IMG/VR virus record: IMGVR_UViG_3300027791_002264 | Coordinates: 1 to 64,000 of that record | Origin: a virus | DNA length: 64,000 bases | Reading direction: 5' to 3' (one strand) | Part shown: positions 1-64,000 of the stretch, one piece after another | How positions within the stretch are numbered: the first letter of the stretch is position 1 | Layout: each line of letters begins with the position of its first letter | The notes under the pieces: generated by a model | What the model was told of the DNA's origin: nothing | The model's database searches: none | The model's input: the letters and a program-made list of their open reading frames with translations, nothing else | Position numbers and translations under genes: made by a program

Positions 1-2
1 AA

Positions 3-572
3 GCAGGTAGGTTTAGGAGTAATTCTCATACTATTGAAGAATTTGCAAAATCATTGTATATTTTATCATTCGATTTATTTTTCTCAGAAAATGTAAAACT
101 AATTATAGAATGGAATATGTTTGGTGGTGAATTAATAAAAAGAATGGAAACTGTATTTCCTCAAAGAAATGAATTTGATGAAGAATCAATCGTTAAATTT
201 AAACACAGAGTAGATGCTAAGATAAAACAGTTTGGCCTTAAAGTAAAGAAAGACAATAAACCAATTTTTTGTCAAAATTTTAAAAAATACATTTCTCAAA
301 ACAAAATTCAAATATTTGATAAAGAAACTGTAAAAGAATCTTCTACTTTTGGAAAGCTACCTAATGGTTCATATGCAGGGCAATTAGGTAATGATGATTT
401 AATTATGACTTGTATAAACAGTTCAGAGTTCTTCACTACTTTAGATTTCTCTGATTTTGTTGAGGAGATTTATGATGTAATAGATCCAGGCATACAAATT
501 AAAATCGAAGAAATTCTAGAAAAAGATTCAAAGGGTGGGAATCTAAATTTTGATATCTATGACTTAGTATAA
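3..572 (+). CDS. 17: Terminase large subunit, C-terminal part (T4 gp17-like), cut by window edge
   Basis: The frame is open from base 3 with no stop, so the gene starts before the window; a TTG at 54 is not a convincing start. The visible part matches the nuclease end of T4 gp17: an FRSNS motif near the left edge (T4 YRSNT), a KDNKPIF stretch where T4 has KRTKAV, and a late GNDDLIM motif equivalent to T4 YHDDLVM, whose acidic residues belong to the nuclease site. The protein pumps and cuts DNA at the portal. The sheath gene follows after 60 bases, as in T4 (17-18-19). Recognised by motif order from memory, not by a search. Confidence 0.85.
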   Translation, partial: AGRFRSNSHTIEEFAKSLYILSFDLFFSENVKLIIEWNMFGGELIKRMETVFPQRNEFDEESIVKFKHRVDAKIKQFGLKVKKDNKPIFCQNFKKYISQNKIQIFDKETVKESSTFGKLPNGSYAGQLGNDDLIMTCINSSEFFTTLDFSDFVEEIYDVIDPGIQIKIEEILEKDSKGGNLNFDIYDLV

Positions 573-631
573 AAAGTAGATACTTAGTAGATATATAAAA
601 AAACTAATAAACAAAAAAAATATAATACAAG

Positions 632-3600
632 ATGGCACTAGATCCAAAAATCGCTTCTCTTAAAGCTGCAGGTACATATCGTTTCGAATTTGACAAAAGT
701 CAAGTAGTAAGTATTCCCGCAAACCAAACACGACTTATAGTCGGTTTCTCTAGGACAGGCCCGTTTAATACTCCTGTCTTTATTCCAGATACAGCTTTTT
801 TTAAGCAAGTATATGGTGATATAGACAGAACCTTAGAAAGAAAAGATTCTTTTTTCCACAGAAGCTGCTTGACAGCATTGGAAAGAGGACCAATTCTTGC
901 ACTAAATTTACTTACATTAACTTCAACTGATTTAGTATATGCTAATAGGTTTGCAACATCAGCTACACCAGATGCTCAGCGTAACTTAGGATATGCTGCT
1001 AGCACAGATGGTTATGAATTTAGTAAGTTTTATAATACAGACAAATTTTGGTATCCAGATACTAATTCATTTTTAATTGCAATGGGCGCTAATACTAGCG
1101 TATTGAATTCTGCTAGTGTAAATGATTTCTTTGATATTGTTAATTTAGGACAAAATCCTATATCTGTAATTGCAAAAAAATCTGCACCTGGAAATGTTTT
1201 ACCTTACCAAGTAACAGTTGAAGAATGGTATGGTTCTGCTAATGTACCAGGATTTTTAGATAAAGATAGTTTAATATCTGACTTCTTCGTTGACGTCTTT
1301 GTGATAGACGGTAACTTTGGTGGTAAATTTGAAGATATAGAACCTTATAAAAGATTCGAATCAGATCCAACATTCCAACAATATTTTAATGCAACAGAAG
1401 GATTACAAAGAAGAGTATTAGATGCCGATGCTACTGATACAAAAATCGCACAATTTTTTAATGAACCGGAAGTAAACTTAGTTGCAACTTATACTGCATG
1501 TTTAATTCCTGATTTTGTAGATCTATTAGGTAATAACCTTTTTGTTGAAAAAGTTATTAATGCTGATACTGCATCTACTGGATTATTCTGTACTGTAAAT
1601 GAAGATTTATTTAGTGGAGATATACTTATCGATGGTGTTTCTGGTGGAATTGATCTAGTAGGACATAATCTTGAATACGCTCAAACCACTAGTAGTCAAA
1701 CTGATATTAATATGTTATCATATAGTGGAACAATTGTTTCTGACTTGGCTTATGGTAGACAAGTAGAAGCTGGAACTGTAGCTGCTGTTACAACTAGTAC
1801 TATGACAACATCAGTAATATCTGGTGGAACCGACGTACAAATAGTAGCAACAAATGCAAATGCTGCTAAAGATGCAATATTTACTGCAATGAAAGCAATG
1901 ACAGCAAATACTGCTACAACAGTAGGATCATTTATACAAGGAACAGTAGGAACTACGGTATTTTGGGTTCCAGTTACTTTAGTTACACCAGCTGCCGCAG
2001 GTGGTAATATTACAAGTATACAAGTTTCTGCAGTTGGAGGTATAACACCTGCAATAATGCTTAAAGCATCATATACATTTGTAAATGAATCTGCAATTGA
2101 CTTTATAGCTGATGAATTTCCATTATCAAACGCAACAGCTGGTATTATAGGTGGATACGGATCTACTGCATTAGCTGCATTTGCTTTAGGAACTTTAACT
2201 GATGGAGATGAAGCAGTTTACAATGTAGGTGGAATTCAACAAACATCATTCTTAAGATTTGTTTCTACAACATATGGTTTTATTCCAAATGCTGCTCCAA
2301 CAGGAACACCAGCAGGAACACCTTATGCAATATCTGATTCAGCTTATTTCCCATCTGCCGTAAGAATAATACCTTATCAAGATGCTGATTTTACAGTTTT
2401 ACAAGATCATGCTAATTTTACTTTAGATGGCACAGGATTATTCCTAACATCTAAGGCAGTTGCAGTAGCAGCAAATACTTTAAACGTACAAACATTAAAA
2501 GGATCAAATAATTTAACAATAGCTATTTTAGGTGATAATGCTTCAGAAGCTGGTATACTACCTAATCAAGTTGTAATAGATTCAACAAATCCTCAAATTG
2601 CAAAAGTAATCGTAGGAAATTACTTAGTACATTCTGAAGGTAGCTCAACGGCGCCATCAAGATTAACAAGAATTAATTCTGTAAGAACAGCAACTCCTGC
2701 TGAGTTTCCATTATCAATTCCTGCAAATGGATCTGGTGTATTAGTAACAACTCAATCAGAAATTGATACTAACAAGCCAGTAGGTCAAGCTACAACATTC
2801 GTAGAACTATATAGACCAATTGACAGATGGATAGATTTTTTAAATATCTTTGAATTACCTGGATATGCATATCCATTAACTAAATTACCAAATGGTACTA
2901 ATTCAAGACAAAATGAAATATTAAGTCCAATTTTATTAGGTACACAATTAGCTAATGCCTTAACTGATAGAGAAACTATTAACTTCCGTTATTTAGTAGA
3001 TACTTTTGGAAATGGTATAGAGGCAAATTGTAAATCTATATTTACTAAATTATGTGGAGCAAGGAAAAATGCATTTGCAATTGTTAATGCACCATCAGCG
3101 AAAGATTTTAGAACTAATATAGATCCAACGTTTACAACAATAACTGGCCAACTATCTTCTAAGTTTATTGCAGAAGGTGGAGATCTTAGTAAAAACCCAA
3201 CGATTAGATATTCATTACCATCAGCAACGAGCGATGGTTCTTATGGTGGATATTATTATCCATTTGTAACAGTTAGAGATTTAGGTAAGAATATAAATGT
3301 ACCTCCTGCTGCAAACGTATCTAATAATTTTATACTTAAATATGAAAACGCATTACCTTGGTCAATCGTGGCTGGTGTAAGACGTGGAGTTATTGGTGGA
3401 AATGGGGTTGTAGGTTTAGAAATAAATCTTGATACAACTGATCGTAACTTTTTGGAACCATTCGGATTAAATCCAATTGTATTCCAAAGTGGAACAGGAC
3501 CAACTATATTTGCAAATAAAACCGCACAACAGGTTCCAAAATCTGCTTTAAGTTCTATTAACGTTAGAGAGGTTGTAATTTATATTCAAGATGGTATAGA

Positions 3601-3877
3601 TGCAATTCTTAAAAACTACTTATTTGAATTTAATACAGCTCAAACAAGATTAGAAATAAAAACATTAGCTGATAATTTCTTATCAACTGTTCAAAATGAT
3701 GATGGGGTTTTTGATTATAGAAATATAATGGATGAAACTAATAATACACCAGAAGTTATTGATCAGAATGTAGGTATCCTAGATACATATATTGAACCAG
3801 TAAGAGGAATGGAAATTCTTGTACAAAGAACAACTATTCTAAGAACCGGTGCAATTAGTACAGGAAACTTCCAATAA
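632..3877 (+). CDS. 18: Contractile tail sheath protein (T4 gp18-like), enlarged
   Basis: The 1081-residue product forms the contractile sheath around the tail tube. The N-terminal part (about 1-110) has the conserved sheath start, with a VGFSRTGPFNTPVFI stretch. The C-terminal third (about 740-1081) carries the conserved core: a DRETINFRYLVDTFGNG stretch, a LPWSIVAGVRRG stretch and a final REVVIYIQDGIDAIL region. T4 gp18 has 659 residues; the extra roughly 400 lie in the middle (about 310-730), are rich in Ala, Thr, Gly and Val, and look like an inserted beta-rich surface domain. It sits between terminase and tube genes, as in T4. Confidence 0.93.
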   Translation: MALDPKIASLKAAGTYRFEFDKSQVVSIPANQTRLIVGFSRTGPFNTPVFIPDTAFFKQVYGDIDRTLERKDSFFHRSCLTALERGPILALNLLTLTSTDLVYANRFATSATPDAQRNLGYAASTDGYEFSKFYNTDKFWYPDTNSFLIAMGANTSVLNSASVNDFFDIVNLGQNPISVIAKKSAPGNVLPYQVTVEEWYGSANVPGFLDKDSLISDFFVDVFVIDGNFGGKFEDIEPYKRFESDPTFQQYFNATEGLQRRVLDADATDTKIAQFFNEPEVNLVATYTACLIPDFVDLLGNNLFVEKVINADTASTGLFCTVNEDLFSGDILIDGVSGGIDLVGHNLEYAQTTSSQTDINMLSYSGTIVSDLAYGRQVEAGTVAAVTTSTMTTSVISGGTDVQIVATNANAAKDAIFTAMKAMTANTATTVGSFIQGTVGTTVFWVPVTLVTPAAAGGNITSIQVSAVGGITPAIMLKASYTFVNESAIDFIADEFPLSNATAGIIGGYGSTALAAFALGTLTDGDEAVYNVGGIQQTSFLRFVSTTYGFIPNAAPTGTPAGTPYAISDSAYFPSAVRIIPYQDADFTVLQDHANFTLDGTGLFLTSKAVAVAANTLNVQTLKGSNNLTIAILGDNASEAGILPNQVVIDSTNPQIAKVIVGNYLVHSEGSSTAPSRLTRINSVRTATPAEFPLSIPANGSGVLVTTQSEIDTNKPVGQATTFVELYRPIDRWIDFLNIFELPGYAYPLTKLPNGTNSRQNEILSPILLGTQLANALTDRETINFRYLVDTFGNGIEANCKSIFTKLCGARKNAFAIVNAPSAKDFRTNIDPTFTTITGQLSSKFIAEGGDLSKNPTIRYSLPSATSDGSYGGYYYPFVTVRDLGKNINVPPAANVSNNFILKYENALPWSIVAGVRRGVIGGNGVVGLEINLDTTDRNFLEPFGLNPIVFQSGTGPTIFANKTAQQVPKSALSSINVREVVIYIQDGIDAILKNYLFEFNTAQTRLEIKTLADNFLSTVQNDDGVFDYRNIMDETNNTPEVIDQNVGILDTYIEPVRGMEILVQRTTILRTGAISTGNFQ

Positions 3878-3918
3878 GAGGTTAGCTAAGACGAATATAT
3901 AAAAAAACAAAATAAATT

Positions 3919-4473
3919 ATGCCGTTACCACATTATACCCAGTCAAGGGCCAGTAGCCAAAGGTACGAACCAGTTCAACCTAACCTTTTTGAGGTGACTA
4001 TATTTTCTCCATTAGGGGATGATACTGGTCTTATCTTAGAACAGGTAAATTCAATTGGAGGTTTAAATAACTTAAATCCATCAATTGATGCAATTGGACA
4101 AAAGTACAAATTTGCAGATAGATCATTTGCAAGTATGCCAGGTCAAACATTTGTTGATCTAGCTCTTAACTTCAGTCTTAACTTGAATGAAGCTAATGAA
4201 AACTACATCTATAATACATTCCGTAATTGGACTAATATAATCTATGATCCATTAACTGGTGAAATGGGATTAAAGAAAGATTACGTAGGAAGTATGATTG
4301 TTGTTCAATATAACCGAGCAGGTGATATCTTCAGAAAGATTACATTTAAAGATGTATTCCCAACTGGTCAGATGGATTTTGTGGATGAACTAAATTATAC
4401 TACTCCAGACGCAGTTGATTTAACAATGACTTATCGTTGTGATCATTGGGTTGAAGAGAACGTAGGATCGTAA
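3919..4473 (+). CDS. 19: Tail tube protein (T4 gp19-like)
   Basis: The 184-residue product matches T4 gp19 in length (163) and plan: PNLFEVTI near the N-terminus, a middle ALNFSLNLNEANENYIYN stretch, and a C-terminal FKDVFPTGQMDFVDELNY stretch typical of T4-type tube proteins. It stacks as hexameric rings to form the inner tube through which DNA passes. It follows the sheath gene after 41 bases and is closed by a strong hairpin terminator, so sheath and tube are probably co-transcribed and highly expressed. Confidence 0.93.
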   Translation: MPLPHYTQSRASSQRYEPVQPNLFEVTIFSPLGDDTGLILEQVNSIGGLNNLNPSIDAIGQKYKFADRSFASMPGQTFVDLALNFSLNLNEANENYIYNTFRNWTNIIYDPLTGEMGLKKDYVGSMIVVQYNRAGDIFRKITFKDVFPTGQMDFVDELNYTTPDAVDLTMTYRCDHWVEENVGS

Positions 4474-4492
4474 TATAAATTAATTTAACATA

Positions 4493-4527
4493 AACTGGGA
4501 TTGTTTTATAGCTATCCCAGTTTTTTT
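4493..4527 (+). terminator. Intrinsic terminator after the tail tube gene
   Basis: A perfect 9-bp stem, AACTGGGAT at 4493-4501 with ATCCCAGTT at 4514-4522, encloses a 12-base loop and runs into seven T residues (4521-4527). It closes the sheath/tube unit. Confidence 0.9.
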
Positions 4528-4570
4528 ACCTTCTTCTCAATATATAATATAAATTATATAATATAGAAAC

Positions 4571-5041
4571 ATGATTATCTATAAATTACAACAAGAAAAA
4601 ACAAACAAGGTTTATGTAGGTTATTCAGTAAATGATAACCCAAACAACTTTGGCACAGGAAAATACATTAAACGAGCAGTAAAGGATTTTGGAACTAAAG
4701 CATTTAAGCGAGAAGTTATGGAAGTCTTTAAAGCTGATGAATCGTTAAGTGATGTTTTAAAAAGAGTAGAGTATTGGATTAATAAATTTAAATCTGATAA
4801 TCCTAAATATGGTTTTAATGAAACTGTACAGGAACTTATTCCACAAAAGAAAAGATTAACTAAAAAATTGCAAGTATTATTAACTCCTAGTGATGAAGAT
4901 AGTCTTAATGCAATTATTATACAAAAATCAATGGAAAACAGAATTAAACCTGTTGCCATTTCAAGATACGTTAGACAATTAATTGTAGAGCATATAGTTG
5001 AAGAAACAACCACAGAGAAAAAATTAATAAAAAATAACTAA
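4571..5041 (+). CDS. GIY-YIG-like endonuclease with a C-terminal ribbon-helix-helix-like region
   Basis: The N-terminus shows a diverged GIY-YIG pattern: an IYK strand, then VYVGYS 11 residues on, then a GTGKYIKRAVKDFGTKAF block, a VEYWI helix holding the expected metal-binding Glu, and a GFNET block. This is the layout of phage Seg-type homing nucleases. The last 50 residues (LTPSDEDSLN ... ISRYVRQLIVEHI) resemble a ribbon-helix-helix DNA-binding fold. It lies right after a strong terminator and inside the tail gene block, a usual spot for a free-standing homing endonuclease. Without the first Gly the nuclease could be weak or dead. A repressor-like role is the alternative. Confidence 0.6.
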   Translation: MIIYKLQQEKTNKVYVGYSVNDNPNNFGTGKYIKRAVKDFGTKAFKREVMEVFKADESLSDVLKRVEYWINKFKSDNPKYGFNETVQELIPQKKRLTKKLQVLLTPSDEDSLNAIIIQKSMENRIKPVAISRYVRQLIVEHIVEETTTEKKLIKNN

Positions 5042-5044
5042 ATA

Positions 5045-6043
5045 ATGTCAAACGAGCACGAAGAAAATATTAAGAAGGAATTTGCAGCAGCCGAAGGTAT
5101 ACCAGTAGAAGCTACAGAAACTCCTAGAGATGTAGTTACAGGTTTAGGAAAGGTTGATGTTGCTAGACAAATGAATAAAGTTACTAATGATGATCCTGAA
5201 GTTCAGCGATTAAATGCAATGATAGGCTATACTCGTTTGGATCTTAACAGCTTTCCATCAAAAGGTAAATTTTATAGAGAAGATTTTGAAATTCATATTA
5301 GACCTGCAAAGGTTGCTGAGGTTAGAAACTTTTCTACTATTGATGAAAATAACCTAAAGGAAGTAGATGAAGGTTTAAATAACATTGTAGTAGCATGTTC
5401 TAAAGTAACGTATGGTACACAGAGAGGATCTTATAAAGATATTCTTGAAGAAGATAGAATTTATTTAATACTATCAATTAGAGAATTAACTTTCAAAACT
5501 GGTGAGCAAACATTAATGATGCCTATAAGTAGAAAATCATGCAAGACTTCTAGTTGTAACTCTCAAGAATCTGTAGAATTAAGAACAGATAATTTACAGT
5601 TTAATTCTGTTGTAGAGAGATTTGAAAAATACTATGATGATGCTGATAAATGTTATTCAGTCGCAACAAAAAATTATGGTATTATTAAAATGGCCCCACC
5701 TACAATAGGTGTAATGAGGGCTATAACTGATTATATCAGAGATAGAGAAGAGAAAAACCAAAGCTGGGATAAATCTACTCTAGCTATCTTACCTTATCTA
5801 CAGAGAGAATGGAGAGGTTGGAATGAAAAGGATATATTCTCTAAGATTACATCTTTTCAAGGCTGGGATGCTACAAAATATACAATTGTCTACAGGTTAG
5901 CTGAAGATATGAAAGTCGGTGTTAAACCGGAGATGGTATTTCCATGTAAAAGCTGCAGTGAGGAGGTCACTGTTCCTCTAACGTTTCCCGGCGGTATCAA
6001 GGCTTTGTTCCTTATTCCAGATATCTCTACTGAACTTCTTTAA
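5045..6043 (+). CDS. T4_baseplate-type tail/baseplate assembly protein (gp26-like)
   Basis: The 332-residue product has the pattern I associate with the T4 gp26 family: LNSFPSKGKFYREDFEIHI near residues 60-85 (an LPS-x-G-x-xY start), a central helical domain, and a C-terminal CKSC pair before VPLTFPGG. It ends at TAA directly before an overlapping open frame and the tape measure gene, the position where tail assembly chaperones lie in many phages. It probably helps assemble the baseplate hub or chaperones the tape measure. Family assignment is from motif memory and moderate; position is strong support. Confidence 0.6.
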   Translation: MSNEHEENIKKEFAAAEGIPVEATETPRDVVTGLGKVDVARQMNKVTNDDPEVQRLNAMIGYTRLDLNSFPSKGKFYREDFEIHIRPAKVAEVRNFSTIDENNLKEVDEGLNNIVVACSKVTYGTQRGSYKDILEEDRIYLILSIRELTFKTGEQTLMMPISRKSCKTSSCNSQESVELRTDNLQFNSVVERFEKYYDDADKCYSVATKNYGIIKMAPPTIGVMRAITDYIRDREEKNQSWDKSTLAILPYLQREWRGWNEKDIFSKITSFQGWDATKYTIVYRLAEDMKVGVKPEMVFPCKSCSEEVTVPLTFPGGIKALFLIPDISTELL

Positions 6044-6044
6044 A
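6035..6044 (+). other. Candidate +1 programmed frameshift site (CTT CTT TAA A)
   Basis: The gene at 5045-6043 ends CTT TAA. A +1 slip lets Leu-tRNA move from CTT (6038-6040) to TTT (6039-6041), after which reading continues AAA GTT AGA into an open frame to 6272. The layout matches the bacterial RF2 +1 site (CTT then a stop). The -1 frame meets TAG after seven codons, so only +1 gives a long extension. Nothing here proves frameshifting. Confidence 0.5.
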
Positions 6045-6272
6045 GTTAGAGTATTATTATTAGAAAAGTTGCATCTCCAACCTTCAGAGTTGGATTTGCT
6101 TCCTTTCTATGAATATGAGTACACATTAGAAATCTATAATGACTTATTGAAAGAGCGCAATAAGCAAGAGCAACAAAATACTAAAGACACCAACGATAAA
6201 TACAATATGGATGGGATGGCTAGTAAATTTAAAACCCCTACAATGCCAAAAATCTCCATGCCTAAATTTTAA
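6042..6272 (+). CDS. C-terminal extension of the assembly chaperone by +1 frameshift, or a separate 67-residue protein
   Basis: This frame is open from well upstream of 6042 and has no ATG before 6208; the only earlier start is TTG at 6069 (67 residues). Read as a +1 extension it adds 76 residues, giving a product of about 408. The first half, around LQPSELDLLPFYEYEYTLE, is helical and reminiscent of phage tail assembly chaperone C-termini; the tail is polar and ends with a Lys/Met/Pro-rich stretch. It ends 13 bases before the tape measure start. Lack of an ATG, position and reading direction favour frameshift expression. Confidence 0.55.
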   Translation, partial: KVRVLLLEKLHLQPSELDLLPFYEYEYTLEIYNDLLKERNKQEQQNTKDTNDKYNMDGMASKFKTPTMPKISMPKF

Positions 6273-6285
6273 AAATAAAATCTAA

Positions 6286-9183
6286 ATGGCTGTTGTAACT
6301 TTAAAAGACTTAATGGATCCTTTAACTAAGATCCAGGCTGCGACAGAATCCACTGCAGCATCAATAGACGCGCTAACTGTTGCTGTTGGTACTACTGGCC
6401 AATCATCTGGTGGTGCAGTACAAGAGCAAATTCTAAAAGAATTAAAAATACAAACCAAGTTAATGGAACAGCAAAAAGGCGGTGGTCTTGCTGGATTAAT
6501 GGGTGGTGGTAAAGGTAAAGGAACTGGCGGAATGGCTGCTGGTGGTAATGCATTTAAAATGTTAGGTGCTGGTACTGCAGCTATGGCTAAAGGTTTATTA
6601 ATATTTACGTTAGTCCCTACAAAGACTATTAATAAATTTAATGACTTTGTAAGAACCCAAATAGAAATGTGGTCTAAGTCTGATCCAAAGAAAATGGATA
6701 AAGGTGCAAAGGCAATGATGGCTATGGGTAATTCTATACTTAACTTTTCTAAAGCATTAGCACTATCAGCTCTTTTATTAATACCTGCAGCAATAGGTCT
6801 TCCGTTATTATACATAGCAGTTGCTCTAATAACACCTTTATTTTTAATATTAGGAATGGCAGAAAAGCCAATAGCGAAAGGTGCGAAGTCATTAGATAAT
6901 ATAGGTGATGCTTTAAAATCATTTGCAGTAGGCTTAGCTGTGTTTGCATTAACTACATTCTTTATTTTAATGCAGCCTGCTATATTATTAGGAATGGTTG
7001 CCACGTTAGTTTTAATAGGTGGTGCTGTTGCTATATTAGGATTATTTGATAAACAGATAAAAAAGGGTTCCATGGCTTTGGCATTCATGGGAGTAGGTTT
7101 ATTAGTGTTTGGTTTAGGGTATGCTCTATTTGCATTTGCCGTTGCTAGCACTGCACCAACACTTGAAGGTATAGCTATACAAGCAGGGGTATTAGTAGGT
7201 ATTGGTGTTGTAACTGCTTTACTAGGTTCTCTATTCGGTTTAATTATTCAAGGGGCGGCTTCATTAGCTTCTATGGGTATAGGTTTATTAGTATTTGGTT
7301 TAGGTTATATACCATTTGCACATGCAACTAAAGATGTTACATTAGAAGATATTGGGATACAATCTGCATTATTAACAGCAATGGGATTATTGTTTGCTGC
7401 TGCCGGTTTTGGCGCAGTAGCTATTATACCAGGTGCCGCTGCATTTGCCGCTATAGGTGTTGCATTATTGGCGCTTGCCCCAGGATTGGTAGCAATTAAA
7501 AAGGTTGACTTTACTGAAGATGATGCTCTTAAATTAACAACAACATTAGCTGGTGTAAAAGCAGCATTTATAGGACCGCCTAGTGGGGGTGGTGTTGGTG
7601 GATTCTTTAGTTCTATTGGTGGAGCTTTAACTGGAGCAGTTGATTCTGTTAAAATGATAGCAGCTGCTGCAGGATTTGGTGCAGCAGGATTATCATTAAT
7701 AGTATTATCAAAAGGTTTAAAAGCATACCAAAAATTAAGTTGGACTTCTGATCAAAGTTTACAATTAGCAACAGTATTATCAGGAATCAGTACAGCATTT
7801 GCTCAAGCAGGTGGTGAAGCTGCAACACCAACAGGTATATTTGGAAAAGTATTTGGAAACGCATTTAGTCCTAATGCCACTAAGAAAGGTATTAGTTCTG
7901 TAATGGATGCAGGTAAAGCCTTAACTAATATAGCAGGAGGTTTAACTGAATTTCAAAAATTAGTAGATAGTAAAGTAGACTTTGTCGTATTAGGAGATGC
8001 TATAGCTAAAACAGTTGGATTTATACAAAGAGCATTTGCTGCGGTTGCTGAAGAGGGTAATGTTGAGGCAGGTGGATTCTTTGGATCTTTATTTGGAATT
8101 AAAAAGAATAAGGTAGCTGAAGGTTTAGAATCAGTACAAGGGTCAGGTAAAGCTTTAAAAGATATTGCAATTGGTTTAACTGAATTTCAAAAATTAGTTG
8201 ACTCTAAGGTAGATTTTGATGTAGTTGGTGCTGCTATATCTAAATCAATTGGTTTTGTGCAAGAAGCATTCTCTGCTGTTGCATCTGAAGGTAATGTAGC
8301 AGCTGGTGGTTTCTTTGGATCCTTATTTGGAATTAAAAAGAATAAAGTACAAGAAGGTATACAATCAGTACAAGGTGCTGGTGATGAATTAAGTAAAATA
8401 GCTACAGCACTATCTACATTTTCAGGTATTGAAAATCCTACAGCAATTGCTGAAAAAATTAAAGTGACATTAGGATTAGTAGGACAAGCATTTGCTTCTA
8501 TTGGTGGTATGGAAGAAACTGATACTGGATTGTTTGGAATATCATGGGATGAAAATAAAGTACAAAAAGGTATTGAAGCTGTTGACGGTGCAGGTGCAGC
8601 ATTAACTGATATTGCAAAAGGTCTTAAGGCTTTTAGTGGTGATTTTGAACCAGAAGCTGTTTCTACATCAGTAGGTAAATTATTAACTTCTATAGGAACT
8701 GCCTTTAGTGATCTTTATACAGCTAATCCTGAAATGTCTGAAGAGTTAGATGATTTTAAATCATTTATTGTAACCTTAGGAGATGTTGCAGAAAAAGGTC
8801 AATTAGAAAAGGCGGCTGATGGAATTTCAAAAATTGCAGATTCTATTAATAAAATTGATATCGATAAAACAGTAGCCTTTGGTGATCTATTTAAATCTGG
8901 TTCTGAGTTACCTAGAAGAAGAGATGGATATGTAGCTTTAGCAAAAGCAGTTGAAGAAATTAGAGATATAATGTCTGAAAGCTCTGGTGGTGGAGGTGGT
9001 ATTGGAGGATTAATAGGTCGAGGTGTAGATGCATTAACAGGTAATACCCCAAAACCTAGATCTAATGATTCAATGAAATCCGACTTTAGAAAATTAAATA
9101 CTACATTAATAGCATTGAATTCTACAATGAAACAATTACCGGTAAGTATAACTACTGGTATTTCCAACTTAAGTGATGACTAA
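6286..9183 (+). CDS. Tape measure protein
   Basis: The 965-residue product has the features of a phage tail tape measure. The N-terminus (1-90) is helical and then glycine-rich. A long hydrophobic helical stretch (about 100-410) repeats an LLVFGLGY motif. A C-terminal repeat region (about 540-800) and a Gly-rich segment follow (about 895-905). Length sets tail length; at roughly 1.5 angstrom per residue this would be near 145 nm (family rule, inference). T4 gp29 has 590 residues, so the tail may be longer than T4's. It follows the putative assembly chaperone directly. There is no lysozyme or peptidase motif. Confidence 0.72.
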   Translation: MAVVTLKDLMDPLTKIQAATESTAASIDALTVAVGTTGQSSGGAVQEQILKELKIQTKLMEQQKGGGLAGLMGGGKGKGTGGMAAGGNAFKMLGAGTAAMAKGLLIFTLVPTKTINKFNDFVRTQIEMWSKSDPKKMDKGAKAMMAMGNSILNFSKALALSALLLIPAAIGLPLLYIAVALITPLFLILGMAEKPIAKGAKSLDNIGDALKSFAVGLAVFALTTFFILMQPAILLGMVATLVLIGGAVAILGLFDKQIKKGSMALAFMGVGLLVFGLGYALFAFAVASTAPTLEGIAIQAGVLVGIGVVTALLGSLFGLIIQGAASLASMGIGLLVFGLGYIPFAHATKDVTLEDIGIQSALLTAMGLLFAAAGFGAVAIIPGAAAFAAIGVALLALAPGLVAIKKVDFTEDDALKLTTTLAGVKAAFIGPPSGGGVGGFFSSIGGALTGAVDSVKMIAAAAGFGAAGLSLIVLSKGLKAYQKLSWTSDQSLQLATVLSGISTAFAQAGGEAATPTGIFGKVFGNAFSPNATKKGISSVMDAGKALTNIAGGLTEFQKLVDSKVDFVVLGDAIAKTVGFIQRAFAAVAEEGNVEAGGFFGSLFGIKKNKVAEGLESVQGSGKALKDIAIGLTEFQKLVDSKVDFDVVGAAISKSIGFVQEAFSAVASEGNVAAGGFFGSLFGIKKNKVQEGIQSVQGAGDELSKIATALSTFSGIENPTAIAEKIKVTLGLVGQAFASIGGMEETDTGLFGISWDENKVQKGIEAVDGAGAALTDIAKGLKAFSGDFEPEAVSTSVGKLLTSIGTAFSDLYTANPEMSEELDDFKSFIVTLGDVAEKGQLEKAADGISKIADSINKIDIDKTVAFGDLFKSGSELPRRRDGYVALAKAVEEIRDIMSESSGGGGGIGGLIGRGVDALTGNTPKPRSNDSMKSDFRKLNTTLIALNSTMKQLPVSITTGISNLSDD
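7908..8730 (+). repeat. In-frame protein repeats of 70-79 residues in the tape measure gene
   Basis: Four units begin near bases 7908, 8143, 8379 and 8590. Each opens with a GxxLxxIAxGLxxF pattern. Units one and two are nearly identical over LTEFQKLVDSKVDF, and both end in GGFFGSLFGIKKNKV. Units three and four have diverged. This suggests tail length changed by internal duplication. Confidence 0.75.
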
Positions 9184-9206
9184 TATTAATTAATAAACAA
9201 ATAAAT

Positions 9207-9659
9207 ATGAATACCAAATACACTGCTACTTTTAAAATGGATAAAGGAGATATTACTTTTCGTCTTTATGATGAAACTCCAATAAACACTGGAAATTTTA
9301 TTATTAAAGCAGAAGCCGGTAATTATGATGGCCAAAGTTTTGATAGGGTTATACCAGGCTTCATGGTGCAGTTAGGACCAAAGGAACAAGAAGGTGGTCA
9401 TCCATACTTATATGATGAATTAGAAACACCTCGAAGAAAAAAGAATAATAATTTTCATGCTTATGGCGTTTTAAGTGCTGCTAATACTGGATCACCACAT
9501 ACTTCAATGGGTGCATTCTTTATTTGTTTAAGTAGAAGAGGAACTCAACATTTAGATCCAGGTCATACAACATTTGGTCATGTTATTGATGGAATGGAAT
9601 TAATTGAGCAGATTGCAGAAGGCGATACTGTTAATAATATAATTATTTCACTTACTTAA
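9207..9659 (+). CDS. Cyclophilin-type peptidyl-prolyl cis-trans isomerase
   Basis: The 150-residue product is a compact cyclophilin. It has GDITFRLYDETPINTGNF, the catalytic FDRVIPGFMVQLG motif with the active Arg, an MGAFFICLS strand, and the closing LDPGHTTFGHVIDGMELIEQI motif. It speeds rotation about Xaa-Pro bonds. There is no signal peptide, so it acts in the host cytoplasm. It lies 24 bases after the tape measure gene, so it may help fold tail proteins such as the proline-bearing sheath or fibres. Cyclophilins are uncommon in phages. Confidence 0.93.
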   Translation: MNTKYTATFKMDKGDITFRLYDETPINTGNFIIKAEAGNYDGQSFDRVIPGFMVQLGPKEQEGGHPYLYDELETPRRKKNNNFHAYGVLSAANTGSPHTSMGAFFICLSRRGTQHLDPGHTTFGHVIDGMELIEQIAEGDTVNNIIISLT

Positions 9660-9728
9660 CAATTTCTTAAAACTAACTTTAACTTTAGCTATATAAATTA
9701 TATAACAGTTAAGGTAAAAAAGTATAGT

Positions 9729-10532
9729 ATGAAGAAAAATATAGTTTGGTTTGATTTAGAAACCACAGGAATAAGTACATCATCAGATCGTATCATAGAG
9801 ATATGCATGATTAAAACCGACTTTGACGGTAATGAGATTGAGACTTATAATCAATTAGTAAACCCAGGTAATGTAGAGATGAGAGCCGAAGCTGAAGAAA
9901 AGCATGGCATTTCTCTAGAGATGTTAAAGGATAAACCTACCTTTGAAATGATAGCATCTGAAATAAACGATTTTATTGGTGATTGCGACTTAGGAGGGTA
10001 TAATGCCTTATTCTTTGATGTACCATTTTTATGTGAGGAATTCATGAGATGTGGTATAGCATTTAACCATAGAGGTCGAGCAGTAATGGATCCTTTCCTT
10101 ATTTATAGTAATTATGAAAAGAGAGATTTAACTAGTACTTATAAAAAATATACTGGTAAAGATTTAGAAGGTGCACATAGAGCTGAGGCTGATGTTAGAG
10201 CTACAATGGAAATATTTCAAAAACAAAGAGAAGTATACCAAATGGCTGATACTGCAGAAGAAATAGATAAGGAGGTAAATACTCGTAGAGCTGATCAAGT
10301 TGATTTAGGTGGTAAATTAAAATTTGCTGATGTAGATGGTAAAAGAACTATTATATTTAATTTTGGCAAGCATAAAGGAAAACCTTTTAGAGAAATATTT
10401 GAAAATGATTTTAACTATCTTTCATGGATAATTGAAAAAGGTGAATTTTCTAAAGAGCTTAAGATTATATTAACTAAATTAATTGCTAAGTTTAAAGCTG
10501 AAGAAAATAAAAATATAGAAATGCCATATTAA
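9729..10532 (+). CDS. DnaQ-like 3'-5' exonuclease with C-terminal DUF3820-like domain
   Basis: Residues 1-170 form a DEDD exonuclease: FDLETTG with Asp9 and Glu11, a central GYNALFFDVPFL block with the next Asp, and a HRAEADVRAT motif with the last His and Asp (DEDDh type). Residues 195-260 form a second small domain with an FNFGKHKGKPFREI motif, as in the DUF3820 module often attached to such exonucleases in Bacteroidota. Likely roles are proofreading, DNA repair or RNA trimming. An AT-rich stretch (9660-9728) separates it from the cyclophilin. Confidence 0.9.
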   Translation: MKKNIVWFDLETTGISTSSDRIIEICMIKTDFDGNEIETYNQLVNPGNVEMRAEAEEKHGISLEMLKDKPTFEMIASEINDFIGDCDLGGYNALFFDVPFLCEEFMRCGIAFNHRGRAVMDPFLIYSNYEKRDLTSTYKKYTGKDLEGAHRAEADVRATMEIFQKQREVYQMADTAEEIDKEVNTRRADQVDLGGKLKFADVDGKRTIIFNFGKHKGKPFREIFENDFNYLSWIIEKGEFSKELKIILTKLIAKFKAEENKNIEMPY

Positions 10533-10533
10533 T

Positions 10534-10577
10534 CTTTCAGAAATAGAAAAGATTTGTTATTATTATAATATACTAAA
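10534..10577 (+). promoter_or_regulatory. Promoter with CTTTCAGAA box, TTTG and TACTAAA elements
   Basis: CTTTCAGAA (10534-10542), a 10-base spacer, TTTGTTAT (10553-10560), 14 bases, then TACTAAA (10571-10577), 12 bases before the ATG at 10590. The same box-spacer-box arrangement occurs upstream of clpA and, less exactly, the UV endonuclease. TTTG resembles the -33 element of Bacteroidota promoters; the upstream box may bind an activator. Confidence 0.6.
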
Positions 10578-10589
10578 CACAAAGATAAG

Positions 10590-10919
10590 ATGAATAGATT
10601 AGAAAATGCCAGCCTAGCAACGGATTTAGGATTTCATAACCATGCATTTGAAGCAGCAATAGAAGATATAGAAAAAGTATGTGGCGCAGTAATGTACACT
10701 GATTCTGATATTACTGAAAGGACTCAAAATGAATGGGAGATGCAAACTGAAGATGGTACTCCTTTTACTATTTATGATTTTAAAGAATATCGTGAATATG
10801 ATAAAGTTGAAAAGGTTACATGGCATATAGGCTCAGGTAATAGATTTGGATCAAAGAAAGGATATGATGAATTAAAAAGAGCATTCCATTTGCATCCAAA
10901 GATTGAGTATAATATATAA
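10590..10919 (+). CDS. Hypothetical protein, 109 residues
   Basis: I do not recognise this acidic soluble protein. It has an N-terminal helical part and a C-terminal part rich in charged and aromatic residues (YDFKEYREYDKVEKVTWHIG). It has no signal peptide, membrane segment or metal motif. It has its own promoter and directly precedes the tmRNA, with its stop 28 bases before the tmRNA 5' end. It may be an early gene; the RNA block could be read from the same promoter. Confidence 0.7.
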   Translation: MNRLENASLATDLGFHNHAFEAAIEDIEKVCGAVMYTDSDITERTQNEWEMQTEDGTPFTIYDFKEYREYDKVEKVTWHIGSGNRFGSKKGYDELKRAFHLHPKIEYNI

Positions 10920-10947
10920 AGATTATAATTACGTTCTTTGATTTATT

Positions 10948-11291
10948 GGGGGTGACCGGTTTTTGACAATTAGATTGAGATAAAAACTACAGTACTGGGT
11001 GATGACCTCCATCAATCTTAGCCGACAACGCTGAGTTAGCAATGGCTGCCTAAGTAGGTAAGTAGTGCTCATCATATTATTAGTATGCTTGTAAATAATC
11101 GAGATGTAAAAGGAAGCAAGATGTGGTTTAGCAATGTACCCGTTAAACATTGCAACCAATAGAGCCTTTATGATTTTGTGGCCATGGAACATCAAAATCT
11201 GATTTTGGAAGTTTAAAGAAACTTATCCTAAGCTGTAAGAAATGTTTTTAAGGATACTTATTGGACGTGGGTTCGAATCCCACCACCTCCA
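10948..11291 (+). ncRNA. ssrA: Transfer-messenger RNA (tmRNA), tag ADNAELAMAA
   Basis: The ends fold into a tRNA-like domain: GGGGGTG (10948-10954) pairs with CACCTCC (11284-11290), with discriminator A at 11291. A GACCGG...TTGACA D-region follows the 5' strand, and a T-arm GTGGG-TTCGAAT-CCCAC lies at 11267-11283. AGATTGA (10972-10978) pairs with TCAATCT (11012-11018) just before the resume codon GCC at 11021. The tag frame 11021-11050 reads ADNAELAMAA, then TAA (11051-11053). Length 344 bases is normal. The tag ends in two alanines like the bacterial -ALAA degron read by ClpXP/ClpAP. CCA is not fully encoded. Confidence 0.93.
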
Positions 11292-11295
11292 CAAT

Positions 11296-11368
11296 GCGAA
11301 AGTAGCTCAGTCGGTAGAGCATCAGTTTACCAAGCTGAGGGTCGCGGGTTCGAATCCCGTCTTTCGCT
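11296..11368 (+). tRNA. tRNA-Gly(ACC)
   Basis: A 73-base cloverleaf: acceptor GCGAAAG/CTTTCGC, D-arm GCTC/GAGC, anticodon stem TCAGT/GCTGA, loop TTACCAA, T-arm GCGGG-TTCGAAT-CCCGT. The anticodon ACC reads GGU. G1-C72, C2-G71 and U73 agree with glycine identity in bacteria. A34 in a glycine tRNA is unusual, since bacteria normally use GCC, UCC or CCC. CCA is not encoded. It begins five bases after the tmRNA. Confidence 0.9.
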
Positions 11369-11382
11369 CAATATTATTAAAA

Positions 11383-11456
11383 GGGGAATTAGCTCAGCTG
11401 GCTAGAGCGCCTGCCTTGCACGCAGGAGGTCATCGGTTCGACTCCGATATTCTCCA
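11383..11456 (+). tRNA. tRNA-Ala(TGC)
   Basis: A 74-base cloverleaf: acceptor GGGGAAT/ATTCTCC, D-arm with GCTC/GAGC, anticodon stem CCTGC/GCAGG with loop CTTGCAC (anticodon TGC at 11417-11419), T-arm ATCGG-TTCGACT-CCGAT, discriminator A. CCA is not encoded (ACAAC follows). The anticodon reads GCA and probably GCU and GCG, and GCA/GCT are common in this genome. Confidence 0.95.
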
Positions 11457-11483
11457 CAACAATTAAAATTAAATATATAGATT

Positions 11484-11654
11484 ATGAAGAAGTTTTTAAG
11501 TACATGGTATCCAATCATCATAGCATTCACAGCAATGTTATATTCAATTGGATTAGGATTATTTGGATTAACAGAAGAAGCCCAATACTCAGCTCATTGG
11601 TCAGGAACAATTTTACTATTTGCTATAGCAATCAGACAAAGACGAGGTAGATGA
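11484..11654 (+). CDS. Small membrane protein, 56 residues
   Basis: A start at 11484 gives 56 residues with two hydrophobic stretches (about 8-30 and 41-50) and a basic end (RQRRGR). Its stop overlaps the next start (ATGA at 11651-11654), which supports translation. Function unknown. Confidence 0.7.
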   Translation: MKKFLSTWYPIIIAFTAMLYSIGLGLFGLTEEAQYSAHWSGTILLFAIAIRQRRGR

Positions 11655-11956
11655 ATATAGCAATGTTTATAGTAGGGGCATCAATATTTAGTGTTTATGT
11701 TGTTTTGCTAGTTTGGAATATTTTTTATAGTAACAAAAAACAAAGAGAAGAAAATTATCCAGGTTACTATGCTAGGCATGGACAACCAGAACAAGACAAT
11801 TTAGAAGTACGTAAACAACCGAAACAAGACAATTTAGAAGTACAATTAATGAATGCTAAAATTAATTCAACATCCCCATATAATGATGGATGGACGCAAG
11901 AAGGATATAAGGAGCAAGTAACTCATTTAGAGAAGAAAATAAAATCAGTTAAATAA
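11651..11956 (+). CDS. Single-pass membrane protein, 101 residues
   Basis: One N-terminal membrane helix (about 3-26) is followed by a polar tail predicted to face the cytoplasm. The tail holds a short direct repeat (QDNLEV twice, about residues 49-65). It overlaps the preceding small membrane gene by four bases and is probably translated with it. Not recognised; both could act at the host inner membrane. Confidence 0.7.
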   Translation: MNIAMFIVGASIFSVYVVLLVWNIFYSNKKQREENYPGYYARHGQPEQDNLEVRKQPKQDNLEVQLMNAKINSTSPYNDGWTQEGYKEQVTHLEKKIKSVK

Positions 11957-11959
11957 GTA

Positions 11960-12106
11960 ATGACAACAAATCAACAATCAAATAACGGAAACGAGCAATT
12001 AAATACTGCAAGGAATTCGTTTAATAGTAAAGTATCTAAGTATAGAATACTAGGCGGTACTAAAAAGGTACTATGGGATAATGCAAGAAGAAACAGATCA
12101 ATATGA
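11960..12106 (+). CDS. Hypothetical protein, 48 residues
   Basis: A start at 11960 encodes a polar, Asn/Gln-rich then basic peptide (ending WDNARRNRSI). Its stop overlaps the next ATG (12103), the typical coupling in this genome. No recognisable domain. Confidence 0.6.
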   Translation: MTTNQQSNNGNEQLNTARNSFNSKVSKYRILGGTKKVLWDNARRNRSI

Positions 12107-12294
12107 AAAAAGATTATGAATATGTAATCCAAGTAATAAGAAACGATAATAATAAACTAATACATTATCCTGCTGTTAGAAACTTAATAGACCTTTGGGT
12201 AACTAAGTGGAATGGATCTACTGAATATAGTAAAAATATATTTGATGTTTATTTGCATTCTCTTAATATTAATCTCAAAAGATCATTCAGGTAA
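12103..12294 (+). CDS. Hypothetical protein, 63 residues
   Basis: A small basic soluble protein with Trp and Tyr, no membrane segment and no known motif. It is coupled to the gene before and lies 38 bases upstream of the topoisomerase operon. Function unknown. Confidence 0.65.
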   Translation: MKKDYEYVIQVIRNDNNKLIHYPAVRNLIDLWVTKWNGSTEYSKNIFDVYLHSLNINLKRSFR

Positions 12295-12331
12295 ACAAAA
12301 TTTAATTTTGACCATATAAAAATAAAAATAC

Positions 12332-14206
12332 ATGGCAGTAAGCATTGAAAAGAAATACCAAAAATTAACAGACACAGAACATGTATTGTTAAGACCTGGT
12401 ATGTATGTTGGATCTATTAAGCCACATACCGAAGAAGTATTTTTACCTATGAAAGGTAAAGATCAATTTCAACTTACTGAAGTAACTTATAATCCTGGAT
12501 TCCTAAAACTGTTTGATGAAATAGTTTCTAACTCTGTTGATGAACATAAAAGAAATACTAAGCTGAATAAAGTTAAGGTAGATATAGATATGTCTACTGG
12601 TTTAATTTCTATATGGGATAATGGAGGTATACCTGTAAAGATTCATAAAGAGTATGATGAGTGGGTACCAGAAATGATATTTTCTAATTTAAAGGCAGGT
12701 AGTAATTTTGATGATACTGAAGATAGGGTTGTTGTTGGAACAAATGGTGTAGGTAGTACATTAACAAATATATTTAGTAAAGAATTTATAATTGAAACTT
12801 GTGATGGTCAAAAACACTTTGCACAAACCTTTAAAAATAATATGTCTGAAAGGACTAAGGCTAAAATCACCAAAAAGAAAACTGCATATACAAAAATAAC
12901 ATATCTTACTGATTTTAAAAGATTTGGTTTAAATGGTATTAATAAGAATCATTATTTAATGATAACTAAAAGACTTATTGATATTGCTGCATGTAACCCA
13001 ACTCTTAAAATATTTTTAAATGATAAACCGATTGCCTTTAAAACTTTTAAAGATTATGCAAATCGTTATGTAACTCCAATATTTTATGATCAATCAGAAC
13101 ATTGGAAAATTGGAATTGGTCATTCAAAAACTGGCTTTAAAGCAATATCATTTGTTAATTCTGTTGAAACTAAAGATGGCGGTACTCATGTTAATAATAT
13201 AGACTGGCAAATTACATCTTATCTTAGAGACAAGATTAAAAGAAAATACCGTGTAGATGTAAAACCTTCTGAATTAAGACAACATTTATATTTGTTTATA
13301 AATTGTACTGTTATTAATCCATCATTCTCTTCTCAAACTAAAGAAAAATTAATAACTCCTCCAAAGGATTTTGGTACAAGTCATGTATTAAGTGAAAAAG
13401 TCTTAAGACAGGTTTTAAATTCTGAAATTATAGAATCCGTTTTAGATTGGATTAATAGAAAACAAGAAGCTGATGAAAGAGCAAAGCTTAGAAAATTAAA
13501 TAAAGGTTTAGATAAAACTAAAGTTCTTAAATTAATAGATGCAAAGAAAAGAGGTGATAGAGCAAAATGTACACTTGCAATATTTGAAGGTGATTCTGCA
13601 TCATCAGCATTTAGAAGATACAGAGAACCACAATACCAAGGAGCATTTCCACTAAGAGGTAAGTTTATTAATGTTAGAGAATTACCAGCATCTAAGGTTG
13701 TACAGAATAAAGAGGTACAATCAATGATGGCTGCTATGGGTTTAAAGATCGGTCATGAACCTAAAGATCTAAGGTATGGTAAAATACTTTTATATACGGA
13801 TGCAGATGTAGACGGTAACTCCATTGCGGCATTACTAATTAATTTCTTAGGTAAATATTGGCCAGAATTATTTAGTGAAGGTAGGATTCTTAAAGTAGAA
13901 ACACCTCTTATGGTTGCAAAGAAAGGTAAAGAATCATTAAACTTTTATTCTGATGATGATTATAAGGTATGGGAATCTAAACAAAGAAATCTTAATAGCT
14001 GGTCAATAGAATACAAAAAAGGTTTAGCCGCACTAGAAGATGCAGAATATAAGGAGATCATTAGAAGCCCGAGAACATTCACGCTTACAAAGGACAACGG
14101 ATTTAACAATACTTTAGATATATGGTTCTCGAAAGATTCTAATCCTCGTAAAGGCAAGATATTAGGCGAAGAAATAATAATTAAAAACAATAAATCATTA
14201 TTTTAG
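12332..14206 (+). CDS. 39: Type II DNA topoisomerase, ATPase and TOPRIM subunit (T4 gp39/gp60-like)
   Basis: The 624-residue product resembles a GyrB/ParE-type subunit. The ATPase domain has EIVSNSVDEH (Bergerat Asn), a DNGGIPV loop and GTNGVGSTLTN. The transducer domain follows. The TOPRIM domain has EGDSASSAFR (catalytic Glu) and YTDADVDGNSIAALL (metal-binding Asp-x-Asp). In T4 these parts are split between gp39 and gp60; here they are one chain. It hydrolyses ATP to drive strand passage with the partner subunit, which starts on the base after the stop. It probably relieves supercoils during phage replication. Confidence 0.95.
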   Translation: MAVSIEKKYQKLTDTEHVLLRPGMYVGSIKPHTEEVFLPMKGKDQFQLTEVTYNPGFLKLFDEIVSNSVDEHKRNTKLNKVKVDIDMSTGLISIWDNGGIPVKIHKEYDEWVPEMIFSNLKAGSNFDDTEDRVVVGTNGVGSTLTNIFSKEFIIETCDGQKHFAQTFKNNMSERTKAKITKKKTAYTKITYLTDFKRFGLNGINKNHYLMITKRLIDIAACNPTLKIFLNDKPIAFKTFKDYANRYVTPIFYDQSEHWKIGIGHSKTGFKAISFVNSVETKDGGTHVNNIDWQITSYLRDKIKRKYRVDVKPSELRQHLYLFINCTVINPSFSSQTKEKLITPPKDFGTSHVLSEKVLRQVLNSEIIESVLDWINRKQEADERAKLRKLNKGLDKTKVLKLIDAKKRGDRAKCTLAIFEGDSASSAFRRYREPQYQGAFPLRGKFINVRELPASKVVQNKEVQSMMAAMGLKIGHEPKDLRYGKILLYTDADVDGNSIAALLINFLGKYWPELFSEGRILKVETPLMVAKKGKESLNFYSDDDYKVWESKQRNLNSWSIEYKKGLAALEDAEYKEIIRSPRTFTLTKDNGFNNTLDIWFSKDSNPRKGKILGEEIIIKNNKSLF

Positions 14207-15553
14207 ATGAAGAGCAATAGAACAGTAACATCCTTTTTTGATAAAGAATACTTAGAGTATGCAAGATACGTTGTAGAGAACAGGGCTATACCAAGTTGTA
14301 TAGACGGTCTTAAACCTACACAGAGAAAAGTTGTTTATATTGCAAATAAGATATGGAAAACTGGTAATGAAAAACCAATGAAGCTTTTTCAACTTGCAGG
14401 TAGGGTAGCAGCTGAGGCATTTTATCATCATGGTAATACTTCACTAGAATCTTCAATGGTTGGAATGGCACAGAAGTTTAAAAATTCATTACCATTATTA
14501 GAAGGTGTAGGTCAGTTTGGTTCTTTAAGAAGCCCAGCAGCAGGTGCACCGCGTTATATAAGTGCAAAGTTACATCCTAATTTTAGATTATTATATCAAG
14601 ATTTTGATTTATTAGAAAACAAAATAGAAGAAGGAGAAAAAATTGAACCAGCATTCTTTTTACCAATTGTACCAACTGTTATATTAAATGGAACATCTGG
14701 TATTGCTGTTGGTTTTGCTACTAATATTTTAAATAGAAACCCTAAAGATGTAGTAGATGCATGTATTGCCACTCTAAATAATAAAAGAATGAAAGTATTA
14801 GCACCTTGGATACATGAATTTAAAGGTACTTTTACTAGAGATTTAGAAAATCCTAAAACTTGGAAAATAAAAGGAGAGTATAAAATTATTAATACAACAA
14901 CAGTAAAGATAACTGCAATACCTCCAAATTATACTTATGAAAGATATGAAGAGATTTTAAATCTTTTAATGGAAAAGGGTGTAATCACAAGCTATGATGA
15001 TAATTCTTCTGAAACGATTGAGTACATATTAAAATTCAGAAGGTCAATATTAAATGACTTAGTTTCAAAAGGTAAGTTAGATAATGCACTTAGGTTAAAC
15101 ACACAAGAAACTGAAAATTTAACAACGATAGATGAAAATGGTGAATTAAAGATTTTTAATAAAGCCGAAGATATTGTAAAACATTTTGTTGGTGTAAGGT
15201 TATCATGGTATCAAACACGAAAAGATTATTTAATTGATAAAACAGAAAAGCAATTATCATTAGTAACAAATAAAGCAAGGTTCATTAAAGATATTATTGA
15301 CAATAAATTAAAAATTAATAATGTACTTAAAGAAAAGATTGTAACTTATTTAAAAACTAATGCATATGATACTGTTCATGGTTCATATGATTATCTTTTA
15401 TCAATGGCTATTCATTCTTTAACAAAGGAAAGATATGAAAAATTGTTATTAGAAAAAGAAGAGTGTATTATTGCACTCAAGATGTTAAAGGCAACTGATC
15501 CTAAGACAATGTACTTAGAAGATCTTAAAAAATTAAAGTTATCAATTAAGTAA
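14207..15553 (+). CDS. 52: Type II DNA topoisomerase, DNA-cleaving subunit (T4 gp52-like)
   Basis: The 448-residue product matches GyrA/ParC-type breakage subunits without a C-terminal beta-pinwheel, as in T4 gp52 (442 residues). RAIPSCIDGLKPTQRKV starts the winged-helix domain. A GQFGSLRSPAAGAPRYI block carries the catalytic Tyr in the RY pair that bonds to DNA. A GTSGIAVGFATN block follows, then a C-terminal coiled coil. It starts directly after the ATPase subunit's TAG (no gap), so the two are translated together. Confidence 0.95.
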   Translation: MKSNRTVTSFFDKEYLEYARYVVENRAIPSCIDGLKPTQRKVVYIANKIWKTGNEKPMKLFQLAGRVAAEAFYHHGNTSLESSMVGMAQKFKNSLPLLEGVGQFGSLRSPAAGAPRYISAKLHPNFRLLYQDFDLLENKIEEGEKIEPAFFLPIVPTVILNGTSGIAVGFATNILNRNPKDVVDACIATLNNKRMKVLAPWIHEFKGTFTRDLENPKTWKIKGEYKIINTTTVKITAIPPNYTYERYEEILNLLMEKGVITSYDDNSSETIEYILKFRRSILNDLVSKGKLDNALRLNTQETENLTTIDENGELKIFNKAEDIVKHFVGVRLSWYQTRKDYLIDKTEKQLSLVTNKARFIKDIIDNKLKINNVLKEKIVTYLKTNAYDTVHGSYDYLLSMAIHSLTKERYEKLLLEKEECIIALKMLKATDPKTMYLEDLKKLKLSIK

Positions 15554-15593
15554 ACTTTTTTTAAAAACAACATATAAATATAAATCAATAACT

Positions 15594-15740
15594 ATGGAGA
15601 CTTACCAATTTTTAGTAAATGACGATAAAAGAATAGCATGCTCAGCAAATAGCGAAACAGATGCATGGTCATGGCTAGCAAAGACCAAGAACCTCACAGT
15701 AGATCAAGTAAAAAAACTTTATAAAATTAAATTAAAATAA
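15594..15740 (+). CDS. Hypothetical protein, 48 residues
   Basis: A start at 15594 after an A-rich leader encodes a 48-residue soluble peptide with two Trp residues and a basic C-terminus. It lies between the topoisomerase operon and a KTSC gene, eight bases upstream of the latter. No known motif. Confidence 0.6.
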   Translation: METYQFLVNDDKRIACSANSETDAWSWLAKTKNLTVDQVKKLYKIKLK

Positions 15741-15747
15741 AATAAAA

Positions 15748-15975
15748 ATGATACAAGAACAATCATCAACAGTTGATTCATCAATGATTAACAAATACGT
15801 TTATAACTTTGCCACTAAATCTCTTAAGGTTGAATTTACAGGTGGAGCATTATATGAATATTCTAATGTAGAACCTGAGTTATATGATAACTTATGTAAA
15901 GCAGAATCTATTGGTAAATTCTTTAACGAACAAATTAAAAATAATTTTGAACATACACAATTAATAACAGACTAA
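15748..15975 (+). CDS. KTSC domain protein
   Basis: The 75-residue product is essentially one KTSC domain: a VDSSMI start, a strand pattern around YVYNFATKSLKVEFTGGALYEYSNV, then AESIGKFFNEQIKN. KTSC proteins are small beta-rich domains common in phages and bacteria, often proposed to bind RNA or tRNA synthetase partners; the precise role is unknown. It is followed one base later by the next gene. Confidence 0.85.
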   Translation: MIQEQSSTVDSSMINKYVYNFATKSLKVEFTGGALYEYSNVEPELYDNLCKAESIGKFFNEQIKNNFEHTQLITD

Positions 15976-15976
15976 T

Positions 15977-16204
15977 ATGAATAAAAATATAATTTACGAA
16001 GCGCTTAAGGCACAATTCGAGGCACAGAGGCAACTTGCATTAGCAACATTAACAATCTATATGACTAATCCTGTAGGTATAGGAGAACATCCTCAGCATA
16101 TTGAAGAAATGCAAACATTAACTAGATCATTAGCAGAGGCTGACGATTGTTTAGAAACATTAAAAAGAAATTTTGAAATAGCAGAAGCAGGAGCGGATGA
16201 ATAA
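15977..16204 (+). CDS. Hypothetical helical protein, 75 residues
   Basis: An acidic, all-helical protein, probably a coiled-coil hairpin (AQFEAQRQLALATLTIYM, then a second helix ending in ETLKRNFEIAEAG). It overlaps the start of the nucleotide kinase by eight bases, so its expression is linked to nucleotide metabolism. Not recognised. Confidence 0.65.
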   Translation: MNKNIIYEALKAQFEAQRQLALATLTIYMTNPVGIGEHPQHIEEMQTLTRSLAEADDCLETLKRNFEIAEAGADE

Positions 16205-16676
16205 AATCATATTAATAGGAAAGGCCGCTGCTGGAAAAGATCATATGAGAAAGGTTTTAGAAGGTAGAGGTTTTACATACGGTACATCTTATACAACCAG
16301 ACCTCCTAGGGATGGTGAAATTGATGGCCAAGATTATTATTTTATTTCTAAAGAAGTTTTTAAGAAGTTTGCAGATAATAATTATTGGTATGAATATGTA
16401 GAATTCAACGGTTGGTTTTATGGTACAAGCTATGAACAATTTAAAAAGACATGTAACTTATTTGTTATGACCCCTAAAGGTGTTGAGGCAATTAATCCTA
16501 TTGATAGAAAAGACTGTACTATCATTTATTTAGACATACCTTTAGAAATAAGAAAAGAAAGATTAAAATTAAGAGGTGATCTTAATGATAAGATAGAAAG
16601 AAGGATTGATGCTGATGAAATGGATTTTGGTAAGTTTACTGATTATGATATTGTAATAAACAATTCTAACTTTTAA
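16197..16676 (+). CDS. Guanylate kinase-like nucleotide kinase
   Basis: The 159-residue product has a P-loop (GKAAAGKD near residue 8), the guanylate kinase signature SYTTRPPRDGEIDGQDYYFI with the GMP-binding SYTTRxPR, and a following YEYVEFNGWFYGTSYE block. It transfers phosphate from ATP to a nucleoside monophosphate, probably (d)GMP. It lacks about 45 residues of the usual family length (about 205). Next to a dNMP kinase and dCMP hydroxymethylase, it fits a dNTP supply operon. Confidence 0.85.
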   Translation: MNKIILIGKAAAGKDHMRKVLEGRGFTYGTSYTTRPPRDGEIDGQDYYFISKEVFKKFADNNYWYEYVEFNGWFYGTSYEQFKKTCNLFVMTPKGVEAINPIDRKDCTIIYLDIPLEIRKERLKLRGDLNDKIERRIDADEMDFGKFTDYDIVINNSNF

Positions 16677-16694
16677 CTATATAAAAATAAAACA

Positions 16695-17306
16695 ATGAGT
16701 AAATTCATTATTATAGAAGGTACCGATAATGTAGGTAAAGATACCCAGCAAGATTTAATTATTAAAAACATGAGTGATCACGTTTTTCATAAGTTACATT
16801 ATTCATCATTACCGTTTAAAGATGATAAAGAAAAGCATGCAACATATTCTAAAGAACTTTATGAAAGCATGTTTTTATTAATGATGAAATCTAAACTTGC
16901 TCATAAAAAAGGTGATCCAAATATTAACCTTATATTTAATAGATCTCATTTAGGTGAAACTGTTTATTCTCCATTATATAGAGGTTACTCTGGTGATTAT
17001 GTTTTTGATATTGAAAAGAAATTTACTAAAGCATTAAGAGAAGATCTTTATTTAATTACATTAACTAATGATCCACATACTATATTAAAAAGAGATGATG
17101 GCAAATCTTTTTATGGTAATGAAGAAGAAGTTAAAGCTGAGGTTGATGGATTTACAAGAGCTCATCGATTAAGTACTATTAAAAATAAGTTACATATTAA
17201 TGTTGGTACAATGAGTGCAATAGAAGTTTCTCATATTATAACAGAATTTCTAAAACACAAGAACACAGTAACAGGTGATAACAAACAATTAAATATGTTT
17301 TCATAA
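16695..17306 (+). CDS. Deoxynucleoside/thymidylate monophosphate kinase
   Basis: The 203-residue product has a P-loop IEGTDNVGKDT at the N-terminus, as in thymidylate kinases (EGxDGxGKxT), and an FNRSHLGETVYSPLYRGY block corresponding to the DRY-type substrate region. It would phosphorylate dTMP or a related dNMP; T4 gp1 does the same for hydroxymethyl-dCMP. Location upstream of dCMP hydroxymethylase suggests it may accept that product, which is inference. Confidence 0.85.
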   Translation: MSKFIIIEGTDNVGKDTQQDLIIKNMSDHVFHKLHYSSLPFKDDKEKHATYSKELYESMFLLMMKSKLAHKKGDPNINLIFNRSHLGETVYSPLYRGYSGDYVFDIEKKFTKALREDLYLITLTNDPHTILKRDDGKSFYGNEEEVKAEVDGFTRAHRLSTIKNKLHINVGTMSAIEVSHIITEFLKHKNTVTGDNKQLNMFS

Positions 17307-17494
17307 TGAGTAGCGCAGAAGATATAATGTATAAGGCTCATAATGAAGGTATCAGAGCTGAGGTGTTTATAGAATCACAAAAGTTAAGAGAAGAAAATCC
17401 TATGAAATATAAATACAAAGAAAATGTAGATATATTAGAAGAAGCGTATAAAATAGTATTAGAACGAAAGAATAAAAAGAATGAGAACATATAG
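17306..17494 (+). CDS. Hypothetical protein, 62 residues
   Basis: A charged helical protein rich in Lys and Glu. It starts on the last base of the kinase stop and overlaps the next gene by 14 bases. This tight coupling suggests a real gene with a minor role in the nucleotide operon. No known motif. Confidence 0.6.
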   Translation: MSSAEDIMYKAHNEGIRAEVFIESQKLREENPMKYKYKENVDILEEAYKIVLERKNKKNENI

Positions 17495-18362
17495 AGGAGA
17501 TACATTTGCAGAAGTTTATGAAAAGGCATTAATAGATACTTTAGACAATCCTGATTATACTTCTAAACCAAGAGGTATGGAAATTAAAGAAATCTGTAAT
17601 GCAGCATTAGTTATAGATGATCCTTATTATCCACTGTATGAAAATGAAAAAAGGAGTAGTCAATTTAAATATATTGCTGGTGAAACTATATGGTATTTTA
17701 CAGGAAGAAAGGATATTGATTTTATAAGTAAATATTCTAAATTTTGGAGCCAATTAGATAACGGTGATGGTACTGTTAATTCTGCTTATGGTAATCTTAT
17801 ATTTAATGAACCTCTTTCTGATGGTAGAAATCAATACCAATGGGCATTAGATTCTTTAATAGAAGATAAAGACTCAAGGCAATCAATTATTCATTTTAAT
17901 AAACCATCTCATCAATGGAAAGGTAATAAAGATTTTGTATGTACTCTTAATGGTATATTTCAAATTAGAGATAACAGATTAAACTTTACAGTTGATATGA
18001 GGTCTAATGATTTAGTATTAGGTACCGCAACCGATGTAGCATTCTTTTGTTTACTACAGCAACAAATGTTAAAACATTTAAAGTTAACATATCCTAATTT
18101 AAAAATGGGTTCTTATACTCATATCGTTCATTCATTGCATATTTATGAAAGACATTTTAATTTAGTAAAAGAAATGTTAAGCCATCCATTTTCTCATATG
18201 TCTTATCCACCTTTAAATGAAAACTTAATTACTAGAAAAGGGCATCCTACTGATAACATGAATTTGATAGAATCTGATATTCTTTTAGGCTTTGAAGGTG
18301 ATTTCTTTAATGATCCACTATTTGAATGGTTAGCATTTAACAGTAACGGTGGAGATATATAA
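17481..18362 (+). CDS. 42: Deoxycytidylate hydroxymethylase (T4 gp42-like)
   Basis: This thymidylate synthase-fold enzyme follows T4 gp42 closely. DFVCTLNGIFQIRD holds the catalytic Cys (T4 DFMCTNTVQYLIRD), followed by VDMRSNDLVLG (T4 VNMRSNDVVFG). Where thymidylate synthase has Asn177 contacting uracil, this protein has Asp (ATDVA, T4 RNDYA), the switch to cytosine. HSLHIYERHFNLV matches T4 GSLHVYSRHFYLV. It adds a CH2OH group to dCMP using methylene-tetrahydrofolate. The window also encodes a true thymidylate synthase and serine hydroxymethyltransferase. A dCMP methylase is the alternative. Confidence 0.88.
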   Translation: MRTYRGDTFAEVYEKALIDTLDNPDYTSKPRGMEIKEICNAALVIDDPYYPLYENEKRSSQFKYIAGETIWYFTGRKDIDFISKYSKFWSQLDNGDGTVNSAYGNLIFNEPLSDGRNQYQWALDSLIEDKDSRQSIIHFNKPSHQWKGNKDFVCTLNGIFQIRDNRLNFTVDMRSNDLVLGTATDVAFFCLLQQQMLKHLKLTYPNLKMGSYTHIVHSLHIYERHFNLVKEMLSHPFSHMSYPPLNENLITRKGHPTDNMNLIESDILLGFEGDFFNDPLFEWLAFNSNGGDI

Positions 18363-18377
18363 TAAAATTAATTATAA

Positions 18378-19589
18378 GTGTTGAAATATTTAAAACTTTT
18401 TGAACAGTTCCTAACAGAAAAGAAACCTAAAGGTGCACCAGATTTCCATCATTCAGATGCACCTGATGCTGAAGGTAGGTTTAAAGATCTTTCTATAAAG
18501 GATTTAGCCGCATGGTTAATTAAAACCAGAAAGAAAGATGTTAAAAAGATTAGTGGTTCTTTAACACAGCAAATAGTTTTTAATAGAAAGAGTGATCCTA
18601 AGTATGCTGAAAAGATGGAGAAAACCAGAAAAGAAGTATATAAACAATTAGGTAGAGAAGATTTACTAAAAGAATCTGTTGATATTGAAGATGGTTTAGG
18701 TAAAGTTTATTTAGCACTAAGAGAAGACAGTGGGCAAAGATGGTGGACTTATAAAGGTTTTGCTGGAGATAAGTTCTTTACACAAGTTCATGAAAATAAC
18801 ATGCATGACATTGATATTAATCCAGACTATCCAGTTTTAACATATCATTCAGATACAGTTAATAAACTAATAAAGGCTGGTAAGATTAAAAAAGAAAATG
18901 TTTATAATCACCCAGACCACATATCAAAATCTGGATCTAAAGAAGAATTCCATAAACTGGTTGGAGAAGATGAAAATATACCTAAGACAGTATATTCTAA
19001 GAATGATGCATTAGAGCAACTAGAATTTCCTATTATTGCAAAACCTGCAGAAGGTCATAGCGGAAAAGGTATTCAGATTATTAATAAACCAGATTTAATG
19101 GAAGATGTAGATGAAAAGATCTTTGATACATTTTCAGAATATATTGATAAAGAAGAAGAGCATAGATTTATAAACTTTAAAGGTAAGCCTATCTTTTGGA
19201 TGGAAAGAACTCCATTAAATGAAAAAGCTAAAACTGGTAAAGGTAGTGCTAAAGGTGAAATGGAATTTGGTTATGCAAAAAGGAGCTTAAGTGATTTACC
19301 TGAAGATTATAGAAAAGTCTTAGAAAGATTCTGTAAGATCTATGAAGATTTACCTTATATGTGTTTTGACGTAATGAAAGGTAAAAATGGAAAAGTATAT
19401 ATTATTGAATCAAATGCACAACCTGGAGTACCTTTTGATTCGACCGTTGAGGCTTATAAGCATATCTATGAAGATTTTTATAAGAAACCTCTTAATAAAG
19501 AAAGTTTAACTAAACTAGAAGAATACGCAAATACAATGATTGAAAAGACCCTCGAGAAAGATGGCGGCAAAAGATTTTCAATTAAATAG
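18378..19589 (+). CDS. ATP-grasp domain protein with capsid-targeting-like N-terminus
   Basis: The start is TTG at 18378, giving LKYLKLFEQFLTEKK, which resembles the T4 internal-protein targeting sequence ending at a (L/I)xE cleavage site. Residues 20-100 form a charged helical domain with LAAWLIKTRKK. Residues about 185-380 are an ATP-grasp fold: FPIIAKPAEGHSGKGIQII (ATP-binding Lys and Gly-rich loop), FWMERTP, and a closing CFDVMKGK ... IIESNAQPG strand with metal-binding residues. Such enzymes join a carboxylate to an amine or thiol; the substrate is unknown. It may be packaged and injected, which is inference. Confidence 0.75.
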   Translation: MLKYLKLFEQFLTEKKPKGAPDFHHSDAPDAEGRFKDLSIKDLAAWLIKTRKKDVKKISGSLTQQIVFNRKSDPKYAEKMEKTRKEVYKQLGREDLLKESVDIEDGLGKVYLALREDSGQRWWTYKGFAGDKFFTQVHENNMHDIDINPDYPVLTYHSDTVNKLIKAGKIKKENVYNHPDHISKSGSKEEFHKLVGEDENIPKTVYSKNDALEQLEFPIIAKPAEGHSGKGIQIINKPDLMEDVDEKIFDTFSEYIDKEEEHRFINFKGKPIFWMERTPLNEKAKTGKGSAKGEMEFGYAKRSLSDLPEDYRKVLERFCKIYEDLPYMCFDVMKGKNGKVYIIESNAQPGVPFDSTVEAYKHIYEDFYKKPLNKESLTKLEEYANTMIEKTLEKDGGKRFSIK

Positions 19590-19609
19590 TAAAAAAGTTA
19601 CCAAAAACT

Positions 19610-19647
19610 TTTCAGTTCCCAACTATTTTGTTTATATTTATACTGTA
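19610..19647 (+). promoter_or_regulatory. Probable promoter upstream of the phosphoesterase-like gene
   Basis: TTTCAG (19610-19615), TTTTG ending at 19630, and TACTGTA (19641-19647) give a looser version of the CTTTCAGAA-TTTG-TACTAAA arrangement seen before 10590 and 46148. Spacers differ by a few bases, so confidence is lower. Confidence 0.4.
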
Positions 19648-19679
19648 TTATATGAAACAATACACTGTAAACTAATTAT

Positions 19680-20207
19680 ATGAATAAAGAAATACCAAAA
19701 GATTTTTATATTACATCCGATACTTGGTTTGGCAGACCACAGATTCTTCAAATTGCAAACAGACCGTTTGGCAATGTAGAAGATATGAATTCTGCTCTAA
19801 TTAAAAATTGGAATAAAAAAGTAAAGAAAAAAGATGTGGTATTTCATTTAGGAAATTTTGCATGGGATCCCACAACTGCTCGTAAGGTACTTAAAAAATT
19901 AAATGGTAGAATCTATTTTTTAAAAGGTAGCCAAGATGAAGCATTAGAAGAAATCATAGATGAATTTCCTAAGGCAGAATTTATGAAGAAATCAATTGTT
20001 GAATTAATTGATTTTGATAGTATTATTTGCCATTATCCATTAGCGGTATGGAATGGTAAAGATTCTGGAACTATTCATATGCATGGTCATACAGTATTCT
20101 CTCATAAAACTAATCTTACAATTGAAAGTAGATTTAATGTATGTACTGACTTTTGGGGATATTCACCAGTAAATTACCTAACTTTAAAAGATTTTATAAA
20201 TGGCTAA
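19680..20207 (+). CDS. Metallophosphoesterase-like protein with altered metal site
   Basis: The fold and spacing match small calcineurin-type phosphoesterases (ITSDTWFG, RPFGNVEDMNSALIKNWN, VVFHLGNFAW, LKGSQDEAL, CHYPLAVWN, HMHGHT). Several metal ligands are changed: the usual DxH is DTW, GD is GN, and GNHD is GSQD, while the later CHYP and HGHT histidines remain. Activity is probably lost or changed. It overlaps the sigma factor start by eight bases, so it might have a regulatory or structural role. Confidence 0.8.
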   Translation: MNKEIPKDFYITSDTWFGRPQILQIANRPFGNVEDMNSALIKNWNKKVKKKDVVFHLGNFAWDPTTARKVLKKLNGRIYFLKGSQDEALEEIIDEFPKAEFMKKSIVELIDFDSIICHYPLAVWNGKDSGTIHMHGHTVFSHKTNLTIESRFNVCTDFWGYSPVNYLTLKDFING

Positions 20208-20841
20208 AAAAACAAAAAAGACGTACAAAGAACTTGCACTAGAGTTTAAAAAGACAAGAAAAGAAAGTGTTTATAATGAACTATATGCTAAGATGAGACC
20301 AGGCTTAAGATCATATGTAAATAATATTGTAAAAGATCCTAATGTTACTGAAGATATTGTATCTACAACTTTAACTACAGTGTATTTGAAAATTGATCAA
20401 TATAATGAGGATTATCAGATTACAACATGGGCATATCGTATTGCTTACAATGAATGCATAGGTTGGATTAGATATAGAAATAGAAAAGTAAGTATGAATG
20501 CATTTACTGATAAAGGCATTGATCCACCAACATTTTTATTACCTAACTCAGAACCTAATAATGGAATGCCGTGGTCTACTGAAGATGATTACTGGGCAGC
20601 TGAACATCTTTTGGTTGAAAAGGTAAGATTAACAACAGAAGCAATAAAGGCATTACCTCCAATGTATAAAAGATTTATGGAAGAAAGATTCTTAAATAAA
20701 AAATCTTATAATGATATTTTAGACATAATGTCTGATAGCGAAAAAGGCATAAATCTACAAACTGTTAAGAACAGGATTTTTAGAGGAAGGAAAATAGTAA
20801 GAAAACAGCTAGAAAGTATGAAAGTATTTTCAGAAGCATAA
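20200..20841 (+). CDS. ECF-type RNA polymerase sigma factor
   Basis: The 213-residue product has sigma region 2: LRSYVNNIVKDPNVTEDIVSTT, then TTWAYRIAYNECIGWIR, which matches the -10 melting segment. Region 4 follows: IKALPPMYKRFMEERFLNKKSYNDIL, then a helix TVKNRIFRGRKIVRK. There is no region 1 or 3. It would redirect host RNA polymerase to phage promoters, as T4 gp55 does for late genes. The repeated ATATAATAATAAA motif is a candidate target (inference). Confidence 0.88.
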   Translation: MAKKTKKTYKELALEFKKTRKESVYNELYAKMRPGLRSYVNNIVKDPNVTEDIVSTTLTTVYLKIDQYNEDYQITTWAYRIAYNECIGWIRYRNRKVSMNAFTDKGIDPPTFLLPNSEPNNGMPWSTEDDYWAAEHLLVEKVRLTTEAIKALPPMYKRFMEERFLNKKSYNDILDIMSDSEKGINLQTVKNRIFRGRKIVRKQLESMKVFSEA

Positions 20842-20864
20842 ATACATAACTAACAAACAAAACC

Positions 20865-21317
20865 ATGTACATATTAAAATTATATAAAGAATTAGTAACC
20901 TGGAATAAAATTAAAAGGATTGCTAAAGGCGCTCAAGAAAAACTTTTAGAAAAAGGGTTCCGAGTTGATTGGGTAGGTAGAATCTATACTGTTATTAATT
21001 TACCAGAAGAAGTAGTGAATACACCAATTTCTCAAGAAGGATATGTGTTAATGCAATTAAGAGAACATGATAAATTATTTTTAGAATTAGGAATAGCTGA
21101 TTATGTATCACCAGAATTTGAACCTATACCAGATTCAGATTCATTTCTTTTAGTATTATCTCCTGATAGAGAATATTTTAAAACATGGCCATTAATTATA
21201 TCTTTAACAAAGACATTAATACTGGCATTTCTTTTGAGAATTGCTTATGTATTTACAAAATCTTATAGTGAAAAAATATCTGAAATATGGAACGAGATGA
21301 TAAACCTAGTATTTTAA
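20865..21317 (+). CDS. Membrane-anchored hypothetical protein, 150 residues
   Basis: A basic amphipathic N-terminal half, a middle acidic loop, and one membrane helix near residues 108-128 (LIISLTKTLILAFLLRIAYVF). It has no signal peptide and no known domain. It overlaps the next gene by 31 bases. Function unknown; the tail anchor suggests action at the inner membrane. Confidence 0.7.
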   Translation: MYILKLYKELVTWNKIKRIAKGAQEKLLEKGFRVDWVGRIYTVINLPEEVVNTPISQEGYVLMQLREHDKLFLELGIADYVSPEFEPIPDSDSFLLVLSPDREYFKTWPLIISLTKTLILAFLLRIAYVFTKSYSEKISEIWNEMINLVF

Positions 21318-21520
21318 ATAATGTTAATAACATTGAAAATAAACTAAAAGAATTAGAAAAAGAAAAAGAAATTATTCAAACAAGCTGTGGTCATAAAGAA
21401 GGTGTGATCATAAACTTTAATGAAGATAGATCTATTAAAAAATATTGTTCAGTATGCAAGAGGGATTTAGGTTATGCAACGAAAGAAGAAGAACATGATT
21501 TTTTAAAGCCGAAAGGCTAG
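21287..21520 (+). CDS. Small zinc-binding-like protein, 77 residues
   Basis: An N-terminal coiled coil (ENKLKELEKEKEII) is followed by a probable zinc site built from CGH and YCSVCKR. It begins inside the end of the membrane gene before it. Not recognised. The last codons lie in a hairpin (AGCC-GAAA-GGCT, 21507-21518). Confidence 0.65.
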   Translation: MERDDKPSILNNVNNIENKLKELEKEKEIIQTSCGHKEGVIINFNEDRSIKKYCSVCKRDLGYATKEEEHDFLKPKG

Positions 21521-21565
21521 CAACATACATAGGAAATGGTTTTCTATGTTAGGGAAATAATTCCC
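21507..21565 (+). other. Three consecutive hairpins before the beta-barrel gene
   Basis: AGCC-GAAA-GGCT (21507-21518, GNRA loop), then ACATAGGAAA paired with TTTTCTATGT (21527-21549, 10 bp with one G-U, loop TGG), then GGGAA-ATAA-TTCCC (21552-21565). No T-run follows directly. They may stabilise mRNA or mark processing, rather than terminate. Confidence 0.6.
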
Positions 21566-21596
21566 GAATATTAAATAATAAAAAAAATTTTAAAAG

Positions 21597-22022
21597 ATGA
21601 ATAAATTAATTTTAAGTTTAGCATTAGTAGTTGGAATGGTATTATCCACAACAGCTCAAAATGTAAAAGGAGACTGGTATGTAGGTACAGGAGACGTTGC
21701 AAACGTTGCATGGACTGATTTATCAATAGCACCAACTTTAGGATACGCAGTATCTAATAAAGTAATGGTTGGATTAGCTGTAGCACAAGCTGACTCTTCT
21801 CAAGATTTAGCAATTGATATACATGCTAGATATTTTATGACAGTAGCAGGGCAAGATATTTTCTTGTATGCAGCTATGCCAGAATTTGATACTGATAACC
21901 TTTCATTAGGTTTAGGTAAAATGTTCACAGTTCATAAAAGTATATTTATTGAACCAAAACTTGTTTATCACTCAGGTGAAAAAACAACAAACATGATGTT
22001 AGGTTTCGGAATGAAATTCTAA
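21597..22022 (+). CDS. Small outer-membrane beta-barrel protein with signal peptide
   Basis: An N-terminal signal peptide of about 20 residues (basic MNK, then LILSLALVVGMVLS, cleavage before TTAQN or AQN) is followed by alternating beta strands typical of eight-stranded barrels, such as WYVGTG and LGYAVSNKVMVGLAVAQ. The last strand ends in Phe (GFGMKF), the usual outer-membrane insertion signal. Mature length is about 120. It would sit in the host outer membrane, and might block re-infection or bind a receptor (inference). It has hairpins upstream and its own terminator. Confidence 0.8.
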   Translation: MNKLILSLALVVGMVLSTTAQNVKGDWYVGTGDVANVAWTDLSIAPTLGYAVSNKVMVGLAVAQADSSQDLAIDIHARYFMTVAGQDIFLYAAMPEFDTDNLSLGLGKMFTVHKSIFIEPKLVYHSGEKTTNMMLGFGMKF

Positions 22023-22039
22023 TAACATATTACTTATTA

Positions 22040-22071
22040 AAACCGGTAGCTTAATTGTTACCGGTTTTTTT
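22040..22071 (+). terminator. Intrinsic terminator after the beta-barrel gene
   Basis: AAACCGGTA (22040-22048) pairs with TACCGGTTT (22059-22067) across a ten-base loop and runs into seven T residues (22065-22071). Confidence 0.9.
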
Positions 22072-22096
22072 GTCTTAAACTTTATTACATTTTTAC

Positions 22097-22109
22097 ATAT
22101 AATAATAAA
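22097..22109 (+). promoter_or_regulatory. ATATAATAATAAA motif, putative late promoter
   Basis: An exact copy of a 13-base motif also found at 27627, 34027, 39515 and 61024, 3-31 bases before starts. It resembles the T4 late -10 box TATAAATA. Here it follows a terminator, where a new transcript is expected. Confidence 0.5.
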
Positions 22110-22115
22110 CAGATT

Positions 22116-22865
22116 ATGTCTACAGAGCAATCATTAGCAACAACCGAAACTATAAATGGTAAAAGATACTATAATATAGGTGAAGGTAAAAAATATCCAT
22201 CAGTAACAACTATCTTAGGTGCAATGACAGATAGCTCAGGTATTGATAAATGGAGAAAACGTATAGGTGAAGAAAAGGCTGATGCTATTTCTAAGTTTTC
22301 TGCTAACCGAGGAACTGTGATGCACCAATTTTGTGAATACTTTTTAGGATCTGAAAAACAAACTATTAGAGAAAGATTAATTGATGCACAAACATTAATA
22401 GGCCCATTTGTAAAAGAGAATGGTTTTACTGAAGAAGAAACTAATATAGGAAGGAAATTATTCTTTAATTTTTATAATGGCAAATGCTTTGACCGTATTG
22501 CAAATGTAGTGTCTATCGAAGATACTCTATTCTCACCTCAGATGGGAGGTTATGCTGGTAGAGTAGATATTATTTATGAAAATGAAAAAGGGCATCTAGT
22601 GATCTTAGATTTTAAATCATCTAAAAAAGCAAAAAGAGAAGATTGGATAGAAAATTATAAAATGCAAATTGCAGCATACTCATTAGCATATTGGGAAATG
22701 CATAACAGAAAACCACAGGGTGGTGAAATTTGGATAAGTAATGAAGCTGATGGTTTTCCACAAGTTTTTGAAATGACATTTGATGATATAACTAAATATG
22801 GTAAAATGTTTTTAGGGTTGGTAAAAGAATTTCATAAGAAGTACATACTTGAACCGAATATATAA
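22116..22865 (+). CDS. PD-(D/E)XK exonuclease (RecB/Cas4-like)
   Basis: The 249-residue product has PSVTTILGAM at the start, an RGTVMHQFCEYFL helix (RecB-family His), then GYAGRVDII with the catalytic Asp, LVILDFKSSKKAK with the D-x-K pair, and a downstream YKMQIAAYSLAY helix with the conserved Gln-Tyr. It probably degrades or trims DNA in recombination or host DNA breakdown. It opens a transcription unit behind a terminator and promoter motif. Confidence 0.9.
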   Translation: MSTEQSLATTETINGKRYYNIGEGKKYPSVTTILGAMTDSSGIDKWRKRIGEEKADAISKFSANRGTVMHQFCEYFLGSEKQTIRERLIDAQTLIGPFVKENGFTEEETNIGRKLFFNFYNGKCFDRIANVVSIEDTLFSPQMGGYAGRVDIIYENEKGHLVILDFKSSKKAKREDWIENYKMQIAAYSLAYWEMHNRKPQGGEIWISNEADGFPQVFEMTFDDITKYGKMFLGLVKEFHKKYILEPNI

Positions 22866-22881
22866 AAAAAATCAAATTTCA

Positions 22882-23175
22882 ATGTTTATAAGAACGTACG
22901 CAGATTTTCTTTTAGAAGTTAGAGATAAATCTCATGACAATGCTGGCGATAAAATAGAAAAAGATCATAAAAAAGGTGATCATGCTGGAATAGATAAGAA
23001 ATTAGAAAAAGAATTAGAAGATGAACTTAACGATGTTTCAGAAGATTGCGCCAGGTGCGGGGAGCATATCTCATCTTGCCAATGCGCCGAGACGGACCCC
23101 TGGTCAACTCAAGTTTATCACAGAGCTCCAAAAGGAAAAGAAATTAAACAAAAACCAAAACAAGAATTTAAATAA
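22882..23175 (+). CDS. Capsid-targeting-like N-terminus with Cys cluster, 97 residues
   Basis: I chose ATG 22882 over an upstream TTG (22849) because it gives MFIRTYADFLLEVRD, similar to other targeting N-termini in this window (compare MKHFKTYTDFINEA). A highly charged helix follows, then CARCGEHISSCQC, a likely zinc-binding cluster. It may be a packaged internal protein. The targeting assignment is less certain than for the genes at 41-45 kb. Confidence 0.55.
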   Translation: MFIRTYADFLLEVRDKSHDNAGDKIEKDHKKGDHAGIDKKLEKELEDELNDVSEDCARCGEHISSCQCAETDPWSTQVYHRAPKGKEIKQKPKQEFK

Positions 23176-23182
23176 TAAACAA

Positions 23183-23470
23183 ATGAATACATTTAACAAA
23201 TTTTTTGCAGATCATGGAATTAAAATAATTATAGCTATAATGTTATTAACTTATTTTAAATCATGTAGCATTGATTCAGAAGTAGAAAGAATTAAAAAAG
23301 AACAAAGAATATTAACTTCTGAAATTGATACATTAGCTTTACAGTTAGTTAATGAAGCCGAAATGATTAAGCTTATTAAAGAAGTACCGGCTTGGAAAAC
23401 CCTAAGAATTGAAGAAATTTCTGATAAAGAAAGAATTTCTATCAATGCACTAGAAGAAAAAGATAACTAA
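23183..23470 (+). CDS. Single-pass membrane protein with coiled coil, 95 residues
   Basis: The start at ATG 23183 gives a membrane helix near residues 14-28 (IIIAIMLLTYF) followed by an acidic coiled coil. A longer in-frame reading from 23021 overlaps the preceding gene and is rejected. Unknown function; a spanin-like or regulator role is only a guess. Confidence 0.65.
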   Translation: MNTFNKFFADHGIKIIIAIMLLTYFKSCSIDSEVERIKKEQRILTSEIDTLALQLVNEAEMIKLIKEVPAWKTLRIEEISDKERISINALEEKDN

Positions 23471-23472
23471 AT

Positions 23473-23991
23473 GTGGCTAATACACCTATAATACCTGGAG
23501 TACCAACACCAGTAAACGGAGATCCAAAATGTGCATTAACTTTATGTGGTAGAATTATTGCTCAAGTTGATTGTGTTCTTGTAATAATGCAAGGAACTAA
23601 TGGCTGTATTGATATACAGTTTTTTGATAAGGCCGGATTACCTCTTGATTTAACTACTTATACAGAAATTCAAATTATGTTGTACAATGAATTTGATTGT
23701 ACGGTAGCTAATTTTTGGTGGCCAGCTATTCCTACTGGGTGTACTGGATTATTAATGACCATATTACAATATACAAACTCAAAAGGTGCAATTGTTAATA
23801 AAGGTATGGTTAGATTATGTTTAGATCCTGCTTGTACAAAAACAAGTCCGAGTGGTATATTTGCCGAAATTTTATTAACTGAATTAACAACCGCTGGTAC
23901 ATCGGAAACATCTGGTATACCATGTTTACAGGTTGCTAGAATAACACCATCACGCATTCACACAAATGGTTGTGCTGATGGCTGTTCTTAA
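23473..23991 (+). CDS. Cys-rich beta-rich protein, possible virion component
   Basis: The start is GTG at 23473 (two bases after the previous stop). The 172-residue product is beta-rich with ten or so Cys. Its core (IDIQFFDKAGLPLDLTTYTEIQIML) resembles phage baseplate or receptor-binding domains with a G-x-P-xDLT motif (BppU-like). No signal peptide. A structural role is inference. Confidence 0.55.
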   Translation: MANTPIIPGVPTPVNGDPKCALTLCGRIIAQVDCVLVIMQGTNGCIDIQFFDKAGLPLDLTTYTEIQIMLYNEFDCTVANFWWPAIPTGCTGLLMTILQYTNSKGAIVNKGMVRLCLDPACTKTSPSGIFAEILLTELTTAGTSETSGIPCLQVARITPSRIHTNGCADGCS

Positions 23992-24005
23992 AAAGCTTTA
24001 ACATT

Positions 24006-24803
24006 ATGAATACATTAAAAGAAAGATTATTACATATTTTTATTATCGGTATATTCTGTAGCCTTTACTTCTTAGTAGCTACAATATCAATGATAAACTC
24101 CGTTGCATTTTTTGACTTAAGCCATGATGGTTTAATGTCATGGTCATTAGCAATAGGATTTGAAATAGGGGCAGCAGCTTCTCTTGCTGCTATTATTATT
24201 TTAGATAAAACAAACAAAACAATGGTTTGGGGTTTATTTTTATTATTAACTTCATTTCAAATGATGGCAAATTCCTTTCATGCTTTTATTAATTTAGAAA
24301 ATTATATGGGATGGATTGAATTATTTGGATTAGAAGAAGCAGAACCAATATATCAAAAAAGAATTTTAGCAATAGTGAGTGGTGCTATACTACCTCTGAT
24401 TGCATTAGGATTTATTAAATCTTTGGTTGATTATATTAGACCAGAGCAACCTGAAGAATCATTAAAAGATGAAACTGCTATTGCAGGATATTCGGCGGAT
24501 ATTGATATTTTAGAAAATTCTAAAAAGCATTTCCCTTCAGATGATATTAAAGAAGTTAAAGATGAGCCAATTAAAGATACTCATACTGAAGCAATTACAA
24601 TTCCTGTAACAATTGGAGAAGTACAAATCGCACCTGAGACAGTTAATACTGATAATGCAGTTGCTGATATTGTAGAAGAGCCAGTTCAAGCAGCGCATAT
24701 TACCCCCGTTGGAGATCCTATAGTGATACCAACAAGCAACGCACCCCGTTCTAATAAAGTAGTGAAGCCAGCATTGACTTCAAGACCTTTTATAAAGGGG
24801 TAA
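24006..24803 (+). CDS. Polytopic membrane protein with long acidic tail
   Basis: Four predicted membrane helices lie in residues 1-150 (around LLHIFIIGIFCSLYFLVA, WSLAIGFEIGAAASLAAI, TMVWGLFLLLTSFQM and ILAIVSGAILPLIALGF). A cytoplasmic tail of about 110 acidic and Pro/Val-rich residues follows. I do not recognise a family. It is followed by phoH. Confidence 0.7.
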   Translation: MNTLKERLLHIFIIGIFCSLYFLVATISMINSVAFFDLSHDGLMSWSLAIGFEIGAAASLAAIIILDKTNKTMVWGLFLLLTSFQMMANSFHAFINLENYMGWIELFGLEEAEPIYQKRILAIVSGAILPLIALGFIKSLVDYIRPEQPEESLKDETAIAGYSADIDILENSKKHFPSDDIKEVKDEPIKDTHTEAITIPVTIGEVQIAPETVNTDNAVADIVEEPVQAAHITPVGDPIVIPTSNAPRSNKVVKPALTSRPFIKG

Positions 24804-24855
24804 AATCATAATCTTTTAGCATAACCTGTTGAAAGGTTAAAAATAAAATAAGAAT

Positions 24856-25566
24856 ATGCCTGCACATACTTACGATGATGAGGTTTTCCGTGAAAAGAGA
24901 AAACCTAAAAACCCAATAACATTTAAATTAAAACTAAACGAAGAACAGAAATTAGCAAAGGATGTAATATTAACAAACACAATTACATTATTAGCAGGTA
25001 AAGCTGGATCTGGAAAAACACTATTAGCATGCCAAGTTGCTTTAGATGGATTATTTAGAAGAAATTATGAAAAGATAATTATAACAAGACCAACAGTTTC
25101 AAAAGAAGAGATTGGATTTTTACCTGGAGATTTACATGCAAAAATGGATCCGTGGGTACAGCCAATTTATCAAAACATGTATAGTTTATATGGAAAAGAT
25201 AGAGTACAGCCTTATATAGAAAGTGGGCAAATAGAAATTGTACCAGTTTCATTTATGAGAGGACGAACCTTTGTTAATAGTTGTGTTATAGTTGACGAGG
25301 CTCAAAACGTAACTAATGATCAAATGGAAATGATTGTAACCAGGGTTGGTTTAAGATCTAAAATGATTATATGTGGTGATGACGGCCAAGTTGATTTAAA
25401 AGGTAAGAGCGAATCAGGTTTTAGATTTTTGTATAACCAATCATCTAAAATAAAAAATCTATCTTCTCTTACATTATTACATAATCACAGAGATCCAATT
25501 GTAGATGATTTAATTGAAGTCTATGAAGAGGAAAATTATAAAAGAACAAAGTCTAAGAATAAATAA
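24856..25566 (+). CDS. phoH: PhoH-family ATPase
   Basis: The 236-residue product has a Walker A GKAGSGKT, the PhoH signature TRPTVSKEEIGFLPGDLHAKMDPW, and a Walker B CVIVDEAQN followed by the ICGDDGQVD block. PhoH proteins are RNA helicase/nuclease-associated ATPases that are common in marine phages; their task in infection is not settled. It is followed by thioredoxin after 13 bases. Confidence 0.95.
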   Translation: MPAHTYDDEVFREKRKPKNPITFKLKLNEEQKLAKDVILTNTITLLAGKAGSGKTLLACQVALDGLFRRNYEKIIITRPTVSKEEIGFLPGDLHAKMDPWVQPIYQNMYSLYGKDRVQPYIESGQIEIVPVSFMRGRTFVNSCVIVDEAQNVTNDQMEMIVTRVGLRSKMIICGDDGQVDLKGKSESGFRFLYNQSSKIKNLSSLTLLHNHRDPIVDDLIEVYEEENYKRTKSKNK

Positions 25567-25579
25567 CTAAATTAAAATT

Positions 25580-25846
25580 ATGGAGATTCAAAAAAAAGGA
25601 ACGGTACTTCTTCAATTTTCAGCTAATTGGTGTGGTCCCTGTAAAGCAATGAAATCAATAGTAGAAGAATTTAAAGAAAAGTCTACTGTTATAGTTCAAA
25701 AAGTAAATGTTGATTCTGAATCTGATATAGCACAAGAGTATGGGGTACGTAGTATCCCATGCTTTATTGTTTTAAAGGATGGTGAGCAAGTAGCAAGAAA
25801 ATTAGGTACACAAACTTTAGAACAATTAAAAAAATTAGTAGAATAA
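25580..25846 (+). CDS. trxA: Thioredoxin
   Basis: The 88-residue product is a short thioredoxin with the active-site ANWCGPCKAM and the cis-Pro motif IPCFIVLKDGEQ. It reduces disulfides and could feed electrons to ribonucleotide reductase, as phage thioredoxins do. It lacks a signal peptide. Cytoplasmic. Confidence 0.95.
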   Translation: MEIQKKGTVLLQFSANWCGPCKAMKSIVEEFKEKSTVIVQKVNVDSESDIAQEYGVRSIPCFIVLKDGEQVARKLGTQTLEQLKKLVE

Positions 25847-25849
25847 ATT

Positions 25850-26458
25850 ATGAGTTGTTATACAAGAAAACAAATCGAAGATACAATGATTAGTAAAGGA
25901 TACAAATACTTTACTGGTGGGGACTATGATGTAAATATTATAGGAGTAAGAAATTCAGATACAAAAGGTAAAGTTACAAATGCTTTTGATGACTGTATGA
26001 CAATATCCTATAAAGTAAAAGGTGAGTGGAAATTTCATTGTTTTAAATGTACTACAGATCCAGGTACTCATTGGGTTGAAAATATAATGAATGACAAGGG
26101 TGTAGCTATTCTTAAACCAAATCAGTATAGAGGTTCTCATAAATTAAGATTACACCAAGGTAAATATTTAGCTTTAGGACAAAAGAAAGATGTAACAGTA
26201 TATAGAGATAATAACCGTGATGATAATTATGATTTAAATGAATCTAAAACAGATACAGGATTATTTGGAATTAATATACATAGAGCAACAAGCAGAGCTG
26301 GTAAAGGTTCTACACAAATTGATAAATGGTCTGCTGGTTGTCAGGTTATAGCTCATAACGATGATTGGCATGAATTTTTAGATATATGCCAAATTGCTAG
26401 AGAAATTTGGGGCAATTCATTTACATATACTTTATTAGAATCTAAAGATATATGTTAA
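25850..26458 (+). CDS. Putative cell-wall lytic enzyme (endolysin candidate)
   Basis: The 202-residue product has no membrane segment. Its C-terminal half contains an NIHRA block and a downstream DKWSAGCQVI block; a paired His and Ser-x-Gly-Cys is reminiscent of L,D-transpeptidase-like (YkuD) sites, HG...SHGC. It sits directly upstream of a small two-helix membrane protein, the common endolysin/holin order. The catalytic class is uncertain. Confidence 0.5.
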   Translation: MSCYTRKQIEDTMISKGYKYFTGGDYDVNIIGVRNSDTKGKVTNAFDDCMTISYKVKGEWKFHCFKCTTDPGTHWVENIMNDKGVAILKPNQYRGSHKLRLHQGKYLALGQKKDVTVYRDNNRDDNYDLNESKTDTGLFGINIHRATSRAGKGSTQIDKWSAGCQVIAHNDDWHEFLDICQIAREIWGNSFTYTLLESKDIC

Positions 26459-26479
26459 TTTAAAAATAAAATTAAAATT

Positions 26480-26698
26480 ATGTGGAAAATATTTAAAGAT
26501 AATAATGATTGGAATGAAAAGGCTATTGTTGGCTTTATAGCATTTATAATTATGTGTTTAATAATGATAGCAGATTTAGTAACTGGTTGGTTCGGTAAAG
26601 ATTTAGTTATTAATGAATTTATTTATGATTCATTCACATTAGTTGTATTAGGTTGCTTTGGTATAGCAGGATTAGAAAAGTTTGCTAATAAAAAATAA
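26480..26698 (+). CDS. Small two-helix membrane protein, holin candidate
   Basis: The 72-residue product has two membrane helices (about 15-35 and 48-66), a charged N-terminus (MWKIFKDNNDWNEK) and a charged C-terminus (EKFANKK), which is the shape of class II holins. It follows the putative endolysin after 21 bases. Assignment is by topology and context only. Confidence 0.5.
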   Translation: MWKIFKDNNDWNEKAIVGFIAFIIMCLIMIADLVTGWFGKDLVINEFIYDSFTLVVLGCFGIAGLEKFANKK

Positions 26699-26707
26699 TA
26701 AGAAAAA

Positions 26708-27091
26708 ATGAACAAATATATTTATAGAGGAAAACTTGATAGAGTTGTAGATGGTGACACTATTGATGCAATGATAGATGTTGGGTTTGACATTTGGATT
26801 TTTAAAAGAATTAGATTTTCTGGTATAGATACATGGGAAAGTAGAACTAGAGATTTAGATGAAAAGAAAAAAGGACTTGCTGCCAAAGAGAGATTAAAGG
26901 TCTTATTAAATGAAGTCAGTAGTAAACCAGGAATGTTTAGAATTAAGTCCGAGGGTGTAGGTAAATATGGTAGAATATTAGGTCAGATTTATGTTATGGA
27001 TGCTGATGGTGTTCAGTGGGATGTTAATCAAACATTAATAACAGAGGGTCATGGTTATGAGTATCATGGTGGTAAAAAACGGTCATCTTGA
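26708..27091 (+). CDS. Staphylococcal nuclease-like (SNase) protein
   Basis: The 127-residue product matches the SNase fold: VVDGDTIDAMIDVGF (catalytic Asp and calcium-binding loop), IRFSGIDTWESRT (Arg and the GIDTxE site), and GKYGRILGQIYV with the second catalytic Arg. There is no signal peptide, so it acts in the cytoplasm, possibly on host DNA or RNA. Confidence 0.9.
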   Translation: MNKYIYRGKLDRVVDGDTIDAMIDVGFDIWIFKRIRFSGIDTWESRTRDLDEKKKGLAAKERLKVLLNEVSSKPGMFRIKSEGVGKYGRILGQIYVMDADGVQWDVNQTLITEGHGYEYHGGKKRSS

Positions 27092-27144
27092 CATAGTAAA
27101 AGTAGAAAAGTAGACAATATGTCAGAAATCTCATTGTTGCACAG

Positions 27145-27170
27145 TTTTTTCAGTATAATATATTAAATAA
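27145..27170 (+). promoter_or_regulatory. Probable promoter upstream of hsp20
   Basis: A TTTTTTCAG run is followed directly by TATAATATATTAAATAA. A related arrangement, TTTTTCAG then TATAATTAATATAC, lies near 46064-46084 before the clpA promoter. The gap from 27092 to 27207 holds no gene. Confidence 0.4.
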
Positions 27171-27207
27171 GGAAACGAATCTTTATTTTAATAAAAAACT
27201 AAATAAT

Positions 27208-27606
27208 ATGTACACAATTTTAAACGGATTTAAACCCGTAGCACAAGCAAGAAGAATTAATGATAATATTGATAATTTATTAAAAGATCCTTTTTGGGAT
27301 GATTTTGAAAATTTCTTTACTAAACCATCTAAGGGATATCATTGTATTAAAAATGAAAATGATTGGACATTAGAAATGGCAGTTCCAGGATTTACTAAAG
27401 AAGACTTAAAAGTTAAAATGGTAAAAGACGAATTAAGTATTGTTTCTACTAATGAAGATAATATATGGTTAGGTTCATTTGATAAACTCTTTACTTTACC
27501 AAAAGATGTTAATACTAAAAAGATTAAAGCAAAGGTTGAAAATGGTGTGTTAACAATAACATTACCTATCAAAGAAGATACTGAAAGTTTTATAGATGTA
27601 AAGTGA
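27208..27606 (+). CDS. Small heat shock protein (Hsp20/alpha-crystallin)
   Basis: The 132-residue product has an alpha-crystallin domain: WTLEMAVPGFTKEDLKVKM early and ENGVLTITLPIKE at the end, the conserved AxxxNGVLxIxLP box. It holds unfolding proteins without ATP. T4-like marine phages often carry one. With cyclophilin, thioredoxin and ClpAP it forms a set of phage-borne protein-care genes. Confidence 0.93.
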   Translation: MYTILNGFKPVAQARRINDNIDNLLKDPFWDDFENFFTKPSKGYHCIKNENDWTLEMAVPGFTKEDLKVKMVKDELSIVSTNEDNIWLGSFDKLFTLPKDVNTKKIKAKVENGVLTITLPIKEDTESFIDVK

Positions 27607-27626
27607 AACTAAATAGAAATTACGTT

Positions 27627-27639
27627 ATATAATAATAAA
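27627..27639 (+). promoter_or_regulatory. ATATAATAATAAA motif, putative late promoter
   Basis: Exact copy of the 13-base motif, 30 bases before the ATG at 27670. Confidence 0.45.
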
Positions 27640-27669
27640 TATTTTAAAATAAAATCAAAAAACGTTAAC

Positions 27670-27936
27670 ATGGATAACAATCAAGAAAACCAAAACCCAG
27701 AAGAAGTAAACCCAACAGGTGATTTTACTGGTCAGCAAGCATTAAATGTTTTAATTCAAGCTGTTAGGATAGCACAAGGAAAAGGTGCGTTTACATTAGA
27801 GGATGCTGAGATTATTTCAAAAGCTATTAAAATATTCGTTCCACCAACCCCAGCAGGAGAAGAAGGAACTGATACTGATCCAATTGTAAATGAAGATACA
27901 CCAGCAGAACCAATTATGACTAAAGTTGGAGAGTAA
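27670..27936 (+). CDS. Acidic hypothetical protein, 88 residues
   Basis: An Asn/Gln/Glu-rich N-terminus, a short helical centre (QALNVLIQAVRIAQ) and a Pro/Glu/Thr-rich tail. It stands alone between a promoter motif and a strong terminator, so it is probably transcribed as a single gene, perhaps at high level. Not recognised; a small virion component is possible. Confidence 0.65.
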   Translation: MDNNQENQNPEEVNPTGDFTGQQALNVLIQAVRIAQGKGAFTLEDAEIISKAIKIFVPPTPAGEEGTDTDPIVNEDTPAEPIMTKVGE

Positions 27937-27955
27937 TTAATTTACACAAGTAATT

Positions 27956-27982
27956 AAAGGCCCCATTTATGGGGTCTTTTTT
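27956..27982 (+). terminator. Intrinsic terminator
   Basis: AAAGGCCCCA (27956-27965) pairs with TGGGGTCTTT (27970-27979; one G-U) around a short loop, followed by T residues to 27982. It separates the acidic gene from the glycan island. Confidence 0.9.
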
Positions 27983-28012
27983 AGTTTAATATATAATACA
28001 AATCGTATTAAA

Positions 28013-28606
28013 ATGGTATCCTTAGAAAGTATACAACAATATTGCAAAGGAAAGAAAATTATTATAGTAGGTAATTCATCTGGTTTACTCCAAAGTAATC
28101 ATGGAGAATTAATAGATGCCTATGATATTGTAGTAAGAATTAATAGCGGTTATTTACAAACACAAGATTATAAAGATTCTATAGGAAGTAAAACAAATAT
28201 ACTTTCCATGGGTATTAAGTCAGCAGATAGGGTAGGTAATATTGTTAAAGATAATAGAGTAGATTACATTTTAAGCCCAATAATATGGAGTGATAAATTA
28301 TCTTATTTTAATTCCTATAATATAGATCCATCAATATATCATACTCTTAAATCTAATTTAGGTTCTACTAAGCCTTCTACTGGAATTAGTACTTTTAATT
28401 TCTTTAATACCCAATGTGATTTTTTACAATTAGATTTAATAGGTTTTGACTTTTTTAAAAGTTCAACAAAAAGTAGAAATCCATTAGGCCATTTACATGT
28501 TTCAGATCACGATGGCCCTAAGGAAAGTTTATTTTTTAAGAGATATCGTAATCCTGAAAAAACAAGTTTATATTCTACTTTGTATAATAATAAAATAACA
28601 TTTTAA
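28013..28606 (+). CDS. Sialyltransferase-like (GT29-type) glycosyltransferase
   Basis: The 197-residue product has IIIVGNSSGLLQ then DAYDIVVRINSGYL, matching the first sialyl motif (GNS ... D-x-VxRxN). A later KPSTGISTFNFF matches the second motif (STG). It would transfer a nonulosonic acid from a CMP-sugar, though phage members may use other donors. It opens the glycan island directly after a terminator. Confidence 0.8.
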   Translation: MVSLESIQQYCKGKKIIIVGNSSGLLQSNHGELIDAYDIVVRINSGYLQTQDYKDSIGSKTNILSMGIKSADRVGNIVKDNRVDYILSPIIWSDKLSYFNSYNIDPSIYHTLKSNLGSTKPSTGISTFNFFNTQCDFLQLDLIGFDFFKSSTKSRNPLGHLHVSDHDGPKESLFFKRYRNPEKTSLYSTLYNNKITF

Positions 28607-28607
28607 A

Positions 28608-30140
28608 ATGATAAGTAGAAGAAGTATAAAAAGAATTGTTCATGAACCACAATCTTATGGTGATCAAAAGAAACAATTTCCTAGAGTAACTGTTAGATCT
28701 GATGGGACTCATAGTAAAGTCGTAAATTATTCACAAAGAATTAGGAGGGATCCTTTATTAGTTCCATTACCAGTTCCAATTTCTTTTTTACAAGCTCATC
28801 AATTACCAGCAATAACTAATGATATTTGTTTTGTTGTAGGTGGTGGTCCTTCGTTGAGTGGATTTGATTTTAATTTATTATCAGGCTTTGATACTATTGC
28901 AATTAATAAAACTGTTGAATATATCCAAAACCCAAAATATTTTATAACCACAGACTATTCATACTTTGCAAAAGGAACTTTACCAATAGAATCAATTAGA
29001 CAAAAAACAGAGCATGTATATTTTGTAGCTAATATGACCCACCCTTACATGGAATTAAAAAATGGTATGATTACAGATACGAGAGGCCTTGTATATGAAG
29101 ATCTCCATAAATGTAATGGTGTTATAGAATCAAATAATATAGAAGGTTTTAGTAATGATGTAGTTGGTTTTGCTAGTGGATCCAATAGCGGACACTGTGG
29201 TATTCAGTTAGCATTACTCTTAGGTTATAAAAAAATATACTTATTAGGATTTGATTTATCAGAAGGTGCACATACGCATTTTCATCAATCATATACAGAA
29301 TTTGATAAAATACAATTTAGAAAAAATGTTGGTAATTATAAAAGAACTCTTTTTTCTGCATTAGAATCTCATAAAGGATCTCAAGAAATTATAAACTTAT
29401 CTTCACAAAGTAATTTAGCCGAATCTCCTTTTATTAAAACAGAATCTTTTTATGATATAATTAATCAAGATCATTCTAATAATAAAACACTAAATGTAAC
29501 ACCTAATAGTAAAATACCAGCTGATGCACCACAAAATTTAATGGTAGTAGGTTACTATACAGTTAATACCCCATATGAACAAGAGGCTCAAAATTTAATT
29601 CAATCTTTAAATAGATTAGGATTAGAAAAAGATATAGTAGGTGTAAATACTTTAGGTAATTGGCAAGCCAATACTAGATTTAAAGCTAGCTTTATGTTAG
29701 ATATGCTTATTAAATATCCAAACCATAGATTATTATATGTTGACTGCGATGCAGTACTTCATAAAATGCCTATTCTATTTAATAATTATAATTGTGATAT
29801 TGCAGTAAGATGGCAAGATTTTAAATGGAGAAAAAATGAATGCTTAAGTGGTACTATTTATATGGAGAATAATCATAAGACACAACGATTATGTAGATTA
29901 TGGAGAGACATTAATATAAATGAAGGGAATGCATCAACTAGAATGGAGCAGTGGAATTTAGATACTGTAATTACTACAATAAAAGGAGAGGATCCTACTT
30001 TTGCAGTAAAGAATCTTCCACCAGAATATACTTTTATATTTGATAGTATGAAACATATATACCCAGCAGCCGATCCTATAATAGAACATTTCCAAGCAAG
30101 TAGGAGATTTAAAAACGATGTTAATACATTAAACCAATAA
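28608..30140 (+). CDS. Two-domain protein: DUF115-like plus glycosyltransferase
   Basis: Residues about 65-270 look like the DUF115/MptE-like fold: ICFVVGGGPSLSGFDFNLL and a GSNSGHCGIQLALLLGYKKI block. Residues about 305-505 form a GT-A-type transferase with YVDCDAVLHKMP (a D-x-D metal motif), a KASFMLDML helix and a final HFQASRRFK. In bacteria DUF115 domains occur in flagellin glycosylation proteins. The fusion suggests protein or surface glycan modification. One base separates it from each neighbour. Confidence 0.75.
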   Translation: MISRRSIKRIVHEPQSYGDQKKQFPRVTVRSDGTHSKVVNYSQRIRRDPLLVPLPVPISFLQAHQLPAITNDICFVVGGGPSLSGFDFNLLSGFDTIAINKTVEYIQNPKYFITTDYSYFAKGTLPIESIRQKTEHVYFVANMTHPYMELKNGMITDTRGLVYEDLHKCNGVIESNNIEGFSNDVVGFASGSNSGHCGIQLALLLGYKKIYLLGFDLSEGAHTHFHQSYTEFDKIQFRKNVGNYKRTLFSALESHKGSQEIINLSSQSNLAESPFIKTESFYDIINQDHSNNKTLNVTPNSKIPADAPQNLMVVGYYTVNTPYEQEAQNLIQSLNRLGLEKDIVGVNTLGNWQANTRFKASFMLDMLIKYPNHRLLYVDCDAVLHKMPILFNNYNCDIAVRWQDFKWRKNECLSGTIYMENNHKTQRLCRLWRDININEGNASTRMEQWNLDTVITTIKGEDPTFAVKNLPPEYTFIFDSMKHIYPAADPIIEHFQASRRFKNDVNTLNQ

Positions 30141-30141
30141 T

Positions 30142-30831
30142 ATGATTAATAGTTATTTTGATAAAATTATATGTATAAACTTAAAGCATAGAGCTGATAG
30201 GTGGAAAGAAGTATCTCGCCAATGCCAAAGGGCAGGCATAGCAGTAGAAAGATATGATGCAATAGAAAACAATCCTATGGGCTGGGTTCATATTCCTGGT
30301 AAAGATAAAATGAATCATATTAAACCAGAATCATGGCCAGGTGCTGCTGGGTGTATGGCTAGTCATATTAATGTATGGAAATTAGCAAAAGCTAATAATT
30401 GGAAAAATGTTTTAATAATTGAAGATGATTGTGATTTTGTTGATAACTTACAAAATATATTTAATCAGCAAATTAAACAAGTACCTAATGATTGGGATCT
30501 TTTATATTTAGGAGGAATACATGAAACGAGAGGTGGTCAATATATTCCTGATAACATAGCACCAAATGTATTAGGCTGCAAAAGATTAATAACCACAACA
30601 TGTTATGCTATAAAAGATACTTGTTATGATTTAGTTATTAATACAATTTTAGAAAATGAACCTAAATTTTATACAGCAGTAGATACTTATTTAGCATCAA
30701 GAGTACAACCACTAATTAATTCATATGCATTTCATCCACCAATGGCATGGCAAAGAAGAAGTTTTAGTAATGTACAAAATGGCAATAGGGATTATTCCAC
30801 TATGATGAGAGAAGATAATATTAAAAAATAA
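30142..30831 (+). CDS. GT25-family glycosyltransferase
   Basis: The 229-residue product starts FDKIICINLKHRADRW, the GT25 opening, with GAAGCMASHINVWKLA and LIIEDDCDF carrying the acidic metal residues. GT25 enzymes add galactose or similar sugars to lipooligosaccharide. A second copy lies at 32490, so the two probably act at different steps. Confidence 0.88.
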   Translation: MINSYFDKIICINLKHRADRWKEVSRQCQRAGIAVERYDAIENNPMGWVHIPGKDKMNHIKPESWPGAAGCMASHINVWKLAKANNWKNVLIIEDDCDFVDNLQNIFNQQIKQVPNDWDLLYLGGIHETRGGQYIPDNIAPNVLGCKRLITTTCYAIKDTCYDLVINTILENEPKFYTAVDTYLASRVQPLINSYAFHPPMAWQRRSFSNVQNGNRDYSTMMREDNIKK

Positions 30832-30838
30832 AAGAATA

Positions 30839-31621
30839 ATGATTACATGTAGATTACAAGGAGGAATTGGAAACTTAATGTTTCAAATTGCTTTTATAGA
30901 ATATGAAGGCATGATGAGTGGTTTTAAAACTGGTTATTGGAATGTTGATCACCAAATAAACAAATGTAATGTTGACGTAGTACACAACCCTTCACTTAAA
31001 CATGCAGATGAATACTTACAAATGTTTAGAAATTTTAAGTGGCCTAGAATTAACAAACCACCATCCTCAAAAATAAATGTACCTTTTCATTTTGAAACTT
31101 TTGCAGTTAAGGATAATGTTTTATATGATGGTTTTTTTCAGTCAGAAAAATACTTTCCTAATAGAGATTTTATTTTAAATTTGTTTCAGCCATCTGATTT
31201 TGTAAAAGATAAACTCAAAAGGTATGATAATTTATTTAATAATACCACATGCTCAATTCACGTAAGGCGAGGTGATTTTTTAAAATATGATTTGCATGTA
31301 GCTAGAAAAATGGATTATTTTAATGAAGGCATGTCTGCTGTTGGTGATGTAAATAAATATCTAGTGTTTAGTGATGATATAGAATGGTGTAAGAAAAACT
31401 TTATTGGAGATAAATTTATTTTTATAGAAAATGAAAAGGACTATGTAGAACTTTACTTACAATCTCAATGTACACATAATATAATTTCAAGCTCAACATT
31501 TTCATGGTGGGGAGCTTATTTAAATAATAAACCAAATAGAAAAATAGTTGGACCTAATCAATGGTTTAGTAATAATAAACCAATTAATAACATTATACCT
31601 GATTCATGGATAACAATTTAA
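30839..31621 (+). CDS. GT11 alpha-1,2-fucosyltransferase
   Basis: The 260-residue product has the GT11 hallmarks: LQGGIGNLMFQIAF at the N-terminus, SIHVRRGDFLKYD (the HxRRxD motif that binds GDP-fucose) and SSSTFSWWGAYLNN near the end. It transfers fucose from GDP-fucose to a galactose-type acceptor. Gmd at 37875 makes the precursor of GDP-fucose, but no GDP-fucose synthase is seen in this window. Confidence 0.92.
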   Translation: MITCRLQGGIGNLMFQIAFIEYEGMMSGFKTGYWNVDHQINKCNVDVVHNPSLKHADEYLQMFRNFKWPRINKPPSSKINVPFHFETFAVKDNVLYDGFFQSEKYFPNRDFILNLFQPSDFVKDKLKRYDNLFNNTTCSIHVRRGDFLKYDLHVARKMDYFNEGMSAVGDVNKYLVFSDDIEWCKKNFIGDKFIFIENEKDYVELYLQSQCTHNIISSSTFSWWGAYLNNKPNRKIVGPNQWFSNNKPINNIIPDSWITI

Positions 31622-32487
31622 TTAATCTTTATACACAAAAAAGAATAGATTATTTACAAGTAAAGAAAAATTGTGAATTTTATTTAAAGGATATTAATCC
31701 TGTGGATGTTTCTATTATTATACCTGTTATGAATAGGGAATCTTTTCATGCACCATTAGTTAAACACCTAAAGGATGCAATTATAAAACATTCAGAAAAA
31801 AGTTATTCTATTACATTCGTTGAGCATAGTGATATACCTAAGCATAAATTGTTATGTGAAGAGAGTAATACTAATTATATTTGGATAAAGAAATCTACAA
31901 CAGAGCCTTTTAATAAATGCTTAGCAATGAATATTGGTTCACTCTATAGTAATTCATCTAAGTATTATCTTTTTCATGATATAGATTTATTAATGACACC
32001 AACTTATTTTATTGATATTTTTAAAAATCTTAATAGAGTTCATCCTGAATGCGCACTGCAAACCTTTGCACATCGAAGAATATTAGTAATGGATCAAATA
32101 ATGAGTAGTCAAATAATTAATGGTGTAGTATTAATAGATTCACTTACACCTGGTATTAATCCTCCTCACTCTAACCCAGGGGCTCCTGGTGGTTCTATTT
32201 TTATAAATGCTAATAGCTTTAAGACAGTTGGTGGTTATGATGCTGAGTTCTTTCATAGCTATTCTCCAGAAGATGCATTCTTTTTTCATAAGTTACAATT
32301 AGTAGTAGGTATTGAAGGCTGTAATAATCCAGTGATAGAAGCTTATCATATGCATCATCCTTATATGGGAGGATCTAATCCAGAAAAACCTAAAATGGAA
32401 GAAATTTGGAGCGAGTTTAGAAATATGCAATCTAGCAATAAGCTAAATTTTATTAATCACATAGGAGCAGAATTTAAAAAACTATAA
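31606..32487 (+). CDS. GT-A glycosyltransferase (GT2/GT27-like)
   Basis: The start overlaps the GT11 gene by 16 bases. The 293-residue product has VSIIIPVMNRES (GT-A opening), YLFHDIDLLM (an Asp-x-Asp), and a GGSIFINANSFKTVGGYD block typical of galactosyltransferase-type C-terminal domains. A His-rich end (EAYHMHHPY) is likely metal-linked. Donor unknown. Confidence 0.85.
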   Translation: MDNNLINLYTQKRIDYLQVKKNCEFYLKDINPVDVSIIIPVMNRESFHAPLVKHLKDAIIKHSEKSYSITFVEHSDIPKHKLLCEESNTNYIWIKKSTTEPFNKCLAMNIGSLYSNSSKYYLFHDIDLLMTPTYFIDIFKNLNRVHPECALQTFAHRRILVMDQIMSSQIINGVVLIDSLTPGINPPHSNPGAPGGSIFINANSFKTVGGYDAEFFHSYSPEDAFFFHKLQLVVGIEGCNNPVIEAYHMHHPYMGGSNPEKPKMEEIWSEFRNMQSSNKLNFINHIGAEFKKL

Positions 32488-32489
32488 AC

Positions 32490-33158
32490 ATGAGAAAAGG
32501 ATTTGAATATTTTGATAAAGTATTTCTAATAAATTTAGAAAAGCGTACTGATAGGTTACAGCAATGTAATGATATTTTTAAAGAACTTAATATATTAGAC
32601 TTAGTTGAAAGATTTCCTGCAATAAAAAGACCACAGGCTGAGTATGACTGGTATATAAGTGATGGTAAAAAAATAAAGATTGGTGAATATGGTTGTATTG
32701 CTTCTCATATAAGTATAATAAAAATGGCTAAAGCAAATGGATGGAAATCTGTGTTAGTGCTTGAGGATGATGTTAAGTTTGTTAATCATAAATACTTTAA
32801 TGATTCAGTAGAACAATTAAAAGAACATGAATGGGATTTGTTTTATTTAGGTAGCAATACTCATATCCCTTTAGATAAAGTCAATTCTAATCTTTTAAAA
32901 TTAAAAGAAGGTTTTGCAACTCATGCTATTGCATATCATGAAAGATTCTATGATAAGCTTATAAAAGCATTTGATAAAAAGGCAATTGAAATAATAGATG
33001 TATGGTTAGCAGAAAATGGCCAAGAAAATGGAAATGCATATTGCACATACCCTATAACTGCTATACAAGAAAATAGCTTTAGTGATATACATAATCAAGT
33101 TATTGACTATAGTTGGATGATAACAAAATTTGAAGATAATACAAAACATTTAAAATGA
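32490..33158 (+). CDS. GT25-family glycosyltransferase, second copy
   Basis: The 222-residue product opens FDKVFLINLEKRTDRLQQ, has YGCIASHISIIKMA and VLVLEDDVKFVN. It is a paralogue of the protein at 30142, sharing the layout but with clear divergence, so duplication is old or the two came in separately. Confidence 0.88.
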   Translation: MRKGFEYFDKVFLINLEKRTDRLQQCNDIFKELNILDLVERFPAIKRPQAEYDWYISDGKKIKIGEYGCIASHISIIKMAKANGWKSVLVLEDDVKFVNHKYFNDSVEQLKEHEWDLFYLGSNTHIPLDKVNSNLLKLKEGFATHAIAYHERFYDKLIKAFDKKAIEIIDVWLAENGQENGNAYCTYPITAIQENSFSDIHNQVIDYSWMITKFEDNTKHLK

Positions 33159-34018
33159 AAAAACATATCTATATAGCAGCCGGTGGTATATTTTCTTTAG
33201 TTATGGGAATGATTTACAGTATGAAATGGCTGAATAGTGCACTTAAAACTGATGGAGAAAATATTAAAAATATATCTTTTCAACAAAACTTAGCATGGAC
33301 TTATGATAATAAAATAAAAGAATATGTAAAGATTGATAAAATGGAATCCTCCTATAATCCTGAAGATTTAAATATGATTGATTTTATTTTTGATCAACCT
33401 AAGATAACTGAAGATTATGAACGCATAAAAGGTTTTACAGGACCATGCTCCATTAAAAATTCCAAACGCAATGTAGACGTGAAAGCAGATCAATCTGATA
33501 TTTTATTTTTAAGAAAATTGGCTAGAAAATTAAAATTTAATAAGAGAATGAAAATGCTTATTAAAAATGAAGAAGAAAAAATAGATTTCAATAATGCATT
33601 AGGTGTTCATATTAGATTAACAGACATGAATGGGATTCACCCAGAGTATGGTATTCTTAATTTTAATGATTTTGAAAAAATGATTGATTTAATATTAAAA
33701 GAACATAAAGAGATTAAGACAATATTTGTAGCATCTGACAATAATGAATCAATAAAAAAACTAGTAAATAAATATAGTAATAGAATTAAATTTATTGATT
33801 ATTTAAATAGATGTGAAAAAGAATCTGAAAATTCATATGAGCTGCAATTAATAAATCATGAAAGTAAAGAATTTTGGGAACATGGATTTTTAGATATGAT
33901 GATGTTAAGTAAATGTAAATATCTTTTACATAGAACTAGCAATGTAGCTAATGCATCTTTAGTTTTTTCTGATACAATTATAAAAAGTTATAACATATCC
34001 ACATTAAACAAACAATAA
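33155..34018 (+). CDS. Fucosyltransferase-like protein, paralogue 1
   Basis: The 287-residue product opens with a hydrophobic glycine-rich strand (IYIAAGGIFSLVMGM) rather than a clear membrane anchor. Its core has GVHIRLTDMNGIHPEYG (the H-x-R-x-TD pattern of GT11/GT23/NodZ-type GT-B enzymes), IFVASDNNESIKKL, and a closing HRTSNVANASLV. Genes at 36370 and 61699 share these three blocks. Donor not provable from sequence. Confidence 0.7.
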   Translation: MKKHIYIAAGGIFSLVMGMIYSMKWLNSALKTDGENIKNISFQQNLAWTYDNKIKEYVKIDKMESSYNPEDLNMIDFIFDQPKITEDYERIKGFTGPCSIKNSKRNVDVKADQSDILFLRKLARKLKFNKRMKMLIKNEEEKIDFNNALGVHIRLTDMNGIHPEYGILNFNDFEKMIDLILKEHKEIKTIFVASDNNESIKKLVNKYSNRIKFIDYLNRCEKESENSYELQLINHESKEFWEHGFLDMMMLSKCKYLLHRTSNVANASLVFSDTIIKSYNISTLNKQ

Positions 34019-34026
34019 AAACAAAC

Positions 34027-34039
34027 ATATAATAATAAA
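34027..34039 (+). promoter_or_regulatory. ATATAATAATAAA motif, putative late promoter
   Basis: Exact motif ending three bases before the ATG at 34042. It is inside the glycan island, so the island may hold more than one transcription unit. So close to the start, the transcript would have almost no leader. Confidence 0.45.
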
Positions 34040-34041
34040 TT

Positions 34042-34452
34042 ATGGAAAAAATATATTCAAAAGTTGATCCTACTAAGCTATTACATATAATACAAAGAGT
34101 AGATGAAATAACAGAACCTAGAGTTGATTTAATACCTGAGGAACAATTTATTCAATGTTCTACTTTAAAAATGGAAAAAGGTAAAACATTTAAACCTCAT
34201 AAGCATATTTGGAAAAACCGAACTAGAGATGTTATTGCACAAGAATCATGGATAGTCATAAGAGGTAGTGTTAAGTGTATCTTTTATGATATAGATGATA
34301 AAATTATTGCAACACCAATATTAAAACCAGGTGATGCATCTTTTACATTAGAAGGTGGTCATAATTATGAAATAATGGAAGATGATACTCTGGTCTATGA
34401 ATATAAAACAGGTCCTTATGAAGGTCAAAAATTAGACAAAACATTTTTATGA
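34042..34452 (+). CDS. Cupin-fold protein
   Basis: The 136-residue product has a cupin pattern: KTFKPHKHIWKNRT (two His), then ESWIVIRGSVKCIFYD and LKPGDASFTLEGGHNYEI. Small cupins in glycan clusters (WbuC or FdtA-like) often act as sugar isomerases or regulators. Its stop overlaps the next start (ATGA). Confidence 0.75.
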   Translation: MEKIYSKVDPTKLLHIIQRVDEITEPRVDLIPEEQFIQCSTLKMEKGKTFKPHKHIWKNRTRDVIAQESWIVIRGSVKCIFYDIDDKIIATPILKPGDASFTLEGGHNYEIMEDDTLVYEYKTGPYEGQKLDKTFL

Positions 34453-34967
34453 AAATAGGAAAGGATGTATACATCCATGAAGATGCATGGATAAAACAAA
34501 AAGAAGGTAGTAAAATAGGTAATCATGTTGCTATTGATAAAGGCGTTCAGTTTTCTACTAAAGTAGATATAGGTGATTATGTTCATATTGCTCCTTATGT
34601 AGTAAGTGTAGGAGGAAAGGATACAACTGTTACATTTAAAGATTTTTCTTTTTGTGCGGCTGGGACTATGATAGTTGCAGGTAGTGAAGATTATACAGGA
34701 AAGGGATTAGTAGGACCAACCATTCCTGCTAAATATCGAGAAATTATGTTTGCAGATATTACATTTGAAAAATATTCTGGTTGTGGGGTTAATTGCTGTA
34801 TTATGCCTGGTGTAACCTTTGGTGAAGGTGCTATATTAGGCGCGCATTCATTAGCAACTAAAGACTTGGAGCCATGGACTATTTATATTGGTAGTCCTGC
34901 AAGACCAGTTAAGAAACGAGATAAAGAAATAATTTTAAAACATGCTAAAGAATTAGGATATGAATAA
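34449..34967 (+). CDS. Left-handed beta-helix acetyltransferase
   Basis: The 172-residue product has hexapeptide-type turns: KIGNHVAIDKGVQFSTKVDIGDYVHIAPYV, CCIMPGVTFGEGAILGAHSLATKDLEPW, then YIGSPARPVKKRDKE, the standard end of sugar O- or N-acetyltransferases (WbbJ/VioB type). A neighbour gene is a close paralogue. Confidence 0.85.
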   Translation: MKIGKDVYIHEDAWIKQKEGSKIGNHVAIDKGVQFSTKVDIGDYVHIAPYVVSVGGKDTTVTFKDFSFCAAGTMIVAGSEDYTGKGLVGPTIPAKYREIMFADITFEKYSGCGVNCCIMPGVTFGEGAILGAHSLATKDLEPWTIYIGSPARPVKKRDKEIILKHAKELGYE

Positions 34968-35493
34968 TATAAATTTTGAGGATAAAGATATTTTTATGCA
35001 TAAGGATGCAGAGTTTAAAATAGACCCAAAGATAGGTAACCATGTTGCTATTGATAAAGGTGTTTATTGTACAGTAAATGCAACAATAGGTGATTATGTA
35101 CATATTGCACCATACGTTACAATAATTGGAGGAAAGACTGGTGTATTTAAATGTAATGGTTTTAATAACATAATGGCTGGTGCAAGAATTGTTTGCGGTT
35201 CTGATAGATTTGATGATAGTGGTTTATTTGGAGCTATGATACCTAAAGAATTTAAAGGAAGGCAAATTATTGAACCGGTAATAATGGAAAGATTTTCTAA
35301 TGTTGGAAGCAATGCAATGGTTTTACCAGGATCTATTTTAAGAGAAGGTGTTTTACTATCTGCTGGTAGTTTATTAATAGGTGATACTATTCCTTGGGGT
35401 GTATATAAAGGAAATCCTGCTAAATTAATAAAAGTAATTGACGGAAATAAAATTAAAGAAAATGCAAAAAAATTAGAGATGGGTAATGATTAA
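34960..35493 (+). CDS. Left-handed beta-helix acetyltransferase, tandem copy
   Basis: The 177-residue product shares KIGNHVAIDKGVYC, IGDYVHIAPYV, MVLPGSILREGVLLSAGSLL and YKGNPAKLIKVI with the gene before it, so the pair arose by tandem duplication. It overlaps that gene by eight bases. The pair may acetylate different positions or act together as a trimer. Confidence 0.85.
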   Translation: MNNINFEDKDIFMHKDAEFKIDPKIGNHVAIDKGVYCTVNATIGDYVHIAPYVTIIGGKTGVFKCNGFNNIMAGARIVCGSDRFDDSGLFGAMIPKEFKGRQIIEPVIMERFSNVGSNAMVLPGSILREGVLLSAGSLLIGDTIPWGVYKGNPAKLIKVIDGNKIKENAKKLEMGND

Positions 35494-36370
35494 AAAAACC
35501 AAGATCAATATGGGTGGTGGTGGCTTTTCACATACAATATCATCAACAGGTCTACCTACTAAATATGTTGAATGGATAAGAGGTTATGCAAGCGCTAATA
35601 TAACTATACATATTGATAATTATATGGTTGGTCGTACTGCTAGTATTTATAGAAAAACCAAAGAATATGCATGGCTTTGTGAAGCTAAATCAGTTTCATA
35701 TTTTTCTAAAAGAAAATATGTAACACTAGAAGACGGTACACCATCTTACGAGGATGAAAAGACTTCTCTTTATGAGTGGTGTAAAAACAATATACCAGAA
35801 TTAAAAGAAAAATTTATTAAAGTATTCACGCATGATACTGAGTTAGCTAAAATGGATGATATTTTTCAATTAACACTATGCTCTGGTAAATCATTCTTAA
35901 CAGAAGGTAAAATATATCCTAAAAGTAAATTAGTGTCTATGATTGCATCTAATAAGGTAATGTGTGAAGAACATGAGTATAGGCAAGAAATGATTGAGAA
36001 ATATTCTAAATTAGGAGTTGATCATTTTGGTAGCGGTTTTAATTTTATAAAAGATAAAGCTGATGGTTTAAAAGATTATTGCTTTTCTATTGCAATGGAA
36101 AATGCAACATATTCAAATATGTTTACTGAAAAGCTAACTGATTGCTTTATGACTGGTACTATTCCTGTTTATTATGGTATAGATAACATTGGAGATTTTT
36201 TTAATACTGATGGGATTATAATAATGGATGATGATTTTGATATTAAGGATTTAACTGTAGATTTATATAATAGTAAGAAAGCTGCTATTTTAGATAATTA
36301 TAATAGAGCACAAGATCTTTTGTGTGCTGAAGATTATATTTTTAAACAATTCATAGAACCTTCTCTATAA
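35486..36370 (+). CDS. GT10-like alpha-1,3-fucosyltransferase
   Basis: The C-terminal half (about 150-260) carries the GT10 donor motif: SKLVSMIASNK, then FCFSIAMENA-type spacing (here YCFSIAMENATYSNMF), TEKLTDCFMTGTIPVYYG, then IGDFFNTDGII. This matches GDP-fucose-binding enzymes of Helicobacter and Bacteroides. The N-terminus is unlike theirs. It overlaps the neighbour genes, supporting operon expression. Confidence 0.82.
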   Translation: MIKKTKINMGGGGFSHTISSTGLPTKYVEWIRGYASANITIHIDNYMVGRTASIYRKTKEYAWLCEAKSVSYFSKRKYVTLEDGTPSYEDEKTSLYEWCKNNIPELKEKFIKVFTHDTELAKMDDIFQLTLCSGKSFLTEGKIYPKSKLVSMIASNKVMCEEHEYRQEMIEKYSKLGVDHFGSGFNFIKDKADGLKDYCFSIAMENATYSNMFTEKLTDCFMTGTIPVYYGIDNIGDFFNTDGIIIMDDDFDIKDLTVDLYNSKKAAILDNYNRAQDLLCAEDYIFKQFIEPSL

Positions 36371-37179
36371 TGGATAAAATTTTACAATTCCAAAAAGTAT
36401 CATCGGCACACAAATTTGCTGGTGTAGGTATGGGTGGTAACATCTTTATAACTCTCAATTCTTTATTAGCTTCTAAAAAAGATGATAACTTATATGTGGA
36501 TATGGAAACTAATTCTTGTGTATGTACTGAAGACGATTTTAATAAATTTAATACTAATAATTGTTGGGAATATTATTATGATCAAATGCCAAAGCCTGAC
36601 ACAGATAACATCGTAACTAATAAATCTGAAAATGCATTCTTAAATTATAATAAGGTTCCTTTAGTTGATTACAGTGATTTGCAGTATAGATTTAATAACA
36701 ACTTTAAATTAAAAGATTATCTTCAGAACGAATTAGATTCTTATTATAATAATAACCTTAAAGATAAAATAACTTTAGGTGTACAAATAAGATTAACCGA
36801 TATGTTACACCATCATAAAGTATCTCCTCTATCTAAATACTTAATTAGGATACAGGAAATTTTAAATAAAAATCCAAACATAGAACAATTATTTATAGCA
36901 ACTGATGATCATAGAGCAATAGAGGAAGTAAGTAAACATATAAGTATACCAATAATATACCATGAAGCTTTTAGGGCTAGTGATGATGATCCTCAGACTG
37001 ATGAATATGATAGGATGCGAAATAATAGAGAATTTCATAAATATAATTTAAGTAAAGAATGTATTAAAGAAATTTATACTTTAAGTATGTGTAACTTTTT
37101 ATTAAGAGCCGATGTATCTGCAATTTCAAATGTTGCTACTTTACTATCTACTAAAATTAACACACTATATAATTTATAA
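36370..37179 (+). CDS. Fucosyltransferase-like protein, paralogue 2
   Basis: The 269-residue product shares LGVQIRLTDMLHHHKVSPL, LFIATDDHRAIEEV and RADVSAISNVATLLS with the proteins at 33155 and 61699. The first residues (VGMGGNIFITLNSLLAS) form the Gly-rich GT-B N-terminal loop. It starts on the last base of the previous stop. Confidence 0.68.
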   Translation: MDKILQFQKVSSAHKFAGVGMGGNIFITLNSLLASKKDDNLYVDMETNSCVCTEDDFNKFNTNNCWEYYYDQMPKPDTDNIVTNKSENAFLNYNKVPLVDYSDLQYRFNNNFKLKDYLQNELDSYYNNNLKDKITLGVQIRLTDMLHHHKVSPLSKYLIRIQEILNKNPNIEQLFIATDDHRAIEEVSKHISIPIIYHEAFRASDDDPQTDEYDRMRNNREFHKYNLSKECIKEIYTLSMCNFLLRADVSAISNVATLLSTKINTLYNL

Positions 37180-37229
37180 TAAACAATCATCATTTATCTT
37201 ATATAATATATAATAAAACAAATTATAAC

Positions 37230-37862
37230 ATGAGCTTTGAGACTGTAACACAATTAGAAAAACAACTTGCTGAATTTTTTGGAGCACCTTATGCAGTATG
37301 TTTAGATGCATGTACTCATGGTATAGAATTATGCCTAAGACATCAAAATATAAATACAATTACTGTTCCTAAAAGAACTTACATATCAGTACCTTTTCTT
37401 GCAAATAAATTAAACATTAATTTAAAGTGGAGAGATGAAGAGTGGCAAGATTATTATAAAGTAAATGAACATCTTAAACCTATTTATGATGCAGCTGTTT
37501 TATGGAAAAAGGATAGTTATATACCAGGATCTTTTATGTGTTTAAGTTTTCAATTCCAAAAGCATTTATCATTAGGTAGAGGTGGAGCTATACTTTGTGA
37601 TAATAAAGAAGATGCAATTGCACTAAAGAAAATGTCATATGATGGAAGGTTACCAGATGTTCCATGGCGAGATCAAGATATTGAAACATATGGGTACCAT
37701 TATTATATGACACCTGAAACTGCTCAGTTAGGTTTAGATTATTTTGATGAAGCAGTAAAACAAAAACCAAGACAATGGACTATCACAGATTGGCCAGATT
37801 TAACAAAAATGGCAGTCTTTAATAAAAAAGAAGGAGTTGATCCTTATTTACAAACCAAATAA
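37230..37862 (+). CDS. DegT/DnrJ-type sugar aminotransferase, short form
   Basis: The 210-residue product has the family start LEKQLAEFFGAPYAVCLDACTHG, PKRTYISVP and SFQFQKHLSLGRGGAI, in which Lys is the expected PLP-binding residue. Family members have about 370 residues, so the C-terminal dimer domain seems missing. The gap before it carries ATATAATATATAATAAAA, a possible promoter. With Gmd next door, GDP-perosamine-type sugar synthesis is possible (inference). Confidence 0.78.
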   Translation: MSFETVTQLEKQLAEFFGAPYAVCLDACTHGIELCLRHQNINTITVPKRTYISVPFLANKLNINLKWRDEEWQDYYKVNEHLKPIYDAAVLWKKDSYIPGSFMCLSFQFQKHLSLGRGGAILCDNKEDAIALKKMSYDGRLPDVPWRDQDIETYGYHYYMTPETAQLGLDYFDEAVKQKPRQWTITDWPDLTKMAVFNKKEGVDPYLQTK

Positions 37863-37874
37863 CAAATTAAGAAA

Positions 37875-38867
37875 ATGAAAAAAGCATTTATAACAGGAAT
37901 TAATGGACAAGATGGATCTTATCTTGCCGAGTATCTTTTAGATCTAGGATATGAAGTTCATGGAACTGTGAGAAGAAATTCTACATCAGAAAATCAATCA
38001 GCTAGGTTAACGACTGCATATGAAAGTGGTCAACTCACAACTCATTATGGTGATTTATCAGATCAAGGAAGTTTAGAAAGATTACTTGAGCAAATTCAAC
38101 CAGATGAAATTTATAACATAGCAGCACAGAGTCATGTAAGAGTAAGTTTTGATGTACCACAATATACAGTCCAAACAAATGCTGTAGGTGTATTAAATAT
38201 ATTGGAGGCATACCGAAGAGCATGCCCTACTGCTAAATTCTATCAAGCATCTTCTTCTGAAATGTTTGGTTTAACTGTTGAGGATGATGGCTTTCAGAGA
38301 GAAAGTAGTATTATGAATCCAGTATCTCCTTATGGATGTTCAAAGGTATTTGGATATAACATAGTAAGACATTATAGAAGAGCTCATAACCTACATGCTG
38401 TAAATGGAATTTTATTTAATCATGAATCCCCAAGAAGAGGAAGTAACTTTGTAACTAATAAAGTTGTTAAAGCTGCATGTTCTATTAAATTAGGTTTACA
38501 GGATAAATTAGAATTAGGTAATATGGATTCTTATAGAGATTGGGGTCATTCTAAAGATTATGTTATAGCAATGCATGCAATGTTAAATCATGATACACCT
38601 GATGATTTTGTTGTATCAACAATGGAAACGCATTCAGTTAGAGAAATGTGTGAGTTGGTGTTTAAATATTTAGATTTAGACTACAAGGATTATATTTCAC
38701 AAAACCCTAAGTTTATGAGACCTGAAGAATTACCTTATCTTAAAGGAGATTCAACAAAGATTAGAGAAACTTTAAATTGGAAACCAGAATATACTTTTGA
38801 ATCTATGATGCATGAAATGTGTGATCATTGGATGGATGTTTTACAAGGTAAGGTGTCATTGAGATAA
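37875..38867 (+). CDS. gmd: GDP-mannose 4,6-dehydratase
   Basis: The 330-residue product is a short-chain dehydrogenase with FITGINGQDGSYLAEYLL (NADP-binding), HGTVRRNST, the SSSEMFG and YGCSK catalytic blocks, NHESPRRG and RDWGHSKDYV, all features of Gmd. It makes GDP-4-keto-6-deoxymannose, the branch point to GDP-fucose, GDP-rhamnose or GDP-perosamine. YGCSKVFGY carries the Tyr and Lys of the active site. It sits between an aminotransferase and a KdsD-like isomerase. Confidence 0.97.
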   Translation: MKKAFITGINGQDGSYLAEYLLDLGYEVHGTVRRNSTSENQSARLTTAYESGQLTTHYGDLSDQGSLERLLEQIQPDEIYNIAAQSHVRVSFDVPQYTVQTNAVGVLNILEAYRRACPTAKFYQASSSEMFGLTVEDDGFQRESSIMNPVSPYGCSKVFGYNIVRHYRRAHNLHAVNGILFNHESPRRGSNFVTNKVVKAACSIKLGLQDKLELGNMDSYRDWGHSKDYVIAMHAMLNHDTPDDFVVSTMETHSVREMCELVFKYLDLDYKDYISQNPKFMRPEELPYLKGDSTKIRETLNWKPEYTFESMMHEMCDHWMDVLQGKVSLR

Positions 38868-39466
38868 TGGAAGAATCAATTAAGGAATTGCTAGAATATG
38901 AAGCAGCACAAATAAAAAATATTCCCGTAAACTTTTCTTTTGAATTAGCAGTTAATAGAATAAAACAAAAGGTTCATAATATAGGATCTAATGGTAAAGT
39001 TATATTATCAGGGATGGGAAAGGCTGGTCAAATAGCATTAAACATTTCATCTACACTTAATTCAACAGGAACACCTTCTGTTTATTTACATCCTAGTGAA
39101 GCTCAACATGGTGATTTAGGTATACTTCAAAAAAATGATATTCTTGTTCTTTTATCTAATTCTGGTAAAACTAGAGAAATATTAGAATTAATTGAATTAT
39201 CAAAAAATATGTATCCTCATATATCTATTATTTGCATCACAGGTGATAAAGATAGTATTTTGGCAAACAAATCTGATATAACTCTTCATACTGGAAATAC
39301 AAAAGAAGTATGCCCATTAGGTTTAACACCAACTACGTCAACAACATTAATGAAAGTAATAGGAGATATTTTAATTGTAGAATTAATAAAGAAAATTAAA
39401 TTTACTAAAAAAGAATATTCACAAAGACATCATAGTGGATATCTTGGTCAAAAAAGCAAAGAATAA
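38867..39466 (+). CDS. SIS-domain sugar phosphate isomerase (KdsD-like)
   Basis: The 199-residue product is a lone SIS domain: VILSGMGKAGQIALN, STLNSTGTPSVYLHPSEAQHGDLG, LLSNSGKTREILEL and a CPLGLTPTTST block. This is the catalytic half of arabinose-5-phosphate isomerases (KdsD, GutQ), without their CBS pair. KdsD starts Kdo synthesis. A related ketose/aldose role cannot be excluded. Confidence 0.87.
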   Translation: MEESIKELLEYEAAQIKNIPVNFSFELAVNRIKQKVHNIGSNGKVILSGMGKAGQIALNISSTLNSTGTPSVYLHPSEAQHGDLGILQKNDILVLLSNSGKTREILELIELSKNMYPHISIICITGDKDSILANKSDITLHTGNTKEVCPLGLTPTTSTTLMKVIGDILIVELIKKIKFTKKEYSQRHHSGYLGQKSKE

Positions 39467-39514
39467 TGAAACATTGCATAGAGTTTCACAATTGAAACTA
39501 TTTCATATAAATGT

Positions 39515-39527
39515 ATATAATAATAAA
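39515..39527 (+). promoter_or_regulatory. ATATAATAATAAA motif, putative late promoter
   Basis: Exact motif seven bases before the ATG at 39534. A small hairpin AGTTTC/GAAACT lies just upstream (39482-39499). Confidence 0.5.
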
Positions 39528-39533
39528 TAGATT

Positions 39534-39773
39534 ATGTTTAAATTATTCAAAACAATCAAATCATGGTTCTTACCTAATCATGAAGGACCTTTTCCATATT
39601 CAACCGATGGTTTTATAAAAGCAAAGAGATGGGCAAAAAATCAATCACACCCTAAATTACCTGATCACCCCTCTCAATCATTATGGAGTTATGTAAGTAG
39701 CAATTGGATTGATTCAGAATATAAATTAAATGAAATTAATAAAGTTAAAACAAATAAGAATAAAACTATATAA
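39534..39773 (+). CDS. Hypothetical protein, 79 residues
   Basis: A basic soluble protein with many Trp and Lys. It opens with MFKLFKTIKSWF, which may be an amphipathic helix. It lies between the glycan island and the block of targeted proteins. Not recognised. Confidence 0.6.
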   Translation: MFKLFKTIKSWFLPNHEGPFPYSTDGFIKAKRWAKNQSHPKLPDHPSQSLWSYVSSNWIDSEYKLNEINKVKTNKNKTI

Positions 39774-39778
39774 TTAAT

Positions 39779-40039
39779 ATGGAAGGACAAAAAATGAATG
39801 TAGATATTGATTCAACTACTGAAATCGTTTGTGATGAATGTGGAAATAATGTTTTTCAGCCTGCCTTCTTCTTAAGGAAGGTAAGCAGATTTGTATCACC
39901 AGATGGTAAAGATAGATTATTACCTTTAGATACAATGGTATGTAGCAAATGTGGTAATGTTAATAAAGAATTTCAAACAGCAAATCCTAAAAATAAAACA
40001 ACAAAAACAAATAATTTAAAAGATGGCAAACAAAAATAA
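39779..40039 (+). CDS. Zinc ribbon protein, 86 residues
   Basis: Four cysteines in two CxxC pairs (CDECGN and CSKCGN, about 36 residues apart) form a zinc ribbon. It overlaps the next gene by 17 bases. Small zinc ribbons of this type are common in T4-like phages; function unknown. Confidence 0.75.
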   Translation: MEGQKMNVDIDSTTEIVCDECGNNVFQPAFFLRKVSRFVSPDGKDRLLPLDTMVCSKCGNVNKEFQTANPKNKTTKTNNLKDGKQK

Positions 40040-40730
40040 ACCAGATATGAAAATTGTAAAAGACGGTTCGGTAGAATCTAAATTAACAAAAAACTATGAA
40101 AACCAAGTTGGTAAGACTGGTTCTAAAGAAGAGCAAGCTGCTTTAGCAAAAGAATTAGTTAATGATTCTCCTCGTAAGATGAGTGAAATTATTAAAGACA
40201 AAAGAGAAGCATTAAAAAAGAATGAGGATTTACTTAGAGATCTTCAAACTAATGAATATGATATTCCAATGTCTTCACCTAAACTTTATAAGCAATTAAT
40301 GAAGTTTTTAGAAAAAGATGCTGAATGGGGTCATACGACTGCAACAGGATTAGTAATGTTATATTCTAATCTTAAAGAAAACTCTAAAATAGTTCAGTCT
40401 AAAGACTGGGATGGTATTGTTAAATTAAGAGGTACGAGTATTACTATATTATGGACAATGGTAACATCTATGAAAGGTAAAGGATTCTTTGAAGCTAGAA
40501 ACTTTATTGAATTAATGGCTGCGTTTGGTCAAGATCTTTCTACTGTAGTACAAAAAGTACATGTTGATAATTCAGCTCTTAGAGAAAATCATGCAAAACT
40601 ATCGGAATTAGATACTGAAGTAAATCATCCTGATGTTATTCTTGATGTTGCAATTGATAAGTATAATGAAGCTGAAGAAGAATTAACTGATTTAATGAAT
40701 GAAGTTGATCCTGTAGTTGAAACTGTATAA
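40023..40730 (+). CDS. Helical structural-like protein, 235 residues
   Basis: An all-helical acidic/basic protein with heptad-like Leu spacing, no membrane segment and no enzymatic motif. It is near packaged-protein genes and may be a head or neck component, which is not provable from sequence. Confidence 0.6.
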   Translation: MANKNKPDMKIVKDGSVESKLTKNYENQVGKTGSKEEQAALAKELVNDSPRKMSEIIKDKREALKKNEDLLRDLQTNEYDIPMSSPKLYKQLMKFLEKDAEWGHTTATGLVMLYSNLKENSKIVQSKDWDGIVKLRGTSITILWTMVTSMKGKGFFEARNFIELMAAFGQDLSTVVQKVHVDNSALRENHAKLSELDTEVNHPDVILDVAIDKYNEAEEELTDLMNEVDPVVETV

Positions 40731-40732
40731 CA

Positions 40733-40981
40733 ATGGGATTCCACAGAAGACATATAGATAATAACCAGGTTGTTAAGCTTTATGAAGATGGTGGGCTTAT
40801 CAGAGTTAAAGAATGGTATACACAAGGCGTTGATGCCTTAGTAACAGAAACCGGCCTCGCTTCAGAGGTCGGTTCTATTCTTTCTGATGATGACTGGATA
40901 GTAATGGGTACTCAAATCCAAGAAAAAGGAATCATTAAACTTATTCAAAAACATTTAGGTATAGTTGACAGCAAAAAATAA
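40733..40981 (+). CDS. Hypothetical protein, 82 residues
   Basis: A small soluble protein two bases after the gene before. The codons at 40849-40874 form a 10-bp GC-rich hairpin (AACCGGCCTC with GAGGTCGGTT), unusual in this AT-rich DNA. Not recognised. Confidence 0.6.
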   Translation: MGFHRRHIDNNQVVKLYEDGGLIRVKEWYTQGVDALVTETGLASEVGSILSDDDWIVMGTQIQEKGIIKLIQKHLGIVDSKK

Positions 40982-41019
40982 CTTTTTGTTTGTTGAATAA
41001 ATAAAGAAAACATTGTTAT

Positions 41020-42243
41020 ATGCAACACATACCAGACTATAGACAATTTGTCAATGAGCGTGTAAATCTTAAAGCTGCACACTTATCATCTGAGGATTAC
41101 CAAAAGGCAAAAAAGCTTAAAGCTTTTGATTCTGCTGACTGGGCTTGGAATTCAAAATCTCAACTTTATGACAAGGTAAATGAATCAGTAGTTACTGAAG
41201 CTAAGTTTACTAGGTTACCAAAACAATTAAACGCAATGTGGGAGCTTAAAAACTCCGTAGAGAATATGGTTGGTAGGCATGATAATGGAGATGACTATGA
41301 TCCTAATCAAATGAGGACCATTGAGGAATTCATTAAAAAGATTAAAAAATCAGCAAAATCATTTAAATCTAAAGAAGAAGTAGTAGGTACAATCTATGAA
41401 AGTAATTTTTCACCTTTAGGATATGCTAAGAGAGTTGTTGCAGGAGCAATTACTTTAAAGGATGCTATGAAAGAAGCAGGTATTTCATTATCTAATATGG
41501 GAAAGTTAATTAAGAAAATAGATAAAAAGTTTGATATAGATGCGGCATTCTTAGAAAGTAAAGTAAATGAAGGACCTGGTAAAGGCTACTATATAAAGGT
41601 ATCTGTTAGAGATGCTAAAAAAGCTTTAGCAATCCTAGATGATATGTATCGTAAGAAGTTTGATATTAATGGAAGTAATGTTTATTACTTTAAGGATGAG
41701 GATATTGCATATGATGCTATGATGGATTTATCCGCTGAAGATATTGAGATTGCTGATACTAATATTGAGGAATCATTAGATGAAAATGCTGATCCATGCT
41801 GGGATGATTATAAAATAGGATCTCCTAAAACAAAAATATCTTCTAAATCTGGTAAAAGAGTTAATAACTGCGTTCCTAAAGATGAATCAGTAGTTAATGA
41901 AGCAACTGATATTAATGATCCAGTTCTTATGGCATTCAGACGTACTCGAGCAATAATGGAATTACCTAAATTTAAACCAGCTGAAGTAAAATCACGTAGA
42001 ATTAGTTTTGATAAGTATATGGATTTATTAGATTCACAAACAGATATAGCCCAGGACATTAAAGATAAGGCTGAAGAAATGGCTCAAACATTTAGAGACA
42101 TGGAACAAGAAGCTGAACCAGAAGGTGGGGTGATGGCAGACAAATATGGTTCTATTATGATGAATCAAGAAAAGGAATATACTCAGTTAAAAGCTAAGAA
42201 AGCAAAAATTGATGCTAGAGTTGAAAAATATAAAATGAATTAA
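41020..42243 (+). CDS. Multi-segment internal protein with targeting N-terminus and repeated cleavage-like sites
   Basis: The N-terminus HIPDYRQFVNER resembles the T4 internal-protein targeting sequence, ending near VxE. Further sites follow: ESVVTEAK (about residue 56), ESKVNEGPGKG (about 184), ESLDENADP (about 251) and ESVVNEATD (about 290). Between them lie distinct small segments; ENADPCWDDYKIG ... NNCVPK resembles a Cys motif of T4-like structural proteins. The architecture suggests a polyprotein that is cut in the prohead and delivered with DNA. The spacing repeat at DNA level is noted separately. Confidence 0.65.
   Translation: MQHIPDYRQFVNERVNLKAAHLSSEDYQKAKKLKAFDSADWAWNSKSQLYDKVNESVVTEAKFTRLPKQLNAMWELKNSVENMVGRHDNGDDYDPNQMRTIEEFIKKIKKSAKSFKSKEEVVGTIYESNFSPLGYAKRVVAGAITLKDAMKEAGISLSNMGKLIKKIDKKFDIDAAFLESKVNEGPGKGYYIKVSVRDAKKALAILDDMYRKKFDINGSNVYYFKDEDIAYDAMMDLSAEDIEIADTNIEESLDENADPCWDDYKIGSPKTKISSKSGKRVNNCVPKDESVVNEATDINDPVLMAFRRTRAIMELPKFKPAEVKSRRISFDKYMDLLDSQTDIAQDIKDKAEEMAQTFRDMEQEAEPEGGVMADKYGSIMMNQEKEYTQLKAKKAKIDARVEKYKMN
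41182..41205 (+). repeat. 24-base linker repeat (ES-V-V-x-E-A-K)
   Basis: GAATCAGTAGTTACTGAAGC and following bases encode ESVVTEAK. Near-identical copies are at 41884, 44820, 44940 and 57685, always in the same reading frame and between domains. Codon-level identity points to recent copying of a linker. Confidence 0.7.
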
Positions 42244-42245
42244 TT

Positions 42246-43115
42246 ATGAAGCACTTTAAAACATATACAGACTTTATTAACGAAGCAAAAGGTTGGAATG
42301 ATATTGCAAGAGTAATGGATGCAGGATTAAAGAAAGCTATAAAATCAGGTAGTGTACCATTAAAGTATGCTAAAGATTATGTTAAGTCATTAGAAAGAAT
42401 GTCAAAAAGAAATACTAAAAAGTTCTTTGATGAATACGGAGATTTTACTGAAGCTGACTTTATAGAAGATGTAGAATATAATATAGCTAATGAATCTATG
42501 AATGAAGAATTCAAAGTTCATATGATGTATGATCCAAAAACAGGAAAAGGTTATAAAGCAGAAAAACTAGAAGATCATGAAAGAATGAGTAAACTAGGCT
42601 ATGTTCATGATAAACCTAAGGATGATGATATTACAGAATCTGCAATGGGTGAAATTGATATAATGGCTAAAGAAGCTAAAAATCTAAAAGAGTTCACAAA
42701 GGAAATGTTTGCTGAATTTAAAAATCTACCAAAAAAGCCAGATACTTTAAAGTGGATAGAGGAATTATATAACAGTGCAATTAATGAGGCAGAAAAAGCT
42801 GAAGGTGATCGAAGTAAATTGTCAGCTGACATTGAAAAAGCATTAAAGGATAAGGCTACTGAAAGTGGCGTACCTATTGGACTATTAAGATTAGTAATGA
42901 GAAGAGGGCTAGATGCTTGGAATAGTAGTCACCGTGCAGGTGTACCACAGGTTGCTTGGGGTTATGCTCGAGTAAATGCATTCTTAGAAAAAGGTAAAGG
43001 TACTTGGGGTAAGGCTGATGCTGATATTGCTAAAGAAGTTAGAGATGAAGGTAAGGCTGATAAACTACCAATTAAAAATCCTTCAGAATTTACAAAGAAA
43101 GAAAGAGAAGCATAA
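42246..43115 (+). CDS. Internal protein with targeting N-terminus
   Basis: KHFKTYTDFINEAK closely parallels T4 internal proteins (MKTYQEFIAEA). Further candidate sites are NESMNEEF (about 83), ESAMGEID (about 131) and INEAEK. The C-terminal part GLLRLVMRRGLDAWNSSHRAG then VAWGYARVNAFLEKGKG resembles a domain common in T4-like phage structural proteins (DUF5824-like, from memory). It starts two bases after the previous gene and ends in the next start codon. Likely packaged. Confidence 0.68.
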   Translation: MKHFKTYTDFINEAKGWNDIARVMDAGLKKAIKSGSVPLKYAKDYVKSLERMSKRNTKKFFDEYGDFTEADFIEDVEYNIANESMNEEFKVHMMYDPKTGKGYKAEKLEDHERMSKLGYVHDKPKDDDITESAMGEIDIMAKEAKNLKEFTKEMFAEFKNLPKKPDTLKWIEELYNSAINEAEKAEGDRSKLSADIEKALKDKATESGVPIGLLRLVMRRGLDAWNSSHRAGVPQVAWGYARVNAFLEKGKGTWGKADADIAKEVRDEGKADKLPIKNPSEFTKKEREA

Positions 43116-43660
43116 TGAAATTTATAAAAGACTTTAAAGGTTTTGATAAAGTATCTGAAGAACTTAAATATCATGTAGATAATGGTATAGGTTTAGATGA
43201 CACTGTTTTTCGCTTAGGCTCCGATGCACATGGTAAATTGTTTGAAGAAGCAAAAGAGTATTGGGATAAAGGAAATATGGTATTAAATGGAAAAAGTGGC
43301 TTCATGGCTAAAAACCTTGAGGTTGGAACTAAAGCCATATATAAAGATCGTAAATCAGGTAGAACTAAGAAAGTTAAACTTGATTCACCAGAAAGAGGTG
43401 GCAATAAAAAGTTTATTGTTTATCGTAATAGTGGAAGAACCGACAAAGAAACTGGATCAATCGTAGCTAAGAAAATTGAATGGGGAGATCCAGGATTATC
43501 TGTAAAGAATGATGACCCAGGTGCGTCTGCTAGTTTTTGGGCAAGACATCAATGTGATCAAAAGAAAAAGATGGATCCTAATAAAGCAGGGTTTTGGGCA
43601 TGTTATGGTCCGAGTTTATTTGGAAAACAGTTAGGGTTAAAAAGTACTAATCCTTGGTAG
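43115..43660 (+). CDS. Internal protein with RHxCD-type C-terminal domain
   Basis: The N-terminus KFIKDFKGFDKVSEE is a weaker targeting match. The C-terminal half has FIVYRNSGRTDKETG, KIEWGDPGLSVKNDDPGA and ASFWARHQCDQKKKMDPNKA, a pattern seen at the ends of virion or prohead-related proteins in T4-like phages (ARHNCD-type). Its function is unknown. It shares the ATG with the previous stop region, so translation is coupled. Confidence 0.65.
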   Translation: MKFIKDFKGFDKVSEELKYHVDNGIGLDDTVFRLGSDAHGKLFEEAKEYWDKGNMVLNGKSGFMAKNLEVGTKAIYKDRKSGRTKKVKLDSPERGGNKKFIVYRNSGRTDKETGSIVAKKIEWGDPGLSVKNDDPGASASFWARHQCDQKKKMDPNKAGFWACYGPSLFGKQLGLKSTNPW

Positions 43661-43688
43661 AATATATAAAAAAAGAAATTACATTAAA

Positions 43689-44168
43689 ATGAAACATATT
43701 AAGACAATTAATGAGAATGCTGATAGTATTAATGAAGGAAGAGCTGCAGCAAAGGTATTACTTAAATCCGTTATTAATGGTGATGCTAAAGATGTAGAAG
43801 GAATAAAGCTTTCTAAGGAAATGGCTGAGGCTTATTTAGCTTGGTTGGAACAATCAACATACGGTAAGAAGTTCGGTAAATTACCTTTTAATATGTTATT
43901 TGATGCTTCTTTTAATTGGGGTATTCAAAGATATGCTAAAGGTAAATTAGCAAAAGAATTAAAAGACATTAAGGCAAAGTATAAAACTGTTAGAGAAGAT
44001 GCTGAGGATGTTAATGAATCTGCAAGTTCAGAAGAAAAAAGAATTGCAACTAGAGCAATGAGATCAATTGCTAAATATATGAATGTTGATATGGAAAGAG
44101 CTGCACAGTATCTTCTTAACGCAGCTGAAGATGTTCAAAGAGATGTCAAAAAAGGTAAAATAAAATAA
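43689..44168 (+). CDS. Internal protein with targeting N-terminus, 159 residues
   Basis: KHIKTINENADSINEGR ends in an INE cleavage-like site. A second candidate site, VNESASSEE, lies near residue 110. Between are helical segments with no known motif. Position within the block of five consecutive similar starts supports packaging. Confidence 0.6.
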   Translation: MKHIKTINENADSINEGRAAAKVLLKSVINGDAKDVEGIKLSKEMAEAYLAWLEQSTYGKKFGKLPFNMLFDASFNWGIQRYAKGKLAKELKDIKAKYKTVREDAEDVNESASSEEKRIATRAMRSIAKYMNVDMERAAQYLLNAAEDVQRDVKKGKIK

Positions 44169-44171
44169 GAT

Positions 44172-45428
44172 ATGAAATATTTTAAAACATATGCTACTTA
44201 TATAAACGAAGAGCTTAGTGGTCATGCTAAAAAGATGAAGGAAGACGGTCTTAGTGATGATGAAATTAAGAAAATGCATCCTGAGGTAACGGATGAAGAT
44301 TTAAATGAAGCAAAGAAATTTAAAGCAGGTGATATGTGGTCAAAGACTTTTGATTACGGTGGTATGCTAGCAGCAGGCTTAAAGGTTAATGTTAATACAC
44401 CTATTGGTGAACTTAATAAATTATTTGATTCGTTTACTGATGTAAATTATCACAGAGAAGCAAAAGACTTATTAGATGCAATTGATAAGATTGAAAGTGG
44501 CGATAAAAAAGCTGCTTCAAAACATATAGATATGTTTCATAAAGCATGCAAGGAAACTTTAAAGACAAATGAAGCAAGCAACGTTATGAAGGATCTTGAA
44601 AAGATAGGTGGTCAAATTGATTATCTTTCTGATGCTGATGACAAAACTAAAAAGATATGGAAAAAGGCAGGAGTTAATCCAGAAGATGATAATCAAATTA
44701 TTATTTACTCATATGTTAATTCATGGCCTGAAACTAAAAAACTTTTAGATAAGTCAAAGGTTAAATATAAAGAATTAGAAGATCCTAATTCATCAGGTGA
44801 ATCTTTTATTGTGTTTAGTGAATCATTAGTTACTGAAGCTAAAGTTAAGGTAACTAAAAAAGATATTAAAGATATAGAGGACTCTGGTAATATTGATATT
44901 GCATATAAAAAAGCAATGGAATTATTAAAAAGTTTAAGTGAATCAGTAGTTAATGAAGCTAAATTTGTAAAAGAATTTGATAAAGAAGTTTTAGATGCAA
45001 AAACAAAGAAAGAAGTTACAGAAGTTTATCCAAAAGCAAAATTTTATGTTGGTAAGTCGAATCATTTCTTTGGAGATCTAGAAGATAACTTATTTTTTAA
45101 GGCATATTATACAAAAGGACAAAAAGAATTTGAAATAAGGTCAGTATACTCTAAAAAAGGAAGTAACTATGTTTATTTATTTAATGAATCGTTAACTGAA
45201 GCTTATTCCGATGAACAGAGAATGGAATTAGCTGATAAAGGTTTTGCATTATCTGATGGGAGTTATCCTATTAAAGATTTAAAAGACCTTAAGAATGCTA
45301 TTATGGCTTATGGCCGAGCAAAAGATCAATCAAGAACTGCTAAGTTTATCGTAAAGAGAGCAAAGGCATTAGGTGCTGAGGATTTAATTCCTGACACTGA
45401 CGATTTTCAAAAATCACTTAAAGCATAA
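44172..45428 (+). CDS. Multi-segment internal protein with five cleavage-like sites
   Basis: The N-terminus KYFKTYATYINEE is followed by DLNEAKK (about 44), ESLVTEAK (about 219), ESVVNEAK (about 259) and ESLTEAYS (about 342). Segments between are charged and of 40-170 residues. The C-terminal segment (DGSYPIKDLKDLKNAIMAYG ... RAKALGAEDLIP) resembles DUF6582-type domains of phage and bacterial proteins. This is the clearest polyprotein-like layout here. Confidence 0.68.
   Translation: MKYFKTYATYINEELSGHAKKMKEDGLSDDEIKKMHPEVTDEDLNEAKKFKAGDMWSKTFDYGGMLAAGLKVNVNTPIGELNKLFDSFTDVNYHREAKDLLDAIDKIESGDKKAASKHIDMFHKACKETLKTNEASNVMKDLEKIGGQIDYLSDADDKTKKIWKKAGVNPEDDNQIIIYSYVNSWPETKKLLDKSKVKYKELEDPNSSGESFIVFSESLVTEAKVKVTKKDIKDIEDSGNIDIAYKKAMELLKSLSESVVNEAKFVKEFDKEVLDAKTKKEVTEVYPKAKFYVGKSNHFFGDLEDNLFFKAYYTKGQKEFEIRSVYSKKGSNYVYLFNESLTEAYSDEQRMELADKGFALSDGSYPIKDLKDLKNAIMAYGRAKDQSRTAKFIVKRAKALGAEDLIPDTDDFQKSLKA
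44820..44963 (+). repeat. Two linker repeats around a 33-residue segment
   Basis: GAATCATTAGTTACTGAAGC (44820) and GAATCAGTAGTTAATGAAGC (44940) encode ESLVTEAK and ESVVNEAK and flank a segment of about 33 residues (KVKVTKKDI ...), as if a small module had been inserted between linkers. Confidence 0.65.
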
Positions 45429-45709
45429 TGAAAAATTTAAAAACATTAAAAGAATCTTTAGAATTAGCTACACAAGTGCCTGCTAAAACTATTGCTATAA
45501 CAGAAGGAACTGATATAGGTTCATGGAACCAAGGTGGGCTTAAAGGTAATGAAAATGTTCAGGTAACTACTTTCGTTGGTCCTAAGGACATTGAGGATTT
45601 TGGTCTAGGTAGAAAATGTATGCAAATAACTGTAGGCAGAAGTTATGTATCATTAAATCCTGCTGACATCACAGAATTAAAAGATCTTCTTAAATCTTAT
45701 AAAGTTTAA
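45428..45709 (+). CDS. Small internal protein, 93 residues
   Basis: The N-terminus KNLKTLKESLELA is a weak version of the targeting sequence, with ITEG further on. It starts on the last base of the previous gene's stop and its own stop runs into the next start. Otherwise unrecognised. Confidence 0.5.
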   Translation: MKNLKTLKESLELATQVPAKTIAITEGTDIGSWNQGGLKGNENVQVTTFVGPKDIEDFGLGRKCMQITVGRSYVSLNPADITELKDLLKSYKV

Positions 45710-46047
45710 TGGGTTGCGGTTGTAGTAACTGTAAATGTGGAAAAGAAAGCCACGAGGAACTCATTAAAGAAATAGAGGATCAAACAAAACCTTTTACTGA
45801 AGAAGTTTATTCTAGTAATACTGTGCTTAGGCATTTTGATCCTACTGCATCTACTCATTTATTTAAATGGCATGCCGATGATGAAGATCGTTGGATAGAA
45901 TCATTAAATGAAAACGATTGGGAATTTCAATTTGATAATGAATTGCCTATATCTATAGAGCCAGGAAAGATTATTCAAATTCCTACAGGCATAATACATC
46001 GCTTAATTAAAGGTACTTCAGAATTAAGCATGTCAATTAAATCTTAA
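45709..46047 (+). CDS. Cys-rich cupin-like protein
   Basis: The N-terminus is Cys-rich (GCGCSNCKCGK). The rest (FKWHADDEDRWIESLNEND, FQFDNELPISIEPGKII, IPTGIIHRLIKG) is a cupin-type strand pattern with two His. The pair of metal-binding parts suggests a metal-dependent scaffold. Ends the internal-protein block; a long AT-rich gap with two promoter-like elements follows. Confidence 0.7.
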   Translation: MGCGCSNCKCGKESHEELIKEIEDQTKPFTEEVYSSNTVLRHFDPTASTHLFKWHADDEDRWIESLNENDWEFQFDNELPISIEPGKIIQIPTGIIHRLIKGTSELSMSIKS

Positions 46048-46096
46048 CTTAAACCATTTTTTATTTTTCAGTATAATTAATATACATTAATAACCT

Positions 46097-46140
46097 CTTT
46101 CAGAAAAGGGTATTCTTTGTTATATTTAAATTATACTAAA
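46097..46140 (+). promoter_or_regulatory. Promoter with CTTTCAGAA box upstream of clpA
   Basis: CTTTCAGAA (46097-46105), 10-base spacer, TTTGTTAT (46116-46123), 14 bases after TTTG, then TACTAAA (46134-46140), 7 bases before the ATG. Identical spacing to 10534-10577. Confidence 0.6.
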
Positions 46141-46147
46141 TAAAATT

Positions 46148-48172
46148 ATGGGAGAAATTTATCCAGAAGAAGAAGCACAACAAAGAAAACCAAGATATAA
46201 AAAGACAACTTTAATATTAGATACTTATGGTACTAATCTAAGTAAGTCGGCTATAGAGGGTAAGCTTGATCCAGTTATTGGACGAACTGATGAAATCCTA
46301 AGAGTGATTCAAATTCTAGGAAGGCGAAGAAAAAATAATCCTGTTTTAGTAGGCGAACCTGGTGTAGGTAAAACTGCAATAGTCGAAGGTTTAGCACTAA
46401 AAATGGTAGAGGGTAATGTTCCCATATCATTACAAGGAAAAGTCATATATACTTTAGAGTTATCAACTATCGTTGCAGGTACAAAATACCGAGGTCAATT
46501 TGAGGAAAGAATGAAAAGTATAGTTGATGAATTAATACTCAATCCACATATTATTATTTTTATTGATGAATTACATACCTTAGTAGGGGCAGGTGGTTCA
46601 ACAGGATCATTAGATGCTTCTAATATTATTAAGCCTGCTTTAGCAAGAGGAGAAATTAGATGTATAGGTGCAACAACGTTTGATGAATTTAGAGAAAACA
46701 TTGAAGAAGATGGTGCTTTAGATAGAAGATTTCAAAAAGTAGTAGTAGATCCACCATCGTTAGAAGAAACCATTGAAATACTTTCTAATATTAGACATAA
46801 GTATGAAGAGCATCATGGAGTATCATATTCAGATGATGTAATTAATCTTATTGTTAAATTAGCAGACCGTTATGTTATGGATCGTTTCTTTCCAGATAAA
46901 GCAGTTGATATTTTAGACGAGGTAGGATCTTACAAACATTTAACTAATATGAAGATTCCTCAAAAGATTAAAGCTTTAGAAGAAAAGTTAGTTGAAAAAG
47001 AAAATGCTAAAAGAAAGGCAGTATCAAGGCAATTATATGAAGTAGCTGCGAGAGAAAGAGATATGTGTTTAAATCTTAAAGAAAAAATTAAAACTGATCT
47101 TGCTGTATGGAAAACTGAAATGGCAGTTAATCAACTAGAAATATCTGAAGATGATGTATTAAAGGTTGTATCAAAAGCAACAGGTGTTCCAATAGAAAAA
47201 ATATCTGATAAAGAAAATAAAAATTTACTAGGTCTTAATAAACATTTATCATCTAAGGTTATAGGGCAAGAAGAAGCTGTTAATAAAATAGCAGTAACAG
47301 TACAAAGAAACCGAGTAGGTATTAGAAAAAGAAACCGAACAATGGGTAACTTTATATTCTTAGGACCAACTGGTGTAGGTAAAACTCAATTAGCTAAAGA
47401 ATTAACAGAATATTTATTTAATAGTGAAGATAATCTAATAAGAGTTGATATGTCTGAATACATGGAATCTCATTCTACTTCAAAATTAATTGGAGCCCCT
47501 CCAGGATATGTAGGTTTTGAAGGTGGGGGTTTTTTAACAGAGCAGGTGAAAAGAAAACCACACTCTGTTATATTATTTGATGAAGTAGAGAAAGCTCATC
47601 CAGATGTATTTAATGTACTTCTACAGATGTTAGATGATGGGCAGTTAACTGATTCATTAGGCAGGACTGTTGATTTTAGAAATTGTTTAGTAATACTTAC
47701 ATCAAACACAGGGTCTAGAAAATTAGAAGATTTTGGACAAGGCATTGGTTTTGAAAGCTCTACTAAAATGGTTAATCAAGTTGAAGAAGAAAAATCTATG
47801 TTAAGAAAGGCTCTTAAAAATAAATTCTCACCAGAGTTTTTAAATAGAATTGATGAAATAGTAGTATTTAACAGATTAACAGAAGATAATGTAATGGAAA
47901 TTTTAACTAAGGAATGTAAAGAACTTGCATTAAACTTAACAGAGGTTGGTAATTATATTTTTAAAATATCTAAAGGTGCTAAAACAATAATTTTAAATCA
48001 AGGTTATGATCCTAAGTTTGGGGCAAGACCATTACGTAGAACTGTTGAGAGATTAATTGAAAACAAAGTATCTGAATTAATTCTTAAAGGTGAATTAAAA
48101 GAAGGCGGTACTATTAATGTTAAAAGTACAAAAGGTGAATTAATAATTGATATAACAAATATAAAAGAATAA
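46148..48172 (+). CDS. clpA: ClpA/ClpC-type AAA+ unfoldase with IGF loop
   Basis: The 674-residue product has two AAA+ modules. D1 starts about residue 38 with GEPGVGKT (Walker A, 69-76) and IIFIDELHTLVGAGG; D2 has GPTGVGKTQ near 406 and DEVEKAHPDVFN. An IGF loop lies near 532 (GQGIGFESS); such loops dock ClpP, which ClpB lacks. There is no N-terminal ClpS-binding domain and only a short coiled coil between modules. It feeds substrates into ClpP, whose gene overlaps the stop. Its own promoter lies upstream. Confidence 0.95.
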   Translation: MGEIYPEEEAQQRKPRYKKTTLILDTYGTNLSKSAIEGKLDPVIGRTDEILRVIQILGRRRKNNPVLVGEPGVGKTAIVEGLALKMVEGNVPISLQGKVIYTLELSTIVAGTKYRGQFEERMKSIVDELILNPHIIIFIDELHTLVGAGGSTGSLDASNIIKPALARGEIRCIGATTFDEFRENIEEDGALDRRFQKVVVDPPSLEETIEILSNIRHKYEEHHGVSYSDDVINLIVKLADRYVMDRFFPDKAVDILDEVGSYKHLTNMKIPQKIKALEEKLVEKENAKRKAVSRQLYEVAARERDMCLNLKEKIKTDLAVWKTEMAVNQLEISEDDVLKVVSKATGVPIEKISDKENKNLLGLNKHLSSKVIGQEEAVNKIAVTVQRNRVGIRKRNRTMGNFIFLGPTGVGKTQLAKELTEYLFNSEDNLIRVDMSEYMESHSTSKLIGAPPGYVGFEGGGFLTEQVKRKPHSVILFDEVEKAHPDVFNVLLQMLDDGQLTDSLGRTVDFRNCLVILTSNTGSRKLEDFGQGIGFESSTKMVNQVEEEKSMLRKALKNKFSPEFLNRIDEIVVFNRLTEDNVMEILTKECKELALNLTEVGNYIFKISKGAKTIILNQGYDPKFGARPLRRTVERLIENKVSELILKGELKEGGTINVKSTKGELIIDITNIKE

Positions 48173-48840
48173 TGAATTACGGAAAAGAATTTGAAAAATA
48201 TGCAATGAGTGATCATGGTCTTAGCTCATCAAACATGCATTATGCTAAACAACAATTAGAAAACTCAATGACTCCTTATATTTTAGAGGAAAGACCAATG
48301 AGAGCAACACAAATGGATATATTTTCAAGATTAATGATGGATAGGTTACTTTGGGTAGCTGGGCCAGTTAATGATAATATGTCAACAATTGTGCAAGCTC
48401 AATTAATGTTTTTAGATAATGTAGAAAAGAAAGATATTACAATGCATATTGATTCCCCAGGAGGTTCAGTAAAATCAGGACTTTCTATGGTAGATGTAAT
48501 GGATTATATTAAATCTGATATCAGAACTGTTAATACAGGAATGGCTGCATCTATGGGATCTGTGTTATTAGGAGCAGGAACTAAAGGTAAAAGAAGTTCA
48601 TTAAAACATTCAACTACAATGTTACATCAATCATCAGGTGGTTTTAGTGGAAATATACAAGATGCTGAAATTGATTGGCAACAATGGCAAAATGTAAATA
48701 AAGAATTATTTGTATTGTTAGGTAAGTATTGTGGTAAAAAACCAGAAAAAGTAGCAAAAGATGCAACTAGAGATTTTTGGTTAAATGCAGAAGAAGCCTT
48801 AAAGTACGGAATTATTGATGAGATTATTGGGGCTAAATAA
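48172..48840 (+). CDS. clpP: ClpP-type serine protease
   Basis: The 222-residue product has the ClpP catalytic triad: GMAASMGS with Ser127, MLHQSSGG with His152, and ATRDFWL with Asp201. HIDSPGGSVKSGLSM is the oxyanion loop. An extra N-terminal tail of about 30 residues may be a propeptide. It starts in the clpA stop (coupled). Forms a 14-mer chamber that degrades unfolded polypeptides fed by ClpA. A prohead-protease role is conceivable, but the pairing with ClpA argues for ATP-driven proteolysis. Confidence 0.95.
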   Translation: MNYGKEFEKYAMSDHGLSSSNMHYAKQQLENSMTPYILEERPMRATQMDIFSRLMMDRLLWVAGPVNDNMSTIVQAQLMFLDNVEKKDITMHIDSPGGSVKSGLSMVDVMDYIKSDIRTVNTGMAASMGSVLLGAGTKGKRSSLKHSTTMLHQSSGGFSGNIQDAEIDWQQWQNVNKELFVLLGKYCGKKPEKVAKDATRDFWLNAEEALKYGIIDEIIGAK

Positions 48841-48855
48841 ATAATAAAATTGATT

Positions 48856-49737
48856 ATGAAAATTTGCAAATTCATTACATCTGTAAACAGACCTGAATAT
48901 TTAATACCAACATTAACTTCAGCTACTAAATTTATTGATTGGGGAGATCATGAAGTTGATGGTATTTTTATTGACGATATGCCTACTGATAGAAATGATA
49001 ACGAAATAACTAAACTCGCAAGAGAAAATGGTTATAATCATATAGTTTTACATAAAGAAAATAAAGGTCTTTCATATACATGGGAAGAGGTTCATAAGAT
49101 TATTCAATCAATGGGTAAAGATTATGATTTTATATGGCAACAAGAAGATGATATTATAATAGACAAGCATGTTAAAATAGATGATATGATTGAATATTTA
49201 AATACTAATGATACATGCTATCAAGTACAATTAGGAAGGCAAGCTGATTGGTATTATCCTGATCAAAAAGACAGGCAAAAGAAAGAAGATGTCTTAATGA
49301 AAAATTGGAAAAATTTTACAGTAAGTACATATTTATCACATGCATTTTCTGGATCTTATTCATTAACCAAAGCAAAAGAATTGTTTGAAGCAATGCACAT
49401 GTGGAAGAATGGCGAACTAAGACCATTAAATGATAATGGACCTTATACATTCTGTGAAGGTTATTTATACCAAACTATGACATCTTATGCATTACATAAA
49501 AATAATCATGATCATTGGGGTTTTAGTTTTTATGATAATAATAAAGATATAATTACAAAACATATTGGTGAATGGACTTGGGGTGCAAGGGTTTCGAAAG
49601 AATATGTTGAAAATTCATTAAGTCAATTAGATGGTGAAACTGATGGTATGAAATGGAGAATAGAAAGAATTAAAGAAATGATTGAAAACCCAACAGTTAA
49701 GATAGATTCTCGCGGTTGGGGTAAACTTAATAACTAA
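48856..49737 (+). CDS. GT-A glycosyltransferase-like protein
   Basis: ATG 48856 gives MKICKFITSVNRPEYLIPTL, a GT2-type opening, with a following IDDMPTD and WQQEDDIIID (acidic motifs that may bind metal-nucleotide). There is no membrane segment. An in-frame TTG at 48850 is not preferred. Donor and acceptor unknown. Confidence 0.7.
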   Translation: MKICKFITSVNRPEYLIPTLTSATKFIDWGDHEVDGIFIDDMPTDRNDNEITKLARENGYNHIVLHKENKGLSYTWEEVHKIIQSMGKDYDFIWQQEDDIIIDKHVKIDDMIEYLNTNDTCYQVQLGRQADWYYPDQKDRQKKEDVLMKNWKNFTVSTYLSHAFSGSYSLTKAKELFEAMHMWKNGELRPLNDNGPYTFCEGYLYQTMTSYALHKNNHDHWGFSFYDNNKDIITKHIGEWTWGARVSKEYVENSLSQLDGETDGMKWRIERIKEMIENPTVKIDSRGWGKLNN

Positions 49738-49748
49738 TAAAATACTAT

Positions 49749-49931
49749 ATGAAAATATTAATTTGGATTAAAAGAGAAGAAGCCGTTACTGGATCTATAA
49801 CTAAATATTATACATACTTACCGTTTAATGAAAGTTATCAAGAATGGGTACAAGTAGAAATAACACAAGATGAATTTACACAATTGGAGGATGATGCTGC
49901 TATGAAAGAAAGATTAATGCAAGAAAGATAA
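49749..49931 (+). CDS. Hypothetical protein, 60 residues
   Basis: A small acidic protein that starts with beta-type residues (ILIWIKREEAVTGSI) and ends in an acidic helix. It ends in the next gene's start. Not recognised. Confidence 0.55.
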   Translation: MKILIWIKREEAVTGSITKYYTYLPFNESYQEWVQVEITQDEFTQLEDDAAMKERLMQER

Positions 49932-50335
49932 TGGAATCTATAGGAATCATAGCAGGAAATTTTGATATACTTCATCCAGGTTATATTAAAATGTTTAATG
50001 AAATGAATACTTTTGTAGAAAAGATACATGTATTATTACACATTGATCCTAGTTTGGATAGACCAGAAAAAATAAAGCCAATATTAAGTGTTTTAGATAG
50101 AACAGAAATGCTATTAGCATTAAAAGGTGTTTATAAGGTTTCTACTTATAATAATGAAAATGATTTAAATAAATTAATACTAAAAGTAAATCCTAATATT
50201 AGATTTTTAGGTGATGATTATATTAATAGAACCGATTACACTGGTTATTCATTACCTCCAAAAATTATATTCTTAAATAGAGATCATGGCTGGAGTACTA
50301 CTAAATTTAAACAAATGATTAAAGCAACCATATAA
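49931..50335 (+). CDS. Cytidylyltransferase-like nucleotidyltransferase
   Basis: The 134-residue product has GIIAGNFDILHPGYIKMF, an HxGH-type motif (HPGY), and DHGWSTTKFKQ matching the ISTTxI region of TagD/RfaE-like transferases. The second His of the HxGH motif is Tyr here. It could activate a sugar phosphate for the glycan genes around it. Confidence 0.75.
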   Translation: MESIGIIAGNFDILHPGYIKMFNEMNTFVEKIHVLLHIDPSLDRPEKIKPILSVLDRTEMLLALKGVYKVSTYNNENDLNKLILKVNPNIRFLGDDYINRTDYTGYSLPPKIIFLNRDHGWSTTKFKQMIKATI

Positions 50336-50344
50336 ATATTATAT

Positions 50345-50668
50345 ATGAATAAAGAAAATAGAATAAAATTAGCAGATAAAATATCATTTAGATTATTAGC
50401 TACCCGTGAGCACGAAGATCATTCTTGGTTAGTTAATATTTTAAAAGTAAAAAAGGAAAAGACTACAGGATCTATAAAAAGATTTTTTAAGTTTTTCTTA
50501 ATTTGGTATAGTCAACAAATGGCAATACCTTTTTGGATTATCGGTCATGTACATTTACATTTTAATACTTGGCATGATCTTTATGAATACGGATTATCAA
50601 TATTTTTACATTTAATGGTAGGTGTTGGTTTTTGGATAGATTGGAAGCAAAGTAATAAAAAGCAATAA
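50345..50668 (+). CDS. Membrane protein, 107 residues
   Basis: Two hydrophobic stretches near residues 40-66 and 80-98 separated by HLHFNTWHDLYEYG, with several His. Not recognised; it is between two glycan-related genes. Confidence 0.6.
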   Translation: MNKENRIKLADKISFRLLATREHEDHSWLVNILKVKKEKTTGSIKRFFKFFLIWYSQQMAIPFWIIGHVHLHFNTWHDLYEYGLSIFLHLMVGVGFWIDWKQSNKKQ

Positions 50669-50669
50669 T

Positions 50670-51749
50670 ATGAGAATACATATACTAGGAGTACCAAGAA
50701 ATGCATCAACCCCAGAAATAGCAATGGATCCTTATGCAATGGTAAGTTATTATTTAACTACATTTTTACATAGGAATAAACATGAGGTTCATTATTATGG
50801 ATTTAAAGAGTCAACAGTAGAATGCACCAAAAAATGGGTATGTGGTGATATTAATCATCATAAGAAATATAATGTAACAGAATTTGAAAAGACTCATTGG
50901 TTTGAAAGCCATGTAGGTAATGAAATAATGTTTCAAAAAGCAACAGATTATATTTTAAAAAATTATAAAAGTGGTGATGTTATTATATCATTATGGTCTC
51001 CTCAGATTGATTTTCTTGTTTTAGGTTTTAAAGGTACAGGAATAAATCCTTTAATAGTAGATGGTCATATTGGCCATCAGCATCCAAATAAAAATACAGC
51101 TTATCATGTTTTTGCATCTCATGCTAATAGGCATTACTGTTACGGTAAACATGAGGGTGGTAGTATAAATAGAGATAATTATTGGCATGATGCTGCAATT
51201 GCACCAATAGCTAATACTGTAGATAATTTTAAGTATACAGAAAAGAAAAAAGATTATTTCTTATTTATGGCCAGATTATCAGAAGGTAAAGGTTTAGGTA
51301 TATTTTTACAATTGGCTGCTCATTTTCCTAAAAAGAAATTTATATTAGCTGGTCAAGGTGAATATAATTATGAATTACCACCTAATGTTGAATTTGTTGG
51401 TTTATTAAATCCAAAGGAACGAAAGAAATATTTAGCAAATGCTAAAGCTGTAATTTCTCCATCACATTATCCTGAGCCATTTGGTTTAACAGCAGTTGAG
51501 GCAGGTTTATCAGGAACTCCTATAATTTCAACAGATCATGGAGGTTATACTGAAACGGTAGTAACTGATTATAATGGATTTAGGTGTTCTTATTTTAATG
51601 ATTTTGTAATGGCTATTAATAATATTGATACTATAAAACCTGAAGATTGTAGAAAACACGCAGAAAAGTTTTCAGCTGAGTCTTTAATAAAAGAATGGGA
51701 AACGTATTTACATAGAATTAACAGAAGTGGATTTTATACATTAGATTAA
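50670..51749 (+). CDS. GT4-family glycosyltransferase
   Basis: The 359-residue product has a GT-B fold: the C-terminal half shows FMARLSEGKGLGIFLQLA, KKFILAGQGEY, and the donor motif SHYPEPFGLTAVEAGLSGTPI with E-x7-E. The N-terminal acceptor domain has many His/Asp. It transfers a hexose-type unit from a nucleotide sugar. Confidence 0.92.
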   Translation: MRIHILGVPRNASTPEIAMDPYAMVSYYLTTFLHRNKHEVHYYGFKESTVECTKKWVCGDINHHKKYNVTEFEKTHWFESHVGNEIMFQKATDYILKNYKSGDVIISLWSPQIDFLVLGFKGTGINPLIVDGHIGHQHPNKNTAYHVFASHANRHYCYGKHEGGSINRDNYWHDAAIAPIANTVDNFKYTEKKKDYFLFMARLSEGKGLGIFLQLAAHFPKKKFILAGQGEYNYELPPNVEFVGLLNPKERKKYLANAKAVISPSHYPEPFGLTAVEAGLSGTPIISTDHGGYTETVVTDYNGFRCSYFNDFVMAINNIDTIKPEDCRKHAEKFSAESLIKEWETYLHRINRSGFYTLD

Positions 51750-51754
51750 AAGAT

Positions 51755-52924
51755 ATGGATTTAAGAATAACAAAAATATTAGAAAAAGAAAAGATTAGAC
51801 AATCAGATACAATTGAACTGATAGCAAGTGAAAATTTTGCAAGTGAAGATGTAATGGAGTTAGCAGGATCTATATTAACCAATAAGTACGCAGAAGGGTA
51901 TCCAGGTAAGAGATATTATAATGGCTGTGAGCATATGGATGAAATAGAAACTCTTGCAATAGAACAGCTGAAGGAATTATATAATGCCAACTTTGCTAAT
52001 GTTCAGCCTCATTGTGGAGCAAATGCTAATACGGCAGTCTACCAAGCATTCCTAAAACCTGGAGATAAAATACTTGGAATGGATTTAGCAAGCGGTGGTC
52101 ATTTATCACATGGTAGTAAACCTAATATATCTGGTAAAGTTTATGATGCGTATTCTTATGGGGTAGATGAAAATGGATTGTTAGATTATAATGAAATAAG
52201 AAAGATAGCAATTAAGGTACAACCTAAGATGATTGTAGCAGGAGCAAGTGCTTATCCAAGAATCATAAATTGGAAAGAATTCAGAGATATAGCAGATAGT
52301 GTAGGAGCATTACTGTTAGTAGACATGGCACATTATTCAGGATTGATAGCAGGAAATACGTACCCTTCACCAATACCTTATGCAGATGTAGTTACATCTA
52401 CAACACATAAAACTCTAAGAGGACCTAGAGGAGGTATTATATTATGGAACAATTCAGATTACACTAAGCGTATAAATAGTTCTATTTTCCCAGGTACACA
52501 AGGAGGCCCTTTAATGCATATCATAGCAGCAAAGGCTCAATGTTTTATTGAAGCAAATACAGATGAGTTTAAAGAATATACTCGCAATGTAATAGAAAAT
52601 GCTAAAGCAATGTGTGATGTATTCGTAAAGAATGGAGTTTCAGTACAAACTGATGGAACTGATAGTCATATAATATTAATGGATTTATCAAATAGTCAAC
52701 ATAGCGGTAGGGAGTTTGCAGATATATTAGAAGACAATGGAATCACTGTTAATAAAAATGGTATACCTAATGACCCTCGTAGTTTTATAGAAACAAGTGG
52801 AATCCGTATAGGAACAGCGGCAGAAACTACTCGAGGTAGAGATAAGAAATGGTTTAAGGACCTTGCTCAAAAAATATGTATGTTTCTCCACTTATCTAAA
52901 ATTGTCCATAAAAGACCATTTTAA
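51755..52924 (+). CDS. glyA: Serine hydroxymethyltransferase
   Basis: The 389-residue product has LIASENFAS, the NKYAEGYPGKRYYNGC block, QPHCGANANTAVY, the PLP-lysine motif TTHKTLRGPRGG, and TQGGPLMHIIAAKAQ. It converts serine and tetrahydrofolate to glycine and methylene-tetrahydrofolate, the one-carbon donor needed by thymidylate synthase and dCMP hydroxymethylase, both in this window. It is slightly shorter than bacterial enzymes (about 415), with the end cut down. Rare in phages. Confidence 0.97.
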   Translation: MDLRITKILEKEKIRQSDTIELIASENFASEDVMELAGSILTNKYAEGYPGKRYYNGCEHMDEIETLAIEQLKELYNANFANVQPHCGANANTAVYQAFLKPGDKILGMDLASGGHLSHGSKPNISGKVYDAYSYGVDENGLLDYNEIRKIAIKVQPKMIVAGASAYPRIINWKEFRDIADSVGALLLVDMAHYSGLIAGNTYPSPIPYADVVTSTTHKTLRGPRGGIILWNNSDYTKRINSSIFPGTQGGPLMHIIAAKAQCFIEANTDEFKEYTRNVIENAKAMCDVFVKNGVSVQTDGTDSHIILMDLSNSQHSGREFADILEDNGITVNKNGIPNDPRSFIETSGIRIGTAAETTRGRDKKWFKDLAQKICMFLHLSKIVHKRPF

Positions 52925-52939
52925 AAATAATTAAATTTT

Positions 52940-52985
52940 CTTTCAGAACCTATCATAATTTGTTATAATTAAATTAAATACCGAT
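52940..52985 (+). promoter_or_regulatory. Promoter with CTTTCAGAA box upstream of the UV endonuclease
   Basis: CTTTCAGAA (52940-52948), 10-base spacer, TTTGTTAT (52959-52966), 16 bases after TTTG, then TACCGAT (52979-52985), two bases before the ATG at 52988. Box and first spacing match 10534 and 46097. Confidence 0.5.
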
Positions 52986-52987
52986 AT

Positions 52988-53968
52988 ATGAACAAAGACA
53001 CTCAATTAGGTTACTGCTGTATTAATTTAGAACTCCGACCAATTCCTATCACTGTTAATAGAACATGTAGGAAAGCAACATTTCAATCAGGTGGCATTGC
53101 ACATGTAAGCAACCTTGCATTACAAAACATGCGTGATCTTGTGGAGATTATTAAATGGAATGAAAAGAATGGATTTAAGGTTTACCGCATGTCTTCAAAC
53201 ATGATACCTTGGATGTCAGAATATCAACTAAAAGATTTACCAGATTACAAGAAGATATGTACTGTTCTAAAAGGTGCAGGCAATCTTGCTCTTAAGTATG
53301 GCCAAAGGTTAAGTTTTCATCCAGGACCTTTTAATGTTTTAGGATCACCTAATCCTGTACTTGTAGAGAAAACTAAAAAAGAATTAAATCAATCGGCAGA
53401 GATAATGGATATTATGGGATTACCACAATCTCAGAGATTTCCAATTAACATTCATTGTAATGGAGTCTATGGAGACAAGAAAGCTACTTTACAAAGATGG
53501 TCAGATAATTACAGAGACTTGTCAGTATCAGCAAGAAGTAGATTAGTTGTTGAGAATGATGATAAAGGTAGTATGTATTCTGTGAAAGATTTGTATTGGG
53601 GAATCTTTACAGAAGTAAAGGTACCTATTACTTTTGATTTTCATCACCATAGATTTAATGACGGTGGTTTATCTGAAGAGGATGCATTCGTTATGGCAAA
53701 AGAAACGTGGGAATATCATAATGTAAAACCATTATTCCATTATTCATCATGCCGAAGAACATTCGAAGAACCAGGTTGTAAAGCACAGGCACATGCTGAT
53801 TATGTTTACGAAACGATCAATGATTATGGTCATGCGGTAGACATAGAAGTAGAAGCTAAGGCAAAAGAAAAAGCAATCCAAAAATATGTAAAAGATAAAG
53901 GTTCCTTACTAGAATCATATTTACCTTTTGATGTACATATCGACAATCAATTAGTATTAGAAGTTTAA
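52988..53968 (+). CDS. uvsE: UV damage endonuclease (UvsE/UvdE)
   Basis: The 326-residue product has the UvdE pattern: LGYCCINLELR at the start, VYRMSSNMIPWMS, RLSFHPGPFNVLGS, INIHCNGVYGDK and VPITFDFHHHRFN, which supply the metal-binding His, Asp and Glu of the TIM-barrel site. The enzyme nicks 5' to UV photoproducts. T4 uses unrelated DenV. It may be a sign of a sunlit marine or freshwater niche (inference). Confidence 0.95.
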   Translation: MNKDTQLGYCCINLELRPIPITVNRTCRKATFQSGGIAHVSNLALQNMRDLVEIIKWNEKNGFKVYRMSSNMIPWMSEYQLKDLPDYKKICTVLKGAGNLALKYGQRLSFHPGPFNVLGSPNPVLVEKTKKELNQSAEIMDIMGLPQSQRFPINIHCNGVYGDKKATLQRWSDNYRDLSVSARSRLVVENDDKGSMYSVKDLYWGIFTEVKVPITFDFHHHRFNDGGLSEEDAFVMAKETWEYHNVKPLFHYSSCRRTFEEPGCKAQAHADYVYETINDYGHAVDIEVEAKAKEKAIQKYVKDKGSLLESYLPFDVHIDNQLVLEV

Positions 53969-53982
53969 TTAAAAACAATGTT

Positions 53983-54273
53983 ATGATTAAAATTATTAAA
54001 GAAAAACCAATTAAAAGCACAACATCAGTTGAAGGTATATTAATACAAGTTACTGGTGGCCAATGGTATGGAATTACTAGATTTAGACCTGCAAGAAACC
54101 CTTGGTTAGGTAGAGGTAGTAAATCAACCACAACAGGAAGAATGGAATTTACAAGCGGTAGTGAAACATTTCAACAAGCTTATAAAGAAAAACCAACCTT
54201 TGAAGAATTAAAAGAAACTTTAATGTCTGTATTAAATGGAGCTGAGCCTGTTAAATATAAAATCCATTATTAA
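53983..54273 (+). CDS. Hypothetical protein, 96 residues
   Basis: A basic protein with a Gly/Arg/Thr-rich centre (RFRPARNPWLGRGSKSTT). It resembles a single-domain nucleic-acid-binding protein but no known family is visible. Its stop overlaps the next start. Confidence 0.6.
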   Translation: MIKIIKEKPIKSTTSVEGILIQVTGGQWYGITRFRPARNPWLGRGSKSTTTGRMEFTSGSETFQQAYKEKPTFEELKETLMSVLNGAEPVKYKIHY

Positions 54274-54437
54274 TGGGAACAATAATGGAAATGTTTGGCT
54301 GCCTATTTATTGTAGGTTTAAGTTTTGTTTTTCATTGTGTTGTTTGGGAAGATGATTGGGTTAAGAAGTGGTATTGGAAAGTATTAATAGGTGGCGGCAT
54401 AATTGCAATATGCTTTGCAGCAGTATTAGGTTATTAA
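54273..54437 (+). CDS. Small membrane protein, 54 residues
   Basis: Two hydrophobic segments (about 8-24 and 37-54) around a charged loop (WEDDWVKKW). It starts in the stop of the previous gene. A small membrane protein of unknown role. Confidence 0.6.
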   Translation: MGTIMEMFGCLFIVGLSFVFHCVVWEDDWVKKWYWKVLIGGGIIAICFAAVLGY

Positions 54438-54449
54438 AAATGATTATAC

Positions 54450-54461
54450 TATAATAATAAA
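54450..54461 (+). promoter_or_regulatory. Promoter-like TATAATAATAAA motif before the odd tRNA-like gene
   Basis: TATAATAATAAA, a 12-base match to the recurring late-type motif, lies six bases upstream of the tRNA-like gene start (54467), suggesting a specific transcript for this RNA. Confidence 0.4.
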
Positions 54462-54466
54462 AACAT

Positions 54467-54581
54467 GGAGGGTTAGCCAAGTGGTAACGGCGCTATACCT
54501 TTTAAGGATTGAAAAGCAATGCTAGCTGCGCAAAGTAAATCTTAGGTATGGAAATCAGGGGTTCGATTCCCCTACCCACCA
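54467..54581 (+). tRNA. tRNA-like gene with an enlarged anticodon loop (about 40-base insert)
   Basis: Cloverleaf ends are clear: acceptor GGAGGGT/ACCCACC (one A-A mismatch at pair 3), D-arm GCC/GGC, T-arm AGGGG-TTCGATT-CCCCT, discriminator A at 54581. The anticodon stem CTATACC pairs with GGTATGG, but about 45 bases lie inside it. If a loop CTTTTAA (54499-54505) is the mature one, the insert is about 54506-54545 and the anticodon is TTT (Lys). The insert folds: TAAG(G)ATT with AATCTTA. It is far too small for a group I intron. Whether it is spliced is unknown. Confidence 0.5.
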
Positions 54582-54753
54582 GCTCTTAAATAGGTTAACA
54601 CCGAACAACGAGGCGTCAAATCTCACGCCTACAAACCGAAAGGTGGAGTTTAAGTGGAGTATTGTTAATAACTTTTGAAAATAATTAGAAATTTATGGCC
54701 AGAATTGTTAAAAATTGATTATATTTATATAATAATTAAAACAAACGGAAACT
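54582..54753 (+). other. Non-coding, structured region between tRNA-like gene and cca
   Basis: No reading frame of note. AGGCGT/ACGCCT (54611-54616 with 54625-54630) forms a perfect 6-bp hairpin, and ACC-GAAA-GGT (54635-54644) is a GNRA tetraloop. It could be part of an RNA extending from the tRNA-like gene. A near-terminal AT-rich stretch (ATATTTATATAATAATTAAA) precedes cca. Confidence 0.5.
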
Positions 54754-55479
54754 ATGGAACATAAAATATTTGAAGTCGGTGGTTGTGTAAGGGACGAAAT
54801 CTTAGGAGTCCATACAAAAGACATCGATTTTACTTTTGTATTAAGTAATACTGATATGACAGTAGAAGAAGGGTGGAACAGAATGCTATCTATCCTTGAA
54901 TCTGACGGATTTAAAATATTCCTAAAAACACCAGACTGTTTTACTGTTAGGGCAATGTTTCCTAACGGACATGAACATGAAGGCTTAGTTGCTGATTTTG
55001 TTATGTCTAGGAAAGAAATAGGAGTTATACCTGGAACTAGAAAACCTATATTAGAATTAGGAACATTGGAGGATGACTTAATCCGAAGAGATTTTACTCT
55101 CAATGCCTTATGTAAAGATGAGAATGGTAATATCATAGATTTATTTAATGGAGTTGAAGATTTAAATAATAGAATTCTTAAGACTCCGTTACCTCCAATG
55201 AAAACATTAATGGATGATCCATTAAGAATGCTAAGAGGTTTAAGATTTTGCATCACTAAAGATTTTACTATTGATGATGAATTATGGAACTGTATGTTAG
55301 AGCCAGGTTTGTTATTTAAAATGAAAGATGTAGTTTCTCAAGAAAGAATCAGAGAAGAAGTTACTAAAATGTTTAAACATGATACTCTTAAGAGTTTAAA
55401 TCTTTTAAGAACTATACCTGGATTGATGGAAGTTATATTAAAAGATGGAATGTGGTTAATGCCAACAACTAAAAAATAA
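54754..55479 (+). CDS. cca: CCA-adding tRNA nucleotidyltransferase / poly(A) polymerase-like
   Basis: The 241-residue product begins with the nucleotidyltransferase motif FEVGGCVRDEILG, then KDIDFTFVL (catalytic Asp pair), a RRDFTLNAL block and a DDPLRMLRGLRF helix, the marks of class II CCA-adding enzymes. It lacks most of the C-terminal body and tail domains (usual 370-410 residues). It would add or repair CCA on the phage tRNAs and tmRNA, which do not encode CCA, and it follows the odd tRNA. Confidence 0.93.
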   Translation: MEHKIFEVGGCVRDEILGVHTKDIDFTFVLSNTDMTVEEGWNRMLSILESDGFKIFLKTPDCFTVRAMFPNGHEHEGLVADFVMSRKEIGVIPGTRKPILELGTLEDDLIRRDFTLNALCKDENGNIIDLFNGVEDLNNRILKTPLPPMKTLMDDPLRMLRGLRFCITKDFTIDDELWNCMLEPGLLFKMKDVVSQERIREEVTKMFKHDTLKSLNLLRTIPGLMEVILKDGMWLMPTTKK

Positions 55480-55482
55480 GAT

Positions 55483-55785
55483 ATGAAAAAGAAGATTAAA
55501 TTAGAAACTCATATGGGAATTGCATTTTCAACAATAGGTGGACAAAAATACTTATTTCCAGGATGGATCCCAGTAGAAGATCATATATCATTTGATGATG
55601 TAGAGGTTACTAATCCTTATGCAAATCAAAAATCAGAGACTTATACAATTACTGGATCAAGAGGCGATAAATATACTGTAACAAACCGAAGTGGCAAATT
55701 CTCATGTGATTGCCCTGCAGGTAAATTTCGTGGATCTTGTAAACATTCAACACAAGTCCAGAAAGAATTAAGCTTGGTTGAATAA
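55483..55785 (+). CDS. SWIM-type zinc finger protein
   Basis: The 100-residue product ends with SCDCPAGKFRGSCKH, the C-x-C...C-x-H zinc pattern of SWIM fingers. The N-terminal half is beta-rich. It begins three bases after cca. SWIM fingers usually bind nucleic acid or mediate protein contacts. Confidence 0.8.
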   Translation: MKKKIKLETHMGIAFSTIGGQKYLFPGWIPVEDHISFDDVEVTNPYANQKSETYTITGSRGDKYTVTNRSGKFSCDCPAGKFRGSCKHSTQVQKELSLVE

Positions 55786-55808
55786 ATAAAGAAAAACAAA
55801 TATTAATT

Positions 55809-56801
55809 ATGATAAATTTTTCATACGGACTAGCTAAGACTGGTGGCGGAGCAGCAAGCGATTGGGCATTCGGAACTGATCTAGGAATAGCAACAAATGC
55901 GCAAAGGAATACTAGTATAACTCCACTAAGATCAGACGTTAAGACTGCAACAGTTACATCATTAGGTGTAGGATATTCTTCCACCCTAAACGGACCTATC
56001 CAATGTAGTGTTTCAGGTGGAACTGGAAATGGTGCAATTGTACAAATAGATACAACACCTACTGGTATTTTAATTGCTAATTCAGTAATTAACCCAACTG
56101 CTGGTTTTACAGCTTTTCAAAACGGTAGAATAATAGGTTATAATGTTGACAATTCAGCTTATTCTTTTGTAAGAGATACTGCAACCGGGGCAAACACTAT
56201 TTCAGGAACAACTACAGCGCTTACGACTACTTCAAACGGAGGAGGAACTGGTGCTACAGTTTTATTAACAGTAACAAACGGATCTGTAACAAGAACTCAA
56301 ATTAGCGGAGTAGGATCAGGATATGTAGCTGGTGAAATTATCAGTGTTTCTGTAGCTAATATGCAAGCAGCAATGAATGTATTAAATGGTGGTGCTACGG
56401 TAATTGCCGATAAGATAGATTTATTCATAACTGAAGCTAATATTACAAATGGGTTATTAAGAATAGTAAATGTATTAAACGGAGGTACTGGTTATACTGC
56501 TGCTGATGTATTAACATTACAAGAAATAGGAGGAGCAGAAACTGGAACAGCTACTATAACTGTAGCTACATTAGGACTTGGTTTAAGTTTAAACTCATCT
56601 CCAAATAATAGATATCCTAGAGCAGTTAAAACATCAACAGGAACACAGGCCGCTTCAAAAACAATTGAATTTGTTGGTTTGGATGATGTTAATGTTATTA
56701 TAGGTGGATTTACTTCTGGTACAGTATTTCCTTTTAGCTTTAAACAAATTATAGATGCTGGTACTGATGCCGCATTAGGAGAGATTACTATTTTATATTA
56801 A
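55809..56801 (+). CDS. Beta-rich virion-like protein
   Basis: The 330-residue product is Gly/Thr/Ser/Asn-rich with repeats built around GVGYSST, GSGYVAGE and GTGYTAADVLTL, typical of fibre or head decoration proteins. No signal peptide. It probably decorates the capsid or a tail appendage. It is followed by a membrane protein and the second group of internal proteins. Confidence 0.65.
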   Translation: MINFSYGLAKTGGGAASDWAFGTDLGIATNAQRNTSITPLRSDVKTATVTSLGVGYSSTLNGPIQCSVSGGTGNGAIVQIDTTPTGILIANSVINPTAGFTAFQNGRIIGYNVDNSAYSFVRDTATGANTISGTTTALTTTSNGGGTGATVLLTVTNGSVTRTQISGVGSGYVAGEIISVSVANMQAAMNVLNGGATVIADKIDLFITEANITNGLLRIVNVLNGGTGYTAADVLTLQEIGGAETGTATITVATLGLGLSLNSSPNNRYPRAVKTSTGTQAASKTIEFVGLDDVNVIIGGFTSGTVFPFSFKQIIDAGTDAALGEITILY

Positions 56802-56822
56802 AACAAAAAATAAATTTAAAAG

Positions 56823-57011
56823 ATGGAAAAAGCAAAAGAATTATTTGGAAAAGTAGTAAGTTGGATTGACTCAAAAGGTTTCTCTGCTTTATTATCATTA
56901 GGTCTAGGTTTAGGTCTTTGGGTATTTGGTTATAAGATATATGCTGGAATTGCTTTTGGTGTATTCTTAACTAGAAACTGGGATCTACTCAGAGGATGGA
57001 TAAAGAAATAA
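56823..57011 (+). CDS. Small membrane protein, 62 residues
   Basis: An N-terminal charged helix is followed by a membrane segment (about 17-48, ALLSLGLGLGLWVFGYKIYAG). Not recognised. Confidence 0.6.
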   Translation: MEKAKELFGKVVSWIDSKGFSALLSLGLGLGLWVFGYKIYAGIAFGVFLTRNWDLLRGWIKK

Positions 57012-57130
57012 TTTTAAAAGGAAAATCACCTCAGTTCATTTTTTGTTACTGGGATGATTATTCTATTTTACCAATAGAAAAGATTAAAGAAAAGATTAAA
57101 GAAAAGATTAAAACAAAGAAATTAAAATGA
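56996..57130 (+). CDS. Tiny Lys-rich protein with triple repeat, 44 residues
   Basis: The start at 56996 overlaps the previous gene, and its TGA overlaps the next ATG (57127). The C-terminal half is a triple repeat of KIKE encoded by AAGATTAAAGAA copies (about 57080-57113). Coupling supports a real gene, but the repeat could also be a spacer. Confidence 0.5.
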   Translation: MDKEIILKGKSPQFIFCYWDDYSILPIEKIKEKIKEKIKTKKLK

Positions 57131-57828
57131 AATACATACAATCATTTAAATCAATTAATGAAGGTGATGATACTATAGGAGGTCTTAATAAAATGGCATC
57201 TACTGATTTAGAAAGAATCGCTGACTATGCTGATATGATTAAAGATAGAATGTCACAAGGACAACAATTAGATGCTTGGATGTATTCTAAAATTTCAGAT
57301 TCAGTTAAAAACCTAAATTCAGTTCATGATACAATGGATGGTAATGATGGTGTTGTTGAAGCAAAATCATTCGGAGCTAAGGAGATAATGAAGGAATTAA
57401 AGAATAGCGGTGATTGGGGAGATTTAGCTGATCAGGTTTATATGAAATCAGGTAATATGGTATTTGTAGACACTTTTTTCTATGGAGAAGAAAGAGCTAT
57501 GAAACAATTAGAAGATTCTTGGAAGAAAGGTGGTAACAATTATGATTATTGGAATAAAGAATATGGTGTTGATTTTAAAATAGTAGATACCTTTTCTGAA
57601 ATAAAAGCACAAGGTAGACATAAAAAATTAACAAAGGATGGGATTGTTGGTGTTGTGTTAAAAGTTACTCCTGGTAAAATATCAGAATCAGTAGTTAATG
57701 AAGGTAAAGGTGCAGAGCAATATTTTGGCGATTTAAAATATAACTACACAAAATCATTACGCTATCTAGATAAAGATGAAAAAAAGGAATATAATAAATT
57801 AGCTAAAGATTTCTTTTCTAAAATATAA
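57127..57828 (+). CDS. Internal protein with targeting N-terminus, 233 residues
   Basis: KYIQSFKSINEGDD ends at an INE cleavage-like site. A later ISESVVNEGKGAE (about 190) is encoded by a copy of the linker repeat (57685-57708). Central part helical then mixed with KQLEDSWKKGG. It opens the second block of such genes. Confidence 0.65.
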   Translation: MKYIQSFKSINEGDDTIGGLNKMASTDLERIADYADMIKDRMSQGQQLDAWMYSKISDSVKNLNSVHDTMDGNDGVVEAKSFGAKEIMKELKNSGDWGDLADQVYMKSGNMVFVDTFFYGEERAMKQLEDSWKKGGNNYDYWNKEYGVDFKIVDTFSEIKAQGRHKKLTKDGIVGVVLKVTPGKISESVVNEGKGAEQYFGDLKYNYTKSLRYLDKDEKKEYNKLAKDFFSKI

Positions 57829-57854
57829 GAATCAGTTAAATAAAATTAAAGATA

Positions 57855-58589
57855 ATGAAATACATTAAATTATTTGAAAAGTTTACTAAAGAATATCAAA
57901 CTAAGATAGACCTTAAAGATTTTAAGAAAATCAAAAAAGGATCTATGATTCAGTATATGGGTGTTCCTGTTGAGGTTGTAGATAATAGCGGTTATGTATT
58001 AAAATTAAAAGATGATGACGGTAAAATCTTTGTAGTCAACAAAGGTCAATTTGATCATGGTGGAAGAATTAATGAAGCAAAAGACAATCTTTATTTACAG
58101 TTACATAAAAAATATGCTGAACAAATCAAAGGACTTAAAGCAAAGAAGATTAAGAAACTAACTGATTTGGTAAGTGTACAACGAAGGTCAATGGAAGAAA
58201 GAGAAGATTACTTCGATATGGATTCTAAGAAAAAGAAAGAACTTACAGCAGAATACGATGAAGAAAGAAAACTGTTTAAGAAATATATGGGTCGTGATTA
58301 TTCAGTAATGTTACCTAAAGGAACAGAATCTCTCAGAGAAGCTTCATCTACTGATGGTGGGGATAAATCAAATGGTAATGCTCATCATGAAGACCATAAA
58401 GAAAAAAGCATAGCTCAGCATTGGAAAGATACATACGGAGAAGAATTTAGTTCAAAATATCCAGCCATTGGTAAAATGCTTAAACAGAGACCAGGTATGG
58501 ATAAAAGAGAACTTAAAAGAATATGGGATGAAACTTATGGTGAAAACTTTGAGGAGCAATATCCTGCGCTATATAACAAATTAGATTAA
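57855..58589 (+). CDS. Internal protein with targeting N-terminus, 244 residues
   Basis: KYIKLFEKFTKEYQ is a good targeting match with an early KE rather than xxE ending; RINEAKDN (about 73) and ESLREASS (about 156) are further cleavage-like sites. The final segment repeats DTYGEEFSSKYPAIGKML and ETYGENFEEQYPALYNKL, an internal duplicated motif. Confidence 0.62.
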   Translation: MKYIKLFEKFTKEYQTKIDLKDFKKIKKGSMIQYMGVPVEVVDNSGYVLKLKDDDGKIFVVNKGQFDHGGRINEAKDNLYLQLHKKYAEQIKGLKAKKIKKLTDLVSVQRRSMEEREDYFDMDSKKKKELTAEYDEERKLFKKYMGRDYSVMLPKGTESLREASSTDGGDKSNGNAHHEDHKEKSIAQHWKDTYGEEFSSKYPAIGKMLKQRPGMDKRELKRIWDETYGENFEEQYPALYNKLD

Positions 58590-58593
58590 AACC

Positions 58594-59877
58594 ATGAAAC
58601 ATATTAAAACATTTGAAAAGATTAATGAGCTAAGATCCGATATGATATCTGGAACAAGCGGAAGAAGAATAGATTCTTTAGAAGATAAAAAATATGAATT
58701 AAAGAAAGATGTTAAAGGTGCTACGATTGGAAGCTTTTCAAATGTAACACTCCCTAAAGGAACTATTATTTATAATTTACCTGGCGGATTATTTGCCGAT
58801 CATTTTTCTCTAAAGAATAAGTATTCGAGTAGATCATCACAAGGTCCACAGTATTTTGACAAGCCTGACTTTAAAGGTATAATGATTAGACAAATACCAG
58901 ATGTCTTAGCTGCTATCGAAAAGAACAGTAAAGTTTTAGAATCAATTACTGAAGGAACATATAATTCAAAGAATCATATAGGATCTACTTCTGATGGGCA
59001 AGGTTCTAATGCCGAGATTTATAAAAAAGGAAAAGGGTATTATGTAGTTGTTAGTGGTGAAGCTGATTATGATTTTGATGCAAAGAATGATAAAGAGTTA
59101 TTAAAAAAGTTAAAAGATAATGAATTTGATTCTACTGATATATTAGAATCGGTTAATGAAGCTAAAAGAGCTGGTCTTTCTAAAGAAGAAACTCTAAAAG
59201 TTGCACAGAAATTTGCAAAAGCTTTATCAAAAGTAGATGGTGTAAAGGTTACAGTTAGTAAAGGTCATGAAGAAGATTCATTTGATTTAGATTATGATGG
59301 TGAAGAATACGATGGTGGTTCATATAATATTAATGATGATGGTTCAGTAGTTAATATGGCAGTTAGACATCCTAAAACAAAAGTATCGCCAACTTATGGT
59401 AACATTAACGATGATGTTGCTACAATTGTAAAGACTATTAAGAAGTTACCTAAGATGTTAGGCGAAGGTACTGTTATTGATTTAAGATTAGTTAATGAAA
59501 ATGTTAATGATGAAATTGAAATGGCATTAATGAATTGGTTAAATACTTTAGCTGATGGTGATGCTGTTAATATGTCAGATCTTTATTTAGACAACGGTAT
59601 TCTTTTAGGAACTGTTGCCAAAGAAATAAAACAAGGAAGAGAACAGATTCAAGAATATTTTGAAATGTTTTTAAAGAAAAGCCCAATCGGAAGTATTGAT
59701 ACTTTTATTTTACAAAACTTTGGAGATGTTTGTATTTCTGATGGTACTTATACATTTGAAATTGACGGTGAAGGTGGTAACAGAGAATCAGTTGCAGCAA
59801 GATATACTTATGTATGGAAAAAAGAAAATGAAAAATGGATGATTGCAACACATCACTCATCAGTAAACCCTAAATAA
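58594..59877 (+). CDS. Internal protein with SnoaL/NTF2-like C-terminal domain
   Basis: KHIKTFEKINELRSD is a targeting match. Sites ESITEGTYN (about 125) and ESVNEAKRAG (about 188) divide segments. The C-terminal domain (about 305-427) with DEIEMALMNWLNTLADGD and VAARYTYVWKKENEKWMIATHHSS matches the NTF2/SnoaL (calmodulin-kinase association) pattern. A packaged SnoaL fold is unusual. Confidence 0.65.
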   Translation: MKHIKTFEKINELRSDMISGTSGRRIDSLEDKKYELKKDVKGATIGSFSNVTLPKGTIIYNLPGGLFADHFSLKNKYSSRSSQGPQYFDKPDFKGIMIRQIPDVLAAIEKNSKVLESITEGTYNSKNHIGSTSDGQGSNAEIYKKGKGYYVVVSGEADYDFDAKNDKELLKKLKDNEFDSTDILESVNEAKRAGLSKEETLKVAQKFAKALSKVDGVKVTVSKGHEEDSFDLDYDGEEYDGGSYNINDDGSVVNMAVRHPKTKVSPTYGNINDDVATIVKTIKKLPKMLGEGTVIDLRLVNENVNDEIEMALMNWLNTLADGDAVNMSDLYLDNGILLGTVAKEIKQGREQIQEYFEMFLKKSPIGSIDTFILQNFGDVCISDGTYTFEIDGEGGNRESVAARYTYVWKKENEKWMIATHHSSVNPK

Positions 59878-59878
59878 G

Positions 59879-60214
59879 ATGAAATATTTAAAAGACTTTG
59901 ATTTAATAAATGAAGGAAGACCTATGTTCCAAGATACTCCTAATGAGTTAGCTTATTTAGATTTTAAAAAATGGGCATATAAGAACAGAGGTAAGATCAA
60001 AAAAGAACTTGCTGGTATTACAGATGGTACTAAATTATTCATTGCCTTAAGACAAGTGTGGATGGATTGGGCAAACAAGAATGCAAAAGAATGGAGTTAT
60101 CTTCATTCAACTGATGTTGCAAGAAAAGATTTTGGCAGAGCTTTAGCTATAATGCTAAAAACAGATGATCTTATTATAAAAAAATCTGGTAATAAATTAA
60201 TAGATTTAAAATAA
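59879..60214 (+). CDS. Small internal protein with targeting N-terminus, 111 residues
   Basis: KYLKDFDLINEGRP ends at an INE site. The remainder is helical with three Trp residues and no known motif. It starts one base after the previous stop. Confidence 0.6.
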   Translation: MKYLKDFDLINEGRPMFQDTPNELAYLDFKKWAYKNRGKIKKELAGITDGTKLFIALRQVWMDWANKNAKEWSYLHSTDVARKDFGRALAIMLKTDDLIIKKSGNKLIDLK

Positions 60215-60215
60215 C

Positions 60216-60785
60216 ATGAATAATATACCTACATTTAAAGAATTTAATAATAAAAGATTAATTAATGAAACGTATGATTTGTTAGAAGGTAGTGTAAGCT
60301 ATGAAGATCTTAATGATGTTTTAAATGAAGGTATCTTTTCTTTTATTAAAGGTATCTTTATGAACCCAGGGCAAAAAAGAAAGCTAAGAAAGTTAGGAGA
60401 TCAATTATTTAAAATAAAAGTTCAAATTCAAAAATTAGATATAGAACAAAATGATATTGACAAAGCTGAAGGAGAACTTAAATCTAAAGATTCTAATTAT
60501 ACAGCAGATCCTATAGTAGCAGTAGCAGTAAATGCAGAAGAAAAGAAAAAGCAAGCATTACAAAATAAAGAAGGTATTGTAATAGATCAAATGGATTCTG
60601 TTGCTGGGCAGAATGAAACTCTAACTAAATATGTTAATAAACTTAAATTGGAAGTTAGGATGAAAGCTAATGAAGCTACTATTAAAATAGCTGATGATGA
60701 AATGGAAAGAATTCTAAAAAAGATACAAAAGAAAGATGCTAAAGAAATTGAAAAACTGGATAAAGACTTGGGTGAAGCAGCCTAA
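60216..60785 (+). CDS. Coiled-coil internal protein, 189 residues
   Basis: NNIPTFKEFNNKRLINETY resembles the MQHIPDYRQFVNER start at 41020. After NEGIFSFIKGIFMNPGQ, a hydrophobic segment, the rest is a long charged coiled coil ending in GEAA. It ends the second block before a terminator. Confidence 0.6.
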   Translation: MNNIPTFKEFNNKRLINETYDLLEGSVSYEDLNDVLNEGIFSFIKGIFMNPGQKRKLRKLGDQLFKIKVQIQKLDIEQNDIDKAEGELKSKDSNYTADPIVAVAVNAEEKKKQALQNKEGIVIDQMDSVAGQNETLTKYVNKLKLEVRMKANEATIKIADDEMERILKKIQKKDAKEIEKLDKDLGEAA

Positions 60786-60827
60786 AGAAGATCCTTATGA
60801 TACTTGGTATCCTGATAGATAATGTAT

Positions 60828-60850
60828 AAAGCTGGCTAATGCCGGCTTTT
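60828..60850 (+). terminator. Intrinsic terminator after the internal-protein block
   Basis: AAAGCTGGC (60828-60836) pairs with GCCGGCTTT (60841-60849; one G-U) around TAAT, followed by a short T run. Confidence 0.85.
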
Positions 60851-61046
60851 ATTGTCTCTAAGTATAACCTTCATCTAAAAGAGAGATATCTAAATATATA
60901 GATACATACAACAAAGCTATTTTATGATGATAGCCCCTCCCTATCCTCTTTATACATTGTCTAAGCACTGCACTAATCATTAAAACTTAATACATTTTAC
61001 ATAAAACAAATTTCATTTATTACATATAATAATAAATTAAGTATAC
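60851..61046 (+). promoter_or_regulatory. Intergenic region with late-type promoter motif
   Basis: No gene is visible in about 200 bases. An exact ATATAATAATAAA motif lies at 61024-61036, 10 bases before the ATG at 61047. An upstream purine-rich stretch and AGATATCTAAATATATAG lie near 60884. Confidence 0.5.
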
Positions 61047-61304
61047 ATGGATAACTTTATAGATCAAGCAATTTACAATTCTTATATGATAATTGCTGGA
61101 GAATTAACATTTGAACAAATCGTTGAAGATTGTGAAATAATATCGGAAGATTCAAAAGATCCTATGGATTCTATGACTTTTCCAGTTTTCTTTATACCTC
61201 CAGGTGAAGGCTATGATAATGAAGACTTAAATGAAATGATTAAATCATTTGAAGAAACAGAAGAATATGAAAAATGTTCTGTATTACTAAAATTAAAAAA
61301 ATAA
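61047..61304 (+). CDS. Acidic hypothetical protein, 85 residues
   Basis: A very acidic protein with a helical N-terminus (MIIAGELTFEQIVEDCEI). It opens a unit after a terminator and promoter motif. Not recognised; the acidity would suit a nucleic-acid mimic or partner of a basic protein, which is only a guess. Confidence 0.6.
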   Translation: MDNFIDQAIYNSYMIIAGELTFEQIVEDCEIISEDSKDPMDSMTFPVFFIPPGEGYDNEDLNEMIKSFEETEEYEKCSVLLKLKK

Positions 61305-61308
61305 AAAG

Positions 61309-61428
61309 ATGAAAACAAAAAAGCAAGAAATGAAAGATTTCCTATTAAATCATAAAGGAAATAAGTATAAAGCAAATAACATAGTAAGTTTATTATGGAA
61401 GTATGTAACAGGTAAAAAGAGTAAGTAA
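61309..61428 (+). CDS. Tiny basic protein, 39 residues
   Basis: A Lys-rich peptide (MKTKKQEMKDFLL ...) starting four bases after the stop before it. Followed by the next gene after two bases. Possible nucleic-acid-binding peptide; low certainty. Confidence 0.5.
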   Translation: MKTKKQEMKDFLLNHKGNKYKANNIVSLLWKYVTGKKSK

Positions 61429-61430
61429 TT

Positions 61431-61694
61431 ATGTGGTGGATAATAGGAATAACAGCTGTATTTGTAGCTATGTTTATATTCATTGGGATATCATTATATC
61501 ATGCACCTTTAATGCCTGAGGATTATGGACTAAAAGAAGAAGATATTTGGCCAGGTAATGAAATAACTAAAAAAGAAGATCCTAAATTAAAAGTAAAGGA
61601 AATAAAGAAAAATAAAAAAAGATCTTTTAATAAATCACAACCAGAATCTTTATTAAAATATTTACCACCAAATGATTATGAATTAGATAATTAA
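61431..61694 (+). CDS. Membrane-anchored basic protein, 87 residues
   Basis: An N-terminal membrane helix (WWIIGITAVFVAMFIFIGISLY) is followed by a lysine-rich cytoplasmic part. Not recognised. Confidence 0.6.
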   Translation: MWWIIGITAVFVAMFIFIGISLYHAPLMPEDYGLKEEDIWPGNEITKKEDPKLKVKEIKKNKKRSFNKSQPESLLKYLPPNDYELDN

Positions 61695-61698
61695 TAAT

Positions 61699-62763
61699 AT
61701 GACATTAGTAGATTCAACATGGACATGTGGTTGCGGATCATTGAATTCAGGATACTTAACAAGCTGCCCTGATTGTGATGCAAGAAAAACACCTAACAAT
61801 CTTATTATAAATTATAACCTAAAAGGTGGTGGTACATTATCACAAGTAGAAACTTTAATTAAAGCCTTTGCATATAATCCTCATTTATTACATAATCTAA
61901 AAACAAAAACATCATTAGAGATAAAAATATCAGAGTCTTTTCATATGAAGAATGTTACGACTGTTCTTAATTGGTGGGATTCTGTTTTAGATCAGGAGAA
62001 TAATGAAAGTAGTGAAATATTTGAATTATCTGAAGCAAGCTTAAGATCTTTACCAAAAGCATATAATACTGAATGTGGAAATCATTTATTACCATCCCTT
62101 AACTTAATTAATAATGAATATGATATACAGCTTTTACCTAAATTAAGAGAAGTTTGTGGAGTATTATTTAATTGGAAATCTTCATTGATAGATGATGTAG
62201 ATTATCATTATAAAAAATGGGCTTTGGATTCTAATACATTAGCTGTTCATCTAAGAACAACTGATATGAATGGATTACATAGTTGGTGGGGTACGGCTAC
62301 TTTAGATGATTATGTGACTTTAATTAATAAAGCTATTAAAGAAAATCCAAATATTAATAAAATATTTATAGCTAGTGATTCAACGAAAGACATTAAATAT
62401 TTAAATACAATTAATAACTTACCTCCTATACATTCTTTTAATATTTCAAGATTAGATAGTATTGAATTAGATTCATATTCTCAGCAATTAAAAAATTGGA
62501 GTGATCCTAATAATGGCTATGAAGTATTAAGAGATGTTCATATGCTTGCTAGGCTTCCTATTTTTATAGGCAGAATAAGCTCTGTTACAAATGTGGCTAT
62601 TATATTAAATAAAAATATAAAAAAATACTATTGTATTAATGAACATAGTAATGATCATACTGACTTAGAAAATACCAGAAGAACAGTAGTAACCAAATAT
62701 TTTCCACCTATAGGCATAACCTTAAATAATGACCAATTAGAAAAATACATAAAGATAAAATAA
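61699..62763 (+). CDS. Zinc-finger plus fucosyltransferase-like protein, paralogue 3
   Basis: The N-terminus (WTCGCGSLNSGYLTSCPDC) is a small zinc finger with two Cys pairs, like RanBP2 fingers. The rest shares LAVHLRTTDMNGLHSWWG, IFIASDSTKDIKYL and GRISSVTNVAIIL with the proteins at 33155 and 36370. Fusion of a finger to a glycosyltransferase is unusual, and might tether it to nucleic acid or to a ribosome/translation complex (inference). It lies far from the main glycan island. Confidence 0.65.
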   Translation: MTLVDSTWTCGCGSLNSGYLTSCPDCDARKTPNNLIINYNLKGGGTLSQVETLIKAFAYNPHLLHNLKTKTSLEIKISESFHMKNVTTVLNWWDSVLDQENNESSEIFELSEASLRSLPKAYNTECGNHLLPSLNLINNEYDIQLLPKLREVCGVLFNWKSSLIDDVDYHYKKWALDSNTLAVHLRTTDMNGLHSWWGTATLDDYVTLINKAIKENPNINKIFIASDSTKDIKYLNTINNLPPIHSFNISRLDSIELDSYSQQLKNWSDPNNGYEVLRDVHMLARLPIFIGRISSVTNVAIILNKNIKKYYCINEHSNDHTDLENTRRTVVTKYFPPIGITLNNDQLEKYIKIK

Positions 62764-63077
62764 TGCCAACTAAAAAGATAAGAAAAGAATTTAAAGAAGC
62801 AAACCGAAAAGAAATACGCTATGCCGTAATGGAGAATTTCTTTTTTGGTTTAAGTGGAGCTGTGATAGTTCCATTTATTGCATTAAGAATGGATATTGCA
62901 GTACTTATAGGTTATATGATACATTATTTTTATATTAGTAAAGTTATAAACAGACCTAAGTATACAACAAGTTTAGCTAAATTTATTTTATTTCCAATAC
63001 CAACTGCCTTAGGTGGCTTTGTAGGATATAAGATTGCATATTTTATTTCACAATACTTAACAGAATACATTCAATAA
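62763..63077 (+). CDS. Small membrane protein, 104 residues
   Basis: It starts on the last base of the previous stop. Two to three membrane helices (around FGLSGAVIVPFIAL, IAVLIGYMIHYFYI and LFPIPTALGGFVGYKI) with basic termini. Not recognised. Confidence 0.6.
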   Translation: MPTKKIRKEFKEANRKEIRYAVMENFFFGLSGAVIVPFIALRMDIAVLIGYMIHYFYISKVINRPKYTTSLAKFILFPIPTALGGFVGYKIAYFISQYLTEYIQ

Positions 63078-63086
63078 TAACTAAAA

Positions 63087-63113
63087 TTTGTTATAATTAT
63101 ATTAAATACTAAA
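63087..63113 (+). promoter_or_regulatory. Promoter-like TTTG and TACTAAA elements upstream of thyA
   Basis: TTTGTTATAATT at 63087-63098 and TACTAAA at 63107-63113, two bases before the ATG (63115-63117). Matches the second half of the CTTTCAGAA promoter class; no CTTTCAG box here. Confidence 0.45.
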
Positions 63114-63114
63114 T

Positions 63115-64000
63115 ATGATAGAAGATAAAGATTTTACGATAGATGAAAGATACCAAGAACTCTTACAAACAATTTTAGATTTTGGTAAAGAAAAGAAAGA
63201 TAGAACTGGAACTGGTACAAAATCAATATTCGGATATACAATAAGACATGATATGACTCAAGGATTTCCTTTGTTAACTACAAAGAAGATGGCTTATAAG
63301 TCAATGATAACAGAATTAAAATGGTTCTTAAGAGGAGATACAAATATTAAGTACTTACAAGAAAATAATTGTAAAATATGGGATGGTGATTATGCTAAGA
63401 GTGGAAGAACTGATGGTGACCTAGGTCCTATATATGGAAAGCAGTGGAGAAATTGGAACGGTGTAGATCAAATTCAGGATTTATTAATACAGCTTGAAAA
63501 TAACCCAGACTCAAGACGATTAATGGTAAATGCTTGGAATGTTAATGATTTAAATAAAATGACACTACCTCCTTGCCATTATGGATTTCAAATTTACACA
63601 ACTGAATTAACTCTAAAAGAAAGACAAGAAGAATTTTGTCATAAGTTAGGTAAGAGCATACATTTTGCAAAAAACTTAGAACACGACTTTTTAGATAAAG
63701 ATAATGTTCCTAAAAGAAAAATATCATTAATGTGGAATCAAAGATCCGTTGATGTATTTTTAGGATTGCCTTTTAATATTGCAAGCTATGCATTACTCCT
63801 TGAGTTAATAGGAAAAGAAGCAAACATGGTACCTGATCAGCTAATTGGTAATTTAGGAGATACTCATTTATACCTTAATCATTTAGAACAAGCAAAGGAA
63901 CAACTTAAAAGAGATCCTATAATGTTACCAGAAATAGAAGTAAGTAAAGTAGATATATTAAATGGAAAGTTTGATTATGACCTAATAGGTTATGAAAGTC
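63115..64000 (+). CDS. thyA: Thymidylate synthase, partial at the window end
   Basis: The frame is open to base 64000 with no stop, so the gene is cut by the edge. It has KDRTGTGT, the LPPCHYGFQIYT active site, and QRSVDVFLGLPFNIASYA, in which Asn (Asn177 of E. coli) keeps dUMP specificity, plus GDTHLYLNH. Between the Cys block and the RSVD block lies an extra stretch of about 35 residues, more than the E. coli enzyme. It makes dTMP, consuming methylene-tetrahydrofolate from glyA. It differs from the dCMP hydroxymethylase at 17481. Confidence 0.95.
   Translation, partial: MIEDKDFTIDERYQELLQTILDFGKEKKDRTGTGTKSIFGYTIRHDMTQGFPLLTTKKMAYKSMITELKWFLRGDTNIKYLQENNCKIWDGDYAKSGRTDGDLGPIYGKQWRNWNGVDQIQDLLIQLENNPDSRRLMVNAWNVNDLNKMTLPPCHYGFQIYTTELTLKERQEEFCHKLGKSIHFAKNLEHDFLDKDNVPKRKISLMWNQRSVDVFLGLPFNIASYALLLELIGKEANMVPDQLIGNLGDTHLYLNHLEQAKEQLKRDPIMLPEIEVSKVDILNGKFDYDLIGYES

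What the first reader, a model, noticed from the sequence alone, without database searches (positions are those of the whole stretch)
41020..45709. A family of proteins with a T4-like capsid-targeting N-terminus
At least six consecutive genes (41020, 42246, 43115, 43689, 44172, 45428) and five more (57127-60785) start with a short basic/aromatic stretch ending in (I/V)NE, like the T4 internal proteins (MKTYQEFIAEA). Two others (18378, 22882) match less strongly. T4 uses this tag to carry proteins into the prohead, where gp21 cuts after (L/I)xE; several T4 internal proteins are then injected and disarm host defences. Thirteen such proteins would make an unusually large injected set.
Basis: partly seen in the sequence, partly recalled or inferred. 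Interest (0 to 1): 0.88.

Follow-up and report, generated by a model that had tools for sequence, protein, structure and literature searches.

The report
Phage head cargo built as polyproteins
A marine giant phage appears to make a dozen proteins carrying the same entry tag that phage T4 uses to load proteins into its head, and several of them are chains of interchangeable modules joined by cutting sites for the head's own protease, so one tag could load several separate proteins that may then be injected into the host.

Summary
The tag is real, though not in every listed gene. Of the 11 genes in the two blocks, 8 have a literal (I/V)NE near the N-terminus. The tag matches T4's capsid-targeting sequence MKTYQEFIAE at the residues known from T4 mutants: aromatics at P7/P4 (targeting) and aliphatic P3/E at P1 (cutting). 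A contig of the same phage population (99.99% identical over 10,994 bp) carries, upstream of the window, a T4-gp21-type prohead protease (Peptidase_S77; catalytic His and Ser aligned) and the major capsid gene.

Several of these proteins carry internal ES(V/L)x(N/T)E|(A/G) sites, often doubled. Homology blocks between phages begin at these sites: about 37 of 89, against about 4 of 89 decoy positions. The same module is internal in one phage and N-terminal behind a tag in another. I read them as modular polyproteins: one tag carries several modules into the prohead and the protease separates them. Internal sites keep the cutting residues but usually lack the targeting aromatics. The protease is fused to nine exact 14-residue repeats (YSEY(L/V)(A/G)E) that resemble the tag, suggesting that cargo docks as a mimic of a scaffold repeat.

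Injection and counter-defence remain inference. This is a new variant of the T4 internal-protein system.

The parts
18378..19589 (+). Tagged two-module protein: tag MLKYLKLFEQFLTE (cut codon 18417-18419), a KKPKGAPDFHHS module and an ATP-grasp (YheC/D, RimK-like) enzyme module
   Evidence: ATP-grasp PF14398; N-module stands alone with a tag in G023_150704 and ATP-grasp stands alone with a tag (MKIKDFQTFLNE) in G026_21933
22882..23175 (+). Small tagged protein, MFIRTYADFLLE|V
   Evidence: Frame and tag conserved in G001; weakest candidate, never seen in another module context
41020..42243 (+). Polyprotein: tag MQHIPDYRQFVNE (cut codon 41056-41058); internal sites at 41182-41184 and 41197-41199 (VNE|SVVTE|A), 41569-41571 (KVNE|GPGKGYY) and 41899-41901 (VVNE|ATD)
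   Evidence: Block between the last two sites is 86-87% identical to g1_73992, where it directly follows the N-terminal tag
42246..43115 (+). Two- or three-module protein: tag MKHFKTYTDFINE; site 42636-42638 (ITE|SAM) before a DUF5824 module; possible site 42786-42788
   Evidence: PF19141; block starts at the site against g1_73992:447
43115..43660 (+). Tagged protein MKFIKDFKGFDKVSE|E, basic, with a WGD..FWAC module
   Evidence: Same gene in G001 and G023; module also internal in Melnitz and G029 proteins
43689..44168 (+). Tagged basic protein MKHIKTINENADSINE|GRAAAK
   Evidence: Same module is internal after VVTE|A or LTE|G sites in G023_59139 and G033_6441
44172..45428 (+). Polyprotein: tag MKYFKTYATYINE; sites 44307-44309, double 44820-44822/44835-44837, double 44940-44942/44955-44957, double 45186-45188/45198-45200
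   Evidence: YSDE module at residue 345 is N-terminal behind a tag in g1_77476; two modules are in reverse order in g1_92487
45428..45709 (+). Small module with site AITE|GTDIGSW (45503-45505); weak tag
   Evidence: Module starts after SITE|G inside g1_77476
57127..57828 (+). Polyprotein: tag MKYIQSFKSINE|G; sites 57358-57360 (GVVE|A) and double 57685-57687/57700-57702 (ISE|SVVNE|G)
   Evidence: First module is internal, between VVIE|G and GVTE|A, in g1_120258
57855..58589 (+). Tagged protein MKYIKLFEKFTKE; internal site 58074-58076 (RINE|A)
   Evidence: First and last parts are separated by other modules in g1_93389
58594..59877 (+). Polyprotein: tag MKHIKTFEKINE|L; sites 58951-58953 (SITE|G) and 59158-59160 (SVNE|A); C-terminal SnoaL/CaMKII-association-like domain
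   Evidence: PF08332; residues 185-427 form a separate tagged protein MKHIKTFDSINE|A in G001
59879..60214 (+). Single-module tagged protein MKYLKDFDLINE|GRPMFQ (cut codon 59912-59914)
   Evidence: Invariant E12 across seven relatives with divergent tags; internal in G028_70471; model low-confidence for the tag, four helices after it
60216..60785 (+). Tagged protein MNNIPTFKEFNNKRLINE|T, IPI-like spacer between targeting and cutting parts
   Evidence: Conserved in G001; compare T4 IPI MKTFKEFTSTTTPVSTITE|A

Best explanation
The genes encode prohead-core cargo of a T4-like jumbo myophage. Each protein starts with a capsid-targeting sequence. Its aromatic P7 and P4 residues dock it in the scaffold core, and the following (I/L/V)(N/T)E is cut by the phage's gp21-type protease. 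Several of the proteins are polyproteins: further cut sites without the aromatics, often doubled as xxE|SVVNE|A, separate 60-240-residue modules. One tag thus loads several modules, which the protease frees inside the prohead. The protease carries nine 14-residue repeats of a tag-like unit, so cargo probably docks as a mimic of a scaffold repeat, and cutting breaks down the core and frees the cargo. The freed modules are then probably ejected with the DNA. Shown by sequence: tags, sites, modular swapping at the sites, and the protease in the same population. Inferred: packaging, cutting, docking, injection and what the modules do.
For: Tag and site counts exceed shuffles. T4 IPII/IPIII begin MKTYQEFIAEA, and T4 mutants place targeting at residues 4 and 7 and processing at 8 and 10 (PMC9026906); the tags match at those positions. 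N-terminal sites have both aromatics in 17/42 against 5/74 internal sites (p = 3e-5), and internal sites carry ES upstream in 27/74 against 3/42. Doubled internal sites: 26/68 against 6.1 at random positions. Module swapping between internal and N-terminal places; block starts at about 37/89 real sites against about 4/89 decoys in 12 decoy sets. Protease, capsid gene and a further tagged head-cluster protein (MAKLKTYSEFINE|G) in the same population; T4-type portal in G001. Nine exact 14-aa tag-like repeats in the protease, shuffle mean 0.1, no other protein of G007 or G001 with three or more. A window module lies in genes annotated as capsid maturation protease in Gordonia and Microbacterium phages.
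Against: No virion proteomics exists for this phage or any close relative that I could find. About half of the internal sites are not at a detected block boundary. Some tags lack the aromatics (43689, 45428). Scaffold repeats have A/G/S at P2 where cargo has N/T, and a tandem repeat counts as about one independent event. The one structure model of a multi-module protein was too poor to test linkers.
Confidence: 0.75

Rival explanations
1. The proteins are packaged and lose their tags as in T4, but the internal motifs are only linkers or recombination seeds; the multidomain proteins stay intact, like polyvalent proteins.
For: Polyvalent multidomain phage proteins with mosaic domains are known and some are packaged unprocessed (PMC5512222). 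Similar linker DNA could itself promote recombination.
Against: The same module is found directly behind the N-terminal cut site in one phage and an internal site in another. Internal sites keep exactly the cutting residues and are often doubled. No embedded peptidase domain was found in the proteins scanned.
Confidence: 0.15
2. Cutting is done by the ClpP-like protease encoded just downstream (48172-48840, with a ClpA-like ATPase at 46148), not by the S77 prohead protease.
For: 48172 matches PHROG head-maturation-protease families and lies beside the cargo block here and in G001.
Against: The portal-protease-capsid cluster already has an S77 protease, with tag-like repeats. The ClpA/ClpP neighbours were not found in G023, which has the same cargo modules. 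ClpP with a ClpA partner normally degrades rather than makes single cuts (general knowledge).
Confidence: 0.05
3. The N-terminal stretch has nothing to do with the head, for example a leader affecting expression or stability of non-virion proteins.
For: No direct virion evidence for this phage; the modules mostly have no known function.
Against: The tag fits T4's mapped CTS, including a head-cluster protein of the same population. Tags and internal sites are interchangeable at module starts.
Confidence: 0.05

Closest known systems
T4 internal proteins IPI, IPII, IPIII and Alt with capsid-targeting sequence, cut by gp21
   Same: N-terminal tag with aromatics at the targeting positions and (I/L)xE cut; S77-type protease with His and Ser aligned; T4-type portal and gp23 capsid gene in the group
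   Different: More tagged genes; several are multi-module polyproteins with internal, often doubled sites; protease fused to a repeat region with tag-like units instead of a separate gp22
Polyvalent proteins of phages and conjugative elements (PMC5512222)
   Same: Mosaic multidomain proteins, predicted to be packaged and delivered
   Different: There, release is thought to use peptidase domains in the protein itself; here it would be the head protease in trans at short sites between modules
phiKZ/SPN3US inner-body and ejection proteins (PMC10052503, PMC5694885)
   Same: Giant phages with many head proteins cut by a gp21-related protease after xxE
   Different: In SPN3US 13 of 14 mapped sites remove N-terminal propeptides; no module arrays flanked by sites are described there
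P1 DarB/DarA defence proteins (PMC9024508)
   Same: N-terminal packaging signal, injected counter-defence cargo
   Different: Unrelated proteins; no internal site arrays reported in the passages read

Membership tests
T4-type CTS cargo (internal proteins) | Short N-terminal sequence with aromatic targeting residues 4 and 7 and cut motif (I/L)xE at 8-10 | tested here: met
   41020, 42246, 44172, 18378 and 22882 fit fully; 57127, 58594 and 59879 are one-residue-shorter variants; 57855, 60216 and 43115 partial; 43689 and 45428 lack the aromatics (T4 mapping)
T4-type CTS cargo (internal proteins) | Phage encodes a gp21-type (S77) prohead protease with catalytic His and Ser | tested here: met
   Absent from the 70-kb fragment but present in G007, 99.99% identical over 10,994 bp
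T4-type CTS cargo (internal proteins) | Protein found in the head and cut after the tag | not testable with these tools
   Needs virion mass spectrometry
T4-type CTS cargo (internal proteins) | Ejected into the host | not testable with these tools
   No isolate
Polyvalent proteins | Multidomain protein with embedded peptidase or polyvalent-type domains | tested here: not met
   Pfam scans of the cargo found DUF5824, SnoaL-like and ATP-grasp domains only
Peptidase S77 prohead protease | Pfam match above curated cut-off | tested here: met
   PF03420 53 bits against cut-off 27 in the G001 orthologue; 56 bits over cut-off in G007

The most novel reading that the evidence does not exclude
A cassette system for virion cargo: modules are concatenated into polyproteins, loaded on a single tag that mimics one repeat of the protease-fused scaffold, cut apart inside the prohead by the same protease that dismantles the scaffold, and exchanged among marine T4-like phages at the protease sites.
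Probability: 0.5. Interest if true: 0.85.

Novelty: new variant of a known kind. Interest (0 to 1): 0.74.

Why it matters
If true, a tailed phage expands its set of packaged proteins by making cargo as polyproteins that share one entry tag and are separated by the head protease, a strategy I did not find described in the searchable literature for phage cargo. It gives a sequence rule, (I/V/L)(N/T)E|(A/G/S) with or without upstream aromatics, for predicting packaged and cut proteins in uncultured jumbo phages. It also offers a testable idea of how a capsid-targeting sequence works: as a copy of the scaffold's own repeat. T4's tag already loads foreign proteins, so a naturally multi-cargo version may be useful as a delivery design.

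Tried and rejected
Peptidase_S77 in the window's own 70-kb record: none, because the record starts downstream of the head cluster; found on contig G007 instead. tblastn of 58594 against annotated phages gave no match; 44172 matched only through its YSDE module. The 18378 N-module had no match in annotated phages. AlphaFold2 of 59879: pLDDT 71, residues 1-15 disordered, four helices after; no PDB fold match at E below 3.8. AlphaFold2 of 58594: pLDDT 39, unusable. PDB profile search for 59879: nothing credible. Literature: no paper found describing prohead-protease sites between cargo modules; the phiKZ proteolysis paper is not held. BLAST boundaries could be an artefact of similar linkers, so sites and equal numbers of decoys were masked alike.
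Full report
What the window is. The window is bases 1-64000 of a 70,419-base virus record. It is a fragment of a large T4-like myophage genome: tail sheath at 632-3877, with best annotated relatives LR756500 (462 kb) and, more distantly, Flavobacterium, Tenacibaculum and Prevotella phages. No Shine-Dalgarno-like sequence is evident upstream of the cargo genes, which with those relatives suggests a Bacteroidota host (inference). The first 10,994 bases are 99.99% identical to contig G007, which continues upstream and supplies the missing head genes of the same virus population.

Observation. All named genes exist. Eight of the eleven in the two blocks have a literal (I/V)NE near the N-terminus; 43115, 45428 and 57855 do not. 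The N-terminal motif exceeds shuffles: 5 against 0.8 in the own record and 14 against 1.6-2.0 in the 181-kb relative G001. The distant LR756500 has ten tags of the form MKYIKEYEDFINEA.

Match to T4. I read the T4 proteins from the T4 record: IPII and IPIII begin MKTYQEFIAEA, IPI begins MKTFKEFTSTTTPVSTITEA, and gp23 has FGSFLTE|A. T4 mutant work places targeting at residues 4 and 7 and processing at 8 and 10 (PMC9026906). Counting back from the cut glutamate as P1, these are P7, P4, P3 and P1. In the window, 41020 (YRQFVNE), 42246 (YTDFINE), 44172 (YATYINE), 18378 (FEQFLTE) and 22882 (YADFLLE) match at P7, P4 and P1. 57127, 58594 and 59879 have an aromatic at P6. 60216 resembles IPI, with FKEF, a spacer, then LINE.

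The protease. Peptidase_S77 is absent from the fragment but present in G007, G001 and most related contigs that reach that region. The GELDHP and ISSRA motifs align with T4 gp21 GELNHP and VSSRG. In G001 the order is T4-type portal, protease, gp23-type capsid protein, then a tagged protein MAKLKTYSEFLNEG. G007 has the same protease, capsid protein and tagged protein.

Internal sites. Many of these proteins carry further sites of the type ES(V/L)x(N/T)E|(A/G), for example 41020 at P1 = 60, 184 and 294, and 44172 at 222, 262 and 343. They are often doubled, as in VNE|SVVTE|A or LSE|SVVNE|A: 26 of 68 internal sites have another hydrophobic-x-E four to six residues upstream, against 6.1 at random positions. 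Against random hydrophobic-x-E positions in the same proteins the mean is 15.4 and the maximum of 300 trials is 25, so part of the doubling follows from glutamate-rich composition.

Module exchange. Comparing the own record with G001, residues 182-291 of 41020, internal here, directly follow the N-terminal tag of g1_73992. Residues 185-427 of 58594 form the separate tagged protein g1_95079. The last module of 44172 (NESLTEA|YSDE) is N-terminal in g1_77476 (GEFITEA|YSDE). The first module of 57127 is internal in g1_120258. Two modules of 44172 occur in the opposite order in g1_92487. The pattern extends to other contigs, with polyproteins up to 873 residues. With sites masked, and an equal number of decoy positions masked alike, 34-40 of 89 internal sites were at homology-block starts against 2-7 decoys, over 12 decoy sets. 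One near-duplicate genome was removed, but the remaining genomes are related, so these are not all independent events.

Two kinds of site. N-terminal sites carry aromatics at P7 and P4 in 17 of 42 cases, internal sites in 5 of 74 (p = 3e-5); internal sites carry ES upstream in 27 of 74 against 3 of 42. This fits the T4 division of labour: tags target and are cut, internal sites are only cut.

Scaffold repeats. The protease of the own population (570 aa) continues into nine units exactly 14 residues apart (YTEHIAE, YTEYLSE, YSDYLAE ... YSEYIAE, residues 243-361), each with aromatics at P7/P4, aliphatic P3 and E at P1. No other protein in G007 or G001 has three or more such matches; shuffles give 0.1. 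The array is kept in eight related protease loci and is degenerate in G023, G033 and LR756500. T4 gp22 does not contain it. As a tandem array it counts as roughly one independent match (my estimate from the shuffle rate: about 0.003 for a 14-residue unit), so the docking idea is suggestive, not shown. In T4 the internal proteins co-purify with the scaffold gp22 (PMC9026906), which fits.

What the modules are. Most have no known function. Recognised: DUF5824 in 42246, a SnoaL/CaMKII-association-like domain at the end of 58594, and an ATP-grasp ligase-like domain in 18378. By analogy with T4 Alt, a tagged ATP-grasp enzyme could modify host proteins (inference). The YSDE module lies in genes annotated as capsid maturation protease in Gordonia and Microbacterium phages, an independent link to heads. 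A 650-aa protein of the isolated Methylophilales phage Melnitz joins modules resembling parts of three neighbouring window genes, 41020, 42246 and 43115 (by reading the sequence; only the DUF5824 part was matched by BLAST).

Limits. Packaging, cutting and injection are inferred; no virion proteomics was found for this group. Structure prediction was informative only for 59879, where the tag region is low-confidence and helices follow it. The literature search covers open-licence PubMed Central papers only.

Verdict. The larger finding is that several of these proteins look like polyproteins of exchangeable modules separated by head-protease sites, a new variant of the T4 internal-protein system.

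Noticed in passing
window 46148-48840: ClpA-like ATPase (674 aa) and ClpP-like protease (222 aa) directly downstream of the cargo block; the same pair follows the block in G001, but no counterpart was found in G023.
   Followed up: partly
window 10948-11457: A tmRNA gene (tag peptide DNAELAMAA) followed by tRNA-Gly and tRNA-Ala.
   Followed up: no
window 54467-54581: A tRNA match by Rfam spanning 115 bases, longer than normal and missed by ARAGORN; possibly an intron-bearing or odd tRNA.
   Followed up: no
window 28608-38867: Block of sugar-related genes (sialyltransferase-like, aminotransferase, nucleotide-sugar epimerase) whose gene content differs from the corresponding region of G001.
   Followed up: no
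L222:2879-4831 (Melnitz EXVC044M): Cytidylyltransferase-like protein carrying modules resembling parts of three neighbouring window genes in one chain.
   Followed up: partly
L092:11-1939, L202:1381-3273: The major capsid protein itself starts with a strictly conserved LINE|AE motif in four phages; whether it is cut there is unknown.
   Followed up: partly
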